A stretch of 64,000 nucleotides of DNA, taken from a virus. Location: IMG/VR virus record IMGVR_UViG_3300049027_000085, positions 1-64,000 of that record; one strand, written 5' to 3'. Each line of letters opens with the position of its first letter. Within the stretch, counting starts at the first letter, position 1. Under the pieces are notes generated by a model. It was not told where the DNA came from, did not search any database, and saw only the letters and a program-made list of their open reading frames with translations. Shown here piece by piece: positions 1-64,000 of the stretch. The position numbers and the translations under genes are program-made.

Positions 1-429
1 TTCAAAGAGGCGTTCCGCTGGTACCGTGAGGTGCCTGGCTTCTTGCGCCACCTGCAGGACATCCGTGGCCGTCACGACGACGAAGAGGAGTTCGCCGAGA
101 GCATGCGGTCCGGGTTAAACTACCTTACAAGCCTCAACGGGGTGCCCAAGGCGCTGGTGCACGGGGAAATACACGACGACGGGACGGTCGAGGGCCACCT
201 GATGTGCGCGCCGGACGCAAACCTCGACCTCGTGGCCGCGACGATCACTTTCGCCAAGATGAAGACGCTTGAAGGTTACCCGATCATCGTCAGCCACGTG
301 CTGCGGCGACACAAGACGCTGGTCGAGGCGATCCAGCGGGCCGGGTTCAAAGATTCAGGGATGAGAGCTTTCCAGGGGGTGTACAGGGGACGCCCACAAG
401 AGATACTGTACTTTGTAGCGGAGCGTTAA
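1..429 (+). CDS. GNAT-like protein, 5' end cut by window edge
   Basis: The frame is open from base 1, so the GTG at 31 is probably internal and the gene is 5'-partial. The C-terminal part has a GNAT-like (acyl-CoA N-acyltransferase) layout: a strand reading YPIIVSHVL, a helix with RRHKTLVEAIQRAGFKD, and a closing strand EILYFVAER. Small GNAT-like proteins are common among podovirus head-tail genes, often with no proven enzymatic role. The next gene starts 3 bases after the stop, so the two are co-transcribed. No acetyl-CoA loop can be checked because the N-terminus is missing. Confidence 0.5.
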   Translation, partial: FKEAFRWYREVPGFLRHLQDIRGRHDDEEEFAESMRSGLNYLTSLNGVPKALVHGEIHDDGTVEGHLMCAPDANLDLVAATITFAKMKTLEGYPIIVSHVLRRHKTLVEAIQRAGFKDSGMRAFQGVYRGRPQEILYFVAER

Positions 430-432
430 GCC

Positions 433-876
433 ATGAAAAGTAAATCTAAAAGCCAGACCACCAACAGTTACGCCTACAAGGCACCGCCCCAGACGCAGCA
501 GATGCAAGAGTACGGCCAGGCGATCGACACGGCTTACAACACGCCCGACCCGTCCATCGGCTACCAGTTCGGCGCCGCCAGAGAACGTGTCGACAACCGG
601 TTCGACAACCCGTTCGGCCAGGACTACTCGCCTGAGGTACAGGACGCGATGAAGTACTCCGGCCACCAACAGCTCGACCAGGCACAAGGCCAGGCGTACC
701 GTGAGGACGCCTTCCGCCGCAAGGAAGGCAAGCTCGGACACCAGGCGACGTACGCCGGCATGACCGCCCCGCAACTGGTGCAGACGGGCGGGACGTTCCA
801 GGGCAGCCAGTCACAGCCGTGGGGCCCAGCTCTGATCGGCGCGGCGGGTACCGCTGCGGGCGGGTTCTTAAGTTAA
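433..876 (+). CDS. Hypothetical virion-associated protein
   Basis: A 147-residue protein I do not recognise. It is Gln-, Tyr- and Ala-rich with low-complexity N-terminal Ser/Lys, and it ends in a glycine-alanine hydrophobic stretch (ALIGAAGTAAGGFLS) like that of small podovirus internal or head-tail proteins. It starts 3 bases after the GNAT-like gene in what looks like a structural operon. A virion role is inferred only from composition and position. Confidence 0.6.
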   Translation: MKSKSKSQTTNSYAYKAPPQTQQMQEYGQAIDTAYNTPDPSIGYQFGAARERVDNRFDNPFGQDYSPEVQDAMKYSGHQQLDQAQGQAYREDAFRRKEGKLGHQATYAGMTAPQLVQTGGTFQGSQSQPWGPALIGAAGTAAGGFLS

Positions 877-878
877 GT

Positions 879-915
879 TTCTGGGTGCCTTAATGAGCCC
901 GAGGCCCACCCAGAA
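879..915 (+). terminator. Intergenic hairpin, weak terminator or processing site
   Basis: TTCTGGGTG pairs perfectly with CACCCAGAA across a 19-nt loop that can itself close by GCC/GGC. There is no following T-run, so a strong intrinsic terminator is unlikely. It sits directly after the stop at 876 and before the gene at 963, and may stabilise or trim the mRNA. Confidence 0.35.
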
Positions 916-962
916 GGAACGAGCAAGGGGAAGGTATCATCTAACAAGGGAGATCGCTGCGG

Positions 963-1667
963 ATGCTAGAAACGTGGGAAAAGCTGTTCCGTCAGGTAGC
1001 CCTGAAAGCTAACCTGTTGAAGGCGTCCGTGGCGGCTGACCTTGAAACGGCCTACACACAGGTCGCGATCGGCGCGGCGGAGATGCAGGACCGTGGCGTC
1101 CAGTTCCCAAAGACAGCGGTCGACGACGCGCTGCTCGCCGCGGGGGACAAGGTCGCCAGGAGGATAGCCGCCAACCCGGCCAGCCGGTACCGCAGGGACC
1201 TGGCCGACGTGACCGCCAACATCACGAGCGGGGACGTCATACCGAGCGTGGGGGCGAGCGGCGACCCGATCATAGGTAAGATCGGCGTCGTTAAAGACGG
1301 CACCGACGGCAAGGCCCTTGAGTGGGTGACCCGCCAACAGATCCACACGTACCTGAAGATCACCCTCAAGCAAAGCTTGTACTTTTATCACGACGACGGG
1401 ATCCGGCTCTGGCACACGCGTCCGACGACCAACGTCAAGGCGGACGTCGTGGTGTGGAGCAAAGCCACCCAGCGCGCCAGGCTCGAGGCGAACCCCAGAG
1501 GGGCTTGCCCGTTCAGCGAGGACCTCCATGAGGCACTGGTCTCTGGGGCCCTCTCGGTGCTGTTCCGCAGCAGCAACAACACAGAACAGGCCGACCTCTG
1601 GAAGGCGCGGTTCGACCAAAGTTTGGAAGAGATATTCGTGGAGGTCAAAGAAGATGGAAGCATTTAG
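963..1667 (+). CDS. Putative head-tail adaptor / structural protein
   Basis: A 234-residue protein without a signature I can name with certainty. It is mixed alpha/beta, with an N-terminal helix-rich part, a central region LEWVTRQQIHTYLKITLKQSLYFYHDDGI cut by an aromatic cluster, and a helical C-terminus. Length and position among late genes fit a head-completion or tail-adaptor protein. A weak ribosome site AAGGGAGAT lies about 10 bases upstream of the ATG. Its end overlaps the next gene by 14 bases, suggesting translational coupling. Confidence 0.5.
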   Translation: MLETWEKLFRQVALKANLLKASVAADLETAYTQVAIGAAEMQDRGVQFPKTAVDDALLAAGDKVARRIAANPASRYRRDLADVTANITSGDVIPSVGASGDPIIGKIGVVKDGTDGKALEWVTRQQIHTYLKITLKQSLYFYHDDGIRLWHTRPTTNVKADVVVWSKATQRARLEANPRGACPFSEDLHEALVSGALSVLFRSSNNTEQADLWKARFDQSLEEIFVEVKEDGSI

Positions 1668-1965
1668 CCTAGTCGCTGCCGCAGGTTGGCAGACCCTCGC
1701 AAGCCTACTTGCCGCGCACGTGCCACCTTACACCAGGCAGATGACGTGGCAGGAGCTGACGATCCGCAACACGCACGCCGCCAACACGATCATCGTCAAG
1801 CCGCTCAACGGCACGACGGCGCCCGCGGTTGACAGCGGCTTCAACCTCGGCGTCGGGGACTCACAGACCTGGCAGGTGGGCCCGATCAACGGCAACAACA
1901 TTTGGATCAAGGCGTCGGGGGCCGGCACGACGATCGACGTCACGTTCACACGACACACCGGCTAA
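1654..1965 (+). CDS. Small beta-rich structural protein, unknown
   Basis: A 103-residue protein started at the ATG at 1654, inside the end of the preceding gene. It has an Ala/Leu-rich N-terminal helix, then predicted beta strands rich in Thr, Asn, Gly and Val (ELTIRNTHAANTIIVKPLNG; TTIDVTFTRH). That pattern fits a small beta-sandwich tail or capsid decoration protein. No family is recognised. It precedes a fibre-like gene by 13 bases. Confidence 0.6.
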   Translation: MEAFSLVAAAGWQTLASLLAAHVPPYTRQMTWQELTIRNTHAANTIIVKPLNGTTAPAVDSGFNLGVGDSQTWQVGPINGNNIWIKASGAGTTIDVTFTRHTG

Positions 1966-1978
1966 GGAGGCGTAACGC

Positions 1979-3115
1979 ATGAGAAAGCTACTCTTAGTTT
2001 TTCTTTTCCTCCTCCCACTCATGACGCAAGCCCAGGTCCGGTCGGACGTGGCACACAGGTTCGTCAGACGCGCCAACGAGGCTGCCGCAGGCGCGTGCAT
2101 CCCGGTCAAGGTAGGCTGGGTCTACTTCGACATCGAGTTGAACAAGCAGCGGTGGTGCAACGGCACGGAGTGGGCAGACTTCGGTGCGGGCGCTGTCGGC
2201 GGGGCTGTCAACTCGGTGAACGGCCAGACCGGCACGGTGACCTTGACCAAAGGGGACATAGGTCTCAGCAACGTAGACAACACATCAGACGCGGCGAAGC
2301 CGGTCAGCACGGCCACGCAAACAGCACTCAATGGCAAACAGAACACGCTTGTTAGCGGCACGTCTCTCCGCACCGTGGAGAGCAACAACCTCCTGGGCAG
2401 CGGCAACATTGATCTCACTAAATCTGATGTTGGGCTTTCCAACGTCGACAATACGTCTGACGCGGCAAAGCCAATCAGCACGGCGACTCAAACTGCGCTG
2501 GATACGAAGGCGGCGGCGTCACACGCCCACGCCATCTCAGACGTCACCAACCTGTCGAGCAGCCTAGCGGCTAAACAGGACACCCTGGTGTCAGGCACGA
2601 CGATCAAGACCGTCAACGGCGTCTCGGTGCTCGGCTCAGGCGACATCGCGATCAGCGCGTCGGGCGGAACCGACCCGTGGACCTACATCAAGCTGACGTC
2701 TGACTTCGTGACCAGCTCCGCGACGGCCGTCGACGTCACAGGGTTAGCCTTCACCCCAGCGATCAATAAGAATTACATAGTCGAGGGCAAGTTCTTTTTA
2801 CGGACCGCGACCGCTACGGTCGGGCCACGGACCGGCCTGGCCTGGCCCACGAATTTGACAGACGGCGCGGCCAGGCTGTCGGTACCGTCAAGCGCGACGG
2901 CGGAGCTGCTGGCGCACGGGAACCCGGCGGCCTCCTTACTGGTGCCGGTGGGCGGGCTCCCGACGACGACAGGCAGCTACTTGGGCATGCTGGACGGGAC
3001 CATCATCACCGGCGCCACGACGAGCGGGGCCCTGAAGGTCCAGCTGGCCAGCGAGACAGCCGGCACCAACGTGACGATCAAAACAGGGAGCTGGATCCGG
3101 TACCGAGAATTTTGA
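1979..3115 (+). CDS. Tail-fibre-like protein with N-terminal signal peptide
   Basis: A 378-residue protein. The middle carries two near-identical fibre repeats (LTKGDIGLSNVDNTSDAAKP and a second copy about 60 residues later), plus the common fibre motif AAKQDTLVSGTTIKTVNG that precedes receptor-binding regions. The C-terminal 150 residues are beta-rich. Unusually for a virion protein, it opens with MRKLLLVFLFLLPLMTQAQ: positive N-terminus, hydrophobic core and an Ala-x-Ala-like end typical of a Sec signal peptide. Ribosome site TAAGGAGG precedes the ATG. The stop overlaps the next start (TGATG). Confidence 0.75.
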   Translation: MRKLLLVFLFLLPLMTQAQVRSDVAHRFVRRANEAAAGACIPVKVGWVYFDIELNKQRWCNGTEWADFGAGAVGGAVNSVNGQTGTVTLTKGDIGLSNVDNTSDAAKPVSTATQTALNGKQNTLVSGTSLRTVESNNLLGSGNIDLTKSDVGLSNVDNTSDAAKPISTATQTALDTKAAASHAHAISDVTNLSSSLAAKQDTLVSGTTIKTVNGVSVLGSGDIAISASGGTDPWTYIKLTSDFVTSSATAVDVTGLAFTPAINKNYIVEGKFFLRTATATVGPRTGLAWPTNLTDGAARLSVPSSATAELLAHGNPAASLLVPVGGLPTTTGSYLGMLDGTIITGATTSGALKVQLASETAGTNVTIKTGSWIRYREF

Positions 3116-3771
3116 TGTTGAACGAGCTGAAAGACACCCTTAGCAACTTGAACGCGCAGCGCCCGATCCTGGCGTGGTCCGGCGGCAAGGACTCGACCTT
3201 CCTCCTTCAGTTGATGCTCAGCATGGGGCTCAGGTTCTCAGTGCTCACGCTTCACCACCTCTGGACCAAGGAGCAGTTCAAGTTCGTGAAAGACATGATC
3301 GAAGAGCACAAGCTCACGGTGTTCTTTTACGCCCCGCTCGCTGTAAACTACACAAGGCCGTACGTCACCGTGGACTATCAGATGGGCGGGACCGTGATCA
3401 AGAAGATCATGGATCACTACCACTCGAACAGGTGCGGCCTGGACGCGGGGCGTGAAGCGGTAGCGGAACAGCACCTTCAACCACCGTACATTTGGGACGC
3501 GACGGTCGTCGGCACCAAGAAGAGCGACTCGCACGAGCTCGTCGATCGGTTCGACTTCAAGGACGTTCCGGGGCACAGGTTCATCAAGCCTCTCTGGGAC
3601 TGGACGAACGACCAGGTGGTGGACACCGCCGAAGCGCTGGGGTTCAAGCTAGACAGGCGTGACGACCCGCGCGCCGACACCGGCCACTACGTCGCGTGCA
3701 TGGCGTGCCTAGAGACCGACGCATCTGTTTACTGCCCCAAAGAGGGAAGGAGCATCAGAGGAATAAAATGA
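3115..3771 (+). CDS. PP-loop ATP pyrophosphatase (PAPS reductase-like family)
   Basis: A 218-residue protein. The PP-loop SGGKDS lies at residues 22-27 after strand PILAW, the signature of the N-type ATP pyrophosphatase / PAPS reductase superfamily, which adenylates a substrate for thiolation, amidation or reduction. A C-terminal Cys cluster (CMAC, then a Cys eight residues on) plus an earlier Cys could bind zinc or an Fe-S cluster. ATG at 3115 is chosen because it overlaps the preceding stop (TGATG). The substrate is unknown: a PAPS reductase-like, QueC-like or DndC-like role are alternatives. Its location between fibre and lysis genes gives no pathway clue. Confidence 0.8.
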
Positions 3772-4382
3772 CCTACAGACGTGCCAAGTGCCTTGACAAG
3801 CTGATAGACCAGATCAACGAGATGTACCCGGACCGAGACAAGTCGTCCGACGGGTGGATCGGCGACGCCGCCCATGCGACACGGGCGAGCGACCACAACC
3901 CGTGGGTCAAGATCACTGAGGGGAACAGAAAGATAGGAATAGTCACCGCGCAAGACATCGACAAAGACATCACGGCTGGGGTAAAGGTAGGGGTAACGGT
4001 GGACGCCCTGGTCGAAGCGAAGGACAAGCGTGTCAAGTACCTGATCTGGAGGTCACGCATGATCTCCAGTTACCCGGCGCACGGGTACAAGGCCTGGCAG
4101 TGGAGACCCTACAGCGGCGTGAACAGGCACACTGAACATGTCCACATCTCGGTGTGGGATGAAAAAGAGCTTTTCGACTCGACGGCGCCGTGGGACCTGG
4201 TGCTGGATGCGCCGATCCAACCGCGGCCTGAACCTGTCGTCGACGGCGGTTACACCGTGCAGGCCGGCGACACCCTGTCGCGCATCGCCAAGAGCTTCAA
4301 GACGACGGTAAAGGCGTTGAAGGAGTTGAACGGGCTCAAATCTGACCTTATCTTGATCGGACAGAAACTGAAGGTGAAATAA
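3768..4382 (+). CDS. Endolysin: M15-type peptidase plus C-terminal LysM
   Basis: A 204-residue lysis enzyme predicted to cut peptidoglycan cross-links. Residues 30-130 form an M15 (VanY-like) zinc peptidase: [10 protein letters not shown] holds likely ligands His36 and His43, AQDIDKD holds an Asp near 63, and HTEHVHIS supplies the third ligand near 124-126. Residues 160-204 are a LysM module ([16 protein letters not shown]) for glycan binding. No signal peptide is seen, so a holin or pinholin would be needed. ATG at 3768 overlaps the preceding stop (ATGA). The holin-like gene follows 5 bases downstream. Confidence 0.9.
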
Positions 4383-4386
4383 CATT

Positions 4387-4704
4387 ATGGACAACGAATT
4401 TTGGAAACAGATGTTCGGCAGTTTAGCGCGCCACCTGATCGTGACGCTCGGAGGGGCACTGCTAGCCGGACTGGTGGCTAAGGGCGTTCTGAGCGAGGAA
4501 CAGGCCAAGGTGCTGCTGGACGAGACGACGGTGGCAGCCATCGTCGGCTTCCTTCTGGTGGCGGGAGGCATAGTATGGTCGTACATGAAGATCAAGTTCA
4601 ACCTGAACTTCGTGAAGGCCGCGATCAAGGCGGACCCGGAGACACCGGTCGCCGAGATCAAGGAAGCTGCTCTGCAAAGGGAAACCACGCAGACCAGCGT
4701 TTAG
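4387..4704 (+). CDS. Holin-like protein, two transmembrane segments
   Basis: A 105-residue protein with two hydrophobic helices (about residues 15-33, LIVTLGGALLAGLVAKG, and 48-66, VAAIVGFLLVAGGIVWSY) joined by a short charged loop, and a charged C-terminus. Size, topology and position directly after the endolysin fit a class II-type holin that permeabilises the inner membrane. Holins share little sequence, so the call rests on context. Confidence 0.7.
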   Translation: MDNEFWKQMFGSLARHLIVTLGGALLAGLVAKGVLSEEQAKVLLDETTVAAIVGFLLVAGGIVWSYMKIKFNLNFVKAAIKADPETPVAEIKEAALQRETTQTSV

Positions 4705-4711
4705 GAGGAGA

Positions 4712-4975
4712 ATGAACGAGTTCATTTTGGAAATGGTGTTGGGAAGCCTGAGAAGCTTCCTGTTCAAGAGCAGCAAAGCGGCGAAGTTCGCGAAGTACCT
4801 GCTTCGGATCCGGGACTACATCCTGTTGCTGTTCCCGTTGGACCTTTACCCCCAGAATCAGACGGAGGACCCGCTCCTGAACGCTGGGGTGGAGGTGAAG
4901 CCGGTAGCCAAGGCGGACGTAAAGAAGGCTGCCAAAGAGTTCGGATTCAACCTGCCGTTCGTTAAGGGACGTTGA
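4712..4975 (+). CDS. Small lysis-cluster protein, unknown
   Basis: An 87-residue protein with an amphipathic N-terminal half (basic and hydrophobic, RDYILLLFPLDLYP) and a Lys/Val-rich C-terminus. A strong ribosome site, TAGGAGGAG, lies just upstream. Its position between holin-like and membrane-protein genes suggests a role at the envelope, but no family is recognised. Confidence 0.6.
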   Translation: MNEFILEMVLGSLRSFLFKSSKAAKFAKYLLRIRDYILLLFPLDLYPQNQTEDPLLNAGVEVKPVAKADVKKAAKEFGFNLPFVKGR

Positions 4976-4995
4976 AGTGACACAGGGGGCCGCCG

Positions 4996-5427
4996 TTGAA
5001 ATCAGCACAGACGCATGGAAAACTCTACGAGTTCATAAAGTGGGCAGTGGAAGCGACGGACACGCACACCGTCGAAATACAGAACTCGACCTGCTGCATG
5101 ATAGTGGGGACCATAATTCTGATCGGCGGCGACCGTCTGTACGAACGAAGCCCAGGAGCTTGGCAGATGTTTGAAGTGCTCCCCACCCTGTTCTGGGGCC
5201 TGCTTTATTTCACATCAGGGCTGACACACCTCGTGTTCCTGAGGTTGAACATGCAAACATACCGCAAGTATGTGCTGCTTCTTAAAGCGGCCCTCTGGAT
5301 ATTTTTAGGTACCGCCCTCGCGGTAGGAGTAGGCTGGGCCGTCCCCGCGGTCTACATATACTACGTGTTCGCTGCAGTGGCGTTCCGCGGTTACTTGAAG
5401 ATCGAGGTGGAGGTACTTCAAACTTAA
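4996..5427 (+). CDS. Multi-pass membrane protein, unknown
   Basis: A 143-residue protein with at least three hydrophobic spans (residues about 33-46, 61-82 and 95-130). TTG at 4996 is the likely start: it has the ribosome site AGGGGG five bases upstream and no better ATG precedes the first hydrophobic span. It lies in the lysis region, so accessory holin/antiholin or superinfection-exclusion roles are possible. Its stop overlaps the next start (TAATG). Confidence 0.6.
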   Translation: MKSAQTHGKLYEFIKWAVEATDTHTVEIQNSTCCMIVGTIILIGGDRLYERSPGAWQMFEVLPTLFWGLLYFTSGLTHLVFLRLNMQTYRKYVLLLKAALWIFLGTALAVGVGWAVPAVYIYYVFAAVAFRGYLKIEVEVLQT

Positions 5428-5996
5428 TGCCCATTGCCATTCTCCTACAACAAGCGGTGTCGAGTTCTGTGTGGTACGAGACGCCCACCGGGGCTGCGGC
5501 CATTGTGGCGTTGATAGGCGTGCTCTGCGCCCCCTTCGTCAACAGCTGGCTCCAGAACAGGAAGGTGAAGACCGAGCACACCGGCCACCTCTCTGACACC
5601 AGCATGACGCTCAACGCGCAAGAACGCAAAGAGATCATGGACCAGATGCGGGCGAACTATGAGTCACAGCTCAAGTTCTTGAAGACGCGTCTGGGGGAGC
5701 TGGAGATGCGTGCAGGCCGCGCGGCGATCGAGGTGAGGGTCAGCGAGTTCGAGGCACGTCAACGCGCGCACTCCTACGGCAACGAGTGCAACCGTTTACA
5801 GAGCCAGGTCTACAAGCTGCAGCTTGAACTCACCAAGAACGGCCATGACGTGCCGGACTTCACGTTCAAAACTTATCCGGAGATAATGTCAGGTATCGAC
5901 GAAAAGGTGATACTTTATAAGGAAGATCTTGAGAAAGAACTAGAACATCAGTTGAGGACCGCACGGGAGGAAATGGACGATGGCACCGCCGCTTAA
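5427..5996 (+). CDS. Membrane-anchored coiled-coil protein, spanin-like
   Basis: A 189-residue protein: one N-terminal transmembrane helix (about 22-40, AAAIVALIGVLCAPFVNSW), then a long heptad-rich region (about 60-135 and 155-185). That topology, inner-membrane anchor plus periplasmic coiled coil, resembles an inner-membrane spanin or a membrane-tethered tail chaperone. No partner o-spanin lipoprotein is nested in it, so spanin is only a suggestion. Start ATG overlaps the upstream stop and its end overlaps the next gene by 17 bases. Confidence 0.55.
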   Translation: MPIAILLQQAVSSSVWYETPTGAAAIVALIGVLCAPFVNSWLQNRKVKTEHTGHLSDTSMTLNAQERKEIMDQMRANYESQLKFLKTRLGELEMRAGRAAIEVRVSEFEARQRAHSYGNECNRLQSQVYKLQLELTKNGHDVPDFTFKTYPEIMSGIDEKVILYKEDLEKELEHQLRTAREEMDDGTAA

Positions 5997-7362
5997 GAAG
6001 AACAAGAACTGGTGGGAGACGTACAACCAGCACGACATCGGCATCGACATGGTCCTGGCGGACAAAGAGAACGCCCCCCAGGCACCGGCCCTCATGCCCC
6101 TCGTTAACGAGGACCAAAAGATCACCAGCCCCGGCAGCCAGCCGAGGATCGGGCCGACCCACCCCAACGCCGAGGTGCGAATGCCGTCAGGCAGCATCGC
6201 CCCTGAGGTCAAGGTAGAGAACCCGAAAGGCACGACCTTCACCACCGCTAAAGTCAACCCCGCAGTCATGCCGGGAGAGGCAGCCCCCGCCTTGACGGCA
6301 CCGCCACTTCCTACCAACCCGGAGTACGACGCCGAGCTTGGCGCTTATCAAGCCGAGATGAAACGCGGCCCGGCCAAGCAAGGCGTCGCCAGCCAGATCC
6401 TCTTCCAGGCCGCTCAGATGGCGGCCAACTTCGGGAGAGGTATGCAGGGCCAGCAGATGCAGCCGTTCCAGTGGCTGGGCGAGGCCAAGGACGAACGGCG
6501 CAACCAGCAGGCGGCGACGAGGTTCGCACCCTATCAGGCAGAGCGTAACCAACAAATCGAGAACTGGAAGACACAGGCCGGAACTAACATCGCCGTCGAC
6601 AAGGCCAACACCGACCGGCGCAAGACCGAGGCTGAGATCAACAAGATCAACTCTGAAGCGAACCGTGTCGACATGGAGTACTACGAGGCCGAGGGCAAGC
6701 GGTTCCAGCGCCGCAAGGGCACGAACGAGAAGTGGGAAGAGATACCTGAACTTCAGGACCGCACGAAGGCCGGAATAGAACGAGAGTTGCCTGACGGTAC
6801 GAAGTTCATGACGACCGGCGACAAAGAGGCAGACAGGATCGCGGAACAGTCATACAGGGACGCCCAACTTGACCTTCAAAAAGGGAAGATCGCCCAGGAT
6901 CAGTTGGACGACTACAGGAAACGGCTCGAGGGTTGGCAAAAAGATTCGGCAGAGCACAACAACAAGAAGGCGGAAATTGAAGCAACAGCTACAGCAAAAG
7001 ACGGGGAGGCGCAGGCGAAACGTGGCTCGGCTGATCAGCTACTTCGTGAGGCCGGGCAGGCGGAAGCGAACGGTGACCCAGACCGTGCGGCTGACCTGCG
7101 CAAGGATGCTGAGAGGCTGCGTCAAGAAGCCAGCGTCGCGCAGGCTTCGGCGGAAGCCGCGAGGAAACAGGTGAGGGGAATGAAAGCCCCGCCCCCGCCG
7201 AGGATGCAGTCGAGCAACATCTCGACCACCAAGCCGACGACCGGGACCAAGTCGCCCAGGAAGGTAAGTTCTTCTCAGCTTGAACAGCTAAGCAAGCAGA
7301 CCGGGAAGTCGATCGAAGAGCTCAAGAAGATGGCTAAACGTGAGGGTTACTCCATAGACTAA
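5980..7362 (+). CDS. Coiled-coil internal virion / ejection protein candidate
   Basis: A 460-residue protein with a Pro-rich, disordered N-terminal 120 residues and a long central alpha-helical segment (about 160-400) rich in Ala, Glu, Lys, Arg and Gln, typical of podovirus internal core proteins. A Pro/Ser/Thr-rich linker leads to a short C-terminal helix ending SIEELKKMAKREGYSID. Ribosome site GGAGG precedes ATG 5980. It lies one base before the giant gene, so the two are surely co-expressed and may act together in the ejection apparatus. No enzymatic motif is seen. Confidence 0.65.
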   Translation: MAPPLKKNKNWWETYNQHDIGIDMVLADKENAPQAPALMPLVNEDQKITSPGSQPRIGPTHPNAEVRMPSGSIAPEVKVENPKGTTFTTAKVNPAVMPGEAAPALTAPPLPTNPEYDAELGAYQAEMKRGPAKQGVASQILFQAAQMAANFGRGMQGQQMQPFQWLGEAKDERRNQQAATRFAPYQAERNQQIENWKTQAGTNIAVDKANTDRRKTEAEINKINSEANRVDMEYYEAEGKRFQRRKGTNEKWEEIPELQDRTKAGIERELPDGTKFMTTGDKEADRIAEQSYRDAQLDLQKGKIAQDQLDDYRKRLEGWQKDSAEHNNKKAEIEATATAKDGEAQAKRGSADQLLREAGQAEANGDPDRAADLRKDAERLRQEASVAQASAEAARKQVRGMKAPPPPRMQSSNISTTKPTTGTKSPRKVSSSQLEQLSKQTGKSIEELKKMAKREGYSID

Positions 7363-7363
7363 C

Positions 7364-10300
7364 ATGGCGCAAGATCAGGACAAGCCGTTCACCAAGCTGT
7401 TGAACCAAGTCGCCCCACCGTTGACGCAACCCAAGAAGAAGCGTCCGCGGCGGAAGCCCGTTGCCCAGCAGCCCGCCAACAACCCCGACCAGGAGAAGTA
7501 CAACCTCTTCGTCAACGCGTTGAAGAAGCGTGGGATACCGGTCAATTCCGGCTACCGCAGCCGTCAGCAGCAGGCGAACCTTTACAACCGGCTGCCCAAG
7601 GGTGAGGCGGCGCGTCCTGGCACGTCTGATCACGAGTTCTGGCGCGCCGTCGACACCCCGCCTGACGCCGACGAGAACCTGATCCGTGAGGCGGCCAAGG
7701 AGGCCGGCATAGAGTTGGGCCCGCACCGCATCCACCAGGGAACAGGCCGCCACCGCCACCAGTCGTTCAACAAGCCCAAACAGCAGGAGGGGGAGTTCAC
7801 GAAGCTTCTCAAGCAGCTGCCGCAAGAGCCGCAGGACGGTGAGTTCACCCAACTGCTGAAGGGGCTCGGCGGGCCGACAGACCGGTCTGAGGTACAGGAC
7901 ACCGGTAACGACCGTCCGTGGGTACCGAAGATGTACACAATCCACGACGTTCCCGGTGCGCCTCAGGGACAGCAAACCACGCAGAAACAGGTTCCTGTGG
8001 GAACCTCTGAGCCACAGGAACCGGCTGCCGGTGTCGCGGCCGTCGACCCGACGGCGGCGCAGGACCCCGGCAGCCGGGCGTTCAGCAAGAAGGTCACGTT
8101 CCGCGACAAGCCGGAGGGGGTCTCGAACACCGAGTGGGCCATACAGCAGCTCATTCCAGAGATCGTCAACCGGACAGGACACAGCCAGGGCGACGTCGAG
8201 CGCCAGCTGAGGAAAGGCATCGCCCACTACGAAGGGACCCCGCTCGACGAGATCAGCCCGGAGAGTTACTACGAGTTCGCGGGCAGCGAGGACTTCGTCA
8301 ACGCCCTCGACCAACAGCGTGACGCCCGTGAGGCAGCGCTAGAAGCCGCACTCGAGTCGCCTGAAGAGTGGAGCCCCGCGGACTGGGACCGGTTCAGCAA
8401 GGAGACCGGCACCGACCCGGCGGAGATACAGGCCGCGCTGAGCGGGCAGTCGGAACGGTTCAGCTCGTTCGCTGAGGCCGGCAACCAACGCCGTCAAGCG
8501 CTGGCCGCGAAGACGCAGGAACTCATGCAGCAGGGCGGGCTGACGCAGTTCCAGGCCGGGGTGAGGGCGAGGGTCGAGATGGGGATCCTCGACGAGCTCA
8601 AGGCCCAGGAGCTTTTACAGAAAGACCAGAAGGCGCAGCAGGAGTTCGAGGCGTACTTCAGGGAGAACTTCATCGACACCCGTGCGGTGACCGCCGGGCT
8701 TGGCCAGGTAAGCAGCATGGGCGGAGGCATGAACCCCGTCCAGGACTCTCAGACGTTCGCCAAGCTGCAGGACCCGGTCGAGTACGAAAAGGCGAGGTCG
8801 GAGTACGTGGCGATGCAGATGCAGAACATGCTGCAGCAGTACGGCAGCTACGACGCCGCCATGCAGCGCCACAAGAACGTGATGCGCGACTACGACCCGA
8901 ACCTCCGGCCGTTGGCGCGCCCGTTGGAGATGGCGAAGAGCCTGGTCAAAGCCTTGCCTGAGGCTGTGTCGTCGATTTTCAGGACAGGCGCCTTCCTGCA
9001 GGACTTCATCACCCCGGGAATGGTGTACAGGGCGGTGACCGACACGCCCTCCACCCCGACCAAAGACAAGAACCTCGTCAAGCTGGCCGAGTGGGTGGAG
9101 AAGCACACCGAAGAGAACCTTGGGCAGAACAAAGACCTGCAGGTCGAGTTCATGAACAGCCTGGCCCTCAACCTCGCGTTCAACGTCGGCCCGAACGCGG
9201 TCGGTCAGCTGTTGACACAGGTCGGGGCCGGTGCGTTGGGTGGAGGTGCGAAGCTCGCCACGCTGATCGGCATGGGGCAGGGCCTCGGTGAGCAGCAAAA
9301 AGAAGCGATCAAGGGCGGTGCATCTGAGAACCAGATCAAACTACACAGCTTGATCGGCGCCGTGGCCGCCGTGCCTGACATCATACCGTTGGCGAAGTGG
9401 ATGCACGAGCCGACGCTGCTGAACAAGTTCTTCGGCAAGTTCTTTGCCGGCGCGGTGGAACAGGTCGGTGAGGAGGCCGCGCTGCAGGCCACCAAGGGGC
9501 TGATCGCCCGGACGCTGAGCAGGGCCAAGACGTTCGCAGCGGGCTCGGCGATGGAGGGGCTCCAGGAGCTCTCTGAGAAGAAGATCAACGACGCCGTCGC
9601 GACCATGACCTACGACCCGAAGCGCAGGGTCCTGGTGTTCACCGACGAGGACCTGCTTGAGACACTGGGCGGCGCGGTCGGCGGTTTGGGCGGCGCGGCG
9701 GTCGAGATCACGATGGAGGGGGAACAGCCCACCACGGCCAACCCGACCGTCGACCAGGTGTTGGCTCAATACAACCAAACGGCGCCGGCACAGACGACCG
9801 CCAAGACACCTGACCCGATGGCGATCGCGCCGCCTCCACCTCCGGCAGCCGTGGAGCCGGTCGAACAGCCGGTTGGGGTACAGGTCGGAAGTACCGTCGA
9901 GGCGCCGTTCCGCGGCAAGACCGTCACAGGCACGGTCACCAACATAGAGAATGGAAAGCTCACCGTTCAGACGGAGAACAACACGTTCGTCGTGAACGAG
10001 AAAAGAGCAACACCGGTGACTCAGCAAACAGCTCCTCCTGCTGCTGCGCCGCCGGTAGAGCCGGACGCGGTCCCTAAGTCGGTCGTTCCAGTTCAGGCCG
10101 GCATCAAGGTCGCTCCGTACGACGGACCCCAGGCCGCTCCGGAGGAGACCGCTACGCCATCGGTCAAGTCCGTCGAGCGCCGGGGTGTCCGTGAACGCGT
10201 CGCCGACTTTATCTACCCTGAGGGTAAGAACCGTCGTGAGACCGCGGAACGCGCGGCGCAGACCGACGACCTCACCGGGTTGGCGAACCGCGGTGCTTTG

Positions 10301-13300
10301 GACCGCGCGCTGCCGGCCGCTGAGAAGGACCCCAACACCTCGGTCATAGCGTTCGACGCGAACAACTTCGGGCAGATCAATAAGAAGGTCAGCCAACAGG
10401 CCGGCGACCAGGCGTTGAAAGACATCGCGTCCGCCATCCAGCAGGCAGCCAAGGAGGAGGGGGTCGGTGAACGCGTGTTCCGGCGCGGAGGCGACGAGTT
10501 CGTGGTGCTCGCCCCCAAGGCCAAGGCCGAGCGGGTCAGGAAGCTGGCCGAACAGATCTACGGCGACAAGGACTACTCTGGGGTGAAGGTCAGCATCAGT
10601 GGGACCGTGGGCAACACGTTCAACGAGGCTGACGCCACCCTACAAGACGCCAAGGCCGTCAAGAAGGGGTTGAAGTCTGCACCCAAGGGAAGCTTGAAGC
10701 GTACCTTCAAAGGCCCGGTAGAACAACAAAGTTATTACGCTAACCGTGAATTCCTTAAAAAGGAACTGGACAAGGTCGGCCTAGAGGCTGACCCGGCGGT
10801 GATAGAAGCGACGACCGAAGCCCTCTTCAAAAAGTGGCCGGACCCCAAGACTTTTCGTAAAGCGATCACAGACTTCATTCGGGATGAAACGAACGACCAT
10901 GTCACCGACCGTGTTGAACTGCTCGACCTGCAGGGGAAGTTGAAACGTAAGAAACTCAGCCCGGACGATCAAACCAAGGTCCACTACATCAAGAAGAAGC
11001 TCCAAGAGTACACAAGCGGCAAGATGCTCAGGCTCAGAGAAGAGTTTGACCTCGACGCCATCGCTGAGGACATACTGTTCCGAATGGCGCGTGCAGACTT
11101 CGGAGCAGCCAAGGGGGACCCAAACACCGGATACGTCATGAGCGACTGGACCGGGGAAGAAGTGGGCATCGGTGACATCGTTAAATACAGGGTAGATAAG
11201 CGCCAAGGAACGGTCGAGCGGATCGTGGATGAGTACGGCGAAACTGAGGCAGTGGTACGTCTGACACACGACTCGCAGGGCCGTGAGATATTACCCCAGA
11301 ATCAGCACAACGTGTCTTGGCCAGAACGTGACATCAGGCTGGTGACCCGCAACCCAGAGGTCACCGGTCAGCCTGACCTTGCGCGTACATTCGACATTTA
11401 CCTCAATAAGTACAAGGGCCTGTTCGACAAGCAAGACGTCAAGGTCGAAGAGTTTACCAAGCTTTTCGAGCGGGGGATCATCGCGCCGGCGCGTCAGTTG
11501 GCAGCCCCCTTGACCTACAGGCCGCCCTACACGGTGAGCAGCCTCTTGCAGCCGCAGTTTGACGACTTCCGTGCGAAGAACAAATTGGTCAGCAAGGAGA
11601 CGATCACCAGCATGGCGTTCAAGAACGCCAAGCCGCTGGAGAAGGAGTTTATCAACACTGTCTTAGCGAGCCCGATCTTCAAGGACCGAAAGAAGTTCCC
11701 CTTTAACGAGTTCGAGCTCGAGCTCAGCCGTGAACTGTTGCCGCTCAATGTGATTTACAGTGCCCACCACGCCAACTACGGCGTCAGCCGGCTGGGGGCG
11801 TACGACAGTTACGGTAAAGAAGAGACGCACATTTACGACGTGCCAGCGGTGAACGCCACGCTCGACGCGATGGACCACGGGTATACAGCCCACTGGACCG
11901 ACCAGTATGACGAAATGGTCGACAGGGCGCAGTACAAGGTCGACCAGGTCGTGAGCCCGTCGGGTGAACCGGTGTACCTCGTCGTTCCGGACATTGTTTA
12001 TGACATCGACTACCCGAGCACCGGCTACGCCCTTGAACAGGAGTACCCACGCTGGGTACGTAAAAAAGGTAAGGGCGACAAGGGCGACTTCAAGTTGAAC
12101 GAGGAGTCGCTGTACGAGGTGTCGGTCTTCAACACCCGCAACCGTGAGGATGCTGAGCTCGTGGCGAAAGACCTGACCCAACGCGTCAAGAGGACCAAGG
12201 GCCTGTTCGGGCACACGCGTGTCTGGTACAAGGACGACACGGCCTACATCGCGGAGATACAGGGTGAGGGCCTGCAACGGTTCACCTATCCGTACCATGG
12301 CGGCACCAAGAGCACGTGGACAACCAAGAAGTGGCACTGGGGCGCCTCACAATGGGACGTGTCGAGGAGCGTTTCTTCAGCTGTGGAAATGGTGTTCAAC
12401 CACTTCCAAAAGCGGCACGCTGTTAAGGGAACCGTCGACGAGAAAATGGACGAGTTCATCGACTTCGTGATGGAAGGCAAGATGACGATGGACGCGCTCA
12501 GTGACATCAGTGACGCGACCACCGCCATCAAAAAGGGCGGTGAGTTGATGGACCGGATCGCCAACGACATCCTCTCGGAGATAGAGAACCGTGTCGACAC
12601 GGACCCCGAGTACCGCGACGATAAGGGCAACACCAAGCTGACGCCGGACGACCGCATGAAGGTGATGAGCAAGGAACTGGCCAAAATGAGCGACCAGCTC
12701 CAGATCGGCAAGCTCCGCCGTCAGGCTATAGAGACGAAGCTAGAAGAGCTGAAAGAGTACGCCGAAGAGGTCGACCAAAAAGAGAAAGTCGCGTATGGGT
12801 TGATCAACAGTGAAGAGTACACGCAGGCGATCGACGAGCTGGTCCACCACATTCGTCTGGCCGCTGACCTTCGCCGTGACGATTGGAAGCTCGCGGTCGA
12901 TAGGTTCAAACAAGACATGGAGGATAACCTTTGGGAAGAGTGGAAAACTGAGGCCGACGCGCGGACCTGGATACACGACCGGCACCAAACTGGCGACAAC
13001 CAGTTCTACCTGATCCGCTCCTACAAGGATCCGCAGACCAAAGAGATAAGCTACGTGCCGATGTCGGAGGTTAACTACTACGAGTACAGCACCAACGACC
13101 TGCACGGACTTTGGGATGACGCCTCATCCAAGGTGGAGACCTTGGCTCAAGAGATCATAGAAGAGACGTTCGAGGACCAGGTGAAGTTCGGAAGTGACTT
13201 CTTCTACATGTTGAAGAACCCGATGGTAGCACACTTCCGCGGCGGCCGTTGGGTCGAGCACGCGATGAACGACGACTGGAGTTTCATCGACAACGCGCAG

Positions 13301-16300
13301 ATCCGGTCAGAAATTCAAGAGGCGGCGCGGGACCACTTCTCAACGAAGACCAACCGGATGAAGAGCTCGGACAAACTGCGGGCTGAGTATGAAGATCTCA
13401 AGATGTCGTACAGCTCTGAGGACTTCAAGAACTTCGAGGACCTGGAACGCGACCTGATCAAGAAGTGGAAGAGTTTCACGGACATCGTGCCGCTGTGGGC
13501 CAAGCAGTTCATATACCACCAGAAGAACTTCGGGCCCCGAATGGCTCGTGAGGAGATACAGCGTGCCGCCAAGCGCGGGTTGAAGACGGTCCGCATGGCG
13601 GCCCCTGAGACCGGGGCGTTGATCGAGGGGCACGTTGACACGACACAAATTTCTGACGCCCGAAAGGTGGTGGACCCGAACCTCGGTTACTCAGTTTACA
13701 CCCAATACCGGAGTGACCGTCTCGACGCTGGGGACATCATCTATCTCGACGGTAGCCAGGAACCCTATATGGTCGTCGAGGTCGGTGAGGGTTGGCTGAA
13801 GGCAGCTAAGGGCACATCCGTCATAATGGGCACCCCTGATAAGGTGATCATGAACCTGACAGCGGAGGCGCCGGACCGGACACGTGACATCGAAGCGCAA
13901 GCGAGGGAACTGCTTGAAGAGTTCGGCTACCGCATTTTCCCAGCTTCAAGCCGGAGCGGCTCCATTCTGGCCGCTTACGAGGGCCCGGGCTTCGACATCG
14001 TGGAGCTCAAAATGCCCGACACCGGCGATCCAAAGAAGATCGATCTAAAGAAACTCCGTGCCGGGATACGCACCCACCACCAGCCCATATTCGACCGCTA
14101 CGTCGAAATGGCCGACTGGACCTTTAAGGAACGGCCTGACGCACGGTGGGTGACCGACCACAACGGGCACCGGTGGATCGAATTTGACATCACTGAAGCG
14201 GACGTCAACAAGCCGATTGCACTTTTCCGCGCAGATTTGTTAGAAGACCACATTGACCAGCGCGACAAGTGGGCGCAGCGCGAGGAGATGGACGACGAGT
14301 TCTTCAGGGCCATCGACTCCCAGATAGACGACTCAGGGGCCGTGCGCTTGAACTTCGCGGCGGCTGAGCTGATCCGCAGGATCGAGACGCAGACCCAGAT
14401 CGACCAGGGCGACGACCCGTTCGTCCCACTCTTCGCGGCGGCCATGGGGCGCCAACAGGACGTCGACAACTGGATAGACAGGCTAGCGACCATAGATTCG
14501 GAGTTAACACGTCTCGGGTACCCCGATGATTCAAGGAAAGGCATCCAGGAGCTACGTAAGCAGCTAGAGAGCCTGCCGAACCGGGTCGGGGTGATCTACA
14601 CCCGCAATTTCGCGCTGCCCCATGAGAAGATCCACGAGGCGCGGTACCTGAACGCCGCGATGGAGGCCTCGGTCCGGAGCTACTACGACGACTTCGAGGC
14701 CACGTTCAATGCGGCCAAAACGGACCGCGGCAACATGACCGTCAACGAGAAGGCGTTCCGGAACTACTTCAGCAAGACGTACTATAATAACCGCAAGTTC
14801 TCGTCCCTGGACCGTGAAGAGCGGGGTATACTTCATGAAGAGGTGTTCACCGCGATCACTGATGGGGACTATGCGAAACTCAAGCTCACCGACTCCGAGG
14901 CGGCGCGGTTCATCGAGGCGGACCTCGACGCGTACGTCAAGAAGAACGGTGATCAGATCCTAGACGACATAGAGGTATGGGCAAATGAAAAAGTCAAAAA
15001 GTTCGCCGCCGTCGAGAAACTTCTCGCTGGCAAGCAGGCGACGAAAGAACTTAAGAAAGCTGGCATCAGCGTACAAGAAACAGAAAGCCGGAACGGAGAA
15101 CGCGATCGAGGAGGCGCTCAAGACGCTGGAACCCAGGAAGCCGATGGCCGTGGGGTTAAAGATCGCCGCCTACCGAAAACCGTCGGACGAAACACGTCGC
15201 TCGTCGAAGACGACCTGACGTCCGTAGCTAGACAGCTCGAGCAGCTGCCACGTGACGTGGCGGCCAAGGGGGCAGAGGAGTGGCTGGAGTCGCAAGGGTT
15301 CGAGTCCGCCTACAGCCAGGTTTTCGACCTCCCGCCCAGTGGCCAGAACACGGCCAAACGTATGGCGGTGATCGAGCACATCGACGCGCAGGTCGAGCGG
15401 TACACCCAGCAGGGCGACACCGGCCGCGCGAAGGAGTGGTACTCACGCCTCGTCACCTTGACCAACGCGATCAGCCCTGACTACACGGAGTACGGCCGTG
15501 CGATCGGCCAGCTGGCGAGGTGGGCTGACCTTGACCCCCAGGCGGTCGTCGGCCACACACAGCAGAAGATGGCGAAGGCCGGCAAGGCCGACAAGCTGAC
15601 CCTTGAGCAGCAGCAGCAGCTGCGCGACCAGGCCAAGCAGATCGCTGAGCTTGAGAAGAAGGTCCAGGACCTCGAGGCCAAGAAGAACGGCGCCGGCGGT
15701 AAAGGCAAGAGCCACCCGCTCAACCAACAGAAATTACGAGCTACAGCTGCCCTCCAGGCGCTCAAGTCGAAGCTCGGCAGTCTCAAGCGCTACAACCAGA
15801 GCCTTAAGGCGGCGGCCGACAAGATCCGCAAGCTGGGCGCGCAGGGGACCGCCGCGAGCTGGATCAACCGTAATGAGAACAACGTCACCAACTGGCAGGA
15901 GTTGTTCAACGACCCGAACGGGCTGGACAAGCTGCGAGAACAGGTAGATCACAGCCACACCATCGCCTCGAACAACGCGAAAATCAAGGAGCTGTCCATC
16001 ACCGACATGAACGGCTACCTCGATCAGCAGGTCGCCCTGGCCGACGACGGCGCCAACCTCGCCAACCCGCAGATCCAGCGTGCCGTTCAACTCGCCAGGA
16101 CGAACAGGAAGGCGGCCGTCGACTCACTGGTCAACTGGGTGATGAACGAGCGTCAGCAGTCACTTCAAGAGTGGGACAAGTACCTCACCAACGACAACGA
16201 CGTCTATGCTGAGGACCCGTTCTTCAGGGACTTCGTTTGGCAGGGGCTGACCGAATCGCTGCGCAATGACCGGCCGGACATCCCACCGTCACTCGACCGC

Positions 16301-19300
16301 GCTGTGCTCGCAGGTGTGTACGAGACCTTCAGCCAGGGGAACAACTTCACCGGCTTCATGAAGCTGTACAAGAAGGAGTCGTCCAGAGCTTTGGCCGAGG
16401 CCAAAGACATGACGAAGGTCACCACGAGCGGCGGGCAGTGGGTCAAGATACCGAGGACAAGCCAAGACAGCCCCGACTTCGAGCAGAACGCGAACCGCCT
16501 GCGCAGTCTGTCAGCGCAGAGTTGGTGCACGAGCCGCGGGATGGAGCGGCCCTACATTCAGAAGGGCGACTTCTGGATCTACCAGGAGGGCGGGGTCACC
16601 GAGCTCGCGATCCGGTTCGACGGCGACCAGGTTGTCGAGATACAGGGCCGCCTCAACAACGGACGCATCCCGGTCGAGTACATCCAACAGGTGACCGAGC
16701 TGCAGAACAGCGGCGAGGTCCAGTTCAGCAAAGGGGCACAGACACAGATAGACAGGGCGAAACGCCAGGTCGTCGAGACACAGAAGATCGAGAAGTGGCT
16801 CGAAGACGAAAACATCAAGGTCGGCAGCGTCAGCACCGAGGTCAGCAATGCTGAGACCCTGGAACACGCCAAAATGGCGTACGTCGGCGAGAACATGCCT
16901 CGCAGGCTTGCAAGCATTATCTATGACCGCTACGAGGGTATAGCTGACCTAGAGTGGCACGTGGACCGTGAACGTGACATGTACATCGCGGGCGGGCGCC
17001 TCACCGAGGATGACATCGAGAACGTCACCGATAAGTATCAATACGTGATCGCCCAGCTTGCATGGGAGGAGATGACCGCACACCATGATGATGAGCAAGA
17101 TTATGACGATGAGCGTAACCCAGGCGACCTAGTGGACCCCAACTGGAGGTTAAACAACTTCCTTGAGGACACCGAGTTCAAGCACTTCGATGACCTCTAT
17201 GACACGTTCTTCCCTGGTAAGTTCAAGGCGCCAGCGCCCAAGCCGATCACCAAGGAACAGCTCAGTGAGGTGAAGAACGCAGAAAGCCTAGGACAGGCGC
17301 AGGCGATCTACGAGTACCACACGAACCTCAACCAGTTCATAGCCGACAACAAGGAGTACATCTCCAAGCGCCAGCTGGACGGTGTGACGAACCCGTCCAT
17401 CTCTGAAGCGTACCGCAAGCGCAACTTCGACCAGCTCACCAGGACCGTGGGGATCCGCAAAACGTTCGAGTCAGCGCCGCTCTGGCAGCAGGAGGAGATG
17501 CTCGGCTTGAGGAAGCTGAAGAACGGCAACTACGTCTTCCCGCACCGCGTGTCGATCGGGGCCGACGGGACCATAGGGAACCCGTACATGTATCGTCCGA
17601 CCCTTGGTCTTCAAGGTAACATACCGACGTACGGGCTGCCGATCGGCAAGTTCCTCGACAAGATCGAGGTGTTCGAGAGCTCCGTCCAGCTGCGCAAGGG
17701 CGTTAAGGTGCCGAAGCTCCGGCTCGCTGAGAAGAACCTCGTGATCGAGGCCCGCGGGGTGGAGGTGCCGAAGCTGCAGGTCGTGGGCGGCAACCTCTAC
17801 ATCCAACGTACGGCGACGAAGGACATCAAGTTCCCGAACCTGGTCGCGGTCGGCAGGTCGATAGGCGTGCTCAACATCTACAATTACGCCACAGAGGGAC
17901 TCAAGGCGCCAGACGTGCTGAAGTTTCCGAAGCTGATCAGGGAGGGAAGCCGCGGCCTCAACCAACCGGGAATGGTGATGTCGTGGAAGCCTGAAAAAGA
18001 AACGTCATCGTCTGGCCATACGTTCACCCAGATGGTGGAACACAATCACGACCTCAAGGGCAACAAGCTGGATTCAAGCAACACGACACAGCTGGGCCAC
18101 AAAAAGTTCGACGCGCGAACCTTCGCCTCCAACCTGAGGTTGAGGAAAGGCCAGAAGGGCTACTCGCTGAAGAGCGCGTTCGATGACACGAAACACGGTC
18201 CAGGACCGAGAGGCCCCAAACGCGGCTTTTTGGTGGATGAAGATCAGGTGCGCAAGGTTTACAGGGAGTACCTCGACGGGAAGAGCCTCAGGCAGGCAGC
18301 CAAAGAGAACGGCGTGTCACATGAGCTGCTGCGCCGGCGCTTTAAGGAGCTGGGCCTCGACCTCAAAACGAAGGGTGAGGGCGCTGAGGACATGTGGCGC
18401 GACGGCCGCGGCAAGGGGTCGCTGAAGAACGCGTTCGGTGACATCGAGGGCGACGACGACTTCCTCAGCTATGAGGGCGACGTCGAGTCTAGGGTGACTG
18501 AGTACATTGACCGCTTTGAGCCGAAGAACTCGTTGGAACGGGAGATCTTCAGGCGCTACATCAAAGATGTCGTCAACCCGGACGAAGAGATCCTTGAGAT
18601 CCTCAACCCTCCAGACCGCATCATGCTGGCTGAGTTCCTCGGTGAACGCTACGCGACCGAGTGGGCTGAGGAGTGGCAGGACGTTTACGAGAAATCGCCC
18701 ACCGAGGAACAAGTCAAAGACGTTGAGGACCGGATGTTCAAGCTGGCCAAGGAGGCTGCTGAACGTTACGACGCAGAGGACCCGCTGCCGGCAGCTGCTA
18801 ACCAAGAGATCGACAACGACCCGGCCAGGCCGCTTGAAGACCGCCTCAACGACATGGCGATGAACGCCTACTGGGACAACATCACCAAGTCGGACCCGAT
18901 GGCGGAACAAGAGGACGATGACAACGACTCCTGGCCGGACCTCCTGATGCGGGTCGACGAGGACCGGCCGATCAGCGACTTCCCGAAGGACACCAGGGAC
19001 GCGCTGGTCGACGTGGCGAAGTACAAGTACCTCGAGGGCCGGATGGCGGACGGGCTGAGCTTCGACGACTGGCGCAGCGCCGTGATGAACGAGCTGGTCG
19101 CCGCGAAGGTGGACCCCGCGCAGCTCGAGGGCTACTACAAGAGCCTGTACCGCGAGGTGGTCAGCCAGGTCAAGCAAGAGCGTTTCCGCGCCGAGCTCGA
19201 CCGGATGAAGGAGAAGTACAACCTCCAGGACGACACGGCCGCACGGCTCGCGCTGATCGAGGAGAAGGACGAACGCGTCAAGAAGCTGAAGCTCCACCGC

Positions 19301-21658
19301 GACGCGGAGAAGGCGGTCCGCCCTGAGAGAGACAAGCGGACCGCACTTCAGGTCGCGATCGACAACCACATCGAGGCGGGCGGCACCAAGCTGACCCGCG
19401 ACGACGTGCTTGGGGTCAAGGACAGGAACCGGTTCTTCAGCCAGCGTGCCGGGAAGATGAAGCCGTCGGAGATCAACGACCTCTACCTCGAGGCGGTGAA
19501 CCTCTACATCGACGCGACATCCGACATCCGCGAGGCGCAACAGCAGCGCCGCGCCGAGGCGACCCTCAAGGCGCCGGGCTACCAGCCCGCCCTTGACAAG
19601 GAAGAGGTCAAGCAGATCAACAAGGAGCTCGACGAGGCGCGGCGGCTGAAGACCAAGGAGAGCCACAACCTCAGGAAGCTGATCGAGCACATCGTCGGCA
19701 GGCCGTTGACCAAGCGGGAACGGCTGGGCGACTGGTACATGCGGCTCAACCGGAATGGCGAGGCGCTGCTCACCGCGACCGTCAAGACCGCGGCCCACAA
19801 CGTGATCGCCCAGCGCGGCACGAAGGTGATCAACGCCCTCGAGACCGCGGTCGAACTGGCGTTCGCCAAGGCCGAGCAGACGCTGGGCGTGAGCATATTC
19901 AGTGAGACCGGACTCGACATACCCGCGTCGACGCGGCTCCGCGACGTGCTCAAAGAAGAGGTCAAGAGCAGCACCTTCCCGTCGGTCCGCAAGGCGCTCC
20001 AAGAGTACCGTGACGGCGAGGCCGACCTCATCTCCGCGCTGCAGACGGTTGCTGCCTACAAACAGCGCGTGGTCGAAGGGGTCCTGGGCCACAACCCGGA
20101 CCTCTACGACCAGATGATAGGGGCCTTCTCTTACGGCCAGGAACAGGCCGAGGCGCGTCCGATCGACGAAAGTTATGGCATGGGTGCCAAGACGGTCGAG
20201 CGGTTCGTGCGGGGCGTCGAGCGGTACACCCATTACGGGACGGTCCTCAATCGGATCCAGGAGAAGCACTACCGGTTCGCCACCTTCCTGGCGACCTTGA
20301 CCGCCGACCTGAAGGGCATGGGCGTCGACCTCGACGCGGTGGTCGAGGAAGGGCAGACGGCGAACATACCACGCAACCTGTTGGAGCGTGCGACGAAACG
20401 CGCCCTCGAGGACACGTTCGGCGAGGACCTGCCCAGCGACTCGAGCCTGGCGCAGTTCATCAAGGCCGGCCACAACAGCGCCGCGTGGATACCGTTCATG
20501 CTGAACCCGATGCTGTTCCGCAGGTTCTTCTACAACAGCGGCAAGTTCATGGTCGAACACACGCCCCTCGTGTTGGCGAAAACGGTCACCGCCAAGGGGT
20601 TCAGCCGGCGCGACGCTGCCAAGTTCGTGATGGGGACCAGCATGTTCCTGTTCGCCCTCCAGGTGCTGCGTGAGTTCGGGTCTGACGACGACGACCCGAC
20701 GGTGCTCAACATCCACGGCCACAACCTGAGGATCAGCGCGTTCAACCCGATCTCGACCTTCATCGTGATGGCGAACTTCTACCGCAGGTACGAGAAGGGC
20801 AAGACGCCCATGAAGACCGGCGACGAGCTGTTCCAGCTGCTGGGGATCGACACCCGGTACCCGAACCTCGCGCTCGACTGGTGGAAGAGCATCATCAACC
20901 TCGGCTCGGGCGACGAGGCGAAGTACGTCAAGCTCAGCGAGCAGAGCACCATCCTCGGTGCACGAGGGCTGTCCGCGTTCCTACGGCCCCTGGCGACCGT
21001 CAAGGACATCATCAGCCAGTTCGATGAAATGGAGTCGGCCGTCCGCGACCCGATGGGGCAGACGTTCCGCACCGAGCTTGGCAAGACGGTCCCGCTGGTC
21101 TCGACCCGCGAGGCGCCGCTGCTGGGCCCGCCGCCGCCTGTCCGTGAGGACGTGATGACAGGCAAGCCGATGACGAAGAAGAGCCCGCTGCTCGACCAGA
21201 TGGGGTTCACGTTCATCAACGACAACCAGGTCGGGGCGAAGTTCAGCCCGGCTGAGGAGTACCTCGACCAGGCTGCAGCACAGGAGCGGTCACTGAGGCC
21301 CAAGAAGTTCAAGGACCCCGAGGAGCGCCGGAGGTCAGGGTACACAGCTCAGCTGTTCACGGCCATAGACAAGGGCAACGACGTCAGCAAGGTCGCCGTG
21401 GACTACAAGAAGCGCGGGCTGATCACCAAGGACCAGCTGGATGACCTGCTTGACGCGAACCGGATCAAGAGCACGGTCGAGCGCAAGGCGAAGGTCGCCA
21501 GCATCGGGAAGATCGTGGACGCCTGGTACCTGGCGAACGAGGATGAAAGGAAGATCCTGCGGAAGGTGCTGACGCAGAAGGTCGCCAACCAGAAGAAACG
21601 TGGCAGCCTGAAGCCGGAAGAAGAAAGGGTGGCGAGAGAAATCCTCACCACCCCTTGA
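7364..21658 (+). CDS. Giant 4764-residue polyvalent ejection protein (M15, GGDEF, HExxH, HTH)
   Basis: A single uninterrupted 14.3-kb frame. Residues about 43-139 form an M15/VanY-like peptidase (GYRSRQQQANLY; TSDHEFWRAVD with His90 and Asp97; HRH at 130-132), likely cutting peptidoglycan during entry. Residues 540-720 are hydrophobic and Gly-rich. Residues 965-1110 are a GGDEF domain: DDLTGLANR at 968-976, Asp998, GGDEF at 1042-1046. SH3-like segments lie near 840-885, 1260-1325 and 2115-2160. HEKIHE at 2420-2425 is an HExxH motif. WCT at 3054-3056 precedes a repeat region with alternating V/L strands (about 3395-3535). A helix-turn-helix lies near 3619-3670. The C-terminus has a hydrophobic helix near 4415-4435. 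Large polyvalent proteins of this kind are thought to be injected with DNA; the injected role here is inferred. Confidence 0.9.
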   Translation: MAQDQDKPFTKLLNQVAPPLTQPKKKRPRRKPVAQQPANNPDQEKYNLFVNALKKRGIPVNSGYRSRQQQANLYNRLPKGEAARPGTSDHEFWRAVDTPPDADENLIREAAKEAGIELGPHRIHQGTGRHRHQSFNKPKQQEGEFTKLLKQLPQEPQDGEFTQLLKGLGGPTDRSEVQDTGNDRPWVPKMYTIHDVPGAPQGQQTTQKQVPVGTSEPQEPAAGVAAVDPTAAQDPGSRAFSKKVTFRDKPEGVSNTEWAIQQLIPEIVNRTGHSQGDVERQLRKGIAHYEGTPLDEISPESYYEFAGSEDFVNALDQQRDAREAALEAALESPEEWSPADWDRFSKETGTDPAEIQAALSGQSERFSSFAEAGNQRRQALAAKTQELMQQGGLTQFQAGVRARVEMGILDELKAQELLQKDQKAQQEFEAYFRENFIDTRAVTAGLGQVSSMGGGMNPVQDSQTFAKLQDPVEYEKARSEYVAMQMQNMLQQYGSYDAAMQRHKNVMRDYDPNLRPLARPLEMAKSLVKALPEAVSSIFRTGAFLQDFITPGMVYRAVTDTPSTPTKDKNLVKLAEWVEKHTEENLGQNKDLQVEFMNSLALNLAFNVGPNAVGQLLTQVGAGALGGGAKLATLIGMGQGLGEQQKEAIKGGASENQIKLHSLIGAVAAVPDIIPLAKWMHEPTLLNKFFGKFFAGAVEQVGEEAALQATKGLIARTLSRAKTFAAGSAMEGLQELSEKKINDAVATMTYDPKRRVLVFTDEDLLETLGGAVGGLGGAAVEITMEGEQPTTANPTVDQVLAQYNQTAPAQTTAKTPDPMAIAPPPPPAAVEPVEQPVGVQVGSTVEAPFRGKTVTGTVTNIENGKLTVQTENNTFVVNEKRATPVTQQTAPPAAAPPVEPDAVPKSVVPVQAGIKVAPYDGPQAAPEETATPSVKSVERRGVRERVADFIYPEGKNRRETAERAAQTDDLTGLANRGALDRALPAAEKDPNTSVIAFDANNFGQINKKVSQQAGDQALKDIASAIQQAAKEEGVGERVFRRGGDEFVVLAPKAKAERVRKLAEQIYGDKDYSGVKVSISGTVGNTFNEADATLQDAKAVKKGLKSAPKGSLKRTFKGPVEQQSYYANREFLKKELDKVGLEADPAVIEATTEALFKKWPDPKTFRKAITDFIRDETNDHVTDRVELLDLQGKLKRKKLSPDDQTKVHYIKKKLQEYTSGKMLRLREEFDLDAIAEDILFRMARADFGAAKGDPNTGYVMSDWTGEEVGIGDIVKYRVDKRQGTVERIVDEYGETEAVVRLTHDSQGREILPQNQHNVSWPERDIRLVTRNPEVTGQPDLARTFDIYLNKYKGLFDKQDVKVEEFTKLFERGIIAPARQLAAPLTYRPPYTVSSLLQPQFDDFRAKNKLVSKETITSMAFKNAKPLEKEFINTVLASPIFKDRKKFPFNEFELELSRELLPLNVIYSAHHANYGVSRLGAYDSYGKEETHIYDVPAVNATLDAMDHGYTAHWTDQYDEMVDRAQYKVDQVVSPSGEPVYLVVPDIVYDIDYPSTGYALEQEYPRWVRKKGKGDKGDFKLNEESLYEVSVFNTRNREDAELVAKDLTQRVKRTKGLFGHTRVWYKDDTAYIAEIQGEGLQRFTYPYHGGTKSTWTTKKWHWGASQWDVSRSVSSAVEMVFNHFQKRHAVKGTVDEKMDEFIDFVMEGKMTMDALSDISDATTAIKKGGELMDRIANDILSEIENRVDTDPEYRDDKGNTKLTPDDRMKVMSKELAKMSDQLQIGKLRRQAIETKLEELKEYAEEVDQKEKVAYGLINSEEYTQAIDELVHHIRLAADLRRDDWKLAVDRFKQDMEDNLWEEWKTEADARTWIHDRHQTGDNQFYLIRSYKDPQTKEISYVPMSEVNYYEYSTNDLHGLWDDASSKVETLAQEIIEETFEDQVKFGSDFFYMLKNPMVAHFRGGRWVEHAMNDDWSFIDNAQIRSEIQEAARDHFSTKTNRMKSSDKLRAEYEDLKMSYSSEDFKNFEDLERDLIKKWKSFTDIVPLWAKQFIYHQKNFGPRMAREEIQRAAKRGLKTVRMAAPETGALIEGHVDTTQISDARKVVDPNLGYSVYTQYRSDRLDAGDIIYLDGSQEPYMVVEVGEGWLKAAKGTSVIMGTPDKVIMNLTAEAPDRTRDIEAQARELLEEFGYRIFPASSRSGSILAAYEGPGFDIVELKMPDTGDPKKIDLKKLRAGIRTHHQPIFDRYVEMADWTFKERPDARWVTDHNGHRWIEFDITEADVNKPIALFRADLLEDHIDQRDKWAQREEMDDEFFRAIDSQIDDSGAVRLNFAAAELIRRIETQTQIDQGDDPFVPLFAAAMGRQQDVDNWIDRLATIDSELTRLGYPDDSRKGIQELRKQLESLPNRVGVIYTRNFALPHEKIHEARYLNAAMEASVRSYYDDFEATFNAAKTDRGNMTVNEKAFRNYFSKTYYNNRKFSSLDREERGILHEEVFTAITDGDYAKLKLTDSEAARFIEADLDAYVKKNGDQILDDIEVWANEKVKKFAAVEKLLAGKQATKELKKAGISVQETESRNGERDRGGAQDAGTQEADGRGVKDRRLPKTVGRNTSLVEDDLTSVARQLEQLPRDVAAKGAEEWLESQGFESAYSQVFDLPPSGQNTAKRMAVIEHIDAQVERYTQQGDTGRAKEWYSRLVTLTNAISPDYTEYGRAIGQLARWADLDPQAVVGHTQQKMAKAGKADKLTLEQQQQLRDQAKQIAELEKKVQDLEAKKNGAGGKGKSHPLNQQKLRATAALQALKSKLGSLKRYNQSLKAAADKIRKLGAQGTAASWINRNENNVTNWQELFNDPNGLDKLREQVDHSHTIASNNAKIKELSITDMNGYLDQQVALADDGANLANPQIQRAVQLARTNRKAAVDSLVNWVMNERQQSLQEWDKYLTNDNDVYAEDPFFRDFVWQGLTESLRNDRPDIPPSLDRAVLAGVYETFSQGNNFTGFMKLYKKESSRALAEAKDMTKVTTSGGQWVKIPRTSQDSPDFEQNANRLRSLSAQSWCTSRGMERPYIQKGDFWIYQEGGVTELAIRFDGDQVVEIQGRLNNGRIPVEYIQQVTELQNSGEVQFSKGAQTQIDRAKRQVVETQKIEKWLEDENIKVGSVSTEVSNAETLEHAKMAYVGENMPRRLASIIYDRYEGIADLEWHVDRERDMYIAGGRLTEDDIENVTDKYQYVIAQLAWEEMTAHHDDEQDYDDERNPGDLVDPNWRLNNFLEDTEFKHFDDLYDTFFPGKFKAPAPKPITKEQLSEVKNAESLGQAQAIYEYHTNLNQFIADNKEYISKRQLDGVTNPSISEAYRKRNFDQLTRTVGIRKTFESAPLWQQEEMLGLRKLKNGNYVFPHRVSIGADGTIGNPYMYRPTLGLQGNIPTYGLPIGKFLDKIEVFESSVQLRKGVKVPKLRLAEKNLVIEARGVEVPKLQVVGGNLYIQRTATKDIKFPNLVAVGRSIGVLNIYNYATEGLKAPDVLKFPKLIREGSRGLNQPGMVMSWKPEKETSSSGHTFTQMVEHNHDLKGNKLDSSNTTQLGHKKFDARTFASNLRLRKGQKGYSLKSAFDDTKHGPGPRGPKRGFLVDEDQVRKVYREYLDGKSLRQAAKENGVSHELLRRRFKELGLDLKTKGEGAEDMWRDGRGKGSLKNAFGDIEGDDDFLSYEGDVESRVTEYIDRFEPKNSLEREIFRRYIKDVVNPDEEILEILNPPDRIMLAEFLGERYATEWAEEWQDVYEKSPTEEQVKDVEDRMFKLAKEAAERYDAEDPLPAAANQEIDNDPARPLEDRLNDMAMNAYWDNITKSDPMAEQEDDDNDSWPDLLMRVDEDRPISDFPKDTRDALVDVAKYKYLEGRMADGLSFDDWRSAVMNELVAAKVDPAQLEGYYKSLYREVVSQVKQERFRAELDRMKEKYNLQDDTAARLALIEEKDERVKKLKLHRDAEKAVRPERDKRTALQVAIDNHIEAGGTKLTRDDVLGVKDRNRFFSQRAGKMKPSEINDLYLEAVNLYIDATSDIREAQQQRRAEATLKAPGYQPALDKEEVKQINKELDEARRLKTKESHNLRKLIEHIVGRPLTKRERLGDWYMRLNRNGEALLTATVKTAAHNVIAQRGTKVINALETAVELAFAKAEQTLGVSIFSETGLDIPASTRLRDVLKEEVKSSTFPSVRKALQEYRDGEADLISALQTVAAYKQRVVEGVLGHNPDLYDQMIGAFSYGQEQAEARPIDESYGMGAKTVERFVRGVERYTHYGTVLNRIQEKHYRFATFLATLTADLKGMGVDLDAVVEEGQTANIPRNLLERATKRALEDTFGEDLPSDSSLAQFIKAGHNSAAWIPFMLNPMLFRRFFYNSGKFMVEHTPLVLAKTVTAKGFSRRDAAKFVMGTSMFLFALQVLREFGSDDDDPTVLNIHGHNLRISAFNPISTFIVMANFYRRYEKGKTPMKTGDELFQLLGIDTRYPNLALDWWKSIINLGSGDEAKYVKLSEQSTILGARGLSAFLRPLATVKDIISQFDEMESAVRDPMGQTFRTELGKTVPLVSTREAPLLGPPPPVREDVMTGKPMTKKSPLLDQMGFTFINDNQVGAKFSPAEEYLDQAAAQERSLRPKKFKDPEERRRSGYTAQLFTAIDKGNDVSKVAVDYKKRGLITKDQLDDLLDANRIKSTVERKAKVASIGKIVDAWYLANEDERKILRKVLTQKVANQKKRGSLKPEEERVAREILTTP

Positions 21659-21687
21659 CGCGCCCTGGAGCCTATGCCCTGCCCGGC

Positions 21688-22239
21688 TTAGTCATCCCGA
21701 GACGCGTTTTCTGTCCCGGCCTGATCGCTATCAGGGGGCTCCGGTAATTCCTCTGTCTCGGATCCACCCTGGTACTCAGCCACGTCCTTCTGCTCGGCGG
21801 CCGGGCGGTTCTCGGTCTGCGGTTCTGCTGCTTCAGTTTCTTGTTCTGCCATGTTAACTGTCTCCTGTTGAGTTGAATTACCTTCCCCTTGATCGACGAA
21901 CTTTCTGAGCGACTCGATGGTCGCCTTGAACAGGTGGTCCTTCACCTGCTGCTCCTTCGGGAGCTTCTCATAAGGCACGATGCACGGGTGCTCCTTCTTG
22001 TCGGCGTCCTTGTTCAGGCCCCACACCCAGCCATGCGAGATCTTCAACCTCAGCCAGCTCTTGTGGCTCTCCTCAGCGGTGGTGCTCGGGTCCGAGAGGT
22101 GAAGGTTGACGCCGGCGATCGCCGACTCACGCTGCCAGCTGGGAGCCTTGTCCCACTCGACTTGCGACGTGTCGCCGATCGCCTCACAGTACGCCTTGTT
22201 TATGTTGTGGCAGATCTCTGCCAGGTCTCTTGCGTTCAT
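21688..22239 (-). CDS. RyR-domain protein
   Basis: A 183-residue protein whose first 120 residues match the RyR (ryanodine-receptor repeat) domain: helix AEICHNINKAYCEAIGD, WDKAPSWQRESAIAGVNLHL, then HGWVWGLNKDADKKEHPCIVPYEKLP. The family is seen in phages and in some bacterial conflict systems, where a ligand- or nucleotide-binding role has been proposed but is not settled. The last 60 residues are acidic, Glu/Gln-rich and probably disordered. It is the promoter-distal gene of the minus operon, adjacent to the Acb2-like gene. Confidence 0.8.
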   Translation of the reverse strand: MNARDLAEICHNINKAYCEAIGDTSQVEWDKAPSWQRESAIAGVNLHLSDPSTTAEESHKSWLRLKISHGWVWGLNKDADKKEHPCIVPYEKLPKEQQVKDHLFKATIESLRKFVDQGEGNSTQQETVNMAEQETEAAEPQTENRPAAEQKDVAEYQGGSETEELPEPPDSDQAGTENASRDD

Positions 22240-22243
22240 AACT

Positions 22244-22498
22244 CTACTCGTTACACGCGATCGTCAGGTTGATCGCCATGTTCAGCTCACGCAGCTTCCT
22301 TAGGGCTGCGGTCTGATCAGCGCATTCAGGTGTATACTCAAGGATCATCTCAGCGACCTCTTTACACTTGTCACGGATGATCTCATACCGGTCCACTTGA
22401 TTCGGAGTCGGCGGGTGGTGGACGAACCAGTTATCCGCCACCTCTTCCGCATTGCTGCGACGGGGTCGCGGCTTTTTCACTTCAGCTTCATTTTCCAT
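22244..22498 (-). CDS. Acb2/Tad1-like cyclic-nucleotide sponge (anti-CBASS/anti-Thoeris)
   Basis: An 84-residue protein. From residue 24 on it follows the Acb2/Tad1-family pattern: HHPPTPNQVDRYEIIRDKC, a helix with AEMILEYTPEC, then ALRKLRELNMAINLTIACNE, matching the usual P-P-T-x-x-Q-x-x-R-Y, Al-x-x-L-x-x-x-x-M and N-x-x-I-A-x-N-E positions. Acb2 binds cyclic di- and trinucleotides and blocks CBASS effectors; related Tad1 binds gcADPR signals. The N-terminal 22 basic residues are an extension. The canonical Trp in the C-terminal helix is Ala here and the usual Arg is Cys, so ligand range may differ. It overlaps the methyltransferase gene by 22 bases. Confidence 0.72.
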   Translation of the reverse strand: MENEAEVKKPRPRRSNAEEVADNWFVHHPPTPNQVDRYEIIRDKCKEVAEMILEYTPECADQTAALRKLRELNMAINLTIACNE

Positions 22499-23241
22499 AA
22501 CGTGTTCCTCGCCTGCTCCGGAAACATCGGAGCCATCATGACACTTATTAAGTTAGAACAATAGTACTTGTTCAACTCGGTGAACATCTTCAGGTGCCAC
22601 GCCTCGAACTTCCCCTTGTAGTCCTTCTGGCTGGCGAACGTGCCGAACTTCTCGGTCACGGTGAAGTGCCTGTCGACCAGCTCCTGCACCTCCTGGTGGG
22701 TGAACTCCTGCGGCTGGACGCCGTTGCCGTCGCCGGAGTCGTACGTGTGGTTGCCGGCAGCCCCCACAGCGGGGTCGTAGTTCGGCGTCGAGAGGTAAAA
22801 GACGGAGTCCGCATCACCGCAGGCCGCGAACCGGTCCATGAACTCAGGGCCGTTCTGCTTGCCGACGTGCTCGAGCACCTCGAAGCTGACCACGTGCTTG
22901 GCACGCGGCAACTCCTGAAAGAACCCGATCGGCGCCTTCACGATGTCTAGCTCATAGAACCCGACCCACGGCACTTCCTTGAACGCCTCGCGCGCCTTCT
23001 CGACCGTCTTCTTACGGATCTCGAGGCCGGTGTACGGGTCGGCTTTGAAGCGGTTGCGGTACAGCACCTCAGCGAGGTTACCTTGACCGCAGCCGAAGTC
23101 GGTCACACTGTCCCCGACCTTCATGCACTTCAGCACGTGCGTCCACCTGAGGTAGTGCGCGAACTGGTCGCGATGGTAGATGTGGCGCTCAAACGCCGTC
23201 TTCGGATCTAAATCGGTCGTGTTGTAGTTCTTCTTGCTCAT
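22477..23241 (-). CDS. Class I SAM-dependent methyltransferase
   Basis: A 254-residue protein. Motif I reads VTDFGCGQGNLAEVL (about residues 45-60) for SAM binding; YTGLEIRKKTV supplies the acidic ribose-binding strand end; VVSFEVLEHVGKQ is the motif IV/post-motif region of small-molecule or RNA methyltransferases. No DNA-methylase DPPY-type motif is seen (YLSTPNYDP occupies that place), so the substrate is unknown. The start is set by TTTGAAAGGAGGAGCAAAG just upstream of ATG. Confidence 0.82.
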   Translation of the reverse strand: MSKKNYNTTDLDPKTAFERHIYHRDQFAHYLRWTHVLKCMKVGDSVTDFGCGQGNLAEVLYRNRFKADPYTGLEIRKKTVEKAREAFKEVPWVGFYELDIVKAPIGFFQELPRAKHVVSFEVLEHVGKQNGPEFMDRFAACGDADSVFYLSTPNYDPAVGAAGNHTYDSGDGNGVQPQEFTHQEVQELVDRHFTVTEKFGTFASQKDYKGKFEAWHLKMFTELNKYYCSNLISVMMAPMFPEQARNTLWKMKLK

Positions 23242-23422
23242 TGCTCTTTGCTCCTCCTTTCAAACGGTTATCCTTTACGTACAAGTAGATCTTGCTGCCT
23301 ACTTTCTTTTGCATCGTGTCGAACCCTCTTGCGGCGAAATCTTCTCTGAATTGTTTTGCGCGCACGGGATCCGATGTGGCTTTGCTCGTTCTCCTGTAGC
23401 CGTCTATCACCTCTGGTAGCAT
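23189..23422 (-). CDS. Small basic protein, unknown
   Basis: A 77-residue protein with a strong ribosome site (CAGGAGGTTAC before ATG). The core KQFREDFAARGFDTMQKKVG then KIYLYVKDN looks like a compact alpha/beta fold. Its last 17 codons run out of frame through the ribosome site and start of the methyltransferase gene (53-base overlap). Its own start lies inside the preceding gene. No family is recognised. Confidence 0.5.
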   Translation of the reverse strand: MLPEVIDGYRRTSKATSDPVRAKQFREDFAARGFDTMQKKVGSKIYLYVKDNRLKGGAKSNEQEELQHDRFRSEDGV

Positions 23423-23669
23423 GTAACCTCCTGAGCCTCAGCTCGATCCTCGCGTCCTGGACCAGGTTGTTCACCTGCACGTCCCGCCAGTTGGTCTTGA
23501 ACGAGAGCATCCCGAGACGCTGCATCGCCATCACTATTTGTCGGTCTTTGAGTCCGCGTCTTGGGCCACAGGGAGGCTCCCCGTAGGGATAACCGTCGAG
23601 CTGTAGCTCGGCCCAGTTGTCTGCGACCCACTCGATCCTCTTGAGTTTGTCCTCTGCTGTGTTTCCCAT
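23268..23669 (-). CDS. Hypothetical protein with long 3' overlap
   Basis: A 133-residue frame starting MGNTAEDKLKRIEWVADNW. Residues 1-85 look like genuine protein and are the only plausible coding frame between 23423 and 23533. The remaining 48 residues are Arg-rich and overlap the next gene, so they may be carried along rather than selected. The start lies inside the dCMP deaminase frame and has only a weak ribosome site, so translational coupling is likely. No family is recognised. Confidence 0.45.
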   Translation of the reverse strand: MGNTAEDKLKRIEWVADNWAELQLDGYPYGEPPCGPRRGLKDRQIVMAMQRLGMLSFKTNWRDVQVNNLVQDARIELRLRRLHATRGDRRLQENEQSHIGSRARKTIQRRFRRKRVRHDAKESRQQDLLVRKG

Positions 23670-24124
23670 GCTTCGACTTGAACACCGGCGGACATCAGCA
23701 GGGCGATGCCCATCGGGTCCTTGTACCCCTCCAAGTAAACTACCCTCTTGATCGGCGTTTGCAAAATCCGCAGAGCGCACTTCGTACAGGGGGCAGTCGT
23801 GCAGTAGAGCGTGTCCGCCCGGTCGATCCTGTCCCCTGCGAAGTGGATCGCGTTGTCCTCGGCGTGGAGCGCCAGGCAGAGGTTCGTCGTCCCTGACGGC
23901 TCGTTCACCCCGGGACAAGGCGTCTCCGTGCAGTTGGGGAGCTTCGACGGCGGCCCGTTGTACGCCGTGCTCAGGATCCGCTGCCGGTCGTCGATGATCA
24001 CCGCGCCGCCCTGACGCCTCGGGCAGCTCGCCCTCAGCTTCACGCCGAGGACAATGTCGAGGTAGTACTCGTCCCAACTCGGGCGTCCACCCACTCTTTC
24101 GCCAGTTTCTTGTCCACGTTCCAT
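23534..24124 (-). CDS. dCMP deaminase
   Basis: A 196-residue protein of the cytidine/deoxycytidylate deaminase family, converting dCMP to dUMP. It shows RPSWDEYYLDI, the Arg pair CPRRQGGAVI, YNGPPSKLPNC, the zinc motif HAEDNAI and the second half APCTKCALRIL. The true start may be the GTG at 24094, just before GGRPSWDEYY. The natural domain end is near GIALLMSAGVQVEAW; about 43 further residues overlap the next frame. It overlaps the 3' end of the thymidylate-synthase homologue, tying the two reactions together. Confidence 0.88.
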   Translation of the reverse strand: MERGQETGERVGGRPSWDEYYLDIVLGVKLRASCPRRQGGAVIIDDRQRILSTAYNGPPSKLPNCTETPCPGVNEPSGTTNLCLALHAEDNAIHFAGDRIDRADTLYCTTAPCTKCALRILQTPIKRVVYLEGYKDPMGIALLMSAGVQVEAWETQQRTNSRGSSGSQTTGPSYSSTVIPTGSLPVAQDADSKTDK

Positions 24125-24822
24125 TGTCCGTTCTCCTTGAAGTAGTCCAGCAGGTAGAAGTGCCGGTCATAAATGTGCCCTGAACCGCAGTGCCAGATGA
24201 TCAACCCACGGTGAAAACGAACGGCCGGGGAGTTTAATTTCTCCAGCATCCTGTCGCGCACGTAGGTGGCCCACGCGAGGTCATTCGGATACCCGTAGAT
24301 CATGTCGCATGACCGCATGTAAACCATCATATTCAACGCACCGGCTTGATCAATATTGAACTGGTACGAGTACGTGCACATGTAGTCGTTGCGACCGTTG
24401 TGGTTGAAGTCACGCGTCATCGAGGGGCGGTTGAACTGTATCACCGCCCTCCTGGTGTGCGTGTCCTTCTTCAACTGGTTGACCGCGAACATGAACTGGT
24501 GGTGGTTGTCCTTGCTGAACACGACCCAGCCGTAGTTCGAGTTGATCACCCCGTCGTCGTCGGCGACCTCCTTCCAGATCTTCGGCACATCACCCGGGAT
24601 GTCCTTCACCTTCAGGCTCTGGCTGAGGTACCACTGCTTCTCGCGCTCGATGTAGCCGAGGTCCGGCGCCCCGAAGAGCGCCGGGTCAGAGGCGTTGAAC
24701 TGCAACGCCGTGATGTCGACGGTCCGCTGCCGGCCCTCGGTGAACTGTTTCGCCCCGTACAGGTAGAGAAACTGCTCGCGTATGTAACTGATCGGCGGGA
24801 TGTTTCTCAGGATGAGACTCAC
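24040..24822 (-). CDS. Thymidylate synthase homologue, probable dCMP hydroxymethylase
   Basis: A 260-residue ThyA-fold protein. It has the phosphate-binding Arg pair (TRRAVIQF, 124-125), a catalytic Cys149 in YMCTYSYQF, and RSCDMIYGYPNDLAW at 170-184. Counting from the Asp of RSCD, the residue that is Asn177 in E. coli ThyA is Asp181 here. In T4 gp42 and related enzymes this Asn-to-Asp change shifts specificity from dUMP to dCMP. The usual Pro-Cys-His is Met-Cys-Thr. The likely reaction is therefore hydroxymethylation of dCMP with methylene-THF, an inference. It sits between dCMP deaminase and the MazG-DUF1599 gene; its start overlaps the latter's stop. Confidence 0.75.
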   Translation of the reverse strand: MSLILRNIPPISYIREQFLYLYGAKQFTEGRQRTVDITALQFNASDPALFGAPDLGYIEREKQWYLSQSLKVKDIPGDVPKIWKEVADDDGVINSNYGWVVFSKDNHHQFMFAVNQLKKDTHTRRAVIQFNRPSMTRDFNHNGRNDYMCTYSYQFNIDQAGALNMMVYMRSCDMIYGYPNDLAWATYVRDRMLEKLNSPAVRFHRGLIIWHCGSGHIYDRHFYLLDYFKENGQWNVDKKLAKEWVDARVGTSTTSTLSSA

Positions 24823-25745
24823 AGTGTCACCTCCTTGGGTCGGTTGAACATGTCACGGTTCGACTTCTGCCCGTCTATCTTGCCGCGGAGCAGCTCGACC
24901 CCGATCGCTAAGAAGCACATCCGGTCCTTGAACGTGTCTTCCAATACCTCGTTGTTCGGCTCGTACCCCTCACCGTATGCCGCCTCGACAAGTGATGTCT
25001 GCCGGTTGCGCTTCTCGACGTCGACCTTGTAGATCACGTCGAGGATGCCGTTCGGGTAGTAGTCTGCGGCCTTGACCGAGGAGTTCGGGTTCTGGTAGTC
25101 TTGGCCCTTACGCCGTAAAAGATCTATGCACTCCTGCAGCACCAAGATCGCCTCGCGGTCGTTGTCCGCCGGGTCGACTTTTCCTAAATGCTCTAACCCC
25201 TTGGAGGTCAGAAACACTTCAGGGTCAGCATACGCGCGTACTCGGTTGATCGCTTCGGTGATCTTGCTGTCGTCGATTAACATGCGTTTGTACTCAGCCT
25301 TATCTTCCGGGTCGAGCATGTTGAAGAACAGCTCGACGTCGACCGACTCCGGCCCGAGGTCAGGCTTCACCCACCCGTCAGGCTTGACGAGGTCCATACC
25401 CTCGCTGTTGGGGCGTTTGTCGTTGGACCCAACGACCTTCGTGTGGTTGGCTTTCATCACCTTGACCCATGCGTCGTTCGCGCAGTCCGGGCCGACCAGG
25501 AGGTCAAGGGTGCCGGCGGCCACGACGATCAGGTCTATGAGGCCGTCGACGAGCTCCTCGGAGTTCATCTCGTAGGCGGCTTTTTCGGTCTCTAACAGCT
25601 CCTCCTCGAGGAACTGGAGCCTGTTGACCAAGCCCTTTGTGGTGAGCCGGTCGGGCGTGAAGCCGTACTTCTCGTGGAAGTTCTTGAGGTCGTCGAACAC
25701 ATTTCCGGTTATCTGCGGCGTTGGGGCCGCTGCTGTGTCGTTCAT
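24819..25745 (-). CDS. MazG-like NTP pyrophosphatase fused to DUF1599 (Nmad1-like) domain
   Basis: A 308-residue protein of two parts. Residues 15-115 are an all-alpha MazG/dUTPase-type domain (LQFLEEELLETEKA, ELVDGLIDLIVVAAGT) that hydrolyses noncanonical dNTPs. Residues 205-300 match DUF1599, nucleotide modification associated domain 1: RKGQDYQNPNSSVKAADYYP, then DVIYKVDVEKRNRQTSL. That domain is found near phage base-modification genes. The order in this operon (this gene, dCMP-hydroxymethylase-like, dCMP deaminase) supports a nucleotide-pool role. Start follows TTTGAAAGGAGACAAATC. Confidence 0.8.
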   Translation of the reverse strand: MNDTAAAPTPQITGNVFDDLKNFHEKYGFTPDRLTTKGLVNRLQFLEEELLETEKAAYEMNSEELVDGLIDLIVVAAGTLDLLVGPDCANDAWVKVMKANHTKVVGSNDKRPNSEGMDLVKPDGWVKPDLGPESVDVELFFNMLDPEDKAEYKRMLIDDSKITEAINRVRAYADPEVFLTSKGLEHLGKVDPADNDREAILVLQECIDLLRRKGQDYQNPNSSVKAADYYPNGILDVIYKVDVEKRNRQTSLVEAAYGEGYEPNNEVLEDTFKDRMCFLAIGVELLRGKIDGQKSNRDMFNRPKEVTL

Positions 25746-25758
25746 GATTTGTCTCCTT

Positions 25759-25881
25759 TCAAACTAGATTTAATTTTCCCAAGATCGTTCTGACCACACG
25801 GTAAAGCAGTGTCGACACGTGCAGTCGAGGTGGCGGAACGTAGCGTATCGACTTCGACACGTTGTAAAGGTGTTTACTCAC
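25759..25881 (-). CDS. Small basic ORF, 40 residues, GTG start
   Basis: Translates to a 40-residue basic peptide beginning MSKHLYNVSKSIRYVPP and ending ILGKLNLV. The GTG overlaps the stop of the upstream gene (GTGA) and has a very strong ribosome site, AAGGAGGTGACGTT. It fills an otherwise empty 130-base gap. A predicted amphipathic C-terminal helix (HVSTLLYRVVRTILGKL) is visible. Function is unknown. Confidence 0.5.
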   Translation of the reverse strand: MSKHLYNVSKSIRYVPPPRLHVSTLLYRVVRTILGKLNLV

Positions 25882-26363
25882 AACGTCACCTCCTTGATGA
25901 ATTGCTGTCTGAAGAGCGGCCAGTCCGCCTTCCACGCGTCGAGCATCCCGTACTGACCGCTCTTCTCCATCACTTTCCAACACTGTCTGAGGCTGAACAT
26001 CACGCCGTAGTAGCCGATCGGGTAGTACTTCTTCTCTCGAGTGTTGAGCCGCCAGGTCGGGTCGTACACATTTCCGTTCTTGTCGACCACCCACGCGTGC
26101 ATCGTCGGTATGACCGTGCAGGCGAAACCCTCGACGTAGATCAGGTCGTCTTGAAACAGGGTGAGCTCGAACGCGTTCTTGTAGCACTGCTTCTCTTCCC
26201 CCATCGGGTACTTGTTCAAGATCTCATAGTCGACGTCGAACTGCGCGCCGTTCTGGATCACGAAGTCTTCTGCCCCGCTGTAGTACCACCCCTTGGGAAG
26301 TGGCACTGACCAAGTTTTTTTCATCTCCACCATTTGGTGGAGGTACTGTTCTGTTGGTGTCAT
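25878..26363 (-). CDS. Transglutaminase/papain-fold-like phage protein
   Basis: A 161-residue protein. Cys60 in KQCYKNAF, His89 in MHAWVVD and Asp101 in YDPTW have the order and spacing of a Cys-His-Asp triad in transglutaminase-like proteins. This small phage family is widespread but its substrate is unknown. It is the first protein gene of the minus operon, after the tRNA-like RNA, with leader TTTTGAAAGGAGATTGAGC before ATG. Confidence 0.6.
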   Translation of the reverse strand: MTPTEQYLHQMVEMKKTWSVPLPKGWYYSGAEDFVIQNGAQFDVDYEILNKYPMGEEKQCYKNAFELTLFQDDLIYVEGFACTVIPTMHAWVVDKNGNVYDPTWRLNTREKKYYPIGYYGVMFSLRQCWKVMEKSGQYGMLDAWKADWPLFRQQFIKEVTL

Positions 26364-26392
26364 TGCTCAATCTCCTTTCAAAAGATGTCATA

Positions 26393-26455
26393 GGTGGGGG
26401 CCTAACAGCCCACAGTCGGGCCCCCACCGATCAGGCGATACGGCCAAACCTGATC
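26393..26455 (-). terminator. Two adjacent hairpins between tRNA-like RNA and operon
   Basis: On the minus strand GATCAGG/CCTGATC (26429-26455) is followed immediately by a GC-rich 10-bp stem, GGTGGGGGCC/GGCCCCCACC (26393-26428). Downstream comes TATGACATCTTTTG, a weak T-run. A third, competing pairing ACGGCC/GGCCGT covers 26440-26471. These could end or process the tRNA-like transcript, or attenuate the operon. Confidence 0.45.
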
Positions 26456-26481
26456 ATTGTTCACGGGCCGTCTTTTTCATT

Positions 26482-26598
26482 GGCAGGGACGTCAGGACTC
26501 GAACCTGAAGATCTCCGTTTTGTACACGGTGTCGGTACTCCTATAACGCTATGACGAAGCATTACGCCGCTATAAACGGCTTTACGACCCACGTCCCT
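26482..26598 (-). tRNA. tRNA-like RNA, 117 nt, atypical
   Basis: Read on the minus strand, 5' AGGGACG pairs perfectly with CGTCCCT, followed by G and an encoded CCA. A perfect T-arm abuts it: TCAGG, loop TTCGAGT, CCTGA. These are strong tRNA hallmarks. The rest is 30-40 nt too long: GCCG-TTTATAG-CGGC, TAATGCT-TCGTCAT-AGCGTTA and CCGT-GTACAA-ACGG hairpins lie in the order D, anticodon, variable arm. The second hairpin has a 7-nt loop, but position 33 would be C; the first could read as UAU. GTCG/CGAC can enclose the first two. Anticodon identity is therefore unassigned. A promoter lies 40 bases upstream. Confidence 0.6.
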
Positions 26599-26638
26599 AA
26601 AATTGTCAAAATGGTGTCTTCTCAAATGCGACTTAAAG

Positions 26639-26670
26639 ATCGTAGCACGCGATCATTTGGAAGTAAATAC
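26639..26670 (-). promoter_or_regulatory. Early promoter P1 (minus)
   Basis: Minus strand: GTATTTACTT with -35 TTTACT (26662-26667), a 17-bp spacer and -10 TACGAT (26639-26644). It belongs to the family of seven promoters with the same GTATTTACTT block. It would drive the tRNA-like RNA and the operon down to 21688. Confidence 0.75.
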
Positions 26671-26694
26671 TAGAAATGACTTTTTTAAAAACGA

Positions 26695-26724
26695 TTCAGG
26701 GTGACCGTTGCGGGTCACCCTGAA
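26695..26724 (-). terminator. Intrinsic terminator, minus strand
   Basis: TTCAGGGTGACC and GGTCACCCTGAA form a perfect 12-bp stem with a 6-nt loop. On the minus strand it is followed by TCGTTTTTAAAA, a T-run, so it should end transcripts coming from the gene at 26800-27231 just before promoter P1. It lacks a T-run on the plus strand. Confidence 0.75.
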
Positions 26725-26799
26725 CTGTTTGAAAGGAGGTCCCAGGCGGGACCGTGTTGAGCAAGATAACAGTACCACGTTTGACACGAATATGTACAC

Positions 26800-27231
26800 C
26801 TAAAATTCTCTCTTCTCCCACTGTTTCTTCTTGTAGCTCACAGCTATGAATTTGAAGATCGGGAACTGCTCGGCGGCGACCTTGATCTTCACCAGCGCGT
26901 CGTCCGTCCACCAGCCCTTGACCTCGTGAATCTCCAACGTCAAGTCGTCCCGCATCACGAGGAAGTCTGGGCGGTAGTATGTGTTGTCGGCCAGTCGGAG
27001 ATTGAACGGCTTGGGTGTGTACCACGGCACGTCATCGGCCAGGTCGAGCATCGTGGCCCACGCCCTCTCGGTTTTGTTGAGTGGGTCATCCTTTACGCGG
27101 CCTATGGCCTGCATACGTTGCAACGACGTGGGCTCCTGGGCGTCCCGTGGCGCCTTTTTCTTGTCAGGCCTTATTCTGCCTTCACGTTCCAGCCGTTCGA
27201 GGTCCTCGTCGTCAAGCCGCAATCCCTTCAT
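26800..27231 (-). CDS. PD-(D/E)XK nuclease-like protein
   Basis: A 143-residue protein. Strand-motif YRPDFLV (Asp89) and HEVKGWW (Glu103-Val-Lys105) give the PD-(D/E)XK catalytic core; KFIAVSYKK follows as the next strand. Such small phage nucleases resemble VRR/DUF1064-like and T7 endonuclease I-like Holliday-junction resolvases. The charged N-terminus (residues 1-35) is probably disordered. It overlaps the RHH gene by 20 bases and is followed by a terminator, so it closes the replication operon. Confidence 0.65.
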   Translation of the reverse strand: MKGLRLDDEDLERLEREGRIRPDKKKAPRDAQEPTSLQRMQAIGRVKDDPLNKTERAWATMLDLADDVPWYTPKPFNLRLADNTYYRPDFLVMRDDLTLEIHEVKGWWTDDALVKIKVAAEQFPIFKFIAVSYKKKQWEKREF

Positions 27232-27610
27232 CTTTCCTCCGATTCAGCCAGGTTCCGCTCCCGCGGCCCTTGCGGCCCTTGAGGAACTTGATCACAGGGG
27301 TGAGGTTGTACACGATACGTCCGTCGTCGTTGCTGAACCACATGCCCTTGAGGTTGCCAGCCGTGCGGTGCTTGATCAGTAACGCCTTGTTGGTCTTGAG
27401 CCCCTGTCGCTTGGCTTCCTCCAAAACCTCGCTTTCCGTCGCCAGCTTGATGCCCGGCGTTGACTCCCTGAGGTAGTCGTCGACCAGGCTCAGCAACACG
27501 TCACGGGGCGTGAAGCCGTTGTAGGTCGCGACCTTCTGGAACTTCGTGAAGCGCTCCTCCTCTTTCGAGTTGAACATCTTCAGGTTGAATGTACGTACTG
27601 CCTGTTTCAT
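27212..27610 (-). CDS. Ribbon-helix-helix-like DNA-binding protein
   Basis: A 132-residue basic protein. The N-terminus RTFNLKMFNSKEEERFTKFQ followed by a Thr-Pro-Arg-Asp helix is consistent with an RHH fold. Residues 65-110 (SEVLEEAKRQGLKTNKALLI, then WFSNDDGRIVYNL) resemble a winged-helix wing. It is placed downstream of the primase-helicase gene after a 39-base gap; regulator or replication accessory roles are both possible. Confidence 0.5.
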   Translation of the reverse strand: MKQAVRTFNLKMFNSKEEERFTKFQKVATYNGFTPRDVLLSLVDDYLRESTPGIKLATESEVLEEAKRQGLKTNKALLIKHRTAGNLKGMWFSNDDGRIVYNLTPVIKFLKGRKGRGSGTWLNRRKDEGIAA

Positions 27611-27649
27611 CTTGAGCCCATCCTATCATGTAAAATACCGAAATTGACA

Positions 27650-29536
27650 CTAAAATTGCGGGTCCTCTTCGTTCACCACGCCCGGCTGACGCTCGACCGG
27701 CCCCAGCACCAACCCGTGCTCGACGATCCTCAGCGTCACGGGGTCGAGGTCGATCGCCACCGTCCTGCAGGTGCCTGCACCGTTGCGCGCTTTCGTAATC
27801 GCTATGCTTCGTCTGTGCTGCACCACGTCTTGGCTGTCGTCAGCCTTGAGGACACGTGTGAACCCTGGATTCAACTCTTCCGAGTGCTGCAGCCAGATAT
27901 TCGTGTGCGTGAAGCGGTGCCACGCCTGACCCCCCGCTGCCCCCTCAGTCCCCGGCTTCTTGACGCCGGGCTTTTGGTGGGTGGTGGCGATCAGGCTCAT
28001 TCCGGCGTCGTTGATGATGCTCTGCGCGGTGAGAACGAACTTTTGGTCACTCTCCCACTGCTTGTTGGCCATCTCCATGGCGGTCACCGGGTCGATAATG
28101 GCCACGCTGTAACCGGATGCCGCGATCTTCTCGAGCCACTGCAGCACCGCCTTGGGCGTCATCATCTTCGCCTCCAACGTGGTGACGTGCTCGAAGTACG
28201 CGTCCAACCTGTCACGTACCGACATGAAGATCTCCTGGGCCTCGTCACAGTGCTCACGCTGCCAGATGGCGTCGGTGTACTCGGAACGCCCCGCCATCTG
28301 GGCGACGCACCGTTTCTGGTAGTCGATCTTGCCGTCCTCGAGGAACAGGGTGGCGCACCGGTCACCTGCCTCGTTGAGACACCACCCAGCATACATCGCG
28401 ATGAAGCTCTTCGCGGAGCCTGGGTTGCCGATCAGCAAGGTCGACTTGCCTGGCAGCGTCATCTGCGTCAGCTTGGTGAGGACCGGCATCCCCGGCAGCT
28501 CCACCAAACGGTAGTTCCCGTCGTGTATGTCGTAGAGGTGCTCCTGAAACTCGAGGCTGGGCGTCCACGGTATAGCCTGACGGAAGATCGACTCGAGCCG
28601 CGGCATCGGGTCGCCGTTGACCTTGGCGAGGAAGTCCGCGATGTCATCCTTCTCCTCAGGCTCCCAGCCGCCGATCCTCGTCACGTCGACGACCTTGATG
28701 GAACGCGCGAACTTCCTGATCAGCTCGATCACCTCGGTCTGGTACCGCTTGCCCGGCCGGTCGTAGTCACGCCAGATGGTGACGTCCTTATCCGTGAGTG
28801 GCGTCCAGTCGGTCAGGTCGGGAGCCTTACCGCCGCCCGGTGAGGTGGTCGCCGCCCAGTCAGGCATGTTCACCCTGGTGAAGTGCTCGACGCACTTCTC
28901 CCCCTCGACCACCAAGACATTTTGTGCAGTGGTGACCCGGCCGAGGTTGTAAAGCGGCCGGTTGTTCGGTAAGCTCTCGAAGTCCCACCCCTTCGCGGAG
29001 GTGAAGGTCGCCTGCAGGACGCGCTTGCCCTCGCCGGGGACGTCGAACCGGACGGTCGCGAAGCTGCACCCACCGGTCGACGGGTCGTCGTACTTGTGGA
29101 TCGAACCGAGCGCGAAGTTGGGGTGCCGTGACAGATACTGCTGCACCAGCCCCTCGATCGTCGACGGTCCGACGGGTACCTGACTCGGCGCGGCAGCTGA
29201 CAGGTAAGTCATCGTCTGTTCGATCGACGACACTTCCTGCTTGAAGGCAGCCCGCAATGAGGTGTTGTTACGGAAAGCCTGCAAAGCGAAGTAGTCGAGG
29301 TGCAGGTCGCAGGCGTAACAGATGAAGTAGTAACCGCTGGGCAGCTCCTTCACCTCGGCGGACGGGTTCTTGTCGTTGTGGTAGGGGCAGAGGAACTTTC
29401 CGGATCCTGGCGGGACGCGTTTAACGCCGTCCTCCATCAGGATCTTCTCCATTCTGTACCGGTCCTTCTTGATCTCTGACTTCTGTTGTTCGCTCAACTC
29501 TGTGAAGTCTTCAGGGTCCTCTTGTTCTCTCAACAT
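27650..29536 (-). CDS. Primase-helicase (CHC2 zinc finger, TOPRIM, RecA-like ATPase)
   Basis: A 628-residue replication protein. CHC2-type zinc ligands are Cys50, His53, Cys73 and Cys76 (FLCPYHNDKNPS; FICYACDL). TOPRIM elements are LVVEGEKCVEHF and WRDYDRPGKRY. The C-terminal ATPase has Walker A GNPGSAKS (about 368-375) and Walker B VAIIDPVTAM, similar to AAA_25/RepA-type hexameric helicases rather than the T7 gp4 helicase. It should prime and unwind at the fork together with the DNA polymerase at 32927. Start follows GAAAGGAGAGCAACCT. Confidence 0.9.
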   Translation of the reverse strand: MLREQEDPEDFTELSEQQKSEIKKDRYRMEKILMEDGVKRVPPGSGKFLCPYHNDKNPSAEVKELPSGYYFICYACDLHLDYFALQAFRNNTSLRAAFKQEVSSIEQTMTYLSAAAPSQVPVGPSTIEGLVQQYLSRHPNFALGSIHKYDDPSTGGCSFATVRFDVPGEGKRVLQATFTSAKGWDFESLPNNRPLYNLGRVTTAQNVLVVEGEKCVEHFTRVNMPDWAATTSPGGGKAPDLTDWTPLTDKDVTIWRDYDRPGKRYQTEVIELIRKFARSIKVVDVTRIGGWEPEEKDDIADFLAKVNGDPMPRLESIFRQAIPWTPSLEFQEHLYDIHDGNYRLVELPGMPVLTKLTQMTLPGKSTLLIGNPGSAKSFIAMYAGWCLNEAGDRCATLFLEDGKIDYQKRCVAQMAGRSEYTDAIWQREHCDEAQEIFMSVRDRLDAYFEHVTTLEAKMMTPKAVLQWLEKIAASGYSVAIIDPVTAMEMANKQWESDQKFVLTAQSIINDAGMSLIATTHQKPGVKKPGTEGAAGGQAWHRFTHTNIWLQHSEELNPGFTRVLKADDSQDVVQHRRSIAITKARNGAGTCRTVAIDLDPVTLRIVEHGLVLGPVERQPGVVNEEDPQF

Positions 29537-29550
29537 AGGTTGCTCTCCTT

Positions 29551-30414
29551 TCAGTTGTAAATTTCTTCCATACGCGCCTTCACCTCAGCCGGCCAGGTGT
29601 CCGGGTTGTAGCCGTAGAACTTCTGTGCGTCTTCAATGCCGTTGATCTTCCACGCCGGCGGGATGTTCTTCTTCTCGCGCTCGGCGACACGACGCATCCA
29701 CTTCTTCCACGCCGCGATCCAGCCTCCACCTTCAACGCATTTGTCTCCAGTCGCCGTGTAGTGATCTATGAAATTCGCGTGTTCAACGGTCAGAATGTCA
29801 CGCGTCAGCTGTTGGGGATACATTCGCTTCATCTCGTCGATCGTCTCTTGAGGCGGCTTGAACTTCGGATCGACCGTTGTTTTAACTGTTTTAACCTTCA
29901 CCTCCTTGGTCGGAGTGGGTTCAGGATTCGGTGGGTCTGGGATCAGCGCGGGCTGTGTTTTTTCTATTTCGGAAGAGGTGTTAACCTCTTCCTTTTTATA
30001 TTTACCTTTATACCAGACATTTTCGTCTGGGGCTGCAGACATTTTCGTCTGTAGGGCTACAGACGATTTCGTCTGCAGGGGTACAGACGATTTCGTCTGT
30101 AGGGCCCTCACCGGATTACCAGGGAGGTAAAGGTGGCGGGCCTTAACTTCTTTGGTCTCAGGGTCTACGATCACCTCACGTTCTAGGTAACCGTATTCGA
30201 CCAGTTTAGAGACGGATCTTCTGATCGATGTTTCTGTGGTTTTGGTCAATTCAGCTAGATAGGAGTTACGTGCGTAGCAGTAACCTTGCTGTGTGGTCAA
30301 GGCTGTAATTCGCCCATATAACAATTTTTCGGTCGATGTGAGCCGGTCGTCGTCGAGAACAATCGCAGGTATTACGGCGTAATACCCGTGATGAGGTTGA
30401 TCTGGGTTTTCCAT
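29551..30414 (-). CDS. Winged-helix replication initiation-like protein
   Basis: A 287-residue protein started at ATG 30414 (MENPDQPHHGYYAVIP). A longer frame from TTG 30474 exists but would run through the structured leader. Residues 15-90 are a winged helix of the HTH_36 type found in phage replication proteins (LTSTEKLLYGRITALT, AELTKTTETSIRRSVSKLVE). Direct repeats ALQTKSSVPLQTKSSVALQT follow. A Pro/Glu/Lys linker leads to a C-terminal domain with WIAAWKKWMRRVAERE, as in DnaT/Rep-like proteins. It lies beside an inverted-repeat-rich gap and upstream of the primase gene, so origin binding or helicase loading is likely. Confidence 0.7.
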   Translation of the reverse strand: MENPDQPHHGYYAVIPAIVLDDDRLTSTEKLLYGRITALTTQQGYCYARNSYLAELTKTTETSIRRSVSKLVEYGYLEREVIVDPETKEVKARHLYLPGNPVRALQTKSSVPLQTKSSVALQTKMSAAPDENVWYKGKYKKEEVNTSSEIEKTQPALIPDPPNPEPTPTKEVKVKTVKTTVDPKFKPPQETIDEMKRMYPQQLTRDILTVEHANFIDHYTATGDKCVEGGGWIAAWKKWMRRVAEREKKNIPPAWKINGIEDAQKFYGYNPDTWPAEVKARMEEIYN

Positions 30415-30428
30415 GGTTAAACAAAAAA

Positions 30429-30524
30429 TGCCCTGAGCTGAAACCCGCCCGTGGTGACTCCGGCAGGTTGTCAACGGTCAAGCTAGCAACGCTACAAAGA
30501 CAGAACGGGCCTCAGCTCAAGGCA
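30429..30524 (-). promoter_or_regulatory. Structured leader ending in a terminator-like stem
   Basis: On the minus strand a 13-bp stem (TGCCTTGAGCTGA with TCAGCTCAGGGCA, one G.U) encloses a second 6-bp stem (GCCCGT/ACGGGC) and about 50 nt holding TAGC-GTT-GCTA. The closing strand is followed at once by six T residues, then 8 bases later by the ATG at 30414. That is an intrinsic-terminator shape with an elaborate apical domain, so attenuation or a small-RNA terminator are both plausible. Confidence 0.5.
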
Positions 30525-30582
30525 CTGCTGTTAAAAGAGTCTTGTACGTATTGTTAGCGTCGATTGACGCCAGCTTGACCGT
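30474..30582. repeat. Nested inverted repeats, candidate replication origin or RNA fold
   Basis: ACGGTCAAGCT (30474-30484) and AGCTTGACCGT (30572-30582) are perfect 11-bp inverted copies. Directly beside the second is a hairpin GCGTC-GATT-GACGC (30557-30570). With the structured leader they fill the 206-base gap between the replication genes and the upstream operon. Confidence 0.5.
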
Positions 30583-30620
30583 GATATTTATACAACAGGT
30601 CTGCTCAACATGTACACTGC

Positions 30621-30881
30621 TCACGAGCAGTTCTTACATATTTTTTCGATCCGGTCATACGTCTCCTTGAGCAGGTCTGCCATCTGTTTGATGTCCGCTG
30701 CAGCCTTGAGGTTAAGGTCGAGGTACTTCTTCAGGGCGGCGGCCACGGTCGGGAAGTAAAGCGGGTCGTAGGCGACCAGCTTCCCGTCCTTCGTTGCTTG
30801 GTAGAGGAGGACCCAGCAGTGCGGGTCCTTCTTGAGGGTGTAGTTCTTGTCCAACACGATCACGTCTTCTTTTCCTTTCAT
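30621..30881 (-). CDS. Small phage protein, unknown
   Basis: An 86-residue protein: N-terminal beta strands with an aromatic core (DPHCWVLLYQATKDGKLV), then FPTVAAALKKYLDLNLK and a C-terminal helix. The layout resembles small phage proteins of the DUF5405 kind, but I am not certain. The stop lies in a 6-7-bp hairpin (ACTGCTC/GAGCAGT). Confidence 0.6.
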   Translation of the reverse strand: MKGKEDVIVLDKNYTLKKDPHCWVLLYQATKDGKLVAYDPLYFPTVAAALKKYLDLNLKAAADIKQMADLLKETYDRIEKICKNCS

Positions 30882-30893
30882 GGTAGTTTCTCC

Positions 30894-31361
30894 TTACGTC
30901 TGCCCGTTGAGGGACATCATCTCGGCTTTCAACCTGCTGTTCTCACTCTGGTGCCACATCAGCTGATTGGTCAGCATCTGGTGGTACTTCCCGGCCGTGT
31001 TGGCCTGTGCTTCCCAGTAGTTGAACGGCTCCATCACGGCCTTCGCCTCCATGTAGACCACAGAATTCGTGAAGTCGACAGTCGGCTTGAACTTCGGGTC
31101 CGCAAAAGCGAGGCGGCAAAGTTCCTTGGCCTGTGGGTCTTGAAGAAGCTCCCACTGCTTCGACTGTACTAACCCCGTGATGACGGTCTCGTAGGTCTGC
31201 TTCTGTTGGAACAGCGTCGCCATCTGCTGTGCCGCGTGGTGGTACTCGTAGGAGGCCTGCGCCATCCTCTCGAGTAGCTCGTCCGGCGTGTAGCGCGTCT
31301 GCTCACGGTGCGGTATCGGTTCGATCTCGATTATGTCGTAGATCGCTTCTTTAAGTGCCAT
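30894..31361 (-). CDS. Helical phage protein, unknown
   Basis: A 155-residue Gln- and Met-rich helical protein with likely coiled-coil character (ELLERMAQASYEYHHAAQQM; LTNQLMWHQSENSRLKAEMM). Its start overlaps the stop of the upstream gene by one base, indicating coupling. No family is recognised. It lies in the early operon fired by promoter P2. Confidence 0.6.
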   Translation of the reverse strand: MALKEAIYDIIEIEPIPHREQTRYTPDELLERMAQASYEYHHAAQQMATLFQQKQTYETVITGLVQSKQWELLQDPQAKELCRLAFADPKFKPTVDFTNSVVYMEAKAVMEPFNYWEAQANTAGKYHQMLTNQLMWHQSENSRLKAEMMSLNGQT

Positions 31362-31660
31362 TATCTTAGATCCTCCTTCAATTCTTTCCTTGCTTGGGCC
31401 CGCGCCCCCTTCAACGTCCGTTTGTCCACCTTGACGATGTGCTTCGCCTTCTTCTCGATCTTGGCGAGGTGGTGCTCCACAGCCCGTTGGTAAAGGCCTG
31501 CGACCGGCAGCCGGTAGGTGTCACGTGACCCCTTCAGCCTGAACCCGATCATCGCGCCGTCCCGTGTCGGTTCGACGCTCACTATTATATTCCTGTGCTG
31601 CGACCTCTCAAAGATGCTCGCAGCAGTCTCACGTTTTATCGGTTTGTTTAACTTAGGCAT
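31361..31660 (-). CDS. Small basic early protein, unknown
   Basis: A 99-residue, strongly basic protein, first gene after promoter P2. Its leader TTTGAAAGGAGGTATTTGAGCG is the shared early type. The N-terminal half has predicted strands (NIIVSVEPTRDGAMIGFRL); the C-terminal half is a Lys/Arg-rich helix, compatible with nucleic-acid binding. No family is recognised. Confidence 0.6.
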   Translation of the reverse strand: MPKLNKPIKRETAASIFERSQHRNIIVSVEPTRDGAMIGFRLKGSRDTYRLPVAGLYQRAVEHHLAKIEKKAKHIVKVDKRTLKGARAQARKELKEDLR

Positions 31661-31686
31661 CGCTCAAATACCTCCTTTCAAAAGCA

Positions 31687-31718
31687 ACCCTAACACGGAC
31701 GGAATCAAAAGTAAATAC
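31687..31718 (-). promoter_or_regulatory. Early promoter P2 (minus)
   Basis: Minus strand GGTATTTACTTTT with -35 TTTACT (31710-31715), a 17-bp spacer and -10 TAGGGT (31687-31692). It is divergent from P3 and drives the operon 31660 to 30621 and possibly the replication genes beyond. Confidence 0.72.
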
Positions 31719-31760
31719 CAGCGTTAATTTTTTTCCTGACTACAGAAAAGTACAACTTTG

Positions 31761-31792
31761 GTATTTACTTCTATATATCAACGTGTTACGAT
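31761..31792 (+). promoter_or_regulatory. Early promoter P3 (plus)
   Basis: GGTATTTACTT with -35 TTTACT (31764-31769), a 17-bp spacer and -10 TACGAT (31787-31792). It is 46 bases from P2 in divergent orientation and drives the SSB-like and DNA polymerase genes. Confidence 0.75.
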
Positions 31793-31825
31793 CTTCTGGG
31801 TCGAGGCGACTCGGCTACATCAAAC

Positions 31826-31857
31826 ACCAAAGGAAACAAACACCAAAGGAAACAAAC
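31826..31857 (+). repeat. Tandem duplication of a ribosome-site unit
   Basis: Two exact copies of ACCAAAGGAAACAAAC, followed by ACC and the ATG at 31861. Each copy carries AAAGGAAA, so the ribosome-binding region of the SSB-like gene is duplicated. It is purine-rich and likely unstructured, which would favour high translation. Confidence 0.7.
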
Positions 31858-31860
31858 ACC

Positions 31861-32871
31861 ATGGCACTAAAAGAAAATTCGCCACTAGCAAACAATTTCC
31901 TCACGATCAAGCACCACGCGATCTGCAAGGAGCTCAACCCGAAACCCTCGACGCCTGAAGAGATCGAAGAGGCGCTACGTAATAAGTACCAGGAACTCAC
32001 CGTAGAGAACCCGTCGGACATCAAGCCGGACGGCAGCAAGGGCACCGTTCAAAAGTGGGTCCGCAAGTTCGGCAGCCTCGAGGGCAAGATCGTCGGGCTG
32101 GAGTGGTACGACCGGAAACAGAACGTGAACGGCCGTGAGGTCCGCTTCATGGGCCTCAAGATGAAGATCAAGGACGACGAGACGTACATCCTTGACCTCC
32201 CGTTCGGCACGAAGGGCTACGATGTGTTCACCCGCGTGATGGAGGACATAGAGTACTCCAAGCCGATCGAGATCAGCGTCTGGCACGACAAGAAGAACGG
32301 CAACGCCACGGCAGTGCTGTTCCGTCAGGACGGCGACTCGATCAAGTGGCGGTACACCAGGGAGTGGAACAACAACGTTGTCCGCGGCCTCGGCGCCAGC
32401 AAGCACACGGAACAGCTCGGCTACGACCTCCACGAGGCGCTCGAGGCCGGGGCGGTCGGTGCCGACCTCATGCAGAAGGTGATCGACGCGGGGTTCGTCG
32501 TCGCACCGCCGCCGGTGCACAACCCGCTGGCCAAGCCACAGTGGAACTTCGACGCGCAGCGGGCGTTCCTTTGGAACCGCCTCAACAACATCGTCATCCC
32601 GAAGGTGCAGGAGCTGAACCCCAAGTTCGACGAGCCTGTCCCTGAAGAGGTGGATCCGACGGACTTCACCCCGCCGGACGGCGACATTCCTTTCGGCCCT
32701 GACGACGTCAAGCCGATCCAGAAGGCTGTACCGACGGCCCAGGCCCAGGCGGCTGCAGCGCCAGCTGCGGCACCTGCCGACCCGCTCCCGAACGGAGGCT
32801 TCACAGGGATGCCACTCCCCGCTGAAGAGCCGTCAGGCTGGGTACCTCCCGGCGCTGAGCCCCAGTACTAA
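31861..32871 (+). CDS. Putative single-stranded DNA-binding-like protein
   Basis: A 336-residue protein started at ATG 31861 after the duplicated ribosome site. Residues 60-175 are strand-rich (GKIVGLEWYDRKQNVNGREV, ETYILDLPFGTKG, ISVWHDKKNGNATAVLF), compatible with an OB fold. The last 90 residues are Pro/Ala/Asp-rich and disordered, ending in an acidic segment, as in many SSBs. It directly precedes DNA polymerase. The family is not recognised, so the SSB call is from architecture and context. Confidence 0.5.
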   Translation: MALKENSPLANNFLTIKHHAICKELNPKPSTPEEIEEALRNKYQELTVENPSDIKPDGSKGTVQKWVRKFGSLEGKIVGLEWYDRKQNVNGREVRFMGLKMKIKDDETYILDLPFGTKGYDVFTRVMEDIEYSKPIEISVWHDKKNGNATAVLFRQDGDSIKWRYTREWNNNVVRGLGASKHTEQLGYDLHEALEAGAVGADLMQKVIDAGFVVAPPPVHNPLAKPQWNFDAQRAFLWNRLNNIVIPKVQELNPKFDEPVPEEVDPTDFTPPDGDIPFGPDDVKPIQKAVPTAQAQAAAAPAAAPADPLPNGGFTGMPLPAEEPSGWVPPGAEPQY

Positions 32872-32876
32872 CCTGA

Positions 32877-32900
32877 AGGGGAGGGCTTCGGCCCTCCCTT
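32877..32900 (+). terminator. UUCG-tetraloop hairpin between SSB-like and polymerase genes
   Basis: GGGAGGGC and GCCCTCCC form an 8-bp stem, extendable by G.T and A-T pairs, capped by C(TTCG)G, an unusually stable tetraloop. Only TT follows, so it may attenuate rather than fully terminate, or protect the 3' end of the abundant upstream message. Confidence 0.55.
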
Positions 32901-32926
32901 GACCCCACCTGAAAGGAGAGAAACCC

Positions 32927-34969
32927 ATGTTGATCAACACCAGGGAGGCCTTCTTCGCCTCTCTTGACAAGTTCACAGACACGATAGTCCTTGACACCGA
33001 GACCGACGGGCTCGACGTGTGGCAGGACAACAAGCAGTGCGGGATAGGTGTCTGCACCACGAACGAGGAGACGTTCTACTACCCGTTCCGCCACGACGAC
33101 GCCCGCAGCCCGTTACTCACACAGTTGGACGGGGAGCTCAACCTCCCGATGGACCTGCTGCACCTTCTGCTGGCGCGGATCTCACTGAGCAAGAAGATCA
33201 TCGGCCACAACCTCAAGTTCGACCTGACCGCATTGGTGAAGGACGGCCTGGAGCTGCCAGACGACGTCGAGATCGAGGACACCCTCTGCATGGCCCGGCT
33301 CTGCCTCCACGAACAGTACGCTGACATGGACCTTGAGAGCGTGGTCGACGCGATGCTGCCAGGTCAACAGGCCCACCGGTGGAAGACGGAGTTCAAGGAG
33401 TACCTGCGCCAATCCAAAGCTAAGAACTACGCCCAGGCCCACCCGAAGATCATGGCAGAGTACTGCGAGCGTGACTGCCTGATGACCTGGCGGGTCTACA
33501 ACAAGATGGCTGAGTACATCACCGCCACCAAGCAGGACAAGATCAGGGAGCAGGAGAGGGAGCTGCTTCGGGTCGTCTGGGAGATGGAGCGCGACGGCCT
33601 GTACTTCGACCGTCAGTACGTCGAGGAGAAGATTGTCCAGCTCCGGGCCCGGCTGCTCGAGCTCGAGAAGGAGATCTGTGACGAGTTGGGCGTGGTGATC
33701 AACATCGGCAGCACGCCGCAGCTCACCAAGGCGCTTAACGACAAGGGGATATTCAGCCCCAAGCTGACGAAGGCCAAGAAGCAGTCGTGGGACAACGAGG
33801 CCATGAAGAAGCTTGGTCACCCGATCGGCGCGAAGATCCTCAACTACCGGTCGTTCCAGAAGATGCTCGGGACCTACCTCGAGCCGCCGTTGAAGTGGGC
33901 AGACGACTACATGCACCCGAGCTTCAACCAGGCGCGCCCGATCACGGGCCGTTTCAGCTGCTCGAACCCGAACCTCCAGAACCTGATCAACGGCAGCTTC
34001 ATCATCAAGAGCGAGAAGGTCGACAAGGAGAACACGAAAGCGCTGTCCGACGCGCTGCTCGGGGGTGGAGGCGTGGAACTCGCAGACGAGTTCGCTGACC
34101 TGATGGCGGTCAAGTTCAAGGGCACAGACAACGAGGTCGCGATCAAGAGGATGTTCGTCCCGCCGCCGGGCTACAAGCTGTGGTTGTTCGACGAGGACCA
34201 GATGGAGATGCGCGTGTTCGCTGACTACGTCGACGACCCGCTGCTCTCCAAGATGCTCGAGAGCGACAAGTTCGACTTCCACAAGTTCGTCGCGATGACG
34301 GTGTGGGGGGCCCAGCCCGGCAGTGACATGTGGAGCTTCTACCGCAAACTCGCCAAGGCGATCAACTTCGGCCTGATCTTCTGCGTCGGCGACGAGAAGC
34401 TCGGGATGAAGATCCAGAAGACGACAGAAGAGGCCGGTCAGTACAAACTTGACTACTTCGCGCGCTTCCCGAAGGCGAGCCAGTTCATTCAGAACGTGAT
34501 CGCCACGGTCAAGCAGCGGGGGTACGTGTTCAACCGGTTCGGCAGGCGGTACGTGATCGACCCGAACCGCGCCTACGTCGGCATCAACTACCTCGTGCAG
34601 GGGACCTCAGCCGACGTGATCAAGAACCGGATGATCGCCTGTGCGAAGTACCTCAAGTCGATCGGCGCGAAGAGCCGTATGGTGGTGCAGGTGCACGATG
34701 AGCTCGGGTTCTACATACACGAGTCCGAAGAGAGCTTCGTGCCGGCCAAGATCAAGGACATAATGGAGGAGCGGACGATCAAGACGTTCCTGTCGGTCAA
34801 GGCGGAACGGGGCAACCCAAGCTGGGTGCAGAAGCAGCCGATGTGCGTCTACTGCGTGCAGCCGCTCACCAAGGAGGAGGACACCGGCGACGCGGTTCAC
34901 CCGTGCGACGAGGAGCGCGCCAAGAAGGTCCGCCGGGTGCAGACCCGGCCGGCCCCGGTGGCAGCATGA
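32927..34969 (+). CDS. DNA polymerase, family A, with 3'-5' exonuclease
   Basis: A 680-residue replicative polymerase. Exonuclease motifs: LDTETDGL (Exo I), GHNLKFDLTAL (Exo II), YCERDCLMTWRVY (Exo III). Polymerase motifs: SNPNLQNL, motif A LFDEDQMEMRVFADY, motif B RKLAKAINFGLIFCVG, motif C VVQVHDELG. Motif B carries Phe-Cys where most family A enzymes have Tyr-Gly. The C-terminus has a CVYC and HPC zinc-ribbon-like patch and ends AKKVRRVQTRPAPVAA, a variant of the RRVRV tail shared with other proteins here. It works with the primase-helicase at 27650. Confidence 0.93.
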   Translation: MLINTREAFFASLDKFTDTIVLDTETDGLDVWQDNKQCGIGVCTTNEETFYYPFRHDDARSPLLTQLDGELNLPMDLLHLLLARISLSKKIIGHNLKFDLTALVKDGLELPDDVEIEDTLCMARLCLHEQYADMDLESVVDAMLPGQQAHRWKTEFKEYLRQSKAKNYAQAHPKIMAEYCERDCLMTWRVYNKMAEYITATKQDKIREQERELLRVVWEMERDGLYFDRQYVEEKIVQLRARLLELEKEICDELGVVINIGSTPQLTKALNDKGIFSPKLTKAKKQSWDNEAMKKLGHPIGAKILNYRSFQKMLGTYLEPPLKWADDYMHPSFNQARPITGRFSCSNPNLQNLINGSFIIKSEKVDKENTKALSDALLGGGGVELADEFADLMAVKFKGTDNEVAIKRMFVPPPGYKLWLFDEDQMEMRVFADYVDDPLLSKMLESDKFDFHKFVAMTVWGAQPGSDMWSFYRKLAKAINFGLIFCVGDEKLGMKIQKTTEEAGQYKLDYFARFPKASQFIQNVIATVKQRGYVFNRFGRRYVIDPNRAYVGINYLVQGTSADVIKNRMIACAKYLKSIGAKSRMVVQVHDELGFYIHESEESFVPAKIKDIMEERTIKTFLSVKAERGNPSWVQKQPMCVYCVQPLTKEEDTGDAVHPCDEERAKKVRRVQTRPAPVAA

Positions 34970-34985
34970 AAAAAAGTTAAATAGG

Positions 34986-35017
34986 GTATTTACTTTTGCG
35001 GCAGAGCGCTGTACGAT
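34986..35017 (+). promoter_or_regulatory. Early promoter P4 (plus)
   Basis: GGTATTTACTT with -35 TTTACT (34989-34994), a 17-bp spacer and -10 TACGAT (35012-35017). An imperfect dyad AGCGCTGTAC / GTACGGCGCT (35005-35034) covers the -10. Bases 35005-35035 recur exactly at P6. It drives the Ycf46-like gene. Confidence 0.75.
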
Positions 35018-35065
35018 CTTCCTTGTACGGCGCTTTCGCCGATTCTTTTGAAAGGAGAGCACACC

Positions 35066-36625
35066 ATGAAAACCATGACTTTGACCGACAAGTTCACCGC
35101 CGCCCTTCTCGCAGGGACCCCGCTGATCGGGATCACCTGCTACGACCCGGAAGCCACCATGGCAACCCTACACAAGGAGATAAAGAACCAACCCGTCATC
35201 CAGTGGGACTGCATACAGGGCTGGAGACCGCGCACCGACACGGGCAAGAACGCGATCAAAGAAGCGTGCAAGTCCGCTGACAAGGACGTCGTCGCCGGCA
35301 AGACCGCCAACCCGGTCGAGCAGTTAGAGGTCGCCGCCAACCTCCCTGAGGAAACGGTGCTGTTCATGATCAACAGCCACAACTACTTCGACAACCCGGC
35401 GTTCCTCCAAGCGGCGTGGAACCTGCGTGACGAGTTCAAGACGAACGGCCGGACGCTGGTGTTCCTCGCGCCGCACCTCAACATACCGGGCGACATCAAG
35501 AACGACGTGATCCTGTTCGACGAGGAGCTCCCTGACGCCGCCCAGTTGCGTGGGATCGTGAACTCCGTGATCGACCCGATGGTCAAGGCCAAGGTGTTCT
35601 CCCACGGCGTGACGGTCGACGACGCCGTGAGGGACCGCGCGGTCGACGCGCTCCGCGGCATTCCGGCGTTCGCCGCTGAACAGTGCGTCGCCATGGCGTC
35701 CACCGTCCAGGAGGCCGGCCTGCAGGTCGACCAGGTGTGGGAGTACAAGCGCAAGATGATCAACGACACACCGGGCCTCAAGGTGTACGGCGGGACTGAG
35801 AAGTTCGACGACCTCGGCGGCTGCGACGCGGTCAAAACTTATCTGCGGCGCGTGATCGCCGGCAAAGACGCCCCGCGCGTGATCGTGTTCATCGACGAGG
35901 GCGAGAAGATGTTCGCCGGCGCCACCAACGACGTCGGAGACAACACGGGCGTGAGCCAAGACGCGCTGGGAACGACGCTCTCCTTCATGGAGGACAACGA
36001 GTGCGACGGTGCGGTCTTCGTGGGCCCTCCCGGAGCGGCCAAGTCCGCGATCGCCAAGGCGATGGGCAACGAGGCCGGCGTGCCGACGATCATGCTCGAC
36101 TTCGGCGGCCTCCGCGGAAGCCTCGTGGGTGAAAGTGAGCGGAAGCTGCGCGAGGCGTACAAGATCGTCGACGCGGTAGGCGGCGGCAAGGCGTTCTTCG
36201 TGATGACCTGCAACAAGGACGCGGCATTGCCGCCGGAACTTAAACGCCGGTTCACGAGTGGCACGTTCTTCTTCGACCTCCCGACCCGCGAGGAGCGCGA
36301 GACCATTTGGAAGATCTACCTCGACAAGTACGGCTTCGATGACGTCGCGGTCAATGCGATCGAGTTCGACAAGGACTGGACCGGCGCGGAGATCCGCAAC
36401 TGCTGCCGCATGGCGTACCGTCAAGGCATCAGCCTCGAAGAAGCGGCGCAGTACATCATCCCGGTCGCGGAGAGCGCTGCGGACCAGATCGAACGCTTGC
36501 GCAACTCGGCAGCCGGTAAGTACCTCTCGGCCTCGCGTGCAGGTAAGTACTCGCCGCACGTAGAAAAGCCGTCCCTGTCATCCTATGCTGAGTCTAAACA
36601 GCGTCAGGTGAAGACCAGCCGTTAA
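35066..36625 (+). CDS. Ycf46-like AAA+ ATPase with Walker B before Walker A
   Basis: A 519-residue protein. The N-terminal 240 residues follow the Ycf46 pattern (TPLIGITCYDPEAT, VIQWDCIQGW, LVFLAPHLNIPGDIKNDVI). The AAA+ core begins FDDLGGCDAVKTYLRR, but then shows Walker B VIVFIDEGEKMFAG (Asp277-Glu278) with SQDALGTTLSFMED, and only afterwards Walker A GPPGAAKS (320-327), LVGESERKLREAY, sensor-1 region MTCNKDAALPPELKRRF and the C-terminal lid. In ordinary Ycf46 proteins Walker B lies between GESE and the sensor. The core therefore looks internally rearranged. The next AAA+, DUF1257 and DUF2997 genes are likely partners. ATG 35066 follows TTTTGAAAGGAGAGCACACC. Confidence 0.8.
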   Translation: MKTMTLTDKFTAALLAGTPLIGITCYDPEATMATLHKEIKNQPVIQWDCIQGWRPRTDTGKNAIKEACKSADKDVVAGKTANPVEQLEVAANLPEETVLFMINSHNYFDNPAFLQAAWNLRDEFKTNGRTLVFLAPHLNIPGDIKNDVILFDEELPDAAQLRGIVNSVIDPMVKAKVFSHGVTVDDAVRDRAVDALRGIPAFAAEQCVAMASTVQEAGLQVDQVWEYKRKMINDTPGLKVYGGTEKFDDLGGCDAVKTYLRRVIAGKDAPRVIVFIDEGEKMFAGATNDVGDNTGVSQDALGTTLSFMEDNECDGAVFVGPPGAAKSAIAKAMGNEAGVPTIMLDFGGLRGSLVGESERKLREAYKIVDAVGGGKAFFVMTCNKDAALPPELKRRFTSGTFFFDLPTREERETIWKIYLDKYGFDDVAVNAIEFDKDWTGAEIRNCCRMAYRQGISLEEAAQYIIPVAESAADQIERLRNSAAGKYLSASRAGKYSPHVEKPSLSSYAESKQRQVKTSR

Positions 36626-36629
36626 CAAC

Positions 36630-36647
36630 GGGGGAGGAAACTCCCCC
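36630..36647 (+). terminator. GNRA-tetraloop hairpin between AAA+ genes
   Basis: GGGGGAG and CTCCCCC form a perfect 7-bp stem capped by GAAA. No T-run follows, so it probably modulates mRNA stability or partly attenuates rather than terminating. The shared leader TTTGAAAGGAG follows within 10 bases. Confidence 0.5.
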
Positions 36648-36674
36648 ACCATCGTTTGAAAGGAGAAGAAGATC

Positions 36675-38426
36675 ATGAGATTAGGAATACAGGCGAAATA
36701 CGTAAGGGAAGTCATAGAAAAGATCGGCAAGGACGAGGCGTCATTCAGCATCGACCGGTGGAAGGACGGCGAGATCAGAGAGTACCTGGACTTCAGCAAG
36801 ATGCGGACCGACGAGATCAAGGAGTTCGACAAGTTGCTGAAGCGGCTGGCGGAACAACCGTCCACCAAACAGAAGTACGGTGCCGCATACAGGAAGTTCA
36901 CCGAGTTCTTCACGCTGCTCACCGGTGACGTGGGCGGCAAAGCGATCAAGAAGCTGGACATGATACCGGCCGCGATCAAGTCTTACTTCAAGGACTCCGA
37001 CAGAAAGTGGGTCTTCAAGGAGACGTCAGACGGCCTGCCCAACCCGTACTTCCTGACGAGGTGCTGGTACAAAGAGGCCCACTACCTGCGGAGCGGCGCT
37101 TACGTGCCCGCGACGACGCACCTCGTGATCACGGCGTGGCGGCAGGGCAAGCAAACCACCTCGTCCTTCTCGTGGCTGGCGAAGAACGTCGGCAAAGCGG
37201 GCAAGACGGTGCAGCAGCTGCTGTCGCAGCACGGGCTTCACATAGAGACCGACGCCGCGGTAGAGGCGTACTACGAGGAGTTCCACCGGTGCCTCGAGCT
37301 CCAAGAGCAGGTTGGGCTTCAGATGTCGTCACAGGGAACGGCGTTCCTCAAGGCTGAGAACAGGTGGTACTCACCAGCGGCTGTGGCAATGATACGTGAG
37401 GGCATCGCCACGAAGGTCGTGATCGAGGATCAGGATATTCGCAGCGATGACGACGAGTCGGAAACATCCATCATGGACACCTTCTGGGACGTCGTCAAGG
37501 TCAGCAAGTTGCGCTCACGTAGACCGGTCTCCGACGACGACGATGAGGTAGAGGTCGAGGAGGTCGACGAGACAGACGACGACGAGAAGAAGCGGATCGA
37601 ACTTCCGATCCACCCGTACCTCTACGTCTTCGACCTCGATAAGCACCAGTACGTCGACATTCACACGAAGAACCTGCTCGACTACAAGTGGAACAAGACG
37701 TTGGGCGATAAGCTGATCATCAAGGACGAGGACAAAAAGTTGATCGACCTCTTGATGAATCGCACCGGGCAGAGCGTCAGCGACATCGTGTCCGGCAAGA
37801 TGAACGGTGTCATAGTACTCGCTACCGGAAGCCCTGGGATCGGCAAGACACTGACCGCTGAGGTCTTCTCAGAGATGATCGAGAAGCCCCTCTACAATGT
37901 GCAGTGTTCACAGCTCGGCCTGAACGTCGATCAGATCGAGAAGAACCTCAGGAATGTGCTTGACCGCGCTTCACGGTGGGGGGCGATCTTGCTGGTCGAC
38001 GAGGCGGACGTTTACATCAGGAAGCGCGGCGAGGACATTCACCAGAACGCGATCGTCGGGGTGTTCCTGCGGCTGATCGAGTACTACCGCGGGGTGCTGT
38101 TCATGACGAGCAACCGGGGTGAAGAGATCGACGACGCGATCATCAGCCGTGCGACGGCATGGATCAAGTACGAAAAGCCGTCTCCGGACCTCCTGGCGCG
38201 AATCTGGGATGTTCTGGGCAAACAGTACGGCGCGAACTTCAGCGACACGGACATCAAGCGTCTGTTGAAGATCCTGCCCGGCATCTCTGGCCGCACGGTC
38301 CGCAACCTGTTGAAACTTGCCAGGATGCTCGCTGGAGACTCACCGGTCACGGTCGACCTGATCGACCAGGTCAAGGGGTACCAGCAGCTCGACGGGGACC
38401 CGCTGACTGAAGCGGCAAAAAAGTGA
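36675..38426 (+). CDS. AAA+ ATPase with acidic linker
   Basis: A 583-residue protein. The N-terminal 250 residues are unrecognised and helical. A strongly acidic linker (DDDDEVEVEEVDETDDDE, about 290-308) separates them from a C-terminal AAA+ domain in normal order: Walker A ATGSPGIGKT (about 383-392), Walker B ILLVDEADVY, sensor-1 MTSNRGEEID and an arginine-rich lid. It resembles FtsH/Cdc48-type remodelling ATPases. It lies between the Ycf46-like and DUF1257 genes, so it may be the second motor of the same assembly. Confidence 0.8.
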   Translation: MRLGIQAKYVREVIEKIGKDEASFSIDRWKDGEIREYLDFSKMRTDEIKEFDKLLKRLAEQPSTKQKYGAAYRKFTEFFTLLTGDVGGKAIKKLDMIPAAIKSYFKDSDRKWVFKETSDGLPNPYFLTRCWYKEAHYLRSGAYVPATTHLVITAWRQGKQTTSSFSWLAKNVGKAGKTVQQLLSQHGLHIETDAAVEAYYEEFHRCLELQEQVGLQMSSQGTAFLKAENRWYSPAAVAMIREGIATKVVIEDQDIRSDDDESETSIMDTFWDVVKVSKLRSRRPVSDDDDEVEVEEVDETDDDEKKRIELPIHPYLYVFDLDKHQYVDIHTKNLLDYKWNKTLGDKLIIKDEDKKLIDLLMNRTGQSVSDIVSGKMNGVIVLATGSPGIGKTLTAEVFSEMIEKPLYNVQCSQLGLNVDQIEKNLRNVLDRASRWGAILLVDEADVYIRKRGEDIHQNAIVGVFLRLIEYYRGVLFMTSNRGEEIDDAIISRATAWIKYEKPSPDLLARIWDVLGKQYGANFSDTDIKRLLKILPGISGRTVRNLLKLARMLAGDSPVTVDLIDQVKGYQQLDGDPLTEAAKK

Positions 38427-38432
38427 AAATAG

Positions 38433-38464
38433 GTATTTACTTTCTGACAGGGACGTGTTAGGAT
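38433..38464 (+). promoter_or_regulatory. Early promoter P5 (plus)
   Basis: GGTATTTACTTT with -35 TTTACT (38436-38441), a 17-bp spacer and -10 TAGGAT (38459-38464). A perfect 8-bp dyad CTGACAGG / CCTGTCAG (38444-38476) is centred on the -10. It drives the DUF1257-DUF2997 genes. Confidence 0.75.
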
Positions 38465-38502
38465 CGTTCCTGTCAGTTACTATTCTACGGAGGTTACGAA
38501 CC

Positions 38503-38892
38503 ATGTCACACATCACTCAGATCAAACTCGAGATCAAGGACCTCGAGGCCCTCAAGACGGCGGCTGCCATGCTTGAGCTCGAATACAAAGAGGGGGTCAC
38601 CAAGCACAAGTACTACGCAGGCAAGTACGGCAAGTGCGACCACGTGATCAGCGTGCCCGGCAACAAGGACGCCTACGAGATCGGCGTCGTGGCCAACCCG
38701 AACGGGACGTACAAGCTCAACTGGGACAGCTTCGCCGGCGGCTACGGGCTGGTTGAGAAGGTCGGCGAGAGCGCGTACAAGCTGAAGCAGGAGTACGGCG
38801 CCGCGGTCGCTGAGAAGCAGCTGCGCCGACAGGGGTACCGTGTCAAGCGACAGGTCGTGGACGGGAAGCTCGTGCTTCGCGGTGTCAACTAA
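38503..38892 (+). CDS. DUF1257 (Ycf35-like) protein
   Basis: A 129-residue protein started at ATG 38503 after TACGGAGGTTACGAACC. The opening MSHITQIKLEIKDLEALKTA is the characteristic DUF1257/Ycf35 N-terminus, followed by YEIGVVANPNGTYKLNWD and a basic C-terminal segment. The molecular role of the family is unknown. In bacteria and plastids it occurs with DUF2997 and Ycf46-type ATPases, and all three are adjacent here. Confidence 0.82.
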   Translation: MSHITQIKLEIKDLEALKTAAAMLELEYKEGVTKHKYYAGKYGKCDHVISVPGNKDAYEIGVVANPNGTYKLNWDSFAGGYGLVEKVGESAYKLKQEYGAAVAEKQLRRQGYRVKRQVVDGKLVLRGVN

Positions 38893-38902
38893 GGAGGCCG
38901 TC

Positions 38903-39100
38903 ATGAAACAGCAAACAGAAATCGTCGTCGAGATCGACCGCGAGGGCAACCCGAAGGTCGAGGTGAAGGGTCACGTGGGCCCAGGTTGCAAGGAGCTCAC
39001 CAAGCAGATCGAGCTAGCGCTCGGCGCAGCGGAGAGCGAGAACAAGAAGCCCGAGTTCTACCGGCAGGAGGTGAAGCATGTTGCTACCAATCGTCGTTAA
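38903..39100 (+). CDS. DUF2997 protein
   Basis: A 65-residue protein matching DUF2997: EIVVEIDREGNPKVEVKGHV, then GPGCKELTKQIELALG and a C-terminal KKPEFYRQE. It is the usual small partner of DUF1257 and follows it by 10 bases with ribosome site AAGGAGG. Function is unknown. The stop overlaps the next start region. Confidence 0.8.
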   Translation: MKQQTEIVVEIDREGNPKVEVKGHVGPGCKELTKQIELALGAAESENKKPEFYRQEVKHVATNRR

Positions 39101-39407
39101 CGAGGACGGATCGATCGAGCAGATCGTCACCGATGACATGGTCGCCTTCGAGGGGGAGGCGACCACCACTAGGGCCAGCAACGTCGTGCCCGAGCCGTTG
39201 TTCAAGCAGCTCGTGTTCATCAAGCTGCGGGAGTGGTTCGGTGATCAAGGCAGGGTCGCGGACTGGACACGCCGTTGGAAGGGGCCGCACATCGCGTGCA
39301 TGGTCGACGGTCCGGTCTTAGGCCCGTACCCCAGCCGGCAGGCGGCGTTGGACGCAGAGATGCGGTGGTTACTCAAGAACAGGTTCGGAGGTGAAAGTCA
39401 TGAATGA
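39078..39407 (+). CDS. Hypothetical protein
   Basis: A 109-residue protein with ribosome site GGAGGTGAAGC before ATG. Residues 60-105 contain Trp-rich segments (LREWFGDQGRVADWTRRWKG) and PYPSRQAALDAEMRWL, reminiscent of small phage proteins with a surface helix. It overlaps the DUF2997 gene by 23 bases. No family is recognised. Confidence 0.55.
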   Translation: MLLPIVVNEDGSIEQIVTDDMVAFEGEATTTRASNVVPEPLFKQLVFIKLREWFGDQGRVADWTRRWKGPHIACMVDGPVLGPYPSRQAALDAEMRWLLKNRFGGESHE

Positions 39408-39903
39408 TGAAATGAAGGACGACGCTCTCGACTTCGAGATGCAAGAGGATATAAACGAAATTAAAGAGGCGGCCGAGCAGTTTGGCAAGCTGCTGAGTGA
39501 CAAGGCGGGCAAGCAGGCCCAGAAGCAGATCGAGGCGCTCTCGGACGAGCAGCTCAAGAACAGGATCATCGAGCAGGGCGCCAACGTGTTCACGCGTGCC
39601 TGTAACAAGACGATCGACGTGATAGGGGTCGCCAAGATCCTCGGTCTCAACGACGACCACGTCAAGGACCTCGTGAGGCAGCACTGTGAGTTCCAGGTCG
39701 ACCTGCTGGTCCGGCTCGGCGTCGAGCTCCCGCCGGACCTCGACGTCGCCGTCAAGGAGCTGTACGACATAGAGATCGGCGGCGTGGACGAGTTCATAAA
39801 GGCCCACAGCGACGGGGCACACCCTGGGTGCATACTGGACGAGTACCAGAAACGGAACAGCTGGGACGAGCTGATCGAGGAGGTGGGCCATGGCGTTAAC
39901 TAG
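39400..39903 (+). CDS. Acidic helical protein, unknown
   Basis: A 167-residue, acidic, mostly helical protein. ATG 39400 is chosen over GTG 39391 because the ribosome site TCGGAGGTGAAAG gives correct spacing. Central part VFTRACNKTIDVIGVAKILG then LNDDHVKDLVRQHCEF looks like a globular helical domain. It overlaps both neighbours by a few bases, suggesting coupled expression with the DUF2997 and BRCT genes. Confidence 0.55.
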   Translation: MNDEMKDDALDFEMQEDINEIKEAAEQFGKLLSDKAGKQAQKQIEALSDEQLKNRIIEQGANVFTRACNKTIDVIGVAKILGLNDDHVKDLVRQHCEFQVDLLVRLGVELPPDLDVAVKELYDIEIGGVDEFIKAHSDGAHPGCILDEYQKRNSWDELIEEVGHGVN

Positions 39904-40276
39904 AGAACAAGAAGCGGACTACACGGTGCGCGGCAAGAAGTTCTGTTTCACCGGCGCCCTCACGATCTTCACCAGGGACCAGGCCAAGGCGCTGCTGATC
40001 GAGCGTGGCGGCATCGTCCACCTGTCGGTCAAGACCGACACCGACTACCTGATCTACGGCCACGACACCGGCCAGACGAAGATGAACGCCGCCAGGGCCC
40101 GCGGGACCAACCTCAGATCCGAACAGTGGCTGCTCGCGGCGATCACGGCGAATGCCCCCGGGCTGGTACCGCGCAAGAACATTCCGGACGTGACGACGGT
40201 CTTCCAGCAACCCCAGGCTGAGGTGAAGGAGAGCATCGAGATGAAGCCGAAGGTACGCAGAGTCCGCGTCCGCTAA
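39890..40276 (+). CDS. Stand-alone BRCT-domain protein with RRVRV tail
   Basis: A 128-residue protein. Residues 12-88 are a BRCT domain of the DNA-ligase type: KKFCFTGALTIFTRDQAKAL, ERGGIVHLSVKTDTDYLIYG, and the helix RSEQWLLAAI with its conserved Trp. No ligase or polymerase domain is attached. A linker leads to the C-terminal tail KPKVRRVRVR. It may bind DNA ends or phosphopeptides, or tether a replication complex. It lies between the DUF2997 group and the DUF3150 gene. Confidence 0.82.
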   Translation: MALTREQEADYTVRGKKFCFTGALTIFTRDQAKALLIERGGIVHLSVKTDTDYLIYGHDTGQTKMNAARARGTNLRSEQWLLAAITANAPGLVPRKNIPDVTTVFQQPQAEVKESIEMKPKVRRVRVR

Positions 40277-40302
40277 AATAATTCACAAAAAGTTGAAAAA
40301 AG

Positions 40303-40334
40303 GTATTTACTTTTACTCCGTAGCGCTGTACGAT
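40303..40334 (+). promoter_or_regulatory. Early promoter P6 (plus)
   Basis: GGTATTTACTTTT with -35 TTTACT (40306-40311), a 17-bp spacer and -10 TACGAT (40329-40334). Bases 40322-40352 repeat the P4 start region exactly, including its dyad. It drives the DUF3150 gene through a 140-base leader. Confidence 0.75.
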
Positions 40335-40364
40335 CTTCCTTGTACGGCGCTTATAAACACCGTG

Positions 40365-40472
40365 CGCGTTTGAAAGGGGGAGCGTTGAGCCGCTCCTAAA
40401 GATCAAGGGAATCGTGGCCGGAGCCGTTCCGACCGATTTTTATCAACCCTAACCGCACCATGGAGGAGCATC
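40365..40472 (+). promoter_or_regulatory. Structured leader with mini-ORF upstream of DUF3150 gene
   Basis: The shared leader TTTGAAAGGGGGAGCG is followed by TTG-AGC-CGC-TCC-TAA, a four-codon frame. GGAGCG and CGCTCC pair around it (loop TTGAGC), hiding the ribosome site. The true start at 40473 uses its own site (ATGGAGGAGCATC). This may be a leader-peptide control element or a decayed gene start. Confidence 0.4.
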
Positions 40473-41678
40473 ATGAAAAACGAAACATTCACCGCAGAGC
40501 AGTTCACCAAGTTCGTCAAGGACATGTCCGCAGCAGTCAAGCGTGTCTACAACACGCCGGGGATCGTCGATGAGATGACGGTCGAGCAGCGGAACGACTT
40601 CAAGGCCCGCGTCGAGAAGTACACCCCGAGCAACCCTGAGGGTCAGGGACGCAAGTCAACGGTTCTTTACACCCTCGAGACCACGGTCGCGGTCGAAGCC
40701 GCCTCCACCAACGGCAGCGTTGCCACGCCGGTCAACGACATGTCGGCTGAGGTCGCCAAGCGGATCGCGGAAGAGAGCATCGTGATCGAGATTCACATCC
40801 GTCAGCCCGGGTTCACCAAGAAGATCGACGCGAACGACTTCCTTGACCGCAACGGCAACAAAGGCAAGGTCGAGTCCGACATCCTCCACGTGCACCAAGA
40901 CCTGATCGACAAGCGCCACGTGAAGAACCTGATGGACCACCGTCAGAGCCTGCTCGACTACATCCGATCGTGGCAGGTGCCCGGCGGCATGTTGACGCCC
41001 GGCGGCGGTCAGTTCCTCGTGCCGCTCGCGGCTCAGGAAAAGATCTACGCCAAGATCGAGGAGTTCGGCGCCGAGCGTCAGGGCCTGCTCGACAAGTTCG
41101 CAGAGAGCTGGGACACGATCGTCGAGGAAGCCAAGAAGAAGCGTGGCGTCTTCTTCGACGACGGGGACTACCCGAGCTTCAAGTCGATCCGCGACCGGTT
41201 CACGCACGACTTCCGGTTCATCAGCAACAAGGTGCCCGACGAGCTGAAGAAGCTCGGCCTTGAGATCTATCAGAAGGAGTTCGACAAGCAGATGCTGAAC
41301 TGCGCGACGGCCGCGTCCGAGATTCAGGCGGCCCTACGTGAGGGTTTCCTCGGGTTGATCGAGCACTTCACCGACCGGTTGGGGGTGGATGAGGAGACCG
41401 GCAAGCCGAAGCGTTTCAACGAGAAGCGGATCACGGACATCCGTGAGTTCCTCGAGACGTTCCAGGCGCGGAACCTGACGAACGACACGCAGCTCGCCGC
41501 CCTCTGTGAGAAGGCGCAGACGCTGATCGAAGGTGTGGACGCTGCCACGATCCGCAGCAACGCGGACGCCCGCGCGAGCCTCAAGCAAGCGTTCGACGAC
41601 CTGACCACGGCGACGAACGAGCTGATCGGAACCAAGACCCGCCGCGTGCGGGTCGCGGCCGCCAGCAACGGACAGTAG
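40473..41678 (+). CDS. DUF3150-like protein with RRVRV tail
   Basis: A 401-residue protein. Residues 120-270 fit the DUF3150 pattern: DLIDKRHVKNLMDHRQSLLD, GGQFLVPLAAQEKIYAKIEE, a helical stretch, then DDGDYPSFKSIRDRF and FRFISNKVP. DUF3150 proteins are encoded beside AAA+ ATPases in phages and mobile elements; their function is unknown. The C-terminal third is helical and ends in TKTRRVRVAAASNGQ, the shared basic tail. Expression is from P6, and the AAA+ cassette lies upstream. Confidence 0.65.
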   Translation: MKNETFTAEQFTKFVKDMSAAVKRVYNTPGIVDEMTVEQRNDFKARVEKYTPSNPEGQGRKSTVLYTLETTVAVEAASTNGSVATPVNDMSAEVAKRIAEESIVIEIHIRQPGFTKKIDANDFLDRNGNKGKVESDILHVHQDLIDKRHVKNLMDHRQSLLDYIRSWQVPGGMLTPGGGQFLVPLAAQEKIYAKIEEFGAERQGLLDKFAESWDTIVEEAKKKRGVFFDDGDYPSFKSIRDRFTHDFRFISNKVPDELKKLGLEIYQKEFDKQMLNCATAASEIQAALREGFLGLIEHFTDRLGVDEETGKPKRFNEKRITDIREFLETFQARNLTNDTQLAALCEKAQTLIEGVDAATIRSNADARASLKQAFDDLTTATNELIGTKTRRVRVAAASNGQ

Positions 41679-41756
41679 TTCGGGACAACGGTTAAGGGGG
41701 TGGCCGTCCGACCGGTGCACCGAAAACACCCCCATTTAATGGTCAAGAGGTTAAAT

Positions 41757-42041
41757 ATGGGAGAGCAATATACAGAAGAACAGTTCATTAATGGGCCATG
41801 GGACACATGGGGCCGTGAAGACGGCACCACATGGTTAAAGTTACGTTCGAAGAACGTAATAATTATAAAGAAAGGTGATGAGATAATCGGTCACAGGAGG
41901 TTGCACAATGAGAACACTAGTAATTCACCCGTCGGACAGAACGACGGACTTCTTAGACAAGATATACAACGGGATAGATGCTGTGGTGATCAGGGGCAGT
42001 GTGAGGGACAGCTTCCTCAGGGAGCAGATAGCGATCGCTGA
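41757..42041 (+). CDS. Small hypothetical protein with long 3' overlap
   Basis: Starts at ATG 41757 with ribosome site AAGAGG. Residues 1-52 (MGEQYTEEQFINGPWDTWGR, then WLKLRSKNVIIIKKGDEIIG) look like genuine protein. The remaining 42 residues overlap the next gene out of frame and are Gln/Arg/Gly-rich. No family is recognised. Confidence 0.45.
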   Translation: MGEQYTEEQFINGPWDTWGREDGTTWLKLRSKNVIIIKKGDEIIGHRRLHNENTSNSPVGQNDGLLRQDIQRDRCCGDQGQCEGQLPQGADSDR

Positions 42042-42492
42042 CCGGGTCATGCTGATGGGCCACGGGACGCCGCAGGGGCTCCTGGGGCCCAGCCAGAGGA
42101 TGATGATCGACCAGAGCCATGTCGGGCTGCTCAAGACCAAGAAGAACCTGGTCGGCATCTGGTGCAACGCGGACGGGTACTTCGAGAGGTACGGCCTCAA
42201 CGGCCTGTACACGGGGATGATCATCTCCGAGCCGATGGAGGCACGGGTGTTCAACGTCACGGCTACAGACAACCAGATCTGGGACTCCAACCACCAGTTC
42301 GCGAAGAGCGTCAAGCGCGGGCTGGAGCTGTTCGACCCAGAGTACGCGGCCGAACAGGTCAGGGAGTTTTACACGGAGAGACCGTTCGCGATGGCACGTA
42401 CCAACCCCGTGATCCAGTACAACGTGCAGAACATCTACGACAGCCGGATCACGACCGCCGGGGTGGAGGAGGTGGTAGCATGTACCAGCTAG
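41908..42492 (+). CDS. Caspase-like (clan CD-type) phage protein candidate
   Basis: A 194-residue protein with ribosome site CACAGGAGG. RVMLMGHGTPQGLL places His52 in a Gly-His-Gly turn after a strand; NLVGIWCNADGYF places Cys86 at the end of the next strand; GLNGLYTGMIISEPMEA follows. This strand-HG / strand-C order is that of caspase-fold peptidases and CHAT proteins. Whether it is an active protease, or a phage enzyme using this fold, cannot be told from sequence. It lies among accessory genes, not with structural ones. Confidence 0.45.
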   Translation: MRTLVIHPSDRTTDFLDKIYNGIDAVVIRGSVRDSFLREQIAIADRVMLMGHGTPQGLLGPSQRMMIDQSHVGLLKTKKNLVGIWCNADGYFERYGLNGLYTGMIISEPMEARVFNVTATDNQIWDSNHQFAKSVKRGLELFDPEYAAEQVREFYTERPFAMARTNPVIQYNVQNIYDSRITTAGVEEVVACTS

Positions 42493-42944
42493 GCATGCTC
42501 CTCGGCCGGTGGGAGGAGCCCAAGAAGGTGGCTGAACGCCTGATGAAGAAGCTCAAGAAGTACGACCCGTTTGTCTTCCACGTGAGCCTTGACAAGAACA
42601 GCGTGTACATCCACTTCAATGCGCTGCCCAACGGCCTTGACCACAAGCTGCGGGTCAGCACGCACGAGGAGAGGGAGCGCTACGGCTACAAGTGGCAGAT
42701 GCGTCTCGACGGCCTGTCCGGGGTGGAGGAGCCCAAGAGGTGGAGCCGGTACTTCGACGACGAGGACGAGCTGCTGAAGTCATTCTGCCGCTACTACGAC
42801 AACATAGAGCGGAGCGGCGAGGCTCAGAACAAGGTGGACTTTGATCGGATAAGGAGGCAGTACCATGGACTCGAAGGACCTGATAGCGAGCTTGAAGAGG
42901 GGGGAAGGGCTGACACAACCGAGGTGGCGCCAACAGGACTATGA
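42480..42944 (+). CDS. Hypothetical protein
   Basis: A 154-residue protein from ATG 42480 with ribosome site GGAGGAGGTGG. Residues 28-80 are strand-rich (FVFHVSLDKNSVYIHFNALP), then WQMRLDGLSG; the C-terminus is acidic. It overlaps the caspase-like gene by 13 bases and the next by 4. No family is recognised. Confidence 0.6.
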   Translation: MYQLGMLLGRWEEPKKVAERLMKKLKKYDPFVFHVSLDKNSVYIHFNALPNGLDHKLRVSTHEERERYGYKWQMRLDGLSGVEEPKRWSRYFDDEDELLKSFCRYYDNIERSGEAQNKVDFDRIRRQYHGLEGPDSELEEGGRADTTEVAPTGL

Positions 42945-43417
42945 ACAGACCGATAGTGTTCCTACAGAACTCGTACAGCCCGGTGTACGCCGGGAGGGAG
43001 TGGCCGAGGGAGAGCTGGCTGAGGGCGCTGGCGGCCTGCCGATCGGGGAAGATGCTGACCCACCTGGGCCAGCCGTGGGGCGTGATGCACAACACGACCC
43101 CTCAGGTCGGCAGGACGGCGAGCAGCAAACTGCCGCCGGACTACGATCACATGTTGAGGGTTATCCAGGAATGTTCTCCGGCTTCTATCGTGGCCTGCGG
43201 CCAACAGGCGATCGACGCCGTGAGGCTGATCTGGGACGGGCCGAGGGTCGAGCTGCCGCACCCAGCATGTCGCTGGGTAAAGTCCACCTTGTATCAGGAG
43301 GGGAAACGTCTCCTGGACCTGCAGGTGAGGGGAGGGATGAACTTCCGCGCGAGGGTGTGGGAGAAGAAGGGTGAGCCGTTCAAGGTGGAGATCCTGCGGC
43401 AGGAGGTAAAGGTATGA
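42941..43417 (+). CDS. Uracil-DNA-glycosylase-superfamily-like protein
   Basis: A 158-residue protein. RPIVFLQNSYSPVYAGREW, MHNTTP, then SIVACGQQAIDAV and RVELPHPACRW have the order of UDG-fold motifs: N-terminal strand-loop, central strand ending in Gly-x-x-A, and a C-terminal His-Pro loop. The catalytic residues of classic UDGs are not clearly kept, so it may be a diverged glycosylase or a binding-only member. A base-excision or modified-base link would fit the nucleotide genes elsewhere in the window. Confidence 0.4.
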   Translation: MNRPIVFLQNSYSPVYAGREWPRESWLRALAACRSGKMLTHLGQPWGVMHNTTPQVGRTASSKLPPDYDHMLRVIQECSPASIVACGQQAIDAVRLIWDGPRVELPHPACRWVKSTLYQEGKRLLDLQVRGGMNFRARVWEKKGEPFKVEILRQEVKV

Positions 43418-44124
43418 ACGACAAATCACGCACCAACGAGGCGGCGGCGAAATGCGTATGTGGACCGGAAGGGGCGTGCAAGCTGCACAAGGCCGTCATT
43501 TGCTCGAAATGCGGGCAGGTGGATGATTCGGGGCTGACCCCGAGGACGAACAGTGCAGCGGGCTGCACTCACGATTGGCAAGCGTTCACCAACGAGGCGG
43601 CGGCGCCCGATGACGCGGCGGTGGGGGAGGCTGTGGAGGTGCTGAAGCCAATCGTGGAGGAATGGTCGGTAAGGGATGCACCGATAGCGATTTACGGCAA
43701 CGAGATAAAGGCTCTAGCTACCGCTATCGCCGCCCTCACGCCCCGCGACGACCCAGCCGCCGCGACGGACGGGACGCTTCTGCCGTGCCCGTTCTGTGGC
43801 GGGGAAGCATCGGCCGCTACCAGCGGCGGCGGCGTGTATTGGGTGTTTTGTTCGCGATGCAAAGCGCAGGTGGATTGGCACCACACATCGCAGGAGGTGG
43901 CAGATACGTGGAACCGCCGTGCCGACCTGCCCCCCGCCGTGGTGCGCCGCATCGAGGAGGCGTTCGCGGGGAGGGTGAAGGCGGCATTGGAACTGGAGAT
44001 ATATTCCGACGAGGCGATCAAGGATGCTAGACACGACGGCAACCATCACCCGCACAGTTGGAATCAGGGTGCGAAGAAGGTGTTACGGGCGATGGATGCT
44101 GAACTAGGGAGGAAGGGGGAATGA
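43414..44124 (+). CDS. Lar-like zinc-ribbon protein (restriction alleviation-like)
   Basis: A 236-residue protein. Residues about 122-170 match the Lar family: LLPCPFCGGEAS, a strand with WVFCSRCKAQVDW, then SQEVADTWNRR. Lar of Rac prophage modulates type I restriction; many homologues are uncharacterised. An upstream Cys-rich part (CVCGPEGACKLH, CSKCGQ) may bind another zinc. Base composition and codon choice (GCGGCGGCG runs, AAT, CGA) differ from neighbours, hinting at separate ancestry. Confidence 0.65.
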   Translation: MNDKSRTNEAAAKCVCGPEGACKLHKAVICSKCGQVDDSGLTPRTNSAAGCTHDWQAFTNEAAAPDDAAVGEAVEVLKPIVEEWSVRDAPIAIYGNEIKALATAIAALTPRDDPAAATDGTLLPCPFCGGEASAATSGGGVYWVFCSRCKAQVDWHHTSQEVADTWNRRADLPPAVVRRIEEAFAGRVKAALELEIYSDEAIKDARHDGNHHPHSWNQGAKKVLRAMDAELGRKGE

Positions 44125-44261
44125 GTCGAATACTTTGTTGGATCGGTTGGCACTACTGGATGCCGAAGCCGTACACCGATACTTACAACCAAGCGTGCTG
44201 GCGATGTGGACTGATGCGCCGATATTTGGGGGATAAGAAATGGCAATACATCGGGAAATGA
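44121..44261 (+). CDS. 46-residue Trp/Cys-rich protein
   Basis: A short frame, ATGA-overlapped with the Lar-like gene and preceded by GGAGGAAGGGGGA. It opens MSRILCWIGWHYW and contains the CWRCG pair of a half zinc ribbon (Cys6, Cys26, Cys29). Small WHxW-CxxC phage proteins are common and uncharacterised. Confidence 0.6.
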   Translation: MSRILCWIGWHYWMPKPYTDTYNQACWRCGLMRRYLGDKKWQYIGK

Positions 44262-44635
44262 CCAAAACGACCAACGCCCCGAACGCGGGGGATGCGGCGG
44301 GGATGGTGGAAGCGGCGAGGGCTTTCAACGCATCTTGCGAATCGTGCGGCAGTATCGGACGGTGCGACCTGTGCATGGCATCGTTCGCCGCCTCTCACGC
44401 CGCCGCCCTACAGCGGGAGAACGCGAGGATGCGTGCCGCCCTTGAGCACTACGCGGACGACAATAGCTGGCTTTGCGATACGTGCGACGACCCGAATTGG
44501 CGTTGCACGCCGGACACCCACCGAGTAGCGAATTGGCAAGGGCGTTCTCAGCACGGCCCCGACATCGCCCGTGCCGCCCTCACCGGCGAGGAAAGAGAGG
44601 TGAGAGATGGCGACGTATTACGACAGACTCTGTGA
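44240..44635 (+). CDS. Cys-rich hypothetical protein
   Basis: A 131-residue protein with Cys pairs (CESCGSIGRCDLC and CDTCDDPNWRC) suggesting zinc sites, and an Ala-rich helix. ATG 44240 has the ribosome site GGGGGAT; ATG 44258 is an alternative overlapping the previous stop. The flanking Cys-rich genes share its composition and may have arrived together. Confidence 0.55.
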   Translation: MAIHREMTKTTNAPNAGDAAGMVEAARAFNASCESCGSIGRCDLCMASFAASHAAALQRENARMRAALEHYADDNSWLCDTCDDPNWRCTPDTHRVANWQGRSQHGPDIARAALTGEEREVRDGDVLRQTL

Positions 44636-44661
44636 AGAAGACCTGTGCGACGATCAACACT

Positions 44662-45030
44662 ATGAACCAGAGGAAAGCACAGCACAACGGGTGGGCCGAG
44701 GAGCTGAAGATCTACCTGAGCAAGATCCTGATGTGCGAGATGTGCAGGATCCGCAAGGCGACCGACCACGCCCACAGGCTGAAGAGACGGCTGATCGGCT
44801 GGAGGACGGACTTGGACCGGCTGGAGTACTTCATGGCGGCGAAGCTGTGCCGGCGCTGCCACAAGTCATTGGACGAGTACGTCGGCCCCCAGGACGCGCA
44901 CGAGAGGATGTTCCTGATCATCACTCGGATAGCCGTGGCGCGTCCGAGGGGCTCCGTCCATGGTGAGTATGTCCCGACCCACCCGGTGACGCTCTGGGAC
45001 CCCCAGTTGATCTACCGCTACAGCCGATAA
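44662..45030 (+). CDS. HNH-like zinc nuclease candidate
   Basis: A 122-residue protein. CEMCRIRKATDHAHRL and LCRRCHKSLDE give the two CxxC knuckles and a central His typical of HNH/zinc-finger nucleases, though the second catalytic His is not obvious. The ATG at 44662 has no ribosome site; a frame with a good site (44607, GAGAGGTGAG) starts 55 bases upstream in another phase. A frameshifted fusion or coupling is possible. Confidence 0.5.
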   Translation: MNQRKAQHNGWAEELKIYLSKILMCEMCRIRKATDHAHRLKRRLIGWRTDLDRLEYFMAAKLCRRCHKSLDEYVGPQDAHERMFLIITRIAVARPRGSVHGEYVPTHPVTLWDPQLIYRYSR

Positions 45031-45046
45031 AAAAAAGTAAAATAGG

Positions 45047-45078
45047 GTATTTACTTTCTGGCCAGAACTGTATAGAAT
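45047..45078 (+). promoter_or_regulatory. Early promoter P7 (plus)
   Basis: GGTATTTACTTT with -35 TTTACT (45050-45055), a 17-bp spacer and -10 TAGAAT (45073-45078). A short dyad AGAAC/GTTCT flanks the -10. It drives the small genes from 45119 and possibly the terminase region. Confidence 0.74.
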
Positions 45079-45118
45079 GGTTCTCGTTGAGCAAATCTGT
45101 TTGAAAGGAGAACGAGCC

Positions 45119-45475
45119 ATGATTACCGAAAAATACGCAGAAGAGAGGGGTTACACCTACCACGGCGCATACAGCTGGAACCAGGAAGAGATGAAGAAGC
45201 GGGCCGCTGAGCTCAGAAAAGAGGGCAACAAGGCGATGGTCGTGTACAGCCCTGCAAGCCCGCTCAGCCGCAGCAGTTCAGGCGGGGGCTACTCGGTCTA
45301 CTGGATCGAGTCGGAGGAGAACCGCAGGGCGAGACACCTCAAGGAGGCGAACGGCCTCGCGTGGCGCGCGCAGAGCAAGATCAGCCGGCTGATCAACGAG
45401 TTGGCGGAGGCGAACAAAGAGCTGGAGGCGGCGCAAGCGAGGGTCAAGGAACTGACCGAGGGAGTGCAGTCATGA
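45119..45475 (+). CDS. Hypothetical protein with C-terminal coiled coil
   Basis: A 118-residue protein with the shared leader TTTGAAAGGAGAACGAGCC. Residues 1-62 are mixed (YHGAYSWNQEEMKKRAAELR, SGGGYSVYWIE); residues 70-115 form a clear coiled coil (ISRLINELAEANKELEAAQA). No family is recognised. Confidence 0.6.
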   Translation: MITEKYAEERGYTYHGAYSWNQEEMKKRAAELRKEGNKAMVVYSPASPLSRSSSGGGYSVYWIESEENRRARHLKEANGLAWRAQSKISRLINELAEANKELEAAQARVKELTEGVQS

Positions 45476-45750
45476 GCACCAGATGGAAGGGGTACAGCCA
45501 GACAGACGGCACGGGCGTGCACACGGAGGGCCTCGCGATGAGGACCAACCCCAAGATGCGCACGTTCTGCTGCATGGTGTGCCGTGAGGAGCTGACGATC
45601 ATGGACTACCCCGTGACACTGCACATGAACAAGCACAGGAAGCAGGGCCTAACGACCGACGCGGACAAGCACGACCTGAAGAGCCAGCTCTTCCCGAACA
45701 CGGCGAGGAAGATCCGAGAGTTTCTGAAGAGGGACAGCAACAGAAGATGA
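45472..45750 (+). CDS. Zinc-finger-like small protein
   Basis: A 92-residue basic protein. FCCMVCREELTIMDYP followed by HMNKHRK gives a Cys2-His2-like spacing, suggesting one zinc finger. ATG overlaps the preceding stop (ATGA). It could bind nucleic acid; no family is recognised. Confidence 0.6.
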   Translation: MSTRWKGYSQTDGTGVHTEGLAMRTNPKMRTFCCMVCREELTIMDYPVTLHMNKHRKQGLTTDADKHDLKSQLFPNTARKIREFLKRDSNRR

Positions 45751-45962
45751 AAACAGCAAGGATCAAGAGCCGGTCGAAGCTCCCCCATTTCACGAAGAAG
45801 GTCAACAAAGGGAGACTAGAGCAGTTGAGACAGAAGGCCGACCTGCAGAGACGACTCAGAGGGGGTAAAGGCGATGAACGATCAAACAAAGGAGCTGATA
45901 AAGCGAATAAAGGAACTGCCGAAGGGGAGGCTCCTGAACCTGGAGCACTTCCCCGTGCCTGA
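45747..45962 (+). CDS. Small basic protein
   Basis: A 71-residue, very basic protein (MKTARIKSRSKLPHFTKKVN) with ATGA overlap to the upstream gene. About 28 C-terminal residues overlap the next gene out of frame. Only the first 42 residues look selected. Possible nucleic-acid contact; unknown. Confidence 0.45.
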   Translation: MKTARIKSRSKLPHFTKKVNKGRLEQLRQKADLQRRLRGGKGDERSNKGADKANKGTAEGEAPEPGALPRA

Positions 45963-46080
45963 CGACTACAGAGGGGTCAAGACGGATCACCTCAAGGAGT
46001 TGATCGATGAAAAAGAGAGGACTGAGAGCGTTCAGGACAGAGGCGATGGGGATAGAAGGGTTCGTGGCTGCAGCGAGTAG
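45874..46080 (+). CDS. Small hypothetical protein
   Basis: A 68-residue protein with ribosome site AGAGGGGGTAAAGGCG. MNDQTKELIKRIKELPKGRL is an amphipathic helix, followed by a Pro-rich turn. Its last 24 residues overlap the following gene. No family is recognised. Confidence 0.45.
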   Translation: MNDQTKELIKRIKELPKGRLLNLEHFPVPDDYRGVKTDHLKELIDEKERTESVQDRGDGDRRVRGCSE

Positions 46081-46279
46081 GTCCGAGGCGATGTACTGGA
46101 CACAAAAAGCTGCCAACGAGGTCGGTTACCCGGTCAAGTTCACTGAGGTGAAGGTCAACCGTGCGCCGGAGTTCGACGAATGGGCTACGGAGAGGGTGAG
46201 GTACCGTTGTTGGACTAGAGAAACATTGTTAAACAGTAGATCTCACGATTTACAGAACGAGATCAGCGCGCTACAGTGA
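46007..46279 (+). CDS. Small hypothetical protein
   Basis: A 90-residue protein. Residues 12-50 (TEAMGIEGFVAAASRSEAMY, then YPVKFTEVKVNRAPEFD) look like a small alpha/beta fold. It ends 4 bases before the small-terminase gene. A ribosome site is weak (AAGGAG further upstream). No family is recognised. Confidence 0.5.
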   Translation: MKKRGLRAFRTEAMGIEGFVAAASRSEAMYWTQKAANEVGYPVKFTEVKVNRAPEFDEWATERVRYRCWTRETLLNSRSHDLQNEISALQ

Positions 46280-46283
46280 GACA

Positions 46284-47108
46284 ATGTCGAAGGCAACGGA
46301 GAGAAAGACAGGCCGGATGACCAAGACGAGCAAGGACTTCGTCGAGGCAGCGGCGACCATAGGGGTGAGCGGGACACAGGCCCTCAGGGTGGCCAGGATC
46401 AAGAACCCGGCACAGCAGAAGAAGAACAAACCGACGGTGATAGTGGATAACCCGACGGACGGAAGCCCCCAGGGAGGGAGCCCCAACCTTGACCACGTCC
46501 AGGCGTACAACAAGAGCAAGGCGCTGCGGAACTCGATAGAGGAGCGCAAGAAAATGGCCCTCGAGTTCTGTGACGTCACCCCTGAGATGGTCCTCGGAGC
46601 CACGGCGATGAGGGCCTTCGCCAGCATAGACGGCGCGTTCGACGAGGACGGCAGGTTCGACATACGCCTCGCGAGGCAGACAGGGGCGATCCACCTGATC
46701 AAGAAGCTGGAGACCACCCAGTACGGCCTCAGGGCCGAATTTTACAGCAACGAGAGCGCGCAGCAGCAGCTCGCGAGCTACATGGGGATGGAGTTCGCCC
46801 CCAAGGACCAGAAGGACGACGTGGAGAGCCTGAAGGCGGGGATCGAGGCGATCGCGAGGGGGATCGCGAGGGAGAGGAAGACAGAGATCACGCACGAGAT
46901 CCGCGTCGAGGCGTGGGAACGCGTGGCCAAGTGGGTCAAGGAGACCAAGGCGCGGTACAGCGCCTCGGCGATCGAGGAGGCAGGGAAGCAGTATGGAGTC
47001 ACTGGGGGCGGTGGCGTGGGCGATCATGGCGGGGGTTACCCTCGCCTGGCTGCTGATACGGTGGGTGGAGAGGCCGATATATCCGGGGGGAAGGATGCCG
47101 GCCAGTAA
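46284..47108 (+). CDS. Terminase small subunit-like protein
   Basis: A 274-residue protein. Central segment FCDVTPEMVLGATAMRAFAS, FDEDGRFDIRLARQTGAIHL, LRAEFYSNESAQQQLASYMG is characteristic of phage small terminase / DNA-recognition subunits. The N-terminal 75 residues are basic with a likely HTH (VEAAATIGVSGTQALRVARI). The last 38 residues are Gly-rich and overlap the next gene. The large subunit follows 1.7 kb downstream after four small genes. Confidence 0.7.
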   Translation: MSKATERKTGRMTKTSKDFVEAAATIGVSGTQALRVARIKNPAQQKKNKPTVIVDNPTDGSPQGGSPNLDHVQAYNKSKALRNSIEERKKMALEFCDVTPEMVLGATAMRAFASIDGAFDEDGRFDIRLARQTGAIHLIKKLETTQYGLRAEFYSNESAQQQLASYMGMEFAPKDQKDDVESLKAGIEAIARGIARERKTEITHEIRVEAWERVAKWVKETKARYSASAIEEAGKQYGVTGGGGVGDHGGGYPRLAADTVGGEADISGGKDAGQ

Positions 47109-47496
47109 GAGGAGCAACCAGACACTGACGCACTTCACCGTGACCACGCCCGACCGGTCCGCGAGGGAGGTCAGCAGGCAGCTGCAAGAGGAGCTGGAGA
47201 GGACGAGGGAAGAGATCCTGGGCGGCACCGTGCGCGGGAGACCGCAGGTCATACCGTTCCCCGACCGCCGGCCGACACCGAGCCCTGTGGGAGAATCGCC
47301 GCTGACCGCGGCAGGTGCGAGGTACGTCCAGGAGATGCAGCGGAACATGACCGACAACTTCCGCGAGATGATGAACGCACACTTCGTGTTCCAGGACCCG
47401 CCGTCGACGGCCGCGCGCAACAAGGAGCCAGAGGTGAAGGAGAACATGCTCGAGACGGTCAAGAGGGGCAAGAGGAGGGTCAGGGTAGGTGGCTAA
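46993..47496 (+). CDS. Membrane-anchored protein with RRVRV tail
   Basis: A 167-residue protein. Residues 4-24 are a transmembrane helix (LGAVAWAIMAGVTLAWLLI) followed by a charged soluble part with a heptad segment (SRQLQEELERTREEIL). It ends KRGKRRVRVGG, the shared tail. Ribosome site GGAGGCAGG lies within the terminase gene. Function is unknown; it could place a tagged protein at the inner membrane. Confidence 0.6.
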   Translation: MESLGAVAWAIMAGVTLAWLLIRWVERPIYPGGRMPASKRSNQTLTHFTVTTPDRSAREVSRQLQEELERTREEILGGTVRGRPQVIPFPDRRPTPSPVGESPLTAAGARYVQEMQRNMTDNFREMMNAHFVFQDPPSTAARNKEPEVKENMLETVKRGKRRVRVGG

Positions 47497-47821
47497 GAAG
47501 AACTGGGGGGACGAGGTGAGGGACAGGATCGGCCAGATGCCCACGCGTCAGGCCGTCACACCGTTCCACGTGCAGCGCGAGGGCAGGAAGCCGAGGTACA
47601 GCGACCACGAGCTCGGGTCAGCGCCCCCCGTGACCGTGGATGCGCTGGGGCGGGCCGCTGACCGTGCCGCGGAGATCCAGAGGTCTTACCACATCTTCGG
47701 CGACGGCTACAGCGGCGTGGTCTATGAGGAGCGGACCGTGTACTCGGACCCCACCCCGGAGGTCAAGCTCGTGCCGTTGGAGACGGTCGCGCCGAGGCAG
47801 AGGCGGGTCAGGACGGCATAA
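47489..47821 (+). CDS. Hypothetical protein with RRVRT tail
   Basis: A 110-residue protein from GTG 47489, overlapping the previous stop. The middle is mixed (TVDALGRAADRAAEIQRSYH, VVYEERTVYSDPTPEVKL). It ends VAPRQRRVRTA, a member of the shared C-terminal tail. No family is recognised. It lies in the terminase region. Confidence 0.55.
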   Translation: MAKKNWGDEVRDRIGQMPTRQAVTPFHVQREGRKPRYSDHELGSAPPVTVDALGRAADRAAEIQRSYHIFGDGYSGVVYEERTVYSDPTPEVKLVPLETVAPRQRRVRTA

Positions 47822-47876
47822 GGAAGCATCACAGACAGGACAGAAGGCGCGTCTCGGCGCGTCCAGGGGAGAGACA

Positions 47877-48536
47877 ATGGCGTACAGACCGACACAAGAG
47901 GACCTCAACCAGGTCGCTGAACTGGCCACGATACTGGGCGGCTACGCCCGTGAGGAGGTGGGGTGGCGCGACTGCGCCGGCTTCCAGATCTTGTGGGACC
48001 AAGGTTTACAGCACTACAAGATCAAGCTGAGGGGCCGTGCCGATGCCTACCCCTGCACGAGGATCCTGAGCCTCTCGACGCTCCGCAACATGATCACCGG
48101 GAGGGGCGACCCGTCGGCCGTGATCAGGGACATGTGGGACCAGGTACGGATGGAGCAGCGCGCGGTCGGCAACAGGGTGTCCGGCACGCCGGTCGTCGAG
48201 GACCCGAGTGTGCCTGAGGGACAGGTATACGGCGTGACCAGCCCCAGCCAGCAAGCGGCGCTGCGGAACCTCGGCTACACCGGCGGCGACCCGGTCGGGC
48301 TCGGCGGCTACAACTATCAACCGCTTCGACTCACTGCTGAGGAACGTGAGCGGATGGAGCAGCGCAGGCTCGAGAGGGAGGAGTCGGCCCGTGTCCGTGA
48401 GGCGCAGCGCCAGCGACAGGCCCAGGAGGAGCAGATGCGGCGTGAAGAGGAGGCGATCCAGCGCGAGGTGCGGAGGATCGAGAACGAGGTCAAGCAGGTT
48501 ACAATCGGGGCGAGACGTGTTAGAGTGCGTGCCTAG
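47877..48536 (+). CDS. Hypothetical protein with RRVRV tail
   Basis: A 219-residue protein from ATG 47877. Residues 1-75 form a globular alpha/beta domain (FQILWDQGLQHYKIKLRGRA). Residues 150-205 are a long charged helix (ERMEQRRLEREESARVREAQ). The end reads TIGARRVRVRA. It lies between small and large terminase genes; a packaging accessory role is only an inference. Confidence 0.6.
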   Translation: MAYRPTQEDLNQVAELATILGGYAREEVGWRDCAGFQILWDQGLQHYKIKLRGRADAYPCTRILSLSTLRNMITGRGDPSAVIRDMWDQVRMEQRAVGNRVSGTPVVEDPSVPEGQVYGVTSPSQQAALRNLGYTGGDPVGLGGYNYQPLRLTAEERERMEQRRLEREESARVREAQRQRQAQEEQMRREEEAIQREVRRIENEVKQVTIGARRVRVRA

Positions 48537-48550
48537 GAGGCAGATCGCAC

Positions 48551-48838
48551 ATGTCAATACCGCTACCCAAGGAAGGGTTCGACTGGGGAGCCCTCGGCAA
48601 GAAGGTCGGCAAGGGCCTGACCGACGGCATGCAGGGATGGAACCAGGCCCAGCAGGGGGGCATCCAGCCGATGGGCCCTCAGGGCCCGCAACAGGGGATG
48701 ATCTTCGGCAAGCCCCAGGCCGCGGCGCCCCAGATCATGCCCTACCAGCCCCAGGACTACATGAGGCGCGTCCAGATGAACCCGCTCATGAGCAAGCTAA
48801 GGCTGACCGCCCCCGACCTGACAGGCGGACTCTACTGA
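48551..48838 (+). CDS. Small Pro/Gln-rich virion-type protein
   Basis: A 95-residue protein with a ribosome site (TAGGAGG). It is Gly/Pro/Gln/Met-rich and low-complexity (GPQGPQQGM), as in small structural or head-completion proteins. It ends 5 bases before the large terminase gene. No family is recognised. Confidence 0.55.
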   Translation: MSIPLPKEGFDWGALGKKVGKGLTDGMQGWNQAQQGGIQPMGPQGPQQGMIFGKPQAAAPQIMPYQPQDYMRRVQMNPLMSKLRLTAPDLTGGLY

Positions 48839-48843
48839 TCTAG

Positions 48844-50661
48844 ATGTTCGACCTGGACTCCTACGTCAACGAGGTGATGACCAGGGAGGCCCTGTCCTCG
48901 GGCGTGGGCTTCCACCGGTCCACCTTCAGCCCGCACATCCCGACCCCCAGGCAGCAGATGTTCCTCGACCTCCGCGACGAGATCGAGGCGTTCTACGGCG
49001 GAGCGGCCGGCGGCGGCAAGTCCGACGCGCTGCTCATGGCAGCGCTCGAGTACGTCCACATCGAGGGCTACGCCGCGATCCTCTTCAGAAAGACGCACAC
49101 CGACCTCGCGAAGCCGGGCGCCCTGATGGACAGGTCGCACTCGTGGCTGACGGGGCACGCCCACTGGGACGGGCAGAAGAAGACCTGGACCTTCCCCGGA
49201 GGGGGGAGGATCGTGTTCGGCTACCTCGACACGGAGAACACCAAGTACCGCTACCAGTCGGACGAGTACCAGTTCATAGGGTTCGACGAGCTCACCCACT
49301 TCACCGAGAGTCAGTACACATACATGTTCAGCCGCCTCAGGAAGCCCGAGTCAGGGCCGCTCAGTGAGGTGCCGCTCCGCATGAGGGCGGGGTCGAACCC
49401 GCCGCAGGACGCGGGCGGCCTCTGGGTGAAGAGGCGGTTCGTGCCCAAGTGGTTCAAGCCTGAGGACGCTGAGCAGCCCCGTGTGATCGAGCAGCAGTAC
49501 CTCGACGAGGAGACGGGGGAGACGAAGAAGACCTACTTCGTGCCGGCCAGGCTCGACGACAACCCGCACGTCGACAGGGCCGCCTACCGCAAGTCGCTGG
49601 GCTTCCTCGACGCGGTGACACGCGCCCAGCTGCTCAGGGGCGACTGGCACATCCAGCTCCAGGGCGACATCCTGTTCGACTGGAAGGAGAGCCACGTGAT
49701 CGTGCCTTGGAGCAGGTTCATGAGGGTCCTGCGGCTCCAGCAGAAGAAGATCCCGATGAACTGGCAGCTGGGCATCTTCCAGGACTGGGGCGCAACGCAC
49801 GAGCACCCCTGCATAACTGGCTGGTTCGCCACCGCCGCTGAGAACACCCCGCCTGTACGGTTCAGGGACCCGACCGGCAGGCTGGTCTACGAGGTGCCCA
49901 TCGCTGGGACGGTGTTCTGGTACCGGACCCACATACGGACGGTCAAGGTGAAGGCCAGCTCGGTCAAGAAAGAGATCGTGGGCTACATGGTCCCCGACAA
50001 CGAGGTGGCGCGCTGCAACACGTGGGAGATGAGCCACGAGGCCAACTCCGAGCGGAACGAGTACAACGACACGGACGACGAGACCGGCATCAGCCTGCCG
50101 TTCACCAACTGGGACGTGGGTAAAAGACGCGGCATCGAGCAGCTTAAGTCGGCGATCGCCCCGAGGCACGTCCACGAGCCGCACCCGTTCAACCCGGGGG
50201 TGTGGGGCAGGCCCAAGCTGATCATACTCGTCGACGACGACCAGGAGCAGATGGCGGACGAGGTGCTGGACGGGTGGGACCGCGGCCAGTCGAGGGTGAG
50301 GGCGGAGGCGCCGGCCTACAAGTGGAACACGCCGAAGTCCGGCGACGTGCCCACCAAGCTCGAGCCGTTCCCCTTGTTCAACGACGCGATGGACGTCGCC
50401 CGCGGCGCGGCTGCGAGCCTGTGGCCCGAGCCGGAGGAGCTGACCGCCCAGGAGGTGCTCGACCGAAACGTCCAAGAGCGCATGTTAGCGGAGGGTTTAC
50501 AACGCACAGAAGAACATGGTACTGTGCCAGAGGGGCGGCAGATCGCACACGCGATCGTTCGTGCGCAGGAGGTGCGCAAGCTTCAGTCCCAGTACGACAT
50601 CGACGAGTTCGGGTTCGACAAGGAGCCGGACGAGGTCTCAGACATAGGCGAAGGTTGGTAG
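48844..50661 (+). CDS. terL: Terminase large subunit
   Basis: A 605-residue ATPase-nuclease that packages DNA into the prohead. Walker A GGAAGGGKS (52-60), Walker B YQFIGFDELT (Asp148-Glu149), coupling motif region RMRAGSNPPQ. The RNase H-fold nuclease half includes FQDWGATHEHPCITGWF and ILVDDDQEQMADEV. It acts with the small subunit at 46284 and the portal at 57232. Confidence 0.93.
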   Translation: MFDLDSYVNEVMTREALSSGVGFHRSTFSPHIPTPRQQMFLDLRDEIEAFYGGAAGGGKSDALLMAALEYVHIEGYAAILFRKTHTDLAKPGALMDRSHSWLTGHAHWDGQKKTWTFPGGGRIVFGYLDTENTKYRYQSDEYQFIGFDELTHFTESQYTYMFSRLRKPESGPLSEVPLRMRAGSNPPQDAGGLWVKRRFVPKWFKPEDAEQPRVIEQQYLDEETGETKKTYFVPARLDDNPHVDRAAYRKSLGFLDAVTRAQLLRGDWHIQLQGDILFDWKESHVIVPWSRFMRVLRLQQKKIPMNWQLGIFQDWGATHEHPCITGWFATAAENTPPVRFRDPTGRLVYEVPIAGTVFWYRTHIRTVKVKASSVKKEIVGYMVPDNEVARCNTWEMSHEANSERNEYNDTDDETGISLPFTNWDVGKRRGIEQLKSAIAPRHVHEPHPFNPGVWGRPKLIILVDDDQEQMADEVLDGWDRGQSRVRAEAPAYKWNTPKSGDVPTKLEPFPLFNDAMDVARGAAASLWPEPEELTAQEVLDRNVQERMLAEGLQRTEEHGTVPEGRQIAHAIVRAQEVRKLQSQYDIDEFGFDKEPDEVSDIGEGW

Positions 50662-50682
50662 TTCTGCATTCTCTGACAGACC

Positions 50683-52506
50683 ATGAGCGAGATAAACGTT
50701 GCTGCTGGGACCGTAGACGTTACCCTTCCAGAGGGTGATCAAGGCGATCTCGTCCTCAGGATCTACAACAAGAAGACCTTTATATCCAGCACCGGGGAGA
50801 CGGTCCTCGGCACCCCTTTTCTGGGGCCAGCTTATTACAAGGACGTGCCCTGTACCTACGTTGACGGCGTCCTCAGCTATGAAAGTTTCACCATAGACTC
50901 CACCGAGGACGCGATCCTCGACGAGCGCGGCACCAGCTACGCCATCGCGGTCTTTAACGCCGACACGTACCTCTACCGCCTTTACAACCGCCTCAGGGTG
51001 CCCGACGACCCACCGGACACCACCCTTTCAGCGATCGCCGATTTCTCAAGCGACTGGGTCGCCACACCGGGCGGCGGGCGGCTCAACGGCAACATCTATT
51101 CGACCCCGGGGACCATCGGGGAGCTTATCGAGATCCTCATAGACGGGTTCACGGAGTTGGGTGCGCAGTTCATCGACGGGGTCGCCCCGACCGTCCCGAC
51201 CGGACTCGCCGCGACGGTGCTGTCCGGCACCAGCATCAAGCTGGACTGGCTCGCCTCCACGGACGACACCGGGGTGGCCGGCTACGAGCTCTCCATCGAC
51301 GGCGGGGCGGCGATCGACCTCGGGGACGTCCTGACCTCCACGCGCACCGGCCTGACCAGCGGGACCACGTACCAGTACCGCGTGCGGGCGTACGACGCGG
51401 CGGGGAACCGCTCCGCGTACTGCACGGCGGTCCCGGCGACCACGAGCGACACGGACGCCCCGAGTGTCCCCGTGATGACGGCCCCGAGCGGCGTCGGGGA
51501 ATCGCAGATCACGTTCAACTGGAACGCCTCGACGGATAACGTCGGGGTGACCGGGTACGACCTGCAGGTCGCGACGGACGCGGGGTTCACCAGCATCGTC
51601 TCGACGCACAACCTTGGGGCGGTGCTCACCTACACCAAGACGGGGCTGAACCCGTCCACCACGTATTACGCCCGCGTGCGGGCCCACGACGCGGTGCCGA
51701 ACAACTCCGCCTACTCCTCCTCGACGAACGCGACGACCACCGCGGACGCGACCGCCCCGACCGTCCCGACGATGTCTGCGGCGACCGGGATCACCGACAC
51801 CGAGATCACCTGGAACTGGACCGCCGCGACCGACAACGTCGCCGTGACGGGGTACGACCTGCAGGTCGCGGAGGACGCCGGTTTCAGCGTCAACCTCTCG
51901 ACGCACAACCTTGGGGCGGTGCTCACCTACACTTCCACGGGGCTCGACCCGTCGACGCAGTACTTCGCTCGGGTGCGGGCCCACGACGCGATCCCCAACA
52001 ATTCCGCTTACTCCACGGAGACGGACGCCACGACCGACGCCCCGCCGGTGCCTTCATTGTGGGAAACGATCGGCGCGAACTGGACGGAAGATCCGGGCGA
52101 CAAATCGATCACGGCGACGTCTTCCTCGTTCGCGGGGGTGACCCATACCGTGCTGCCGAAGTTCAACGACATCGGTGACCGCATCGATATGGAATGCCTG
52201 GCGGACGGCGGTAATGCGGGTTCGATCGGCAGCTACGTTCTGACCGATTCGCTCGCGAAGACCGCGACGCTTATCGCTACGGGCTCTATAAACTCCACGG
52301 ACGAACCCGTACAGTTCCCCGCACCGTGGACCGTCGGGGACGTTGTGCGACTCGAAAAAACAGGAGCGACCCAGTTCACCCGTTACATCAACGGGGCGGA
52401 CCCCGTGGTGATAACCCAAGCCCTCACGGGCGAGGTGGAACTAACGTGGCAGTCACAGACGGTCACGGGTGCGTCGGGGGCGAATCCGGTCAGCAACATC
52501 AGCTAA
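50683..52506 (+). CDS. Tail-fibre-like protein with three fibronectin type III domains
   Basis: A 607-residue protein. The N-terminal 170 residues are beta-rich and may attach to the tail. Three FN3 domains follow (about 168-260, 262-360, 361-450), each with a Trp-x-(A/S)-(S/A)-TD core and TxYxxRVRA(Y/H)D strand; the second and third share a 35-nt exact DNA repeat. The C-terminal 150 residues form another beta domain. FN3 repeats on phage particles are thought to bind surface glycans. Start ATG follows the terminase stop by 21 bases. Confidence 0.8.
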   Translation: MSEINVAAGTVDVTLPEGDQGDLVLRIYNKKTFISSTGETVLGTPFLGPAYYKDVPCTYVDGVLSYESFTIDSTEDAILDERGTSYAIAVFNADTYLYRLYNRLRVPDDPPDTTLSAIADFSSDWVATPGGGRLNGNIYSTPGTIGELIEILIDGFTELGAQFIDGVAPTVPTGLAATVLSGTSIKLDWLASTDDTGVAGYELSIDGGAAIDLGDVLTSTRTGLTSGTTYQYRVRAYDAAGNRSAYCTAVPATTSDTDAPSVPVMTAPSGVGESQITFNWNASTDNVGVTGYDLQVATDAGFTSIVSTHNLGAVLTYTKTGLNPSTTYYARVRAHDAVPNNSAYSSSTNATTTADATAPTVPTMSAATGITDTEITWNWTAATDNVAVTGYDLQVAEDAGFSVNLSTHNLGAVLTYTSTGLDPSTQYFARVRAHDAIPNNSAYSTETDATTDAPPVPSLWETIGANWTEDPGDKSITATSSSFAGVTHTVLPKFNDIGDRIDMECLADGGNAGSIGSYVLTDSLAKTATLIATGSINSTDEPVQFPAPWTVGDVVRLEKTGATQFTRYINGADPVVITQALTGEVELTWQSQTVTGASGANPVSNIS

Positions 52507-52509
52507 TTT

Positions 52510-54123
52510 ATGGCAACTCTCAGGGAATATCTTTTGGACGACGAGATGCCCGACGGCGGGCCTGGCGGATCTGTGGATTGGGGCGACGTCGGCGGCAGCC
52601 TTCAAGACCAGGCCGACCTTGCGGCGGCGTTGGACGCCAAGCAGCCGAACCTGGTCTCCGGCACTCACGTCAAGACCATCAACGGATCGAGCATCGTCGG
52701 GGCCGGGAACCTGACCATCGAGACGGGCGGAGCGGACGGGGTGCAGGACTACGCATTGGAGTTCGTCGCGGAGGTCGAGCGGATCCCCGGTAGTGCGAAT
52801 TACAACGCCCACAACGCCTTTTTCGGTGAGTTCTTCCCGCCTTCAACGATGCTGGGCGACTGCTGGTGGGAGTTCATCTTTATGTCCGCCCCGGAGAACA
52901 CGCAGGGGGTGATCTGCGACATCTCGCACGGGGGGAACCACCCGGTCCTGCTGGAATCCCTCGGGGACGAAACGGGGCAGACGCTGTACGGGAACCTGTA
53001 CGACGGCACGATGCCGCTGACGGAGGCTTCCGGGAAGGACATATTCGCCCCGGACACCATCCACCACGGCGTGTACGCGGTGTTCGGGCAATACCTTTAC
53101 GTCTACCTCGACGGGGTGATGGGGGCCAAAACGCAGTTCGACGGGACGCGGCAGACCGGAATCCTCGACACGGACGGGTACCTGTACCTCGGGGCGAGCG
53201 GGGAGCACCAACAGTTCATCGGGCGGATACTTCGTGCGAGAGCGTTCGAGTCGGAGGCAAACGGCGGGTTCGGCTTGCCCTTCGCGTCGGCCCCAGGGGC
53301 CTTCGTCCCCGAGAGGGTGTTCGGGGACGTGTGGAATGAGGTAGCGTGCGTCTGGAACGTCGATCTGACGCGTCCATCTAAGAAGATCATCGACACATCT
53401 GGCGGTATTGACGGTAAGCCTCACTCAGGATTTAGGTCACTCTCGCTAGGATCGCAAAGCTGGCCCGAAGAACACCTCCCGCAATTCGTGCCGACCCCGT
53501 TCGTGCTGCCGACGTACACGGGAACGCCCGCGGCGGTACCGGCGGGAGCGGACATCTTCGACGATTTCTCCGACGACAACCGCACGCATTTTGCGAACTA
53601 CGACGCCACGTTCACCTACTCGTACCCGTCCATCGCGCAAGGACGAACCGCACGAGTCGGAGGCACTTGGGTTGGCGATGTGATGACGCATCCGCCTATC
53701 GGCATCCTTGAGGGCCACGCCGTGCCGCTCGGCGGGGACCCGAACGCTTACCAGATCGCACGGATGCCGACGCCTGGTTCGGCTACCGACTACACCATCG
53801 AGGTGGACACAGGCTACCGCGGCGGGTGCGCCGTGATCGTGCGGTGGCAGGATTCCGACAACTACCTGATGGCGTTGCTGGAGCCGACCGGCATCAGCTT
53901 CAAGGAAGTGCTCGCCGGGGTGCAGACGTTCAGCTCCACCACGGCGGTGAGCAACCCGGACTGGACCACCGCGACGGTGGAAACGGTCGGGGACACGACG
54001 ACCGTGACCATCGGGGCGAACGTCGCGACGCACACCGAGGCGGCTTTGGCCTCGGGGACAACCGTGGGGTTCGGGCTGGCCCCTCTTCAAAGATTAAAAT
54101 CAATCGCGGTGTACGAACTGTAA
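52510..54123 (+). CDS. Tail fibre / receptor-binding protein with lectin-like domain
   Basis: A 537-residue protein. Residues 35-75 carry the common fibre motif AKQPNLVSGTHVKTINGSSI. Residues 85-260 look like a laminin-G/concanavalin fold (LDGVMGAKTQFDG, DGYLYLGAS). The C-terminal third is another beta-sandwich (DNYLMALLEPTGISFKEV). Same motif occurs in the signal-peptide fibre at 1979, so both probably belong to the host-binding apparatus. Confidence 0.72.
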   Translation: MATLREYLLDDEMPDGGPGGSVDWGDVGGSLQDQADLAAALDAKQPNLVSGTHVKTINGSSIVGAGNLTIETGGADGVQDYALEFVAEVERIPGSANYNAHNAFFGEFFPPSTMLGDCWWEFIFMSAPENTQGVICDISHGGNHPVLLESLGDETGQTLYGNLYDGTMPLTEASGKDIFAPDTIHHGVYAVFGQYLYVYLDGVMGAKTQFDGTRQTGILDTDGYLYLGASGEHQQFIGRILRARAFESEANGGFGLPFASAPGAFVPERVFGDVWNEVACVWNVDLTRPSKKIIDTSGGIDGKPHSGFRSLSLGSQSWPEEHLPQFVPTPFVLPTYTGTPAAVPAGADIFDDFSDDNRTHFANYDATFTYSYPSIAQGRTARVGGTWVGDVMTHPPIGILEGHAVPLGGDPNAYQIARMPTPGSATDYTIEVDTGYRGGCAVIVRWQDSDNYLMALLEPTGISFKEVLAGVQTFSSTTAVSNPDWTTATVETVGDTTTVTIGANVATHTEAALASGTTVGFGLAPLQRLKSIAVYEL

Positions 54124-54165
54124 GGACAAGGGGGTTATGAGCATCGATGAAAAGAGGAGGTTAAC

Positions 54166-54348
54166 ATGACACTGGTACAATTCATCGTCACACTGGTCAT
54201 ACTCGGCATCGTCTGGTACCTCGCCCTGAGATACCTGCCGCTTCCGGACATCGTCAAAACGGTGTTGAACATAGTGGGCGTGCTCGTGGTAATATTCTTA
54301 GTGTTGGCGCTCTTCGGGGTGATGCCAATTCCGTTCGACGTTAAGTAA
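54166..54348 (+). CDS. Small membrane protein, two helices
   Basis: A 60-residue protein of two transmembrane helices (5-25 and 30-52) with PLPDIVKT between. The layout is common in small phage membrane proteins (Thivi_2564-like). A 10-codon frame (54137-54169) with its own ribosome site overlaps its start and could couple translation. Confidence 0.65.
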   Translation: MTLVQFIVTLVILGIVWYLALRYLPLPDIVKTVLNIVGVLVVIFLVLALFGVMPIPFDVK

Positions 54349-54361
54349 GGAGGTTAAGGTT

Positions 54362-54676
54362 ATGGCTTCAGCTGTATTCCCTGACAGAGTTCAGGAATCT
54401 AAAAGGTGGGGCGGTTGGCTCAACTGGGCTAAACGCGCAGGTGTGATCACGGATGCCCTGGTGGCGGCCAATGCGACGGTCACGGGTCTTAAAACGGCGG
54501 TGGACGCGCAGAGCGTGCCCGCTGAGCAGCGCCCGATGCTCACCTATGTCAAGCTAGCGCTCAGCCGTGCGCTGAGCATGGGTCAGATCAGTGAGACCCA
54601 CGGCCAGACGACCGTGGCGGGCCTCGTGGCCCAGGGGGACGCCTCGACGACCCACATGCAGGGCTATTACGGTTAA
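54362..54676 (+). CDS. Hypothetical protein
   Basis: A 104-residue helical protein with a Trp-rich start (RWGGWLNWAKRAGV) and Ala/Thr-rich middle. Ribosome site AAGGAGGTTAAGG precedes ATG. No family is recognised. It ends before a GC-rich dyad. Confidence 0.55.
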   Translation: MASAVFPDRVQESKRWGGWLNWAKRAGVITDALVAANATVTGLKTAVDAQSVPAEQRPMLTYVKLALSRALSMGQISETHGQTTVAGLVAQGDASTTHMQGYYG

Positions 54677-54708
54677 CCGGTGAAAATGGGGATTGCCGCC
54701 GGTTAAGA

Positions 54709-54741
54709 GGGTCCGTGTTGAATCGAGGGACGCACGGGCCC
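54709..54741 (+). terminator. Intergenic hairpin, no clear T-run
   Basis: GGGTCCGTG pairs with CACGGGCCC, 8 of 9 positions, around a 15-nt loop. Only weak T residues follow. It lies before the outer-membrane protein gene and may separate expression units. Confidence 0.3.
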
Positions 54742-54766
54742 GCTAATCAATTCAAAGGAGACAGTT

Positions 54767-55402
54767 ATGACGTTCGTAAGATCAACAGGGGCCATGCTCC
54801 TTCTCATTCTGATGACCTGTGGCGTGTTTTCTCAGACAGCGGACAGCCCACGTCATGTCGTGGCCGTAACGGCGACCTACACGCGCGCAGACTTCAACAT
54901 CAAGAACTTCCAGGGCGAGTTCACCTCGGTCGACGCCGAACGGGACTCCCCGGGGTTCGACGTCAGCTACACCCACTTTCCGACCAGCTCCCCGCTCACC
55001 GTCGGTATGGCCACGGGCGCTAGTTTCGAGAACAGAGAGATCGACGAGGTGTACTCGTGCGGGTCGGGATGCGTCGCCACCAACGGCGGGACGTCCAAGG
55101 TCGCGAAGGCGTACTTCCAATATGAAATGGGGCTCGCTAAACGCACCGGGGCGGTGCAGCCCGCTGTCGTCGGGGTGATCGGCGTGGACCGCTCGAACTT
55201 CGGCGGCGTGTCGTTCGTGAACAACAACCTCGTCCAGGTCGGCAGCGGGTCACGGTTCTACTACGGGGCCAAGGGGCTGGTCGACTTCCGGCTAGGCAAG
55301 AAGGTCTACCTGCGGACCGGGCTGCAGGTCACGAACGCGTTCAACTCAGATGTGAGGCAGCTCGACGTGCAGGGTCAGGCAGGCCTGGCCTTCAAGTGGT
55401 GA
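54767..55402 (+). CDS. Outer-membrane beta-barrel protein with signal peptide
   Basis: A 211-residue protein. Residues 1-23 are a signal peptide (MLLLILMTCGVFS). The rest shows alternating hydrophobic strands of a small 8-stranded barrel (VVAVTATYTRADFNI, FDVSYTHFP, FYYGAKGLVDFRLG, VYLRTGLQV) and ends AGLAFKW with a C-terminal aromatic recognised by the Bam complex. Phage-encoded Lom/OmpX-like barrels alter the infected cell surface, for example by masking receptors. This strongly implies a Gram-negative host. Ribosome site AAAGGAGAC. Confidence 0.8.
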   Translation: MTFVRSTGAMLLLILMTCGVFSQTADSPRHVVAVTATYTRADFNIKNFQGEFTSVDAERDSPGFDVSYTHFPTSSPLTVGMATGASFENREIDEVYSCGSGCVATNGGTSKVAKAYFQYEMGLAKRTGAVQPAVVGVIGVDRSNFGGVSFVNNNLVQVGSGSRFYYGAKGLVDFRLGKKVYLRTGLQVTNAFNSDVRQLDVQGQAGLAFKW

Positions 55403-55407
55403 CCGTT

Positions 55408-55959
55408 ATGAGGGAAACGAAACTCACGTTCGCGGTGATCTCGTTCGCCGTAGCTGTTCTGGTCGTGTTGATCGGGTTCGGCTGCGGCGACACCGACGTC
55501 CCGACAGGCGGCAGGACCCTCACCACGCCGGCCGGCGCGAGGGTCGTCCGGTTGAGCGGGCCTGAGCTCGACATGGAGACGGCGAACAACATAGACGCTC
55601 AGATCAGCCGCCTCAACACGGTCGCCAAGCAGGTGGGCCTTGAGAAAGACCCGCCGAAGAACTACGTGTTCCCCCAGCACAGCGACTACGTGATCGAGCT
55701 CGTCGAAGCTAAGGGCTGCGAGGCGCCCTACGGCTTCGTCACCGAGGGTCCAGGCTACGGAACGCCCACCATCTGCGTGGCCGGAAGGTACTACCCTGAG
55801 ACGAACCGGATCCGGACCACGGTTGCGGCGATCAACCAGACGCGTGCGCTCCAGTATGAGGGCGAGCACTTCGGCCTGAGGCTGAACGACCGTGAGGAGT
55901 ACCTGCGCACGCTGAACCACCTGACCGGGCCGCCGCACCCGGTCCTGGGGAGGGAGTGA
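55408..55959 (+). CDS. Secreted or lipoprotein-like protein, unknown
   Basis: A 183-residue protein started at ATG 55408 (GTG 55396 is an alternative). A hydrophobic N-terminus ends LVVLIGFGCGDTD; Cys26 could be lipidated, though position -3 is Gly, so the lipobox is imperfect. The mature part contains YEGEHFGLRLNDREEY, with conserved-looking Glu and His that might bind metal. It sits between outer-membrane barrel and papain-like genes, suggesting an envelope module. Confidence 0.55.
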   Translation: MRETKLTFAVISFAVAVLVVLIGFGCGDTDVPTGGRTLTTPAGARVVRLSGPELDMETANNIDAQISRLNTVAKQVGLEKDPPKNYVFPQHSDYVIELVEAKGCEAPYGFVTEGPGYGTPTICVAGRYYPETNRIRTTVAAINQTRALQYEGEHFGLRLNDREEYLRTLNHLTGPPHPVLGRE

Positions 55960-55961
55960 CC

Positions 55962-56795
55962 ATGAACATCACAGAGAACAACGAGGCCACACTGGACATC
56001 GGGAGGCTGGGGAAGCTGCCCGCCAGGTCCAGCCAGAAGGCCCTGCTCTTCGACGACTTCCTCAAGCCGCGTGCGGAGGTGAAGGTGCCGGAGAGCTTCG
56101 ACTTTTGGGGGAGGCGCAAGCCGTTCCCCTTGCGCAGCTTCGGCAACCGGGAGCACGGGTGCTGCACCGTCGCGAGCCAGGCATTGGCCGCCATGCGGTC
56201 CGAACGCCTCGAGCAGCGCAGGACCATCGAGATACCCACAGAGAGCGTTCTCAAAGCTTACTACGACATGACGGCCCGCCTCTACGGCGGGGGCGACACC
56301 GGGGCGTACGAGACCGACGCGCTCAGCCAGTGGCGGAACCCTGACCTCACGTTCCGCGACGGCAAGGGCCGCCCGGTCACGATCGACGCGTTCACGAGGA
56401 TCAACCACTTCGACCATGAGGCCGTCCGCAGGGCCTTCTTCATAACGGCGGGCAAGGGCATCAAGGTGTGCTTCAACCTCCCGGTTGCGTGGTCGTACAA
56501 AGCGTGGGACCTGCCGGAGGGACAGTCGATGACCGGCGAGTGGATGCCGGGGAGCTGGGGCGGGCACTCGATGTTCGCGGTGTCTAAGTACAACAAGAAC
56601 GGGTTCTGGGTGGTCCACTCGTGGGACATCCCCGACCAGTTCGTCACGTGGCGCGGCGCTGCGGCCTACATGGACGAGGCGCACTGGTACATCGACAGCA
56701 TCAACAGCTGGAAGAAGACCAAGGCCTCTTCGAGCGTCAATTTCAGCAAGCTCGTCTCTGCTGTGAACGAGGTCAGCTCGATCAAGATCAAATGA
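55962..56795 (+). CDS. Papain-fold cysteine-peptidase-like protein
   Basis: A 278-residue protein. NREHGCCTVASQA resembles the papain Cys helix (Cys68 in the nucleophile position); GGHSMFAVSKY (His202) and GFWVVHSWD follow as the His strand and the Asn-Ser-Trp strand. The usual Asn is His219 and the oxyanion Gln is Arg, so catalysis is uncertain. ATG 55962 has site GGGAGGGAG. It may be a processing or defence protein; the context is the envelope module and portal. Confidence 0.55.
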   Translation: MNITENNEATLDIGRLGKLPARSSQKALLFDDFLKPRAEVKVPESFDFWGRRKPFPLRSFGNREHGCCTVASQALAAMRSERLEQRRTIEIPTESVLKAYYDMTARLYGGGDTGAYETDALSQWRNPDLTFRDGKGRPVTIDAFTRINHFDHEAVRRAFFITAGKGIKVCFNLPVAWSYKAWDLPEGQSMTGEWMPGSWGGHSMFAVSKYNKNGFWVVHSWDIPDQFVTWRGAAAYMDEAHWYIDSINSWKKTKASSSVNFSKLVSAVNEVSSIKIK

Positions 56796-57232
56796 GAAAA
56801 CGCATCTGGCCGCACAAGCTGTGGATAAGGCTCTTTCAAGCTCGTCGGCTGGCGCGGCGGCTTCAGCGCAAACTCGACGTGATCCAAACACGACACGCCG
56901 ATGAGGTCGCCGCAATCAAGGATCATTACGAGGAGCACATCGCCATCGAGAGGGCGCGCGGCGACCGGATCCAGACGGAGATGACGAGCCGCCTGCTTCA
57001 GGCGATGCGGCTCCAACCGATGCTGGTGACCGACCTGGACGAGGACATCACGAACCCCAAGTTCAGGTACCAGCCCAAGCCTGAGGACGTTATGAGCGCC
57101 GACGCGGCGGAGAGGTACGCGGAAGAGAAAGAACGGTTCTTCGAGGAGGGCGTCCAGAACGGACTGAGCCTGGCAGCGATCATGGAGCGGTGGAAGGAAG
57201 TGGAGCCGCAGGTCATTGAGGAAATAGGCTGA
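56792..57232 (+). CDS. Coiled-coil protein upstream of portal
   Basis: A 146-residue protein. A basic N-terminus (KRIWPHKLWIRLFQARRLAR) leads into a heptad region and an acidic C-terminus (EERFFEEG-type). ATG overlaps the preceding stop, and its own stop overlaps the portal start (TGATG), so translation is coupled. Portal-adjacent coiled-coil proteins may aid head assembly. Confidence 0.55.
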   Translation: MRKRIWPHKLWIRLFQARRLARRLQRKLDVIQTRHADEVAAIKDHYEEHIAIERARGDRIQTEMTSRLLQAMRLQPMLVTDLDEDITNPKFRYQPKPEDVMSADAAERYAEEKERFFEEGVQNGLSLAAIMERWKEVEPQVIEEIG

Positions 57233-59799
57233 TGGACGGAGCACAGAAAAATTTAGCGCCAGTCAGGCCGCTGCTGCAGATAGGCACGCAGAACCTCAGC
57301 GGCCAGTACCTCGCCGACGCCCTCAAGGAGCTGGTCAACGACATGTTGGGCCGGCACAAGGAGCTGTTCGACGAGGTAGCCCGCACCACCGAGGTCACGA
57401 GCAACTTCATCCAGGGCAAGCAAACGTGGGTGAAGAGCTACTGGAACAACCAGTGGAGGATCGCCCCGGTCGAACGTGCCGACCCGAACCGCGTGACGGC
57501 GATCAACATCATGCAGTTCTACTGCACCACACAGGTGAAGATGTTCACCGCCTCCAACCCTGACGTCGAACCCACGGACGAGTACAAACAACGCGAGTAC
57601 CGAGACAAGGTGAAGGTCGCCAAGGCCGTCTGGAACCACTACGAGTCGAAGTTCTACACGCCGCGCTTCAACCAGATGGAGGCGCTCCACGCGATCGTCA
57701 GCGGCAACTACATAGAGTCGGTACGTTATGACCACCTCAAGAAAGGGTCCAAGGTCTTCCGTGAGCTCTTCGAGAACAAGAGGGTGCGGATCAGCGACGG
57801 GCATTCCCGTTGCTTCAGCTGCGGCACGACCGGCGGCTGGGACGACTTCGTCGAACCCGGTGCCCCGGCACGGTGTCCGAACTGCGGCAGCATGGAGGTC
57901 ACCCCGCCAGAAGAACCGGTAGAGCAAGAGTACCGGTCGGTGGTCGGGATGGAGCCGGTCCAGATCGGCGACCTCGACATCCGGCTGGTCCCGATCCAAA
58001 CGGTCAGGTTCGACGTGCGAGGGCCCATCGAGGAGTCCAGCTGGTCGATCGAACGGATCGAGATCGAGGAGGAGAAGCTAAGGTACTACCTGGGGGACCT
58101 CGACATCGGGCTGGCTGACAACACCACCGACGAGGGCCTCCAGTCGGTGAGGGCGATCAGGGAGGCAGGCAACACGCTGTCCGGCCTGGCGAGCGACTAC
58201 CTGCCCAGCACGCTCAGCCGCATGGCGATCGTTGACCGCATCTGCATCAAGCCGGAGGACGTGTGCCACATCAAGCTGGGCCAGGACACCGAAACGCTGT
58301 CGGGCGACGTCCTCCCCAAGGACGCCCGGCTCAGCGACTTCATCCCGCCCGAGGGGGCGACCATACTGGCTGTCAACGACGGCGGCCTGATCATCGGCCT
58401 CTACACCGGCACGCACCACAGCATTGAGATGAGCTCCGGGGTGTACCACATGCGGTTCGAGAGCGGCATCGGGCGGGGGTCTGAGGACACCGTGGAGGTC
58501 CAGAAGCGCTTCAACCGTAACGACGCACAGATCACCCGCTACGGCGAGTCCACGGCCACCCCGGCGAGGATGTACGTGGCCGGCGCCGTCAAGCGCGCGC
58601 ACGTCAAGAAGATCGGCCACCCGATGGCCGCGATACCGGTCAACCGCCAGATCGCCGAGGCGATGGGCACGACCGAGCTGATCAAGACGCTCCAACCCGG
58701 GCAGATCGGCCCGCAGTTCTTCCAGTACACGTATGACATCCTCAACCAGTACCGCCAGCTCACGAGCCACTCGACCGACTTCACCAATGCATTCCCTGGT
58801 GTGGACAACGCGACAGCTACCGGAGCGCGTCTGGCGAAAAGTAACGCTGAGTCCGTGTTCAGCCCCGCGTTACAGCTCAAGGGAATGGTCCGGATCCGTA
58901 CTGCAGCCAACACACTGAAGCTGAGGTCAGGGCAACAGTTCGAAGGGCTCAAGCAGTACTTCAGCTTCGGCCAGACGGAGAACAAGCGTCAGGTGGGGCG
59001 CCACGTGTCGACCGAGGAGATCGACCCCAACGTGTCGTTCACGGTGGTGAGGGACTCGGAGCAGCCCAAGACGATGTACGACCGCCAGATCGACTTCGTC
59101 AACATGATGAACGTCGCCGGGACGGCCGGCGGGTACCAGGTGCTGAAGCAGACCGACCCGAAGATGGCCGAGGCGCTCCTCAAGGCGTTCGACATCGACC
59201 TGGACGACCAGTCGTACACCACGATGGTGGACATCTGCGAGACGCGTCTGGATCAAGCGCTAGAGCTACAAGAGAGGTTTCAATTCTTCCAGCAAGTTAG
59301 TATGATGCAGGGTATGCCCCTCCCCGAGGTACCTCCGGAGAGCGTACTCGTAGGGCTTGAACCCTCCATAGCGACAGAGGAGCCGAACCACATGATGAAG
59401 GCCAAGTGGTTCATGGACTACCTGGACAGCCCCGACGGCCAGGCGATGAAGAACGAGCAGCGTGAGATCGTGAAGATGTTCGTCCGCCACCACGCTGAAC
59501 AGGAAGCGATGCAGCAGGCGCTGATGATGCAGCTAGCGAGCGCGGCCCAGGTGATGGGCACGCAGCCTGAACGCGAGGCGGCCGCGGCGGAACAACAGGC
59601 CGCCGCCGATCAGGAGGCCCAGGCTGACCTCGAGAGGTCGCAACGCGACGAACAGGCAGCGCGCGACTCGAAGGCGATCGAACGTGAGGACCGCATGGCG
59701 GAGGCGCAGGCGAACGCCCAGTCAGACGCGGCACAAAGCATACTTGAAAGTGGTCTTCGGCTTTTTGAAGCCGAAAACTCGCCGTCACCAACGGCGTAA
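57232..59799 (+). CDS. Portal protein with zinc-ribbon insertion
   Basis: An 855-residue protein. Size, position after terminase, helical core and the Gln/Ala-rich C-terminal helix (EREAAAAEQQAAADQEAQAD) fit large podovirus/N4-like portals that form the dodecameric ring. A Cys4 zinc ribbon is inserted (CFSCG at about 194-197; CPNCG at 215-218), unusual for portals. Two stretches (KSYWNNQWRIAP; VNRQIAEAMG) match the clip/stem layout. It probably contacts the coiled-coil and scaffold proteins. Confidence 0.85.
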   Translation: MDGAQKNLAPVRPLLQIGTQNLSGQYLADALKELVNDMLGRHKELFDEVARTTEVTSNFIQGKQTWVKSYWNNQWRIAPVERADPNRVTAINIMQFYCTTQVKMFTASNPDVEPTDEYKQREYRDKVKVAKAVWNHYESKFYTPRFNQMEALHAIVSGNYIESVRYDHLKKGSKVFRELFENKRVRISDGHSRCFSCGTTGGWDDFVEPGAPARCPNCGSMEVTPPEEPVEQEYRSVVGMEPVQIGDLDIRLVPIQTVRFDVRGPIEESSWSIERIEIEEEKLRYYLGDLDIGLADNTTDEGLQSVRAIREAGNTLSGLASDYLPSTLSRMAIVDRICIKPEDVCHIKLGQDTETLSGDVLPKDARLSDFIPPEGATILAVNDGGLIIGLYTGTHHSIEMSSGVYHMRFESGIGRGSEDTVEVQKRFNRNDAQITRYGESTATPARMYVAGAVKRAHVKKIGHPMAAIPVNRQIAEAMGTTELIKTLQPGQIGPQFFQYTYDILNQYRQLTSHSTDFTNAFPGVDNATATGARLAKSNAESVFSPALQLKGMVRIRTAANTLKLRSGQQFEGLKQYFSFGQTENKRQVGRHVSTEEIDPNVSFTVVRDSEQPKTMYDRQIDFVNMMNVAGTAGGYQVLKQTDPKMAEALLKAFDIDLDDQSYTTMVDICETRLDQALELQERFQFFQQVSMMQGMPLPEVPPESVLVGLEPSIATEEPNHMMKAKWFMDYLDSPDGQAMKNEQREIVKMFVRHHAEQEAMQQALMMQLASAAQVMGTQPEREAAAAEQQAAADQEAQADLERSQRDEQAARDSKAIEREDRMAEAQANAQSDAAQSILESGLRLFEAENSPSPTA

Positions 59800-59819
59800 T
59801 TTGCAGTAAGGAGATAGCT

Positions 59820-60431
59820 ATGAGCAAGAAGGCAGAAGAGACGAAAGCTGCGAACAAGCCAGCCGACAGGTCGGTCACGGCCGGGGCAGCGTTGAGCGCA
59901 GGTGCCGCTTCCGGCCCTCCGTCCGTTGAGCCGCTCAAGTCCGACCCGAAAGCACCGTCCATTGAGGAAGGGGCTCCGATCGGACAGAAGGTGGCAGACG
60001 GCGGCGGGGCACCCGTGTTCGCCAACCATCAGCTCGTCAAGGGCATACCTGTGGTCATTCCGGTGACCCCTGGCCTGCACCCTGACACCGAGCTGGTCGA
60101 AGGCTTGGCGGTCGCCGCAGCGGTGGTCCCGGGGGCTCCCGAGATGATCGCCAACGCGCAGGCGGAGTTCGCTGTTGAGAACCAGACCTGGAAGGCTGGG
60201 GAGATCAAGAGCGTCCACTACAACCAGGGTGAGGTGCAGATCGACACCGTCGGAAAGGACGGTCAGGTCGAGACGCAGCGTCACCGTGCGGACGAACGTA
60301 CCTACAAGGCGTTCGAGAAGTCGTTCGAGGGCGGCGACAAGGCCAAGCCGAAGGCGTTCGCCAAGAAGCACTTCACGAAGGAGACCGCGATCCCGGATCC
60401 GAACGCTCCTTTCGAAGACGACGAGGACTAG
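59820..60431 (+). CDS. Hypothetical head-region protein
   Basis: A 203-residue protein with a disordered Ala/Pro/Gly-rich N-terminus and a beta segment (EIKSVHYNQGEVQIDTVGKD). The C-terminus is acidic. It lies between portal and scaffold genes and has ribosome site AAGGAGATAGCT. No family is recognised. Confidence 0.55.
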   Translation: MSKKAEETKAANKPADRSVTAGAALSAGAASGPPSVEPLKSDPKAPSIEEGAPIGQKVADGGGAPVFANHQLVKGIPVVIPVTPGLHPDTELVEGLAVAAAVVPGAPEMIANAQAEFAVENQTWKAGEIKSVHYNQGEVQIDTVGKDGQVETQRHRADERTYKAFEKSFEGGDKAKPKAFAKKHFTKETAIPDPNAPFEDDED

Positions 60432-60500
60432 TTTCAGACGGCCCGGCGCGAGACCCTCAAGATCCGCGTCGGTGAGCGACAAGAGGGAAGTTAAACGATC

Positions 60501-61943
60501 ATGTCAACAGGACTAGACACTGCCTTAGAAGGAATAGACATTCCTCAGGCCACAGGTGAGGGGAGCCAACCCGGCGCTCCCGGTTCCGCCGCCCCAGAAA
60601 TCGTCCCGCCAGCCGACGGCGACGGTGAAGGAACAAATGCCGGAGAAACGCCAAAAGATGACATCGGCGAGGGTCAAGAGGGTACCGAAGAGAAGACACA
60701 GGAGCAGATCTTAGAGGAGCTGAGGCAGGCCGCAGAGCCGCAGCCCACAGACACCTCAACGATCAAGCAGCTCAGGGAGTTGCTGAAGACCCGTGTCGAC
60801 AAGCTGGTGCCGCAGGACCCGGGCCAGGGCGAAGCCGCTCTGTCCGACAGTGACCGTGAACGCCTTGACATGGTTCAAGGCCTGTTCGACTACGACATCG
60901 AGAACGACCGGCCCACCACGAGGCCGTTCGTCGAGAAGCTAGCCGCGAAGGACCACACCCTGGTGGGGCAGCTGCTGCTGGACTCGATAAACGTACCTGT
61001 ACCCAATACGGAAATTAGAGGGTGGACGTACGGGCACGAGCTGCTGCAGCAGATGGGGCTCGACCCCATGAAGTTCCCTGACCTGGTGAGGTTCAGCCGA
61101 GGGGAGATCAGCGGGGAGGCGTTCGGCATCGAGCAGATGCCTGAGTACGTCCCGGCAGAGTACCACGAGGCCTACAAGCAACTCAACCCGGTGACCAGGA
61201 GCGACGTTGACATCTACCTGCGGGGTGATGACCCCGCTCAAAAGGCTGCAGCGATGCAGACCTTGCAGGACAAGTACAACGTCATTCAGCGCACACAGGA
61301 AGAGGCACAGCGGCAGCAGCGCGAGACGGAGACGTTCAACCAGACCATCGGTCGAGAGGTAGAAACGCAGGTCGAACAGACCTACGTGAACTTGCTCGAG
61401 ACCGTGGCGCAGAACAAAGCTTTCACTGAGGTGAAGGTGCACGGTGACGCGAACGTTGACGGGTTCGTCAAGCAGACGATCATCAACCAGATAGTCGCTT
61501 TGGGCGACGACAACGCGATCTTAGCTAAGCGCGCGGTGGAGAGCTTCAAGCAGATGGGGGTGGACGTCGATCACCAGAAGGTGAACGGTATTCTCGATTC
61601 GATCAAGAAGAACACGGAGATCGCTGTACGGGCGGAGAGACAAGCCAAGGCTAGAGGACAGCAGACATCGGCGCAGGCCGAAGAGGCGAAAGCAAGGGTC
61701 TCGTCAGCTGTAGGTCAGGCGGTCAGCCTCGCCAACCGGATCGCAGGGGAAGCGCTCAAGAAGTACTCCCCGCCGTCGGTGGTGAAGGACACGCCCAAGG
61801 ACAGGCAGGAGCCGAACTTCAAACGCGGCGACGGCGGTTCGAGGGCGCGGGACGAGGGTACGGGCAACGGCGCCCTCAAACCTCAGGACCTGGACGCTCT
61901 GATCAACAACACAGTGGCGACCCTGCGCGAGACGGCTCAATAA
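60501..61943 (+). CDS. Scaffold-like protein
   Basis: A 480-residue protein directly before the capsid gene. N-terminal 80 residues are acidic and disordered; the middle is globular; residues 250-440 are helical and Gln/Glu-rich, typical of scaffold proteins that template the prohead and exit before maturation. The C-terminus is basic then acidic. No protease domain is seen, so scaffold release rather than cleavage is likely. Confidence 0.7.
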   Translation: MSTGLDTALEGIDIPQATGEGSQPGAPGSAAPEIVPPADGDGEGTNAGETPKDDIGEGQEGTEEKTQEQILEELRQAAEPQPTDTSTIKQLRELLKTRVDKLVPQDPGQGEAALSDSDRERLDMVQGLFDYDIENDRPTTRPFVEKLAAKDHTLVGQLLLDSINVPVPNTEIRGWTYGHELLQQMGLDPMKFPDLVRFSRGEISGEAFGIEQMPEYVPAEYHEAYKQLNPVTRSDVDIYLRGDDPAQKAAAMQTLQDKYNVIQRTQEEAQRQQRETETFNQTIGREVETQVEQTYVNLLETVAQNKAFTEVKVHGDANVDGFVKQTIINQIVALGDDNAILAKRAVESFKQMGVDVDHQKVNGILDSIKKNTEIAVRAERQAKARGQQTSAQAEEAKARVSSAVGQAVSLANRIAGEALKKYSPPSVVKDTPKDRQEPNFKRGDGGSRARDEGTGNGALKPQDLDALINNTVATLRETAQ

Positions 61944-61967
61944 TATTTACGCAGGAGGGCCGACACC

Positions 61968-63266
61968 ATGGCCGCAGTTACTAGCTTTGAACAGATCGTG
62001 CACGTCGGACGCGAAACCGTCCGGACGAGCTTTGAGTACATCGGGGAGAATGAGACCCCGTGGCTCAACTACCTGATGCGCAAGCGCAAGTCGCTTCTGA
62101 CCGAGTTCGGGCGGCGTATCCCGATCATGACCCGCCGTCCGGGCGGGCACACGTCGTTCGACCGCTCGAACGTCGACTTCCGTGAGCCGGTCGCGATGGA
62201 GACCGACTCGATGCGCGCTTACCCCGTGTGGTACGCGCTGCCGTTCAAGATCGACGGCTCCACGTTCCGTGGGCTGAAGAGGGGCGACGCTGACCTCTTC
62301 ATGGATTACAAGCGCTACATGGCTGCCATCACGGAAGCCGCGATGAAGCGTTTGAACTACTACTTCCACGGCGACGGCACCGCGGCCCTCGCGGTCACCA
62401 CCACGGTAATCGCGGGCGCGGGCGCCGGCCAGACGATGAACTTCCAGACCTTGGCCTCCTCGGCAGCGGGTGAGGGCGAGACGAAGGGAGCGACCCGTTT
62501 GGAAGTGGGGCACACGTATTGCGTGATGAACCCGTCGACGAACGCGATCAAGCTGATCTTCACGGTCACCTCGATCACCTCGAAGACGGCCATCGTCGCG
62601 AACGTGACCACGTTCAACGCGGCTTCGGCCTCCGGAGACCCGGTCGTGGACGCAGGTCCGACAACGACCACGAGCGCTTATAAAAAGGCGCCGAACGGGA
62701 TCCGCGGCCTGGCGGCACAGACCGGCCCCTTGCAGAACATCGCGCGTACGGATTACCTCGAGCTCCGCACGCCGCGCTACAACGGGGGCGACAACCCGAT
62801 CACCCCGTTCGCGTTCCGCTACGCCAAGGACCTCGTCCGCATCGCCAGCAACGAGGACCGCAAGTCGAGCCGCATCATCGTCATGACGCCCGGTCAGATG
62901 GGCGCGCTCGTCAACCAGCAGTTCGGCTACCGCCGTTACGAGGGTAACGAGGACGTCCGCGGCGTCGCGGGCAAGTACATCGATGAGGATGGGGACACCT
63001 ACATCATCGACGCCGACGCAGCTGAGGACCGGATCTACATCCTCGACGGGGACAGCTACGCCCTCGGTGAGGAGAAGAAGTTCGGCGCCTACGATGAAGA
63101 CGGGAACGACATCCGCATGCTGGTCGGTGCGAACGTCTCCGGTTCTGACCGGTTCGCCGGTTCGATCGGTTGGGGCGGAAACCTCGTCAAAGAGGGCCTG
63201 CCGCGCGCTGACGCGTACATCGACCGTCTCAGCCAGACGGACGTCGCCCAGCAGATCAGCCTCTAA
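61968..63266 (+). CDS. Probable major capsid protein
   Basis: A 432-residue protein, starting MAAVTSFEQIVHVGRETV. Length, position after the scaffold and strong ribosome-site context (GCAGGAGGG) fit a major capsid protein; YAKDLVRIASNEDRKSSRII and KFGAYDEDGNDIRML are typical of the HK97-fold region, but I do not recognise the subfamily. It should be the most abundant virion protein; the terminator at 63285 follows it. Confidence 0.75.
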   Translation: MAAVTSFEQIVHVGRETVRTSFEYIGENETPWLNYLMRKRKSLLTEFGRRIPIMTRRPGGHTSFDRSNVDFREPVAMETDSMRAYPVWYALPFKIDGSTFRGLKRGDADLFMDYKRYMAAITEAAMKRLNYYFHGDGTAALAVTTTVIAGAGAGQTMNFQTLASSAAGEGETKGATRLEVGHTYCVMNPSTNAIKLIFTVTSITSKTAIVANVTTFNAASASGDPVVDAGPTTTTSAYKKAPNGIRGLAAQTGPLQNIARTDYLELRTPRYNGGDNPITPFAFRYAKDLVRIASNEDRKSSRIIVMTPGQMGALVNQQFGYRRYEGNEDVRGVAGKYIDEDGDTYIIDADAAEDRIYILDGDSYALGEEKKFGAYDEDGNDIRMLVGANVSGSDRFAGSIGWGGNLVKEGLPRADAYIDRLSQTDVAQQISL

Positions 63267-63284
63267 CGTGAGGTTGTGAAAGGT

Positions 63285-63318
63285 GTGTGAGAGCTTTGTG
63301 AGAGGCTCTCACACTTTT
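63285..63318 (+). terminator. Intrinsic terminator after capsid gene
   Basis: GTGTGAGAGC and GCTCTCACAC form a perfect 10-bp stem with a 10-nt loop, followed at once by TTTT. It lies 18 bases after the capsid stop, where high expression would need an end or attenuation. Confidence 0.75.
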
Positions 63319-63351
63319 CCAGAAACACCAGACAGAGGGGAGAGAACGACG

Positions 63352-63729
63352 ATGCCTAATCAAAACGCAACGGTGGGTGACATCGGCACCAGCACCGGGC
63401 AGCCGTTCAAAAAGCTGCGTCTGGAACTCGCACAGGCCGGTACCGCCGCGCCGACTTTGACACGCGAGTTCCAGAACACTCTGAATTTCAACAAGGTCAC
63501 GCCTACACTGGCGCGTAGCGGCGTTGGAGTTTACACGATCACGATGGCAGGGGCTTTCGAGGGGAACGTCATCCCCAAGGCGTACCTTGCCGGGAACGCG
63601 ACGGGCGTCACGGCCCGTCTTGAAAAGACCAGCAACAACGTCCTCACGCTGAGGACCTTCTCAGCCGCAGGTGCAGCCGCCGACTTCGTCGGTACGTGCT
63701 GGATCGAGGTAGAGGTCTGGCCTGCATAA
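63352..63729 (+). CDS. Small beta-rich protein, decoration candidate
   Basis: A 125-residue protein: Ala/Thr/Gly/Val-rich beta strands (GVGVYTITMAGAFEGNVIP; CWIEVEVWP), as in capsid decoration proteins. It follows the capsid terminator and has site AGAGGGGAGAG. No family is recognised. Confidence 0.55.
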   Translation: MPNQNATVGDIGTSTGQPFKKLRLELAQAGTAAPTLTREFQNTLNFNKVTPTLARSGVGVYTITMAGAFEGNVIPKAYLAGNATGVTARLEKTSNNVLTLRTFSAAGAAADFVGTCWIEVEVWPA

Positions 63730-63730
63730 C

Positions 63731-64000
63731 ATGAGCATAGTCCTGGCAAAGTCCGTTTTGAAGGACGACTGGCGCAAGTGGGCGGCCGAGTACTGTCCCG
63801 CACCCCGTGACGGGTTCGACCGAGACGGGTACCAGAAACGTCTCGACGAGATCACCGGCCTCAGCAGGGGCCGGTCGATCTTGCGTTTAGAGTGGGGCGG
63901 CGAGGAACAGGTGTCGAAGTACGGCGCGATGGAGCTGGGGAACCCCAACCCGTCACAGCTGATCTTCGAGCCCAAGTACAAGCTGCGCCGAAAGTACATG
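63731..64000 (+). CDS. Hypothetical structural protein, cut by window edge
   Basis: The first 90 residues of a longer protein (MSIVLAKSVLKDDWRKWAAE). It begins one base after the preceding stop. The frame is open at the window end. Position suggests a head-completion or tail protein; nothing more can be supported. Confidence 0.5.
   Translation, partial: MSIVLAKSVLKDDWRKWAAEYCPAPRDGFDRDGYQKRLDEITGLSRGRSILRLEWGGEEQVSKYGAMELGNPNPSQLIFEPKYKLRRKYM

Follow-up and report, generated by a model that had tools for sequence, protein, structure and literature searches.

A phage-encoded Ycf46-like AAA+ protein in which the Walker B block precedes Walker A

Gene and motif layout

The window analysed here is a 64,000-nucleotide stretch of viral DNA, positions 1 to 64,000 of the IMG/VR record IMGVR_UViG_3300049027_000085. 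The whole record spans 70,164 bases and carries terminase, DNA polymerase A and tail genes, which indicates a tailed phage. On the plus strand, the window contains an open frame for a 519-residue protein with the following features (coordinates are those of the window; fractions give the rearranged proteins in which a residue is kept).

35066..36625, plus strand: rearranged Ycf46-like AAA+ ATPase gene, 519 aa (open frame, full-length relatives)
35066..35785, plus strand: N-terminal domain, residues 1–240, AAA-like fold without Walker motifs (alignment; whole-chain Foldseek)
35804..35821, plus strand: FDDLGG, residues 247–252, start of the catalytic AAA domain (motif reading, alignment)
35876..36001, plus strand: moved block, approximately residues 271–312 (alignment, block-order profile test, DSSP of the model)
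35894..35899, plus strand: Walker B acidic pair D277–E278 (invariant, 60/60)
36023..36046, plus strand: Walker A GPPGAAKS, residues 320–327 (motif, Pfam; K326 60/60)
36125..36139, plus strand: VGESE motif, residues 354–358, at the start of α2 (motif reading, alignment)
36191..36217, plus strand: β4 with sensor 1 AFFVMTCNK, residues 376–384 (alignment, DSSP; N383 60/60)
36245..36253, plus strand: RRF, residues 394–396, candidate arginine finger (R395 60/60)

The AAA+ core is among the most conserved and most studied of protein architectures. To our knowledge, the order Walker A, Walker B, sensor 1 is treated as fixed, and profile tools depend on it. The window protein has a Walker A, a Walker B of the hhhhDE type and a sensor 1, but this order is broken. 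A preliminary description of this DNA, made from the sequence alone, had claimed that the Walker B block lies ahead of Walker A. All of the motifs that it quoted are indeed found in one open frame and in the order claimed: FDDLGG is followed by VIVFIDEGEK (residues 272–281), LSFMED (305–310), GPPGAAKS, VGESERKLREAY (354–365) and MTCNKDAALPPELKRRF (380–396). The moved block consists of the Walker B strand β3 (272–276), the DE pair (277–278), the pore-loop-2 region and helix α3 (296–310). Downstream, β4 with sensor 1 comes straight after α2, in the slot that the Walker B block occupies in canonical proteins. Residue R395 is presumably the arginine finger, a role that we assign from knowledge of the AAA+ family. 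The absence of Walker motifs from the N-terminal domain is common to the canonical relatives in the alignment. Long antisense open frames over the gene (for example, 35324–36559 on the minus strand) were judged to be GC-rich by-products and not genes.

Relatives and the order of their blocks

Profile tools return only fragments of the window protein. The Pfam AAA profile (PF00004) scores 45.7 bits against a cut-off of 21.2, with a match to residues 317–367 only, corresponding to profile positions 2–52 of 131, and the Walker B half is missed. PHROG 8638 (function not known) matches in four separate stretches, and solved structures matched by sequence are p97-like and span about residues 314–371. 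Such piecemeal matches are as expected of a domain that is not colinear with its profile. The designation Ycf46-like is taken from the UniProt names of BFVD matches and from plasmid homologues.

A phage search with the window protein returned 46 records. An alignment of the phage relatives revealed the rearranged order also in gp103 of Tunturiibacter phage Tunturi_3 and the ordinary order in Firecracker, HJ05, JP1, L338C, RcTiptonus and DLP5. Used on its own as query, the window protein gave no match in a direct search of viral contigs; an alignment query was required, and scanning viral contigs and genomes in this way supplied many further relatives. The resulting 132 distinct proteins comprise 76 with the rearranged order, 56 with the canonical order and none that is intermediate. 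Where both motifs could be read, Walker B lies 42–52 residues before Walker A in the rearranged proteins, whereas in canonical Ycf46-like proteins it lies after it, at +56 or, in a few, +57 to +61. The preliminary description had likewise placed the block after VGESE in ordinary family members. Canonical proteins also have a stretch of their own between the GG helix and β1, which the moved block replaces in the rearranged ones.

The rearranged relatives are 31–49% identical to the window protein. An assembly error or recombination artefact confined to one contig is vanishingly improbable, given that 76 distinct proteins, drawn from independent metagenomes, show the rearranged order and that it also occurs in the sequenced phage Tunturi_3 and in 3 of 198 Nitrospirota genomes sampled. 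The Tunturi_3 protein (XOB77284.1, ‘ATPase’) is 34% identical to the window protein over 95% and shares neighbours with it; its record gives the annotation ATPase only and does not mention the rearrangement. In a Nitrospira genome (locus L261, G001:C31:6000-25900), the genes around the rearranged ATPase resemble those of a plasmid or integrated element and do not look like virion genes; its neighbours, judged by eye, include ThiF-like and sliding-clamp-like products.

A profile search with permuted blocks had been proposed as a check. A profile built from 15 canonical Ycf46-like proteins was cut into blocks A (up to β1), B (β1 to α2), W (the Walker B strand and α3) and D (from sensor 1 on). 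The last three blocks were arranged in each of their six possible orders, and best-domain scores were compared. The window protein scored 316 bits with A–W–B–D versus 105 bits in the normal order. The same order was best for 75 of 75 rearranged proteins (median of 286 versus 90 bits in the normal order), and A–B–W–D was best for all 15 canonical proteins. Whole-protein score sums differ less between orders (for example, 277 versus 240 bits), because fragments add up.

Catalytic residues

The preliminary description had held that all motifs stay intact despite the rearrangement. This holds across the family: the rearranged order is conserved, and D277, E278, K326, N383 and R395 are invariant in 60 of 60 rearranged proteins. 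These counts bear on whether the protein might be a degenerate, non-hydrolysing AAA+ scaffold whose displaced acidic motif no longer acts as Walker B, a reading that would suit the abnormal motif order and an N-terminal domain that is degenerate already. We regard it as quite unlikely, because the five residues remain unchanged among proteins that are only 31–49% identical to the window protein, and because probable inteins interrupt the sensor 1 of one rearranged protein (L077:5959-7917) and the VGxS motif of another (L253:3560-6322). Inteins usually occupy catalytic motifs of active proteins.

Another probable intein lies in a canonical ATPase gene (L252:1406-4648), just ahead of the Walker B strand, at the junction where the moved block is cut. 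The L077 intein matches Pfam at 5e-6, which is below the cut-off, and those of L253 and L252 were read from the sequence.

The Walker B role might alternatively fall to another acidic pair, such as D152–E153 in the N-terminal domain, with the pair at 277–278 being incidental. On paper, ILFDEE does resemble a Walker B motif. However, within the longer ILFDEELP, D152 is kept in 43 and E153 in 46 of 60 sequences, compared with 60 of 60 for D277–E278, and in canonical proteins the aligned position falls in the VVLDFPLP strand of the N-terminal domain. A search for a substitute elsewhere found none: within 150 residues after Walker A, an hhhhDE motif is absent from 75 of 75 rearranged proteins and present in 52 of 55 canonical ones. 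We therefore consider a different Walker B very improbable.

One functional position does change between the two groups. At pore loop 1 (residues 347–352, window 36104–36121), a lysine is found in 43 of 56 rearranged proteins, compared with a phenylalanine in 26 of 33 readable canonical proteins, which suggests that the threading mechanism may differ.

Predicted structure and covariation

Structure prediction, the other proposed check, gave confident AlphaFold2 models from the rearranged alignment, with pLDDT of 93.3 and pTM of 0.88 for the whole protein and pLDDT of 93.0 and pTM of 0.89 for the catalytic domain alone. Along the chain, DSSP assigns the order β3–α3–β1–α1–β2–α2–β4–α4–β5. Foldseek matches of the whole chain run along the two-domain chains of p97, NVL and Rix7. 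The catalytic domain matches NVL, p97 D2, proteasomal ATPases, katanin and FtsH with TM-scores of up to 0.63 and high r.m.s.d.; such moderate scores are expected, since Foldseek aligns in sequence order and cannot pair the moved block.

The covariation analysis was confined to the rearranged set (70 sequences, 65 effective). The moved block couples to α2 through both of its elements, with α3 paired through D299–E358, F307–D369 and S306–V371, and the start of β3 paired with the end of α2 through R271–G373, V272–G372 and I273–A370. Further couplings link α3 to β2 (T304–L344) and β3 to β4 (F275–C382). Of the 15 top couplings of the moved block, 13 are with β2–α2–β4 (null mean of 7.4; p = 0.01 by shuffling), and the observed coupling strength was reached by 0 of 100 shuffles. 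The coupled segments lie approximately 40–110 residues from the moved block along the chain; in ordinary AAA+ proteins, β2, α2 and β4 are the chain or sheet neighbours of Walker B. The same calculation on canonical proteins, which at a Meff of 38 are too shallow to serve as a control, shared only F307–D369 among the pairs listed here. The AlphaFold2 models and the covariation are not fully independent, as they have many input sequences in common.

The confident models and the covariation are compatible with the usual AAA+ sheet order of 5–1–4–3–2 in space. The preliminary description had proposed a rearranged AAA+ core with a new strand order; the rearranged core is upheld, whereas the sheet appears to keep its normal spatial order, and new strand connectivity is the favoured description. 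In this arrangement, the β3–α3 unit would fold back into its usual slot between β4 and β2, giving a normal ATP site with three rewired connections: the linker to β3, α3 to β1 and α2 to β4. The usual right-handed crossovers would be retained along such a path, as the steps from β3 to β1 and from β2 to β4 would both run in the same direction as the ordinary β2–3–4 steps.

A domain swap, in which the moved strand supplies Walker B to the ATP site of the next subunit in the ring and not to its own, would also accommodate the couplings, because covariation is blind to the difference between contacts within and between chains; the moved block also sits on a linker, close to the domain's N-terminal end, which could favour such an exchange. 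We nonetheless consider it unlikely, because AlphaFold2 folds the single domain confidently as a monomer (pTM of 0.89) and the short connection from α3 to β1 (residues 311–313) makes a compact one-chain arrangement simpler.

By its motifs, predicted fold and ancestry, the window protein belongs with the AAA+ enzymes, and its block order sets it apart from canonical Ycf46. The order of the blocks is conserved clade-wide, the catalytic residues are invariant and a replacement Walker B is lacking. Our reading is that the protein is very probably an active, Ycf46-like AAA+ ATPase in which the β3–α3 unit has been transposed from between α2 and β4 to a position ahead of β1. The earlier suggestion that it may still hydrolyse ATP gains support from the conservation of block order and residues, the absence of a replacement hhhhDE motif, the models and the covariation.

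Origin of the rearrangement

Trees were made from five alignment partitions, and four of them group the rearranged proteins as a single clade. Support for the clade is 0.955 with block A (N-terminal) alone, 0.849 with W alone, 0.991 with D (C-terminal) alone and 1.0 with all columns; in the tree of the short block B alone (58 columns), two canonical sequences are misplaced. The trees were built from shared columns and are unrooted, and many of their deep splits are weakly supported. Because block A lies outside the transposition, the grouping is not produced by the rearrangement itself. One segment transposition followed by spread would be the simplest account of these trees.

The likeliest origin would be a tandem duplication of B–W (β1 to α3), after which the first B (β1–α2) and the second W (β3–α3) would have been lost, a route on which each step would retain one complete core. 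Proteins representing intermediates on this route were absent from the 132 distinct relatives. Circular permutation was considered and rejected: the GG helix still opens the domain and the helical lid still closes it, with one internal block shifted.

Comparison with known ATPases

The closest likeness is to the Ycf46-like AAA+ proteins of phages, plasmids and cyanobacteria (‘AAA family ATPase’; PHROG 8638). The window protein has the same two-domain layout, with a degenerate AAA-like N-terminal domain and an AAA C-terminal domain (alignments and block-A tree), the same motifs around GG, VGESE and LPPEL, and the same neighbours, namely DUF1257 (Ycf35), DUF2997 and DUF3150. Among proteins of solved structure, p97/Cdc48, NVL and Rix7 resemble it in their tandem AAA domain fold, and the segment from Walker A to α2 matches by sequence; both of their domains are canonical in connectivity, whereas the window protein has one rewired domain, predicted to be active, and one degenerate domain. 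The circularly permuted GTPases YjeQ and YlqF are P-loop NTPases with altered motif order and a retained fold, in which Walker B still follows Walker A. Those are circular permutations, whereas in the window protein an internal segment has moved and the domain ends stay in place. A weak local match from sensor 1 to the lid region links the protein to IetA (PADLOC; NCBIfam ‘IteA’ anti-phage ATPase); membership of this defence family was rejected, as the match is partial, scores 32.5 bits against a family cut-off of 510 and lacks a defence context.

Searches of the open-licence literature on permuted AAA+ proteins, on permuted P-loops or Walker order, and on Ycf46 with its neighbours yielded no account of a permuted AAA+ core or of this Walker order. 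We think it likely that this is a natural, non-circular AAA+ permutation of single origin, fixed in a widespread clade of phages and mobile elements, in which the enzyme remains active, the connectivity has not been described before and the pore loop is changed, with lysine for phenylalanine and possibly a different grip on the substrate. A large clade in which a β–α unit has been relocated with all catalytic residues kept would mean that the chain connectivity of the fold is evolvable. It would offer a natural case of segment, as opposed to circular, permutation and a test of the freedom of the AAA+ fold to rewire.

Gene neighbourhood and possible role

The following genes lie downstream of the ATPase gene.

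36675..38426, plus strand: second AAA protein, canonical order, 583 aa, PHROG 29662 ‘ATP-dependent protease’, adjoining the ATPase gene
38503..38892, plus strand: DUF1257 (Ycf35-like) protein, conserved neighbour (Pfam PF06868, E = 9.6e-6; near the ATPase in 46 loci)
38903..39100, plus strand: DUF2997 protein, conserved neighbour (Pfam PF11211, E = 4.6e-11; 53 loci)
39078..39407, plus strand: conserved neighbour of 109 aa without a Pfam match (33 loci)
40473..41678, plus strand: DUF3150-related protein, the most constant neighbour (homologues in 79 loci)

The assignment of the last gene draws on a homologue (L041:8683-9579) that matches PF11348 at 1.3e-7. Genes for the DUF1257, DUF2997 and DUF3150-related proteins stand beside rearranged and canonical ATPases alike, and the same set is present on a Manganitrophus plasmid whose ATPase is canonical. 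In cyanobacteria, DUF2997 and ycf35 are found clustered with a ferredoxin gene (PMC4284462). The neighbours common to both ATPase types suggest that the rearranged enzyme does the job of its canonical relatives. From family knowledge, we take this job to be that of a ring using ATP to remodel a partner protein. The window protein would then act as a ring, probably a hexamer, and may do this remodelling in concert with the DUF1257, DUF2997 and DUF3150 proteins encoded in its own phage gene module. With canonical and rearranged relatives in the same module, their folding, assembly and mechanism can be compared directly.

The second AAA protein was not detected in the related ATPase loci; it has weak IetA/TRIP13-like matches. 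Within the ATPase module, window positions 39890–40276 encode a small phage protein that is largely a BRCT domain (E = 3e-10). Elsewhere in the window, the product of positions 43414–44124 contains a Lar-type restriction alleviation domain (E = 3.8e-13), and an open frame of 4,764 aa at positions 7364–21658 probably encodes a giant phage protein.
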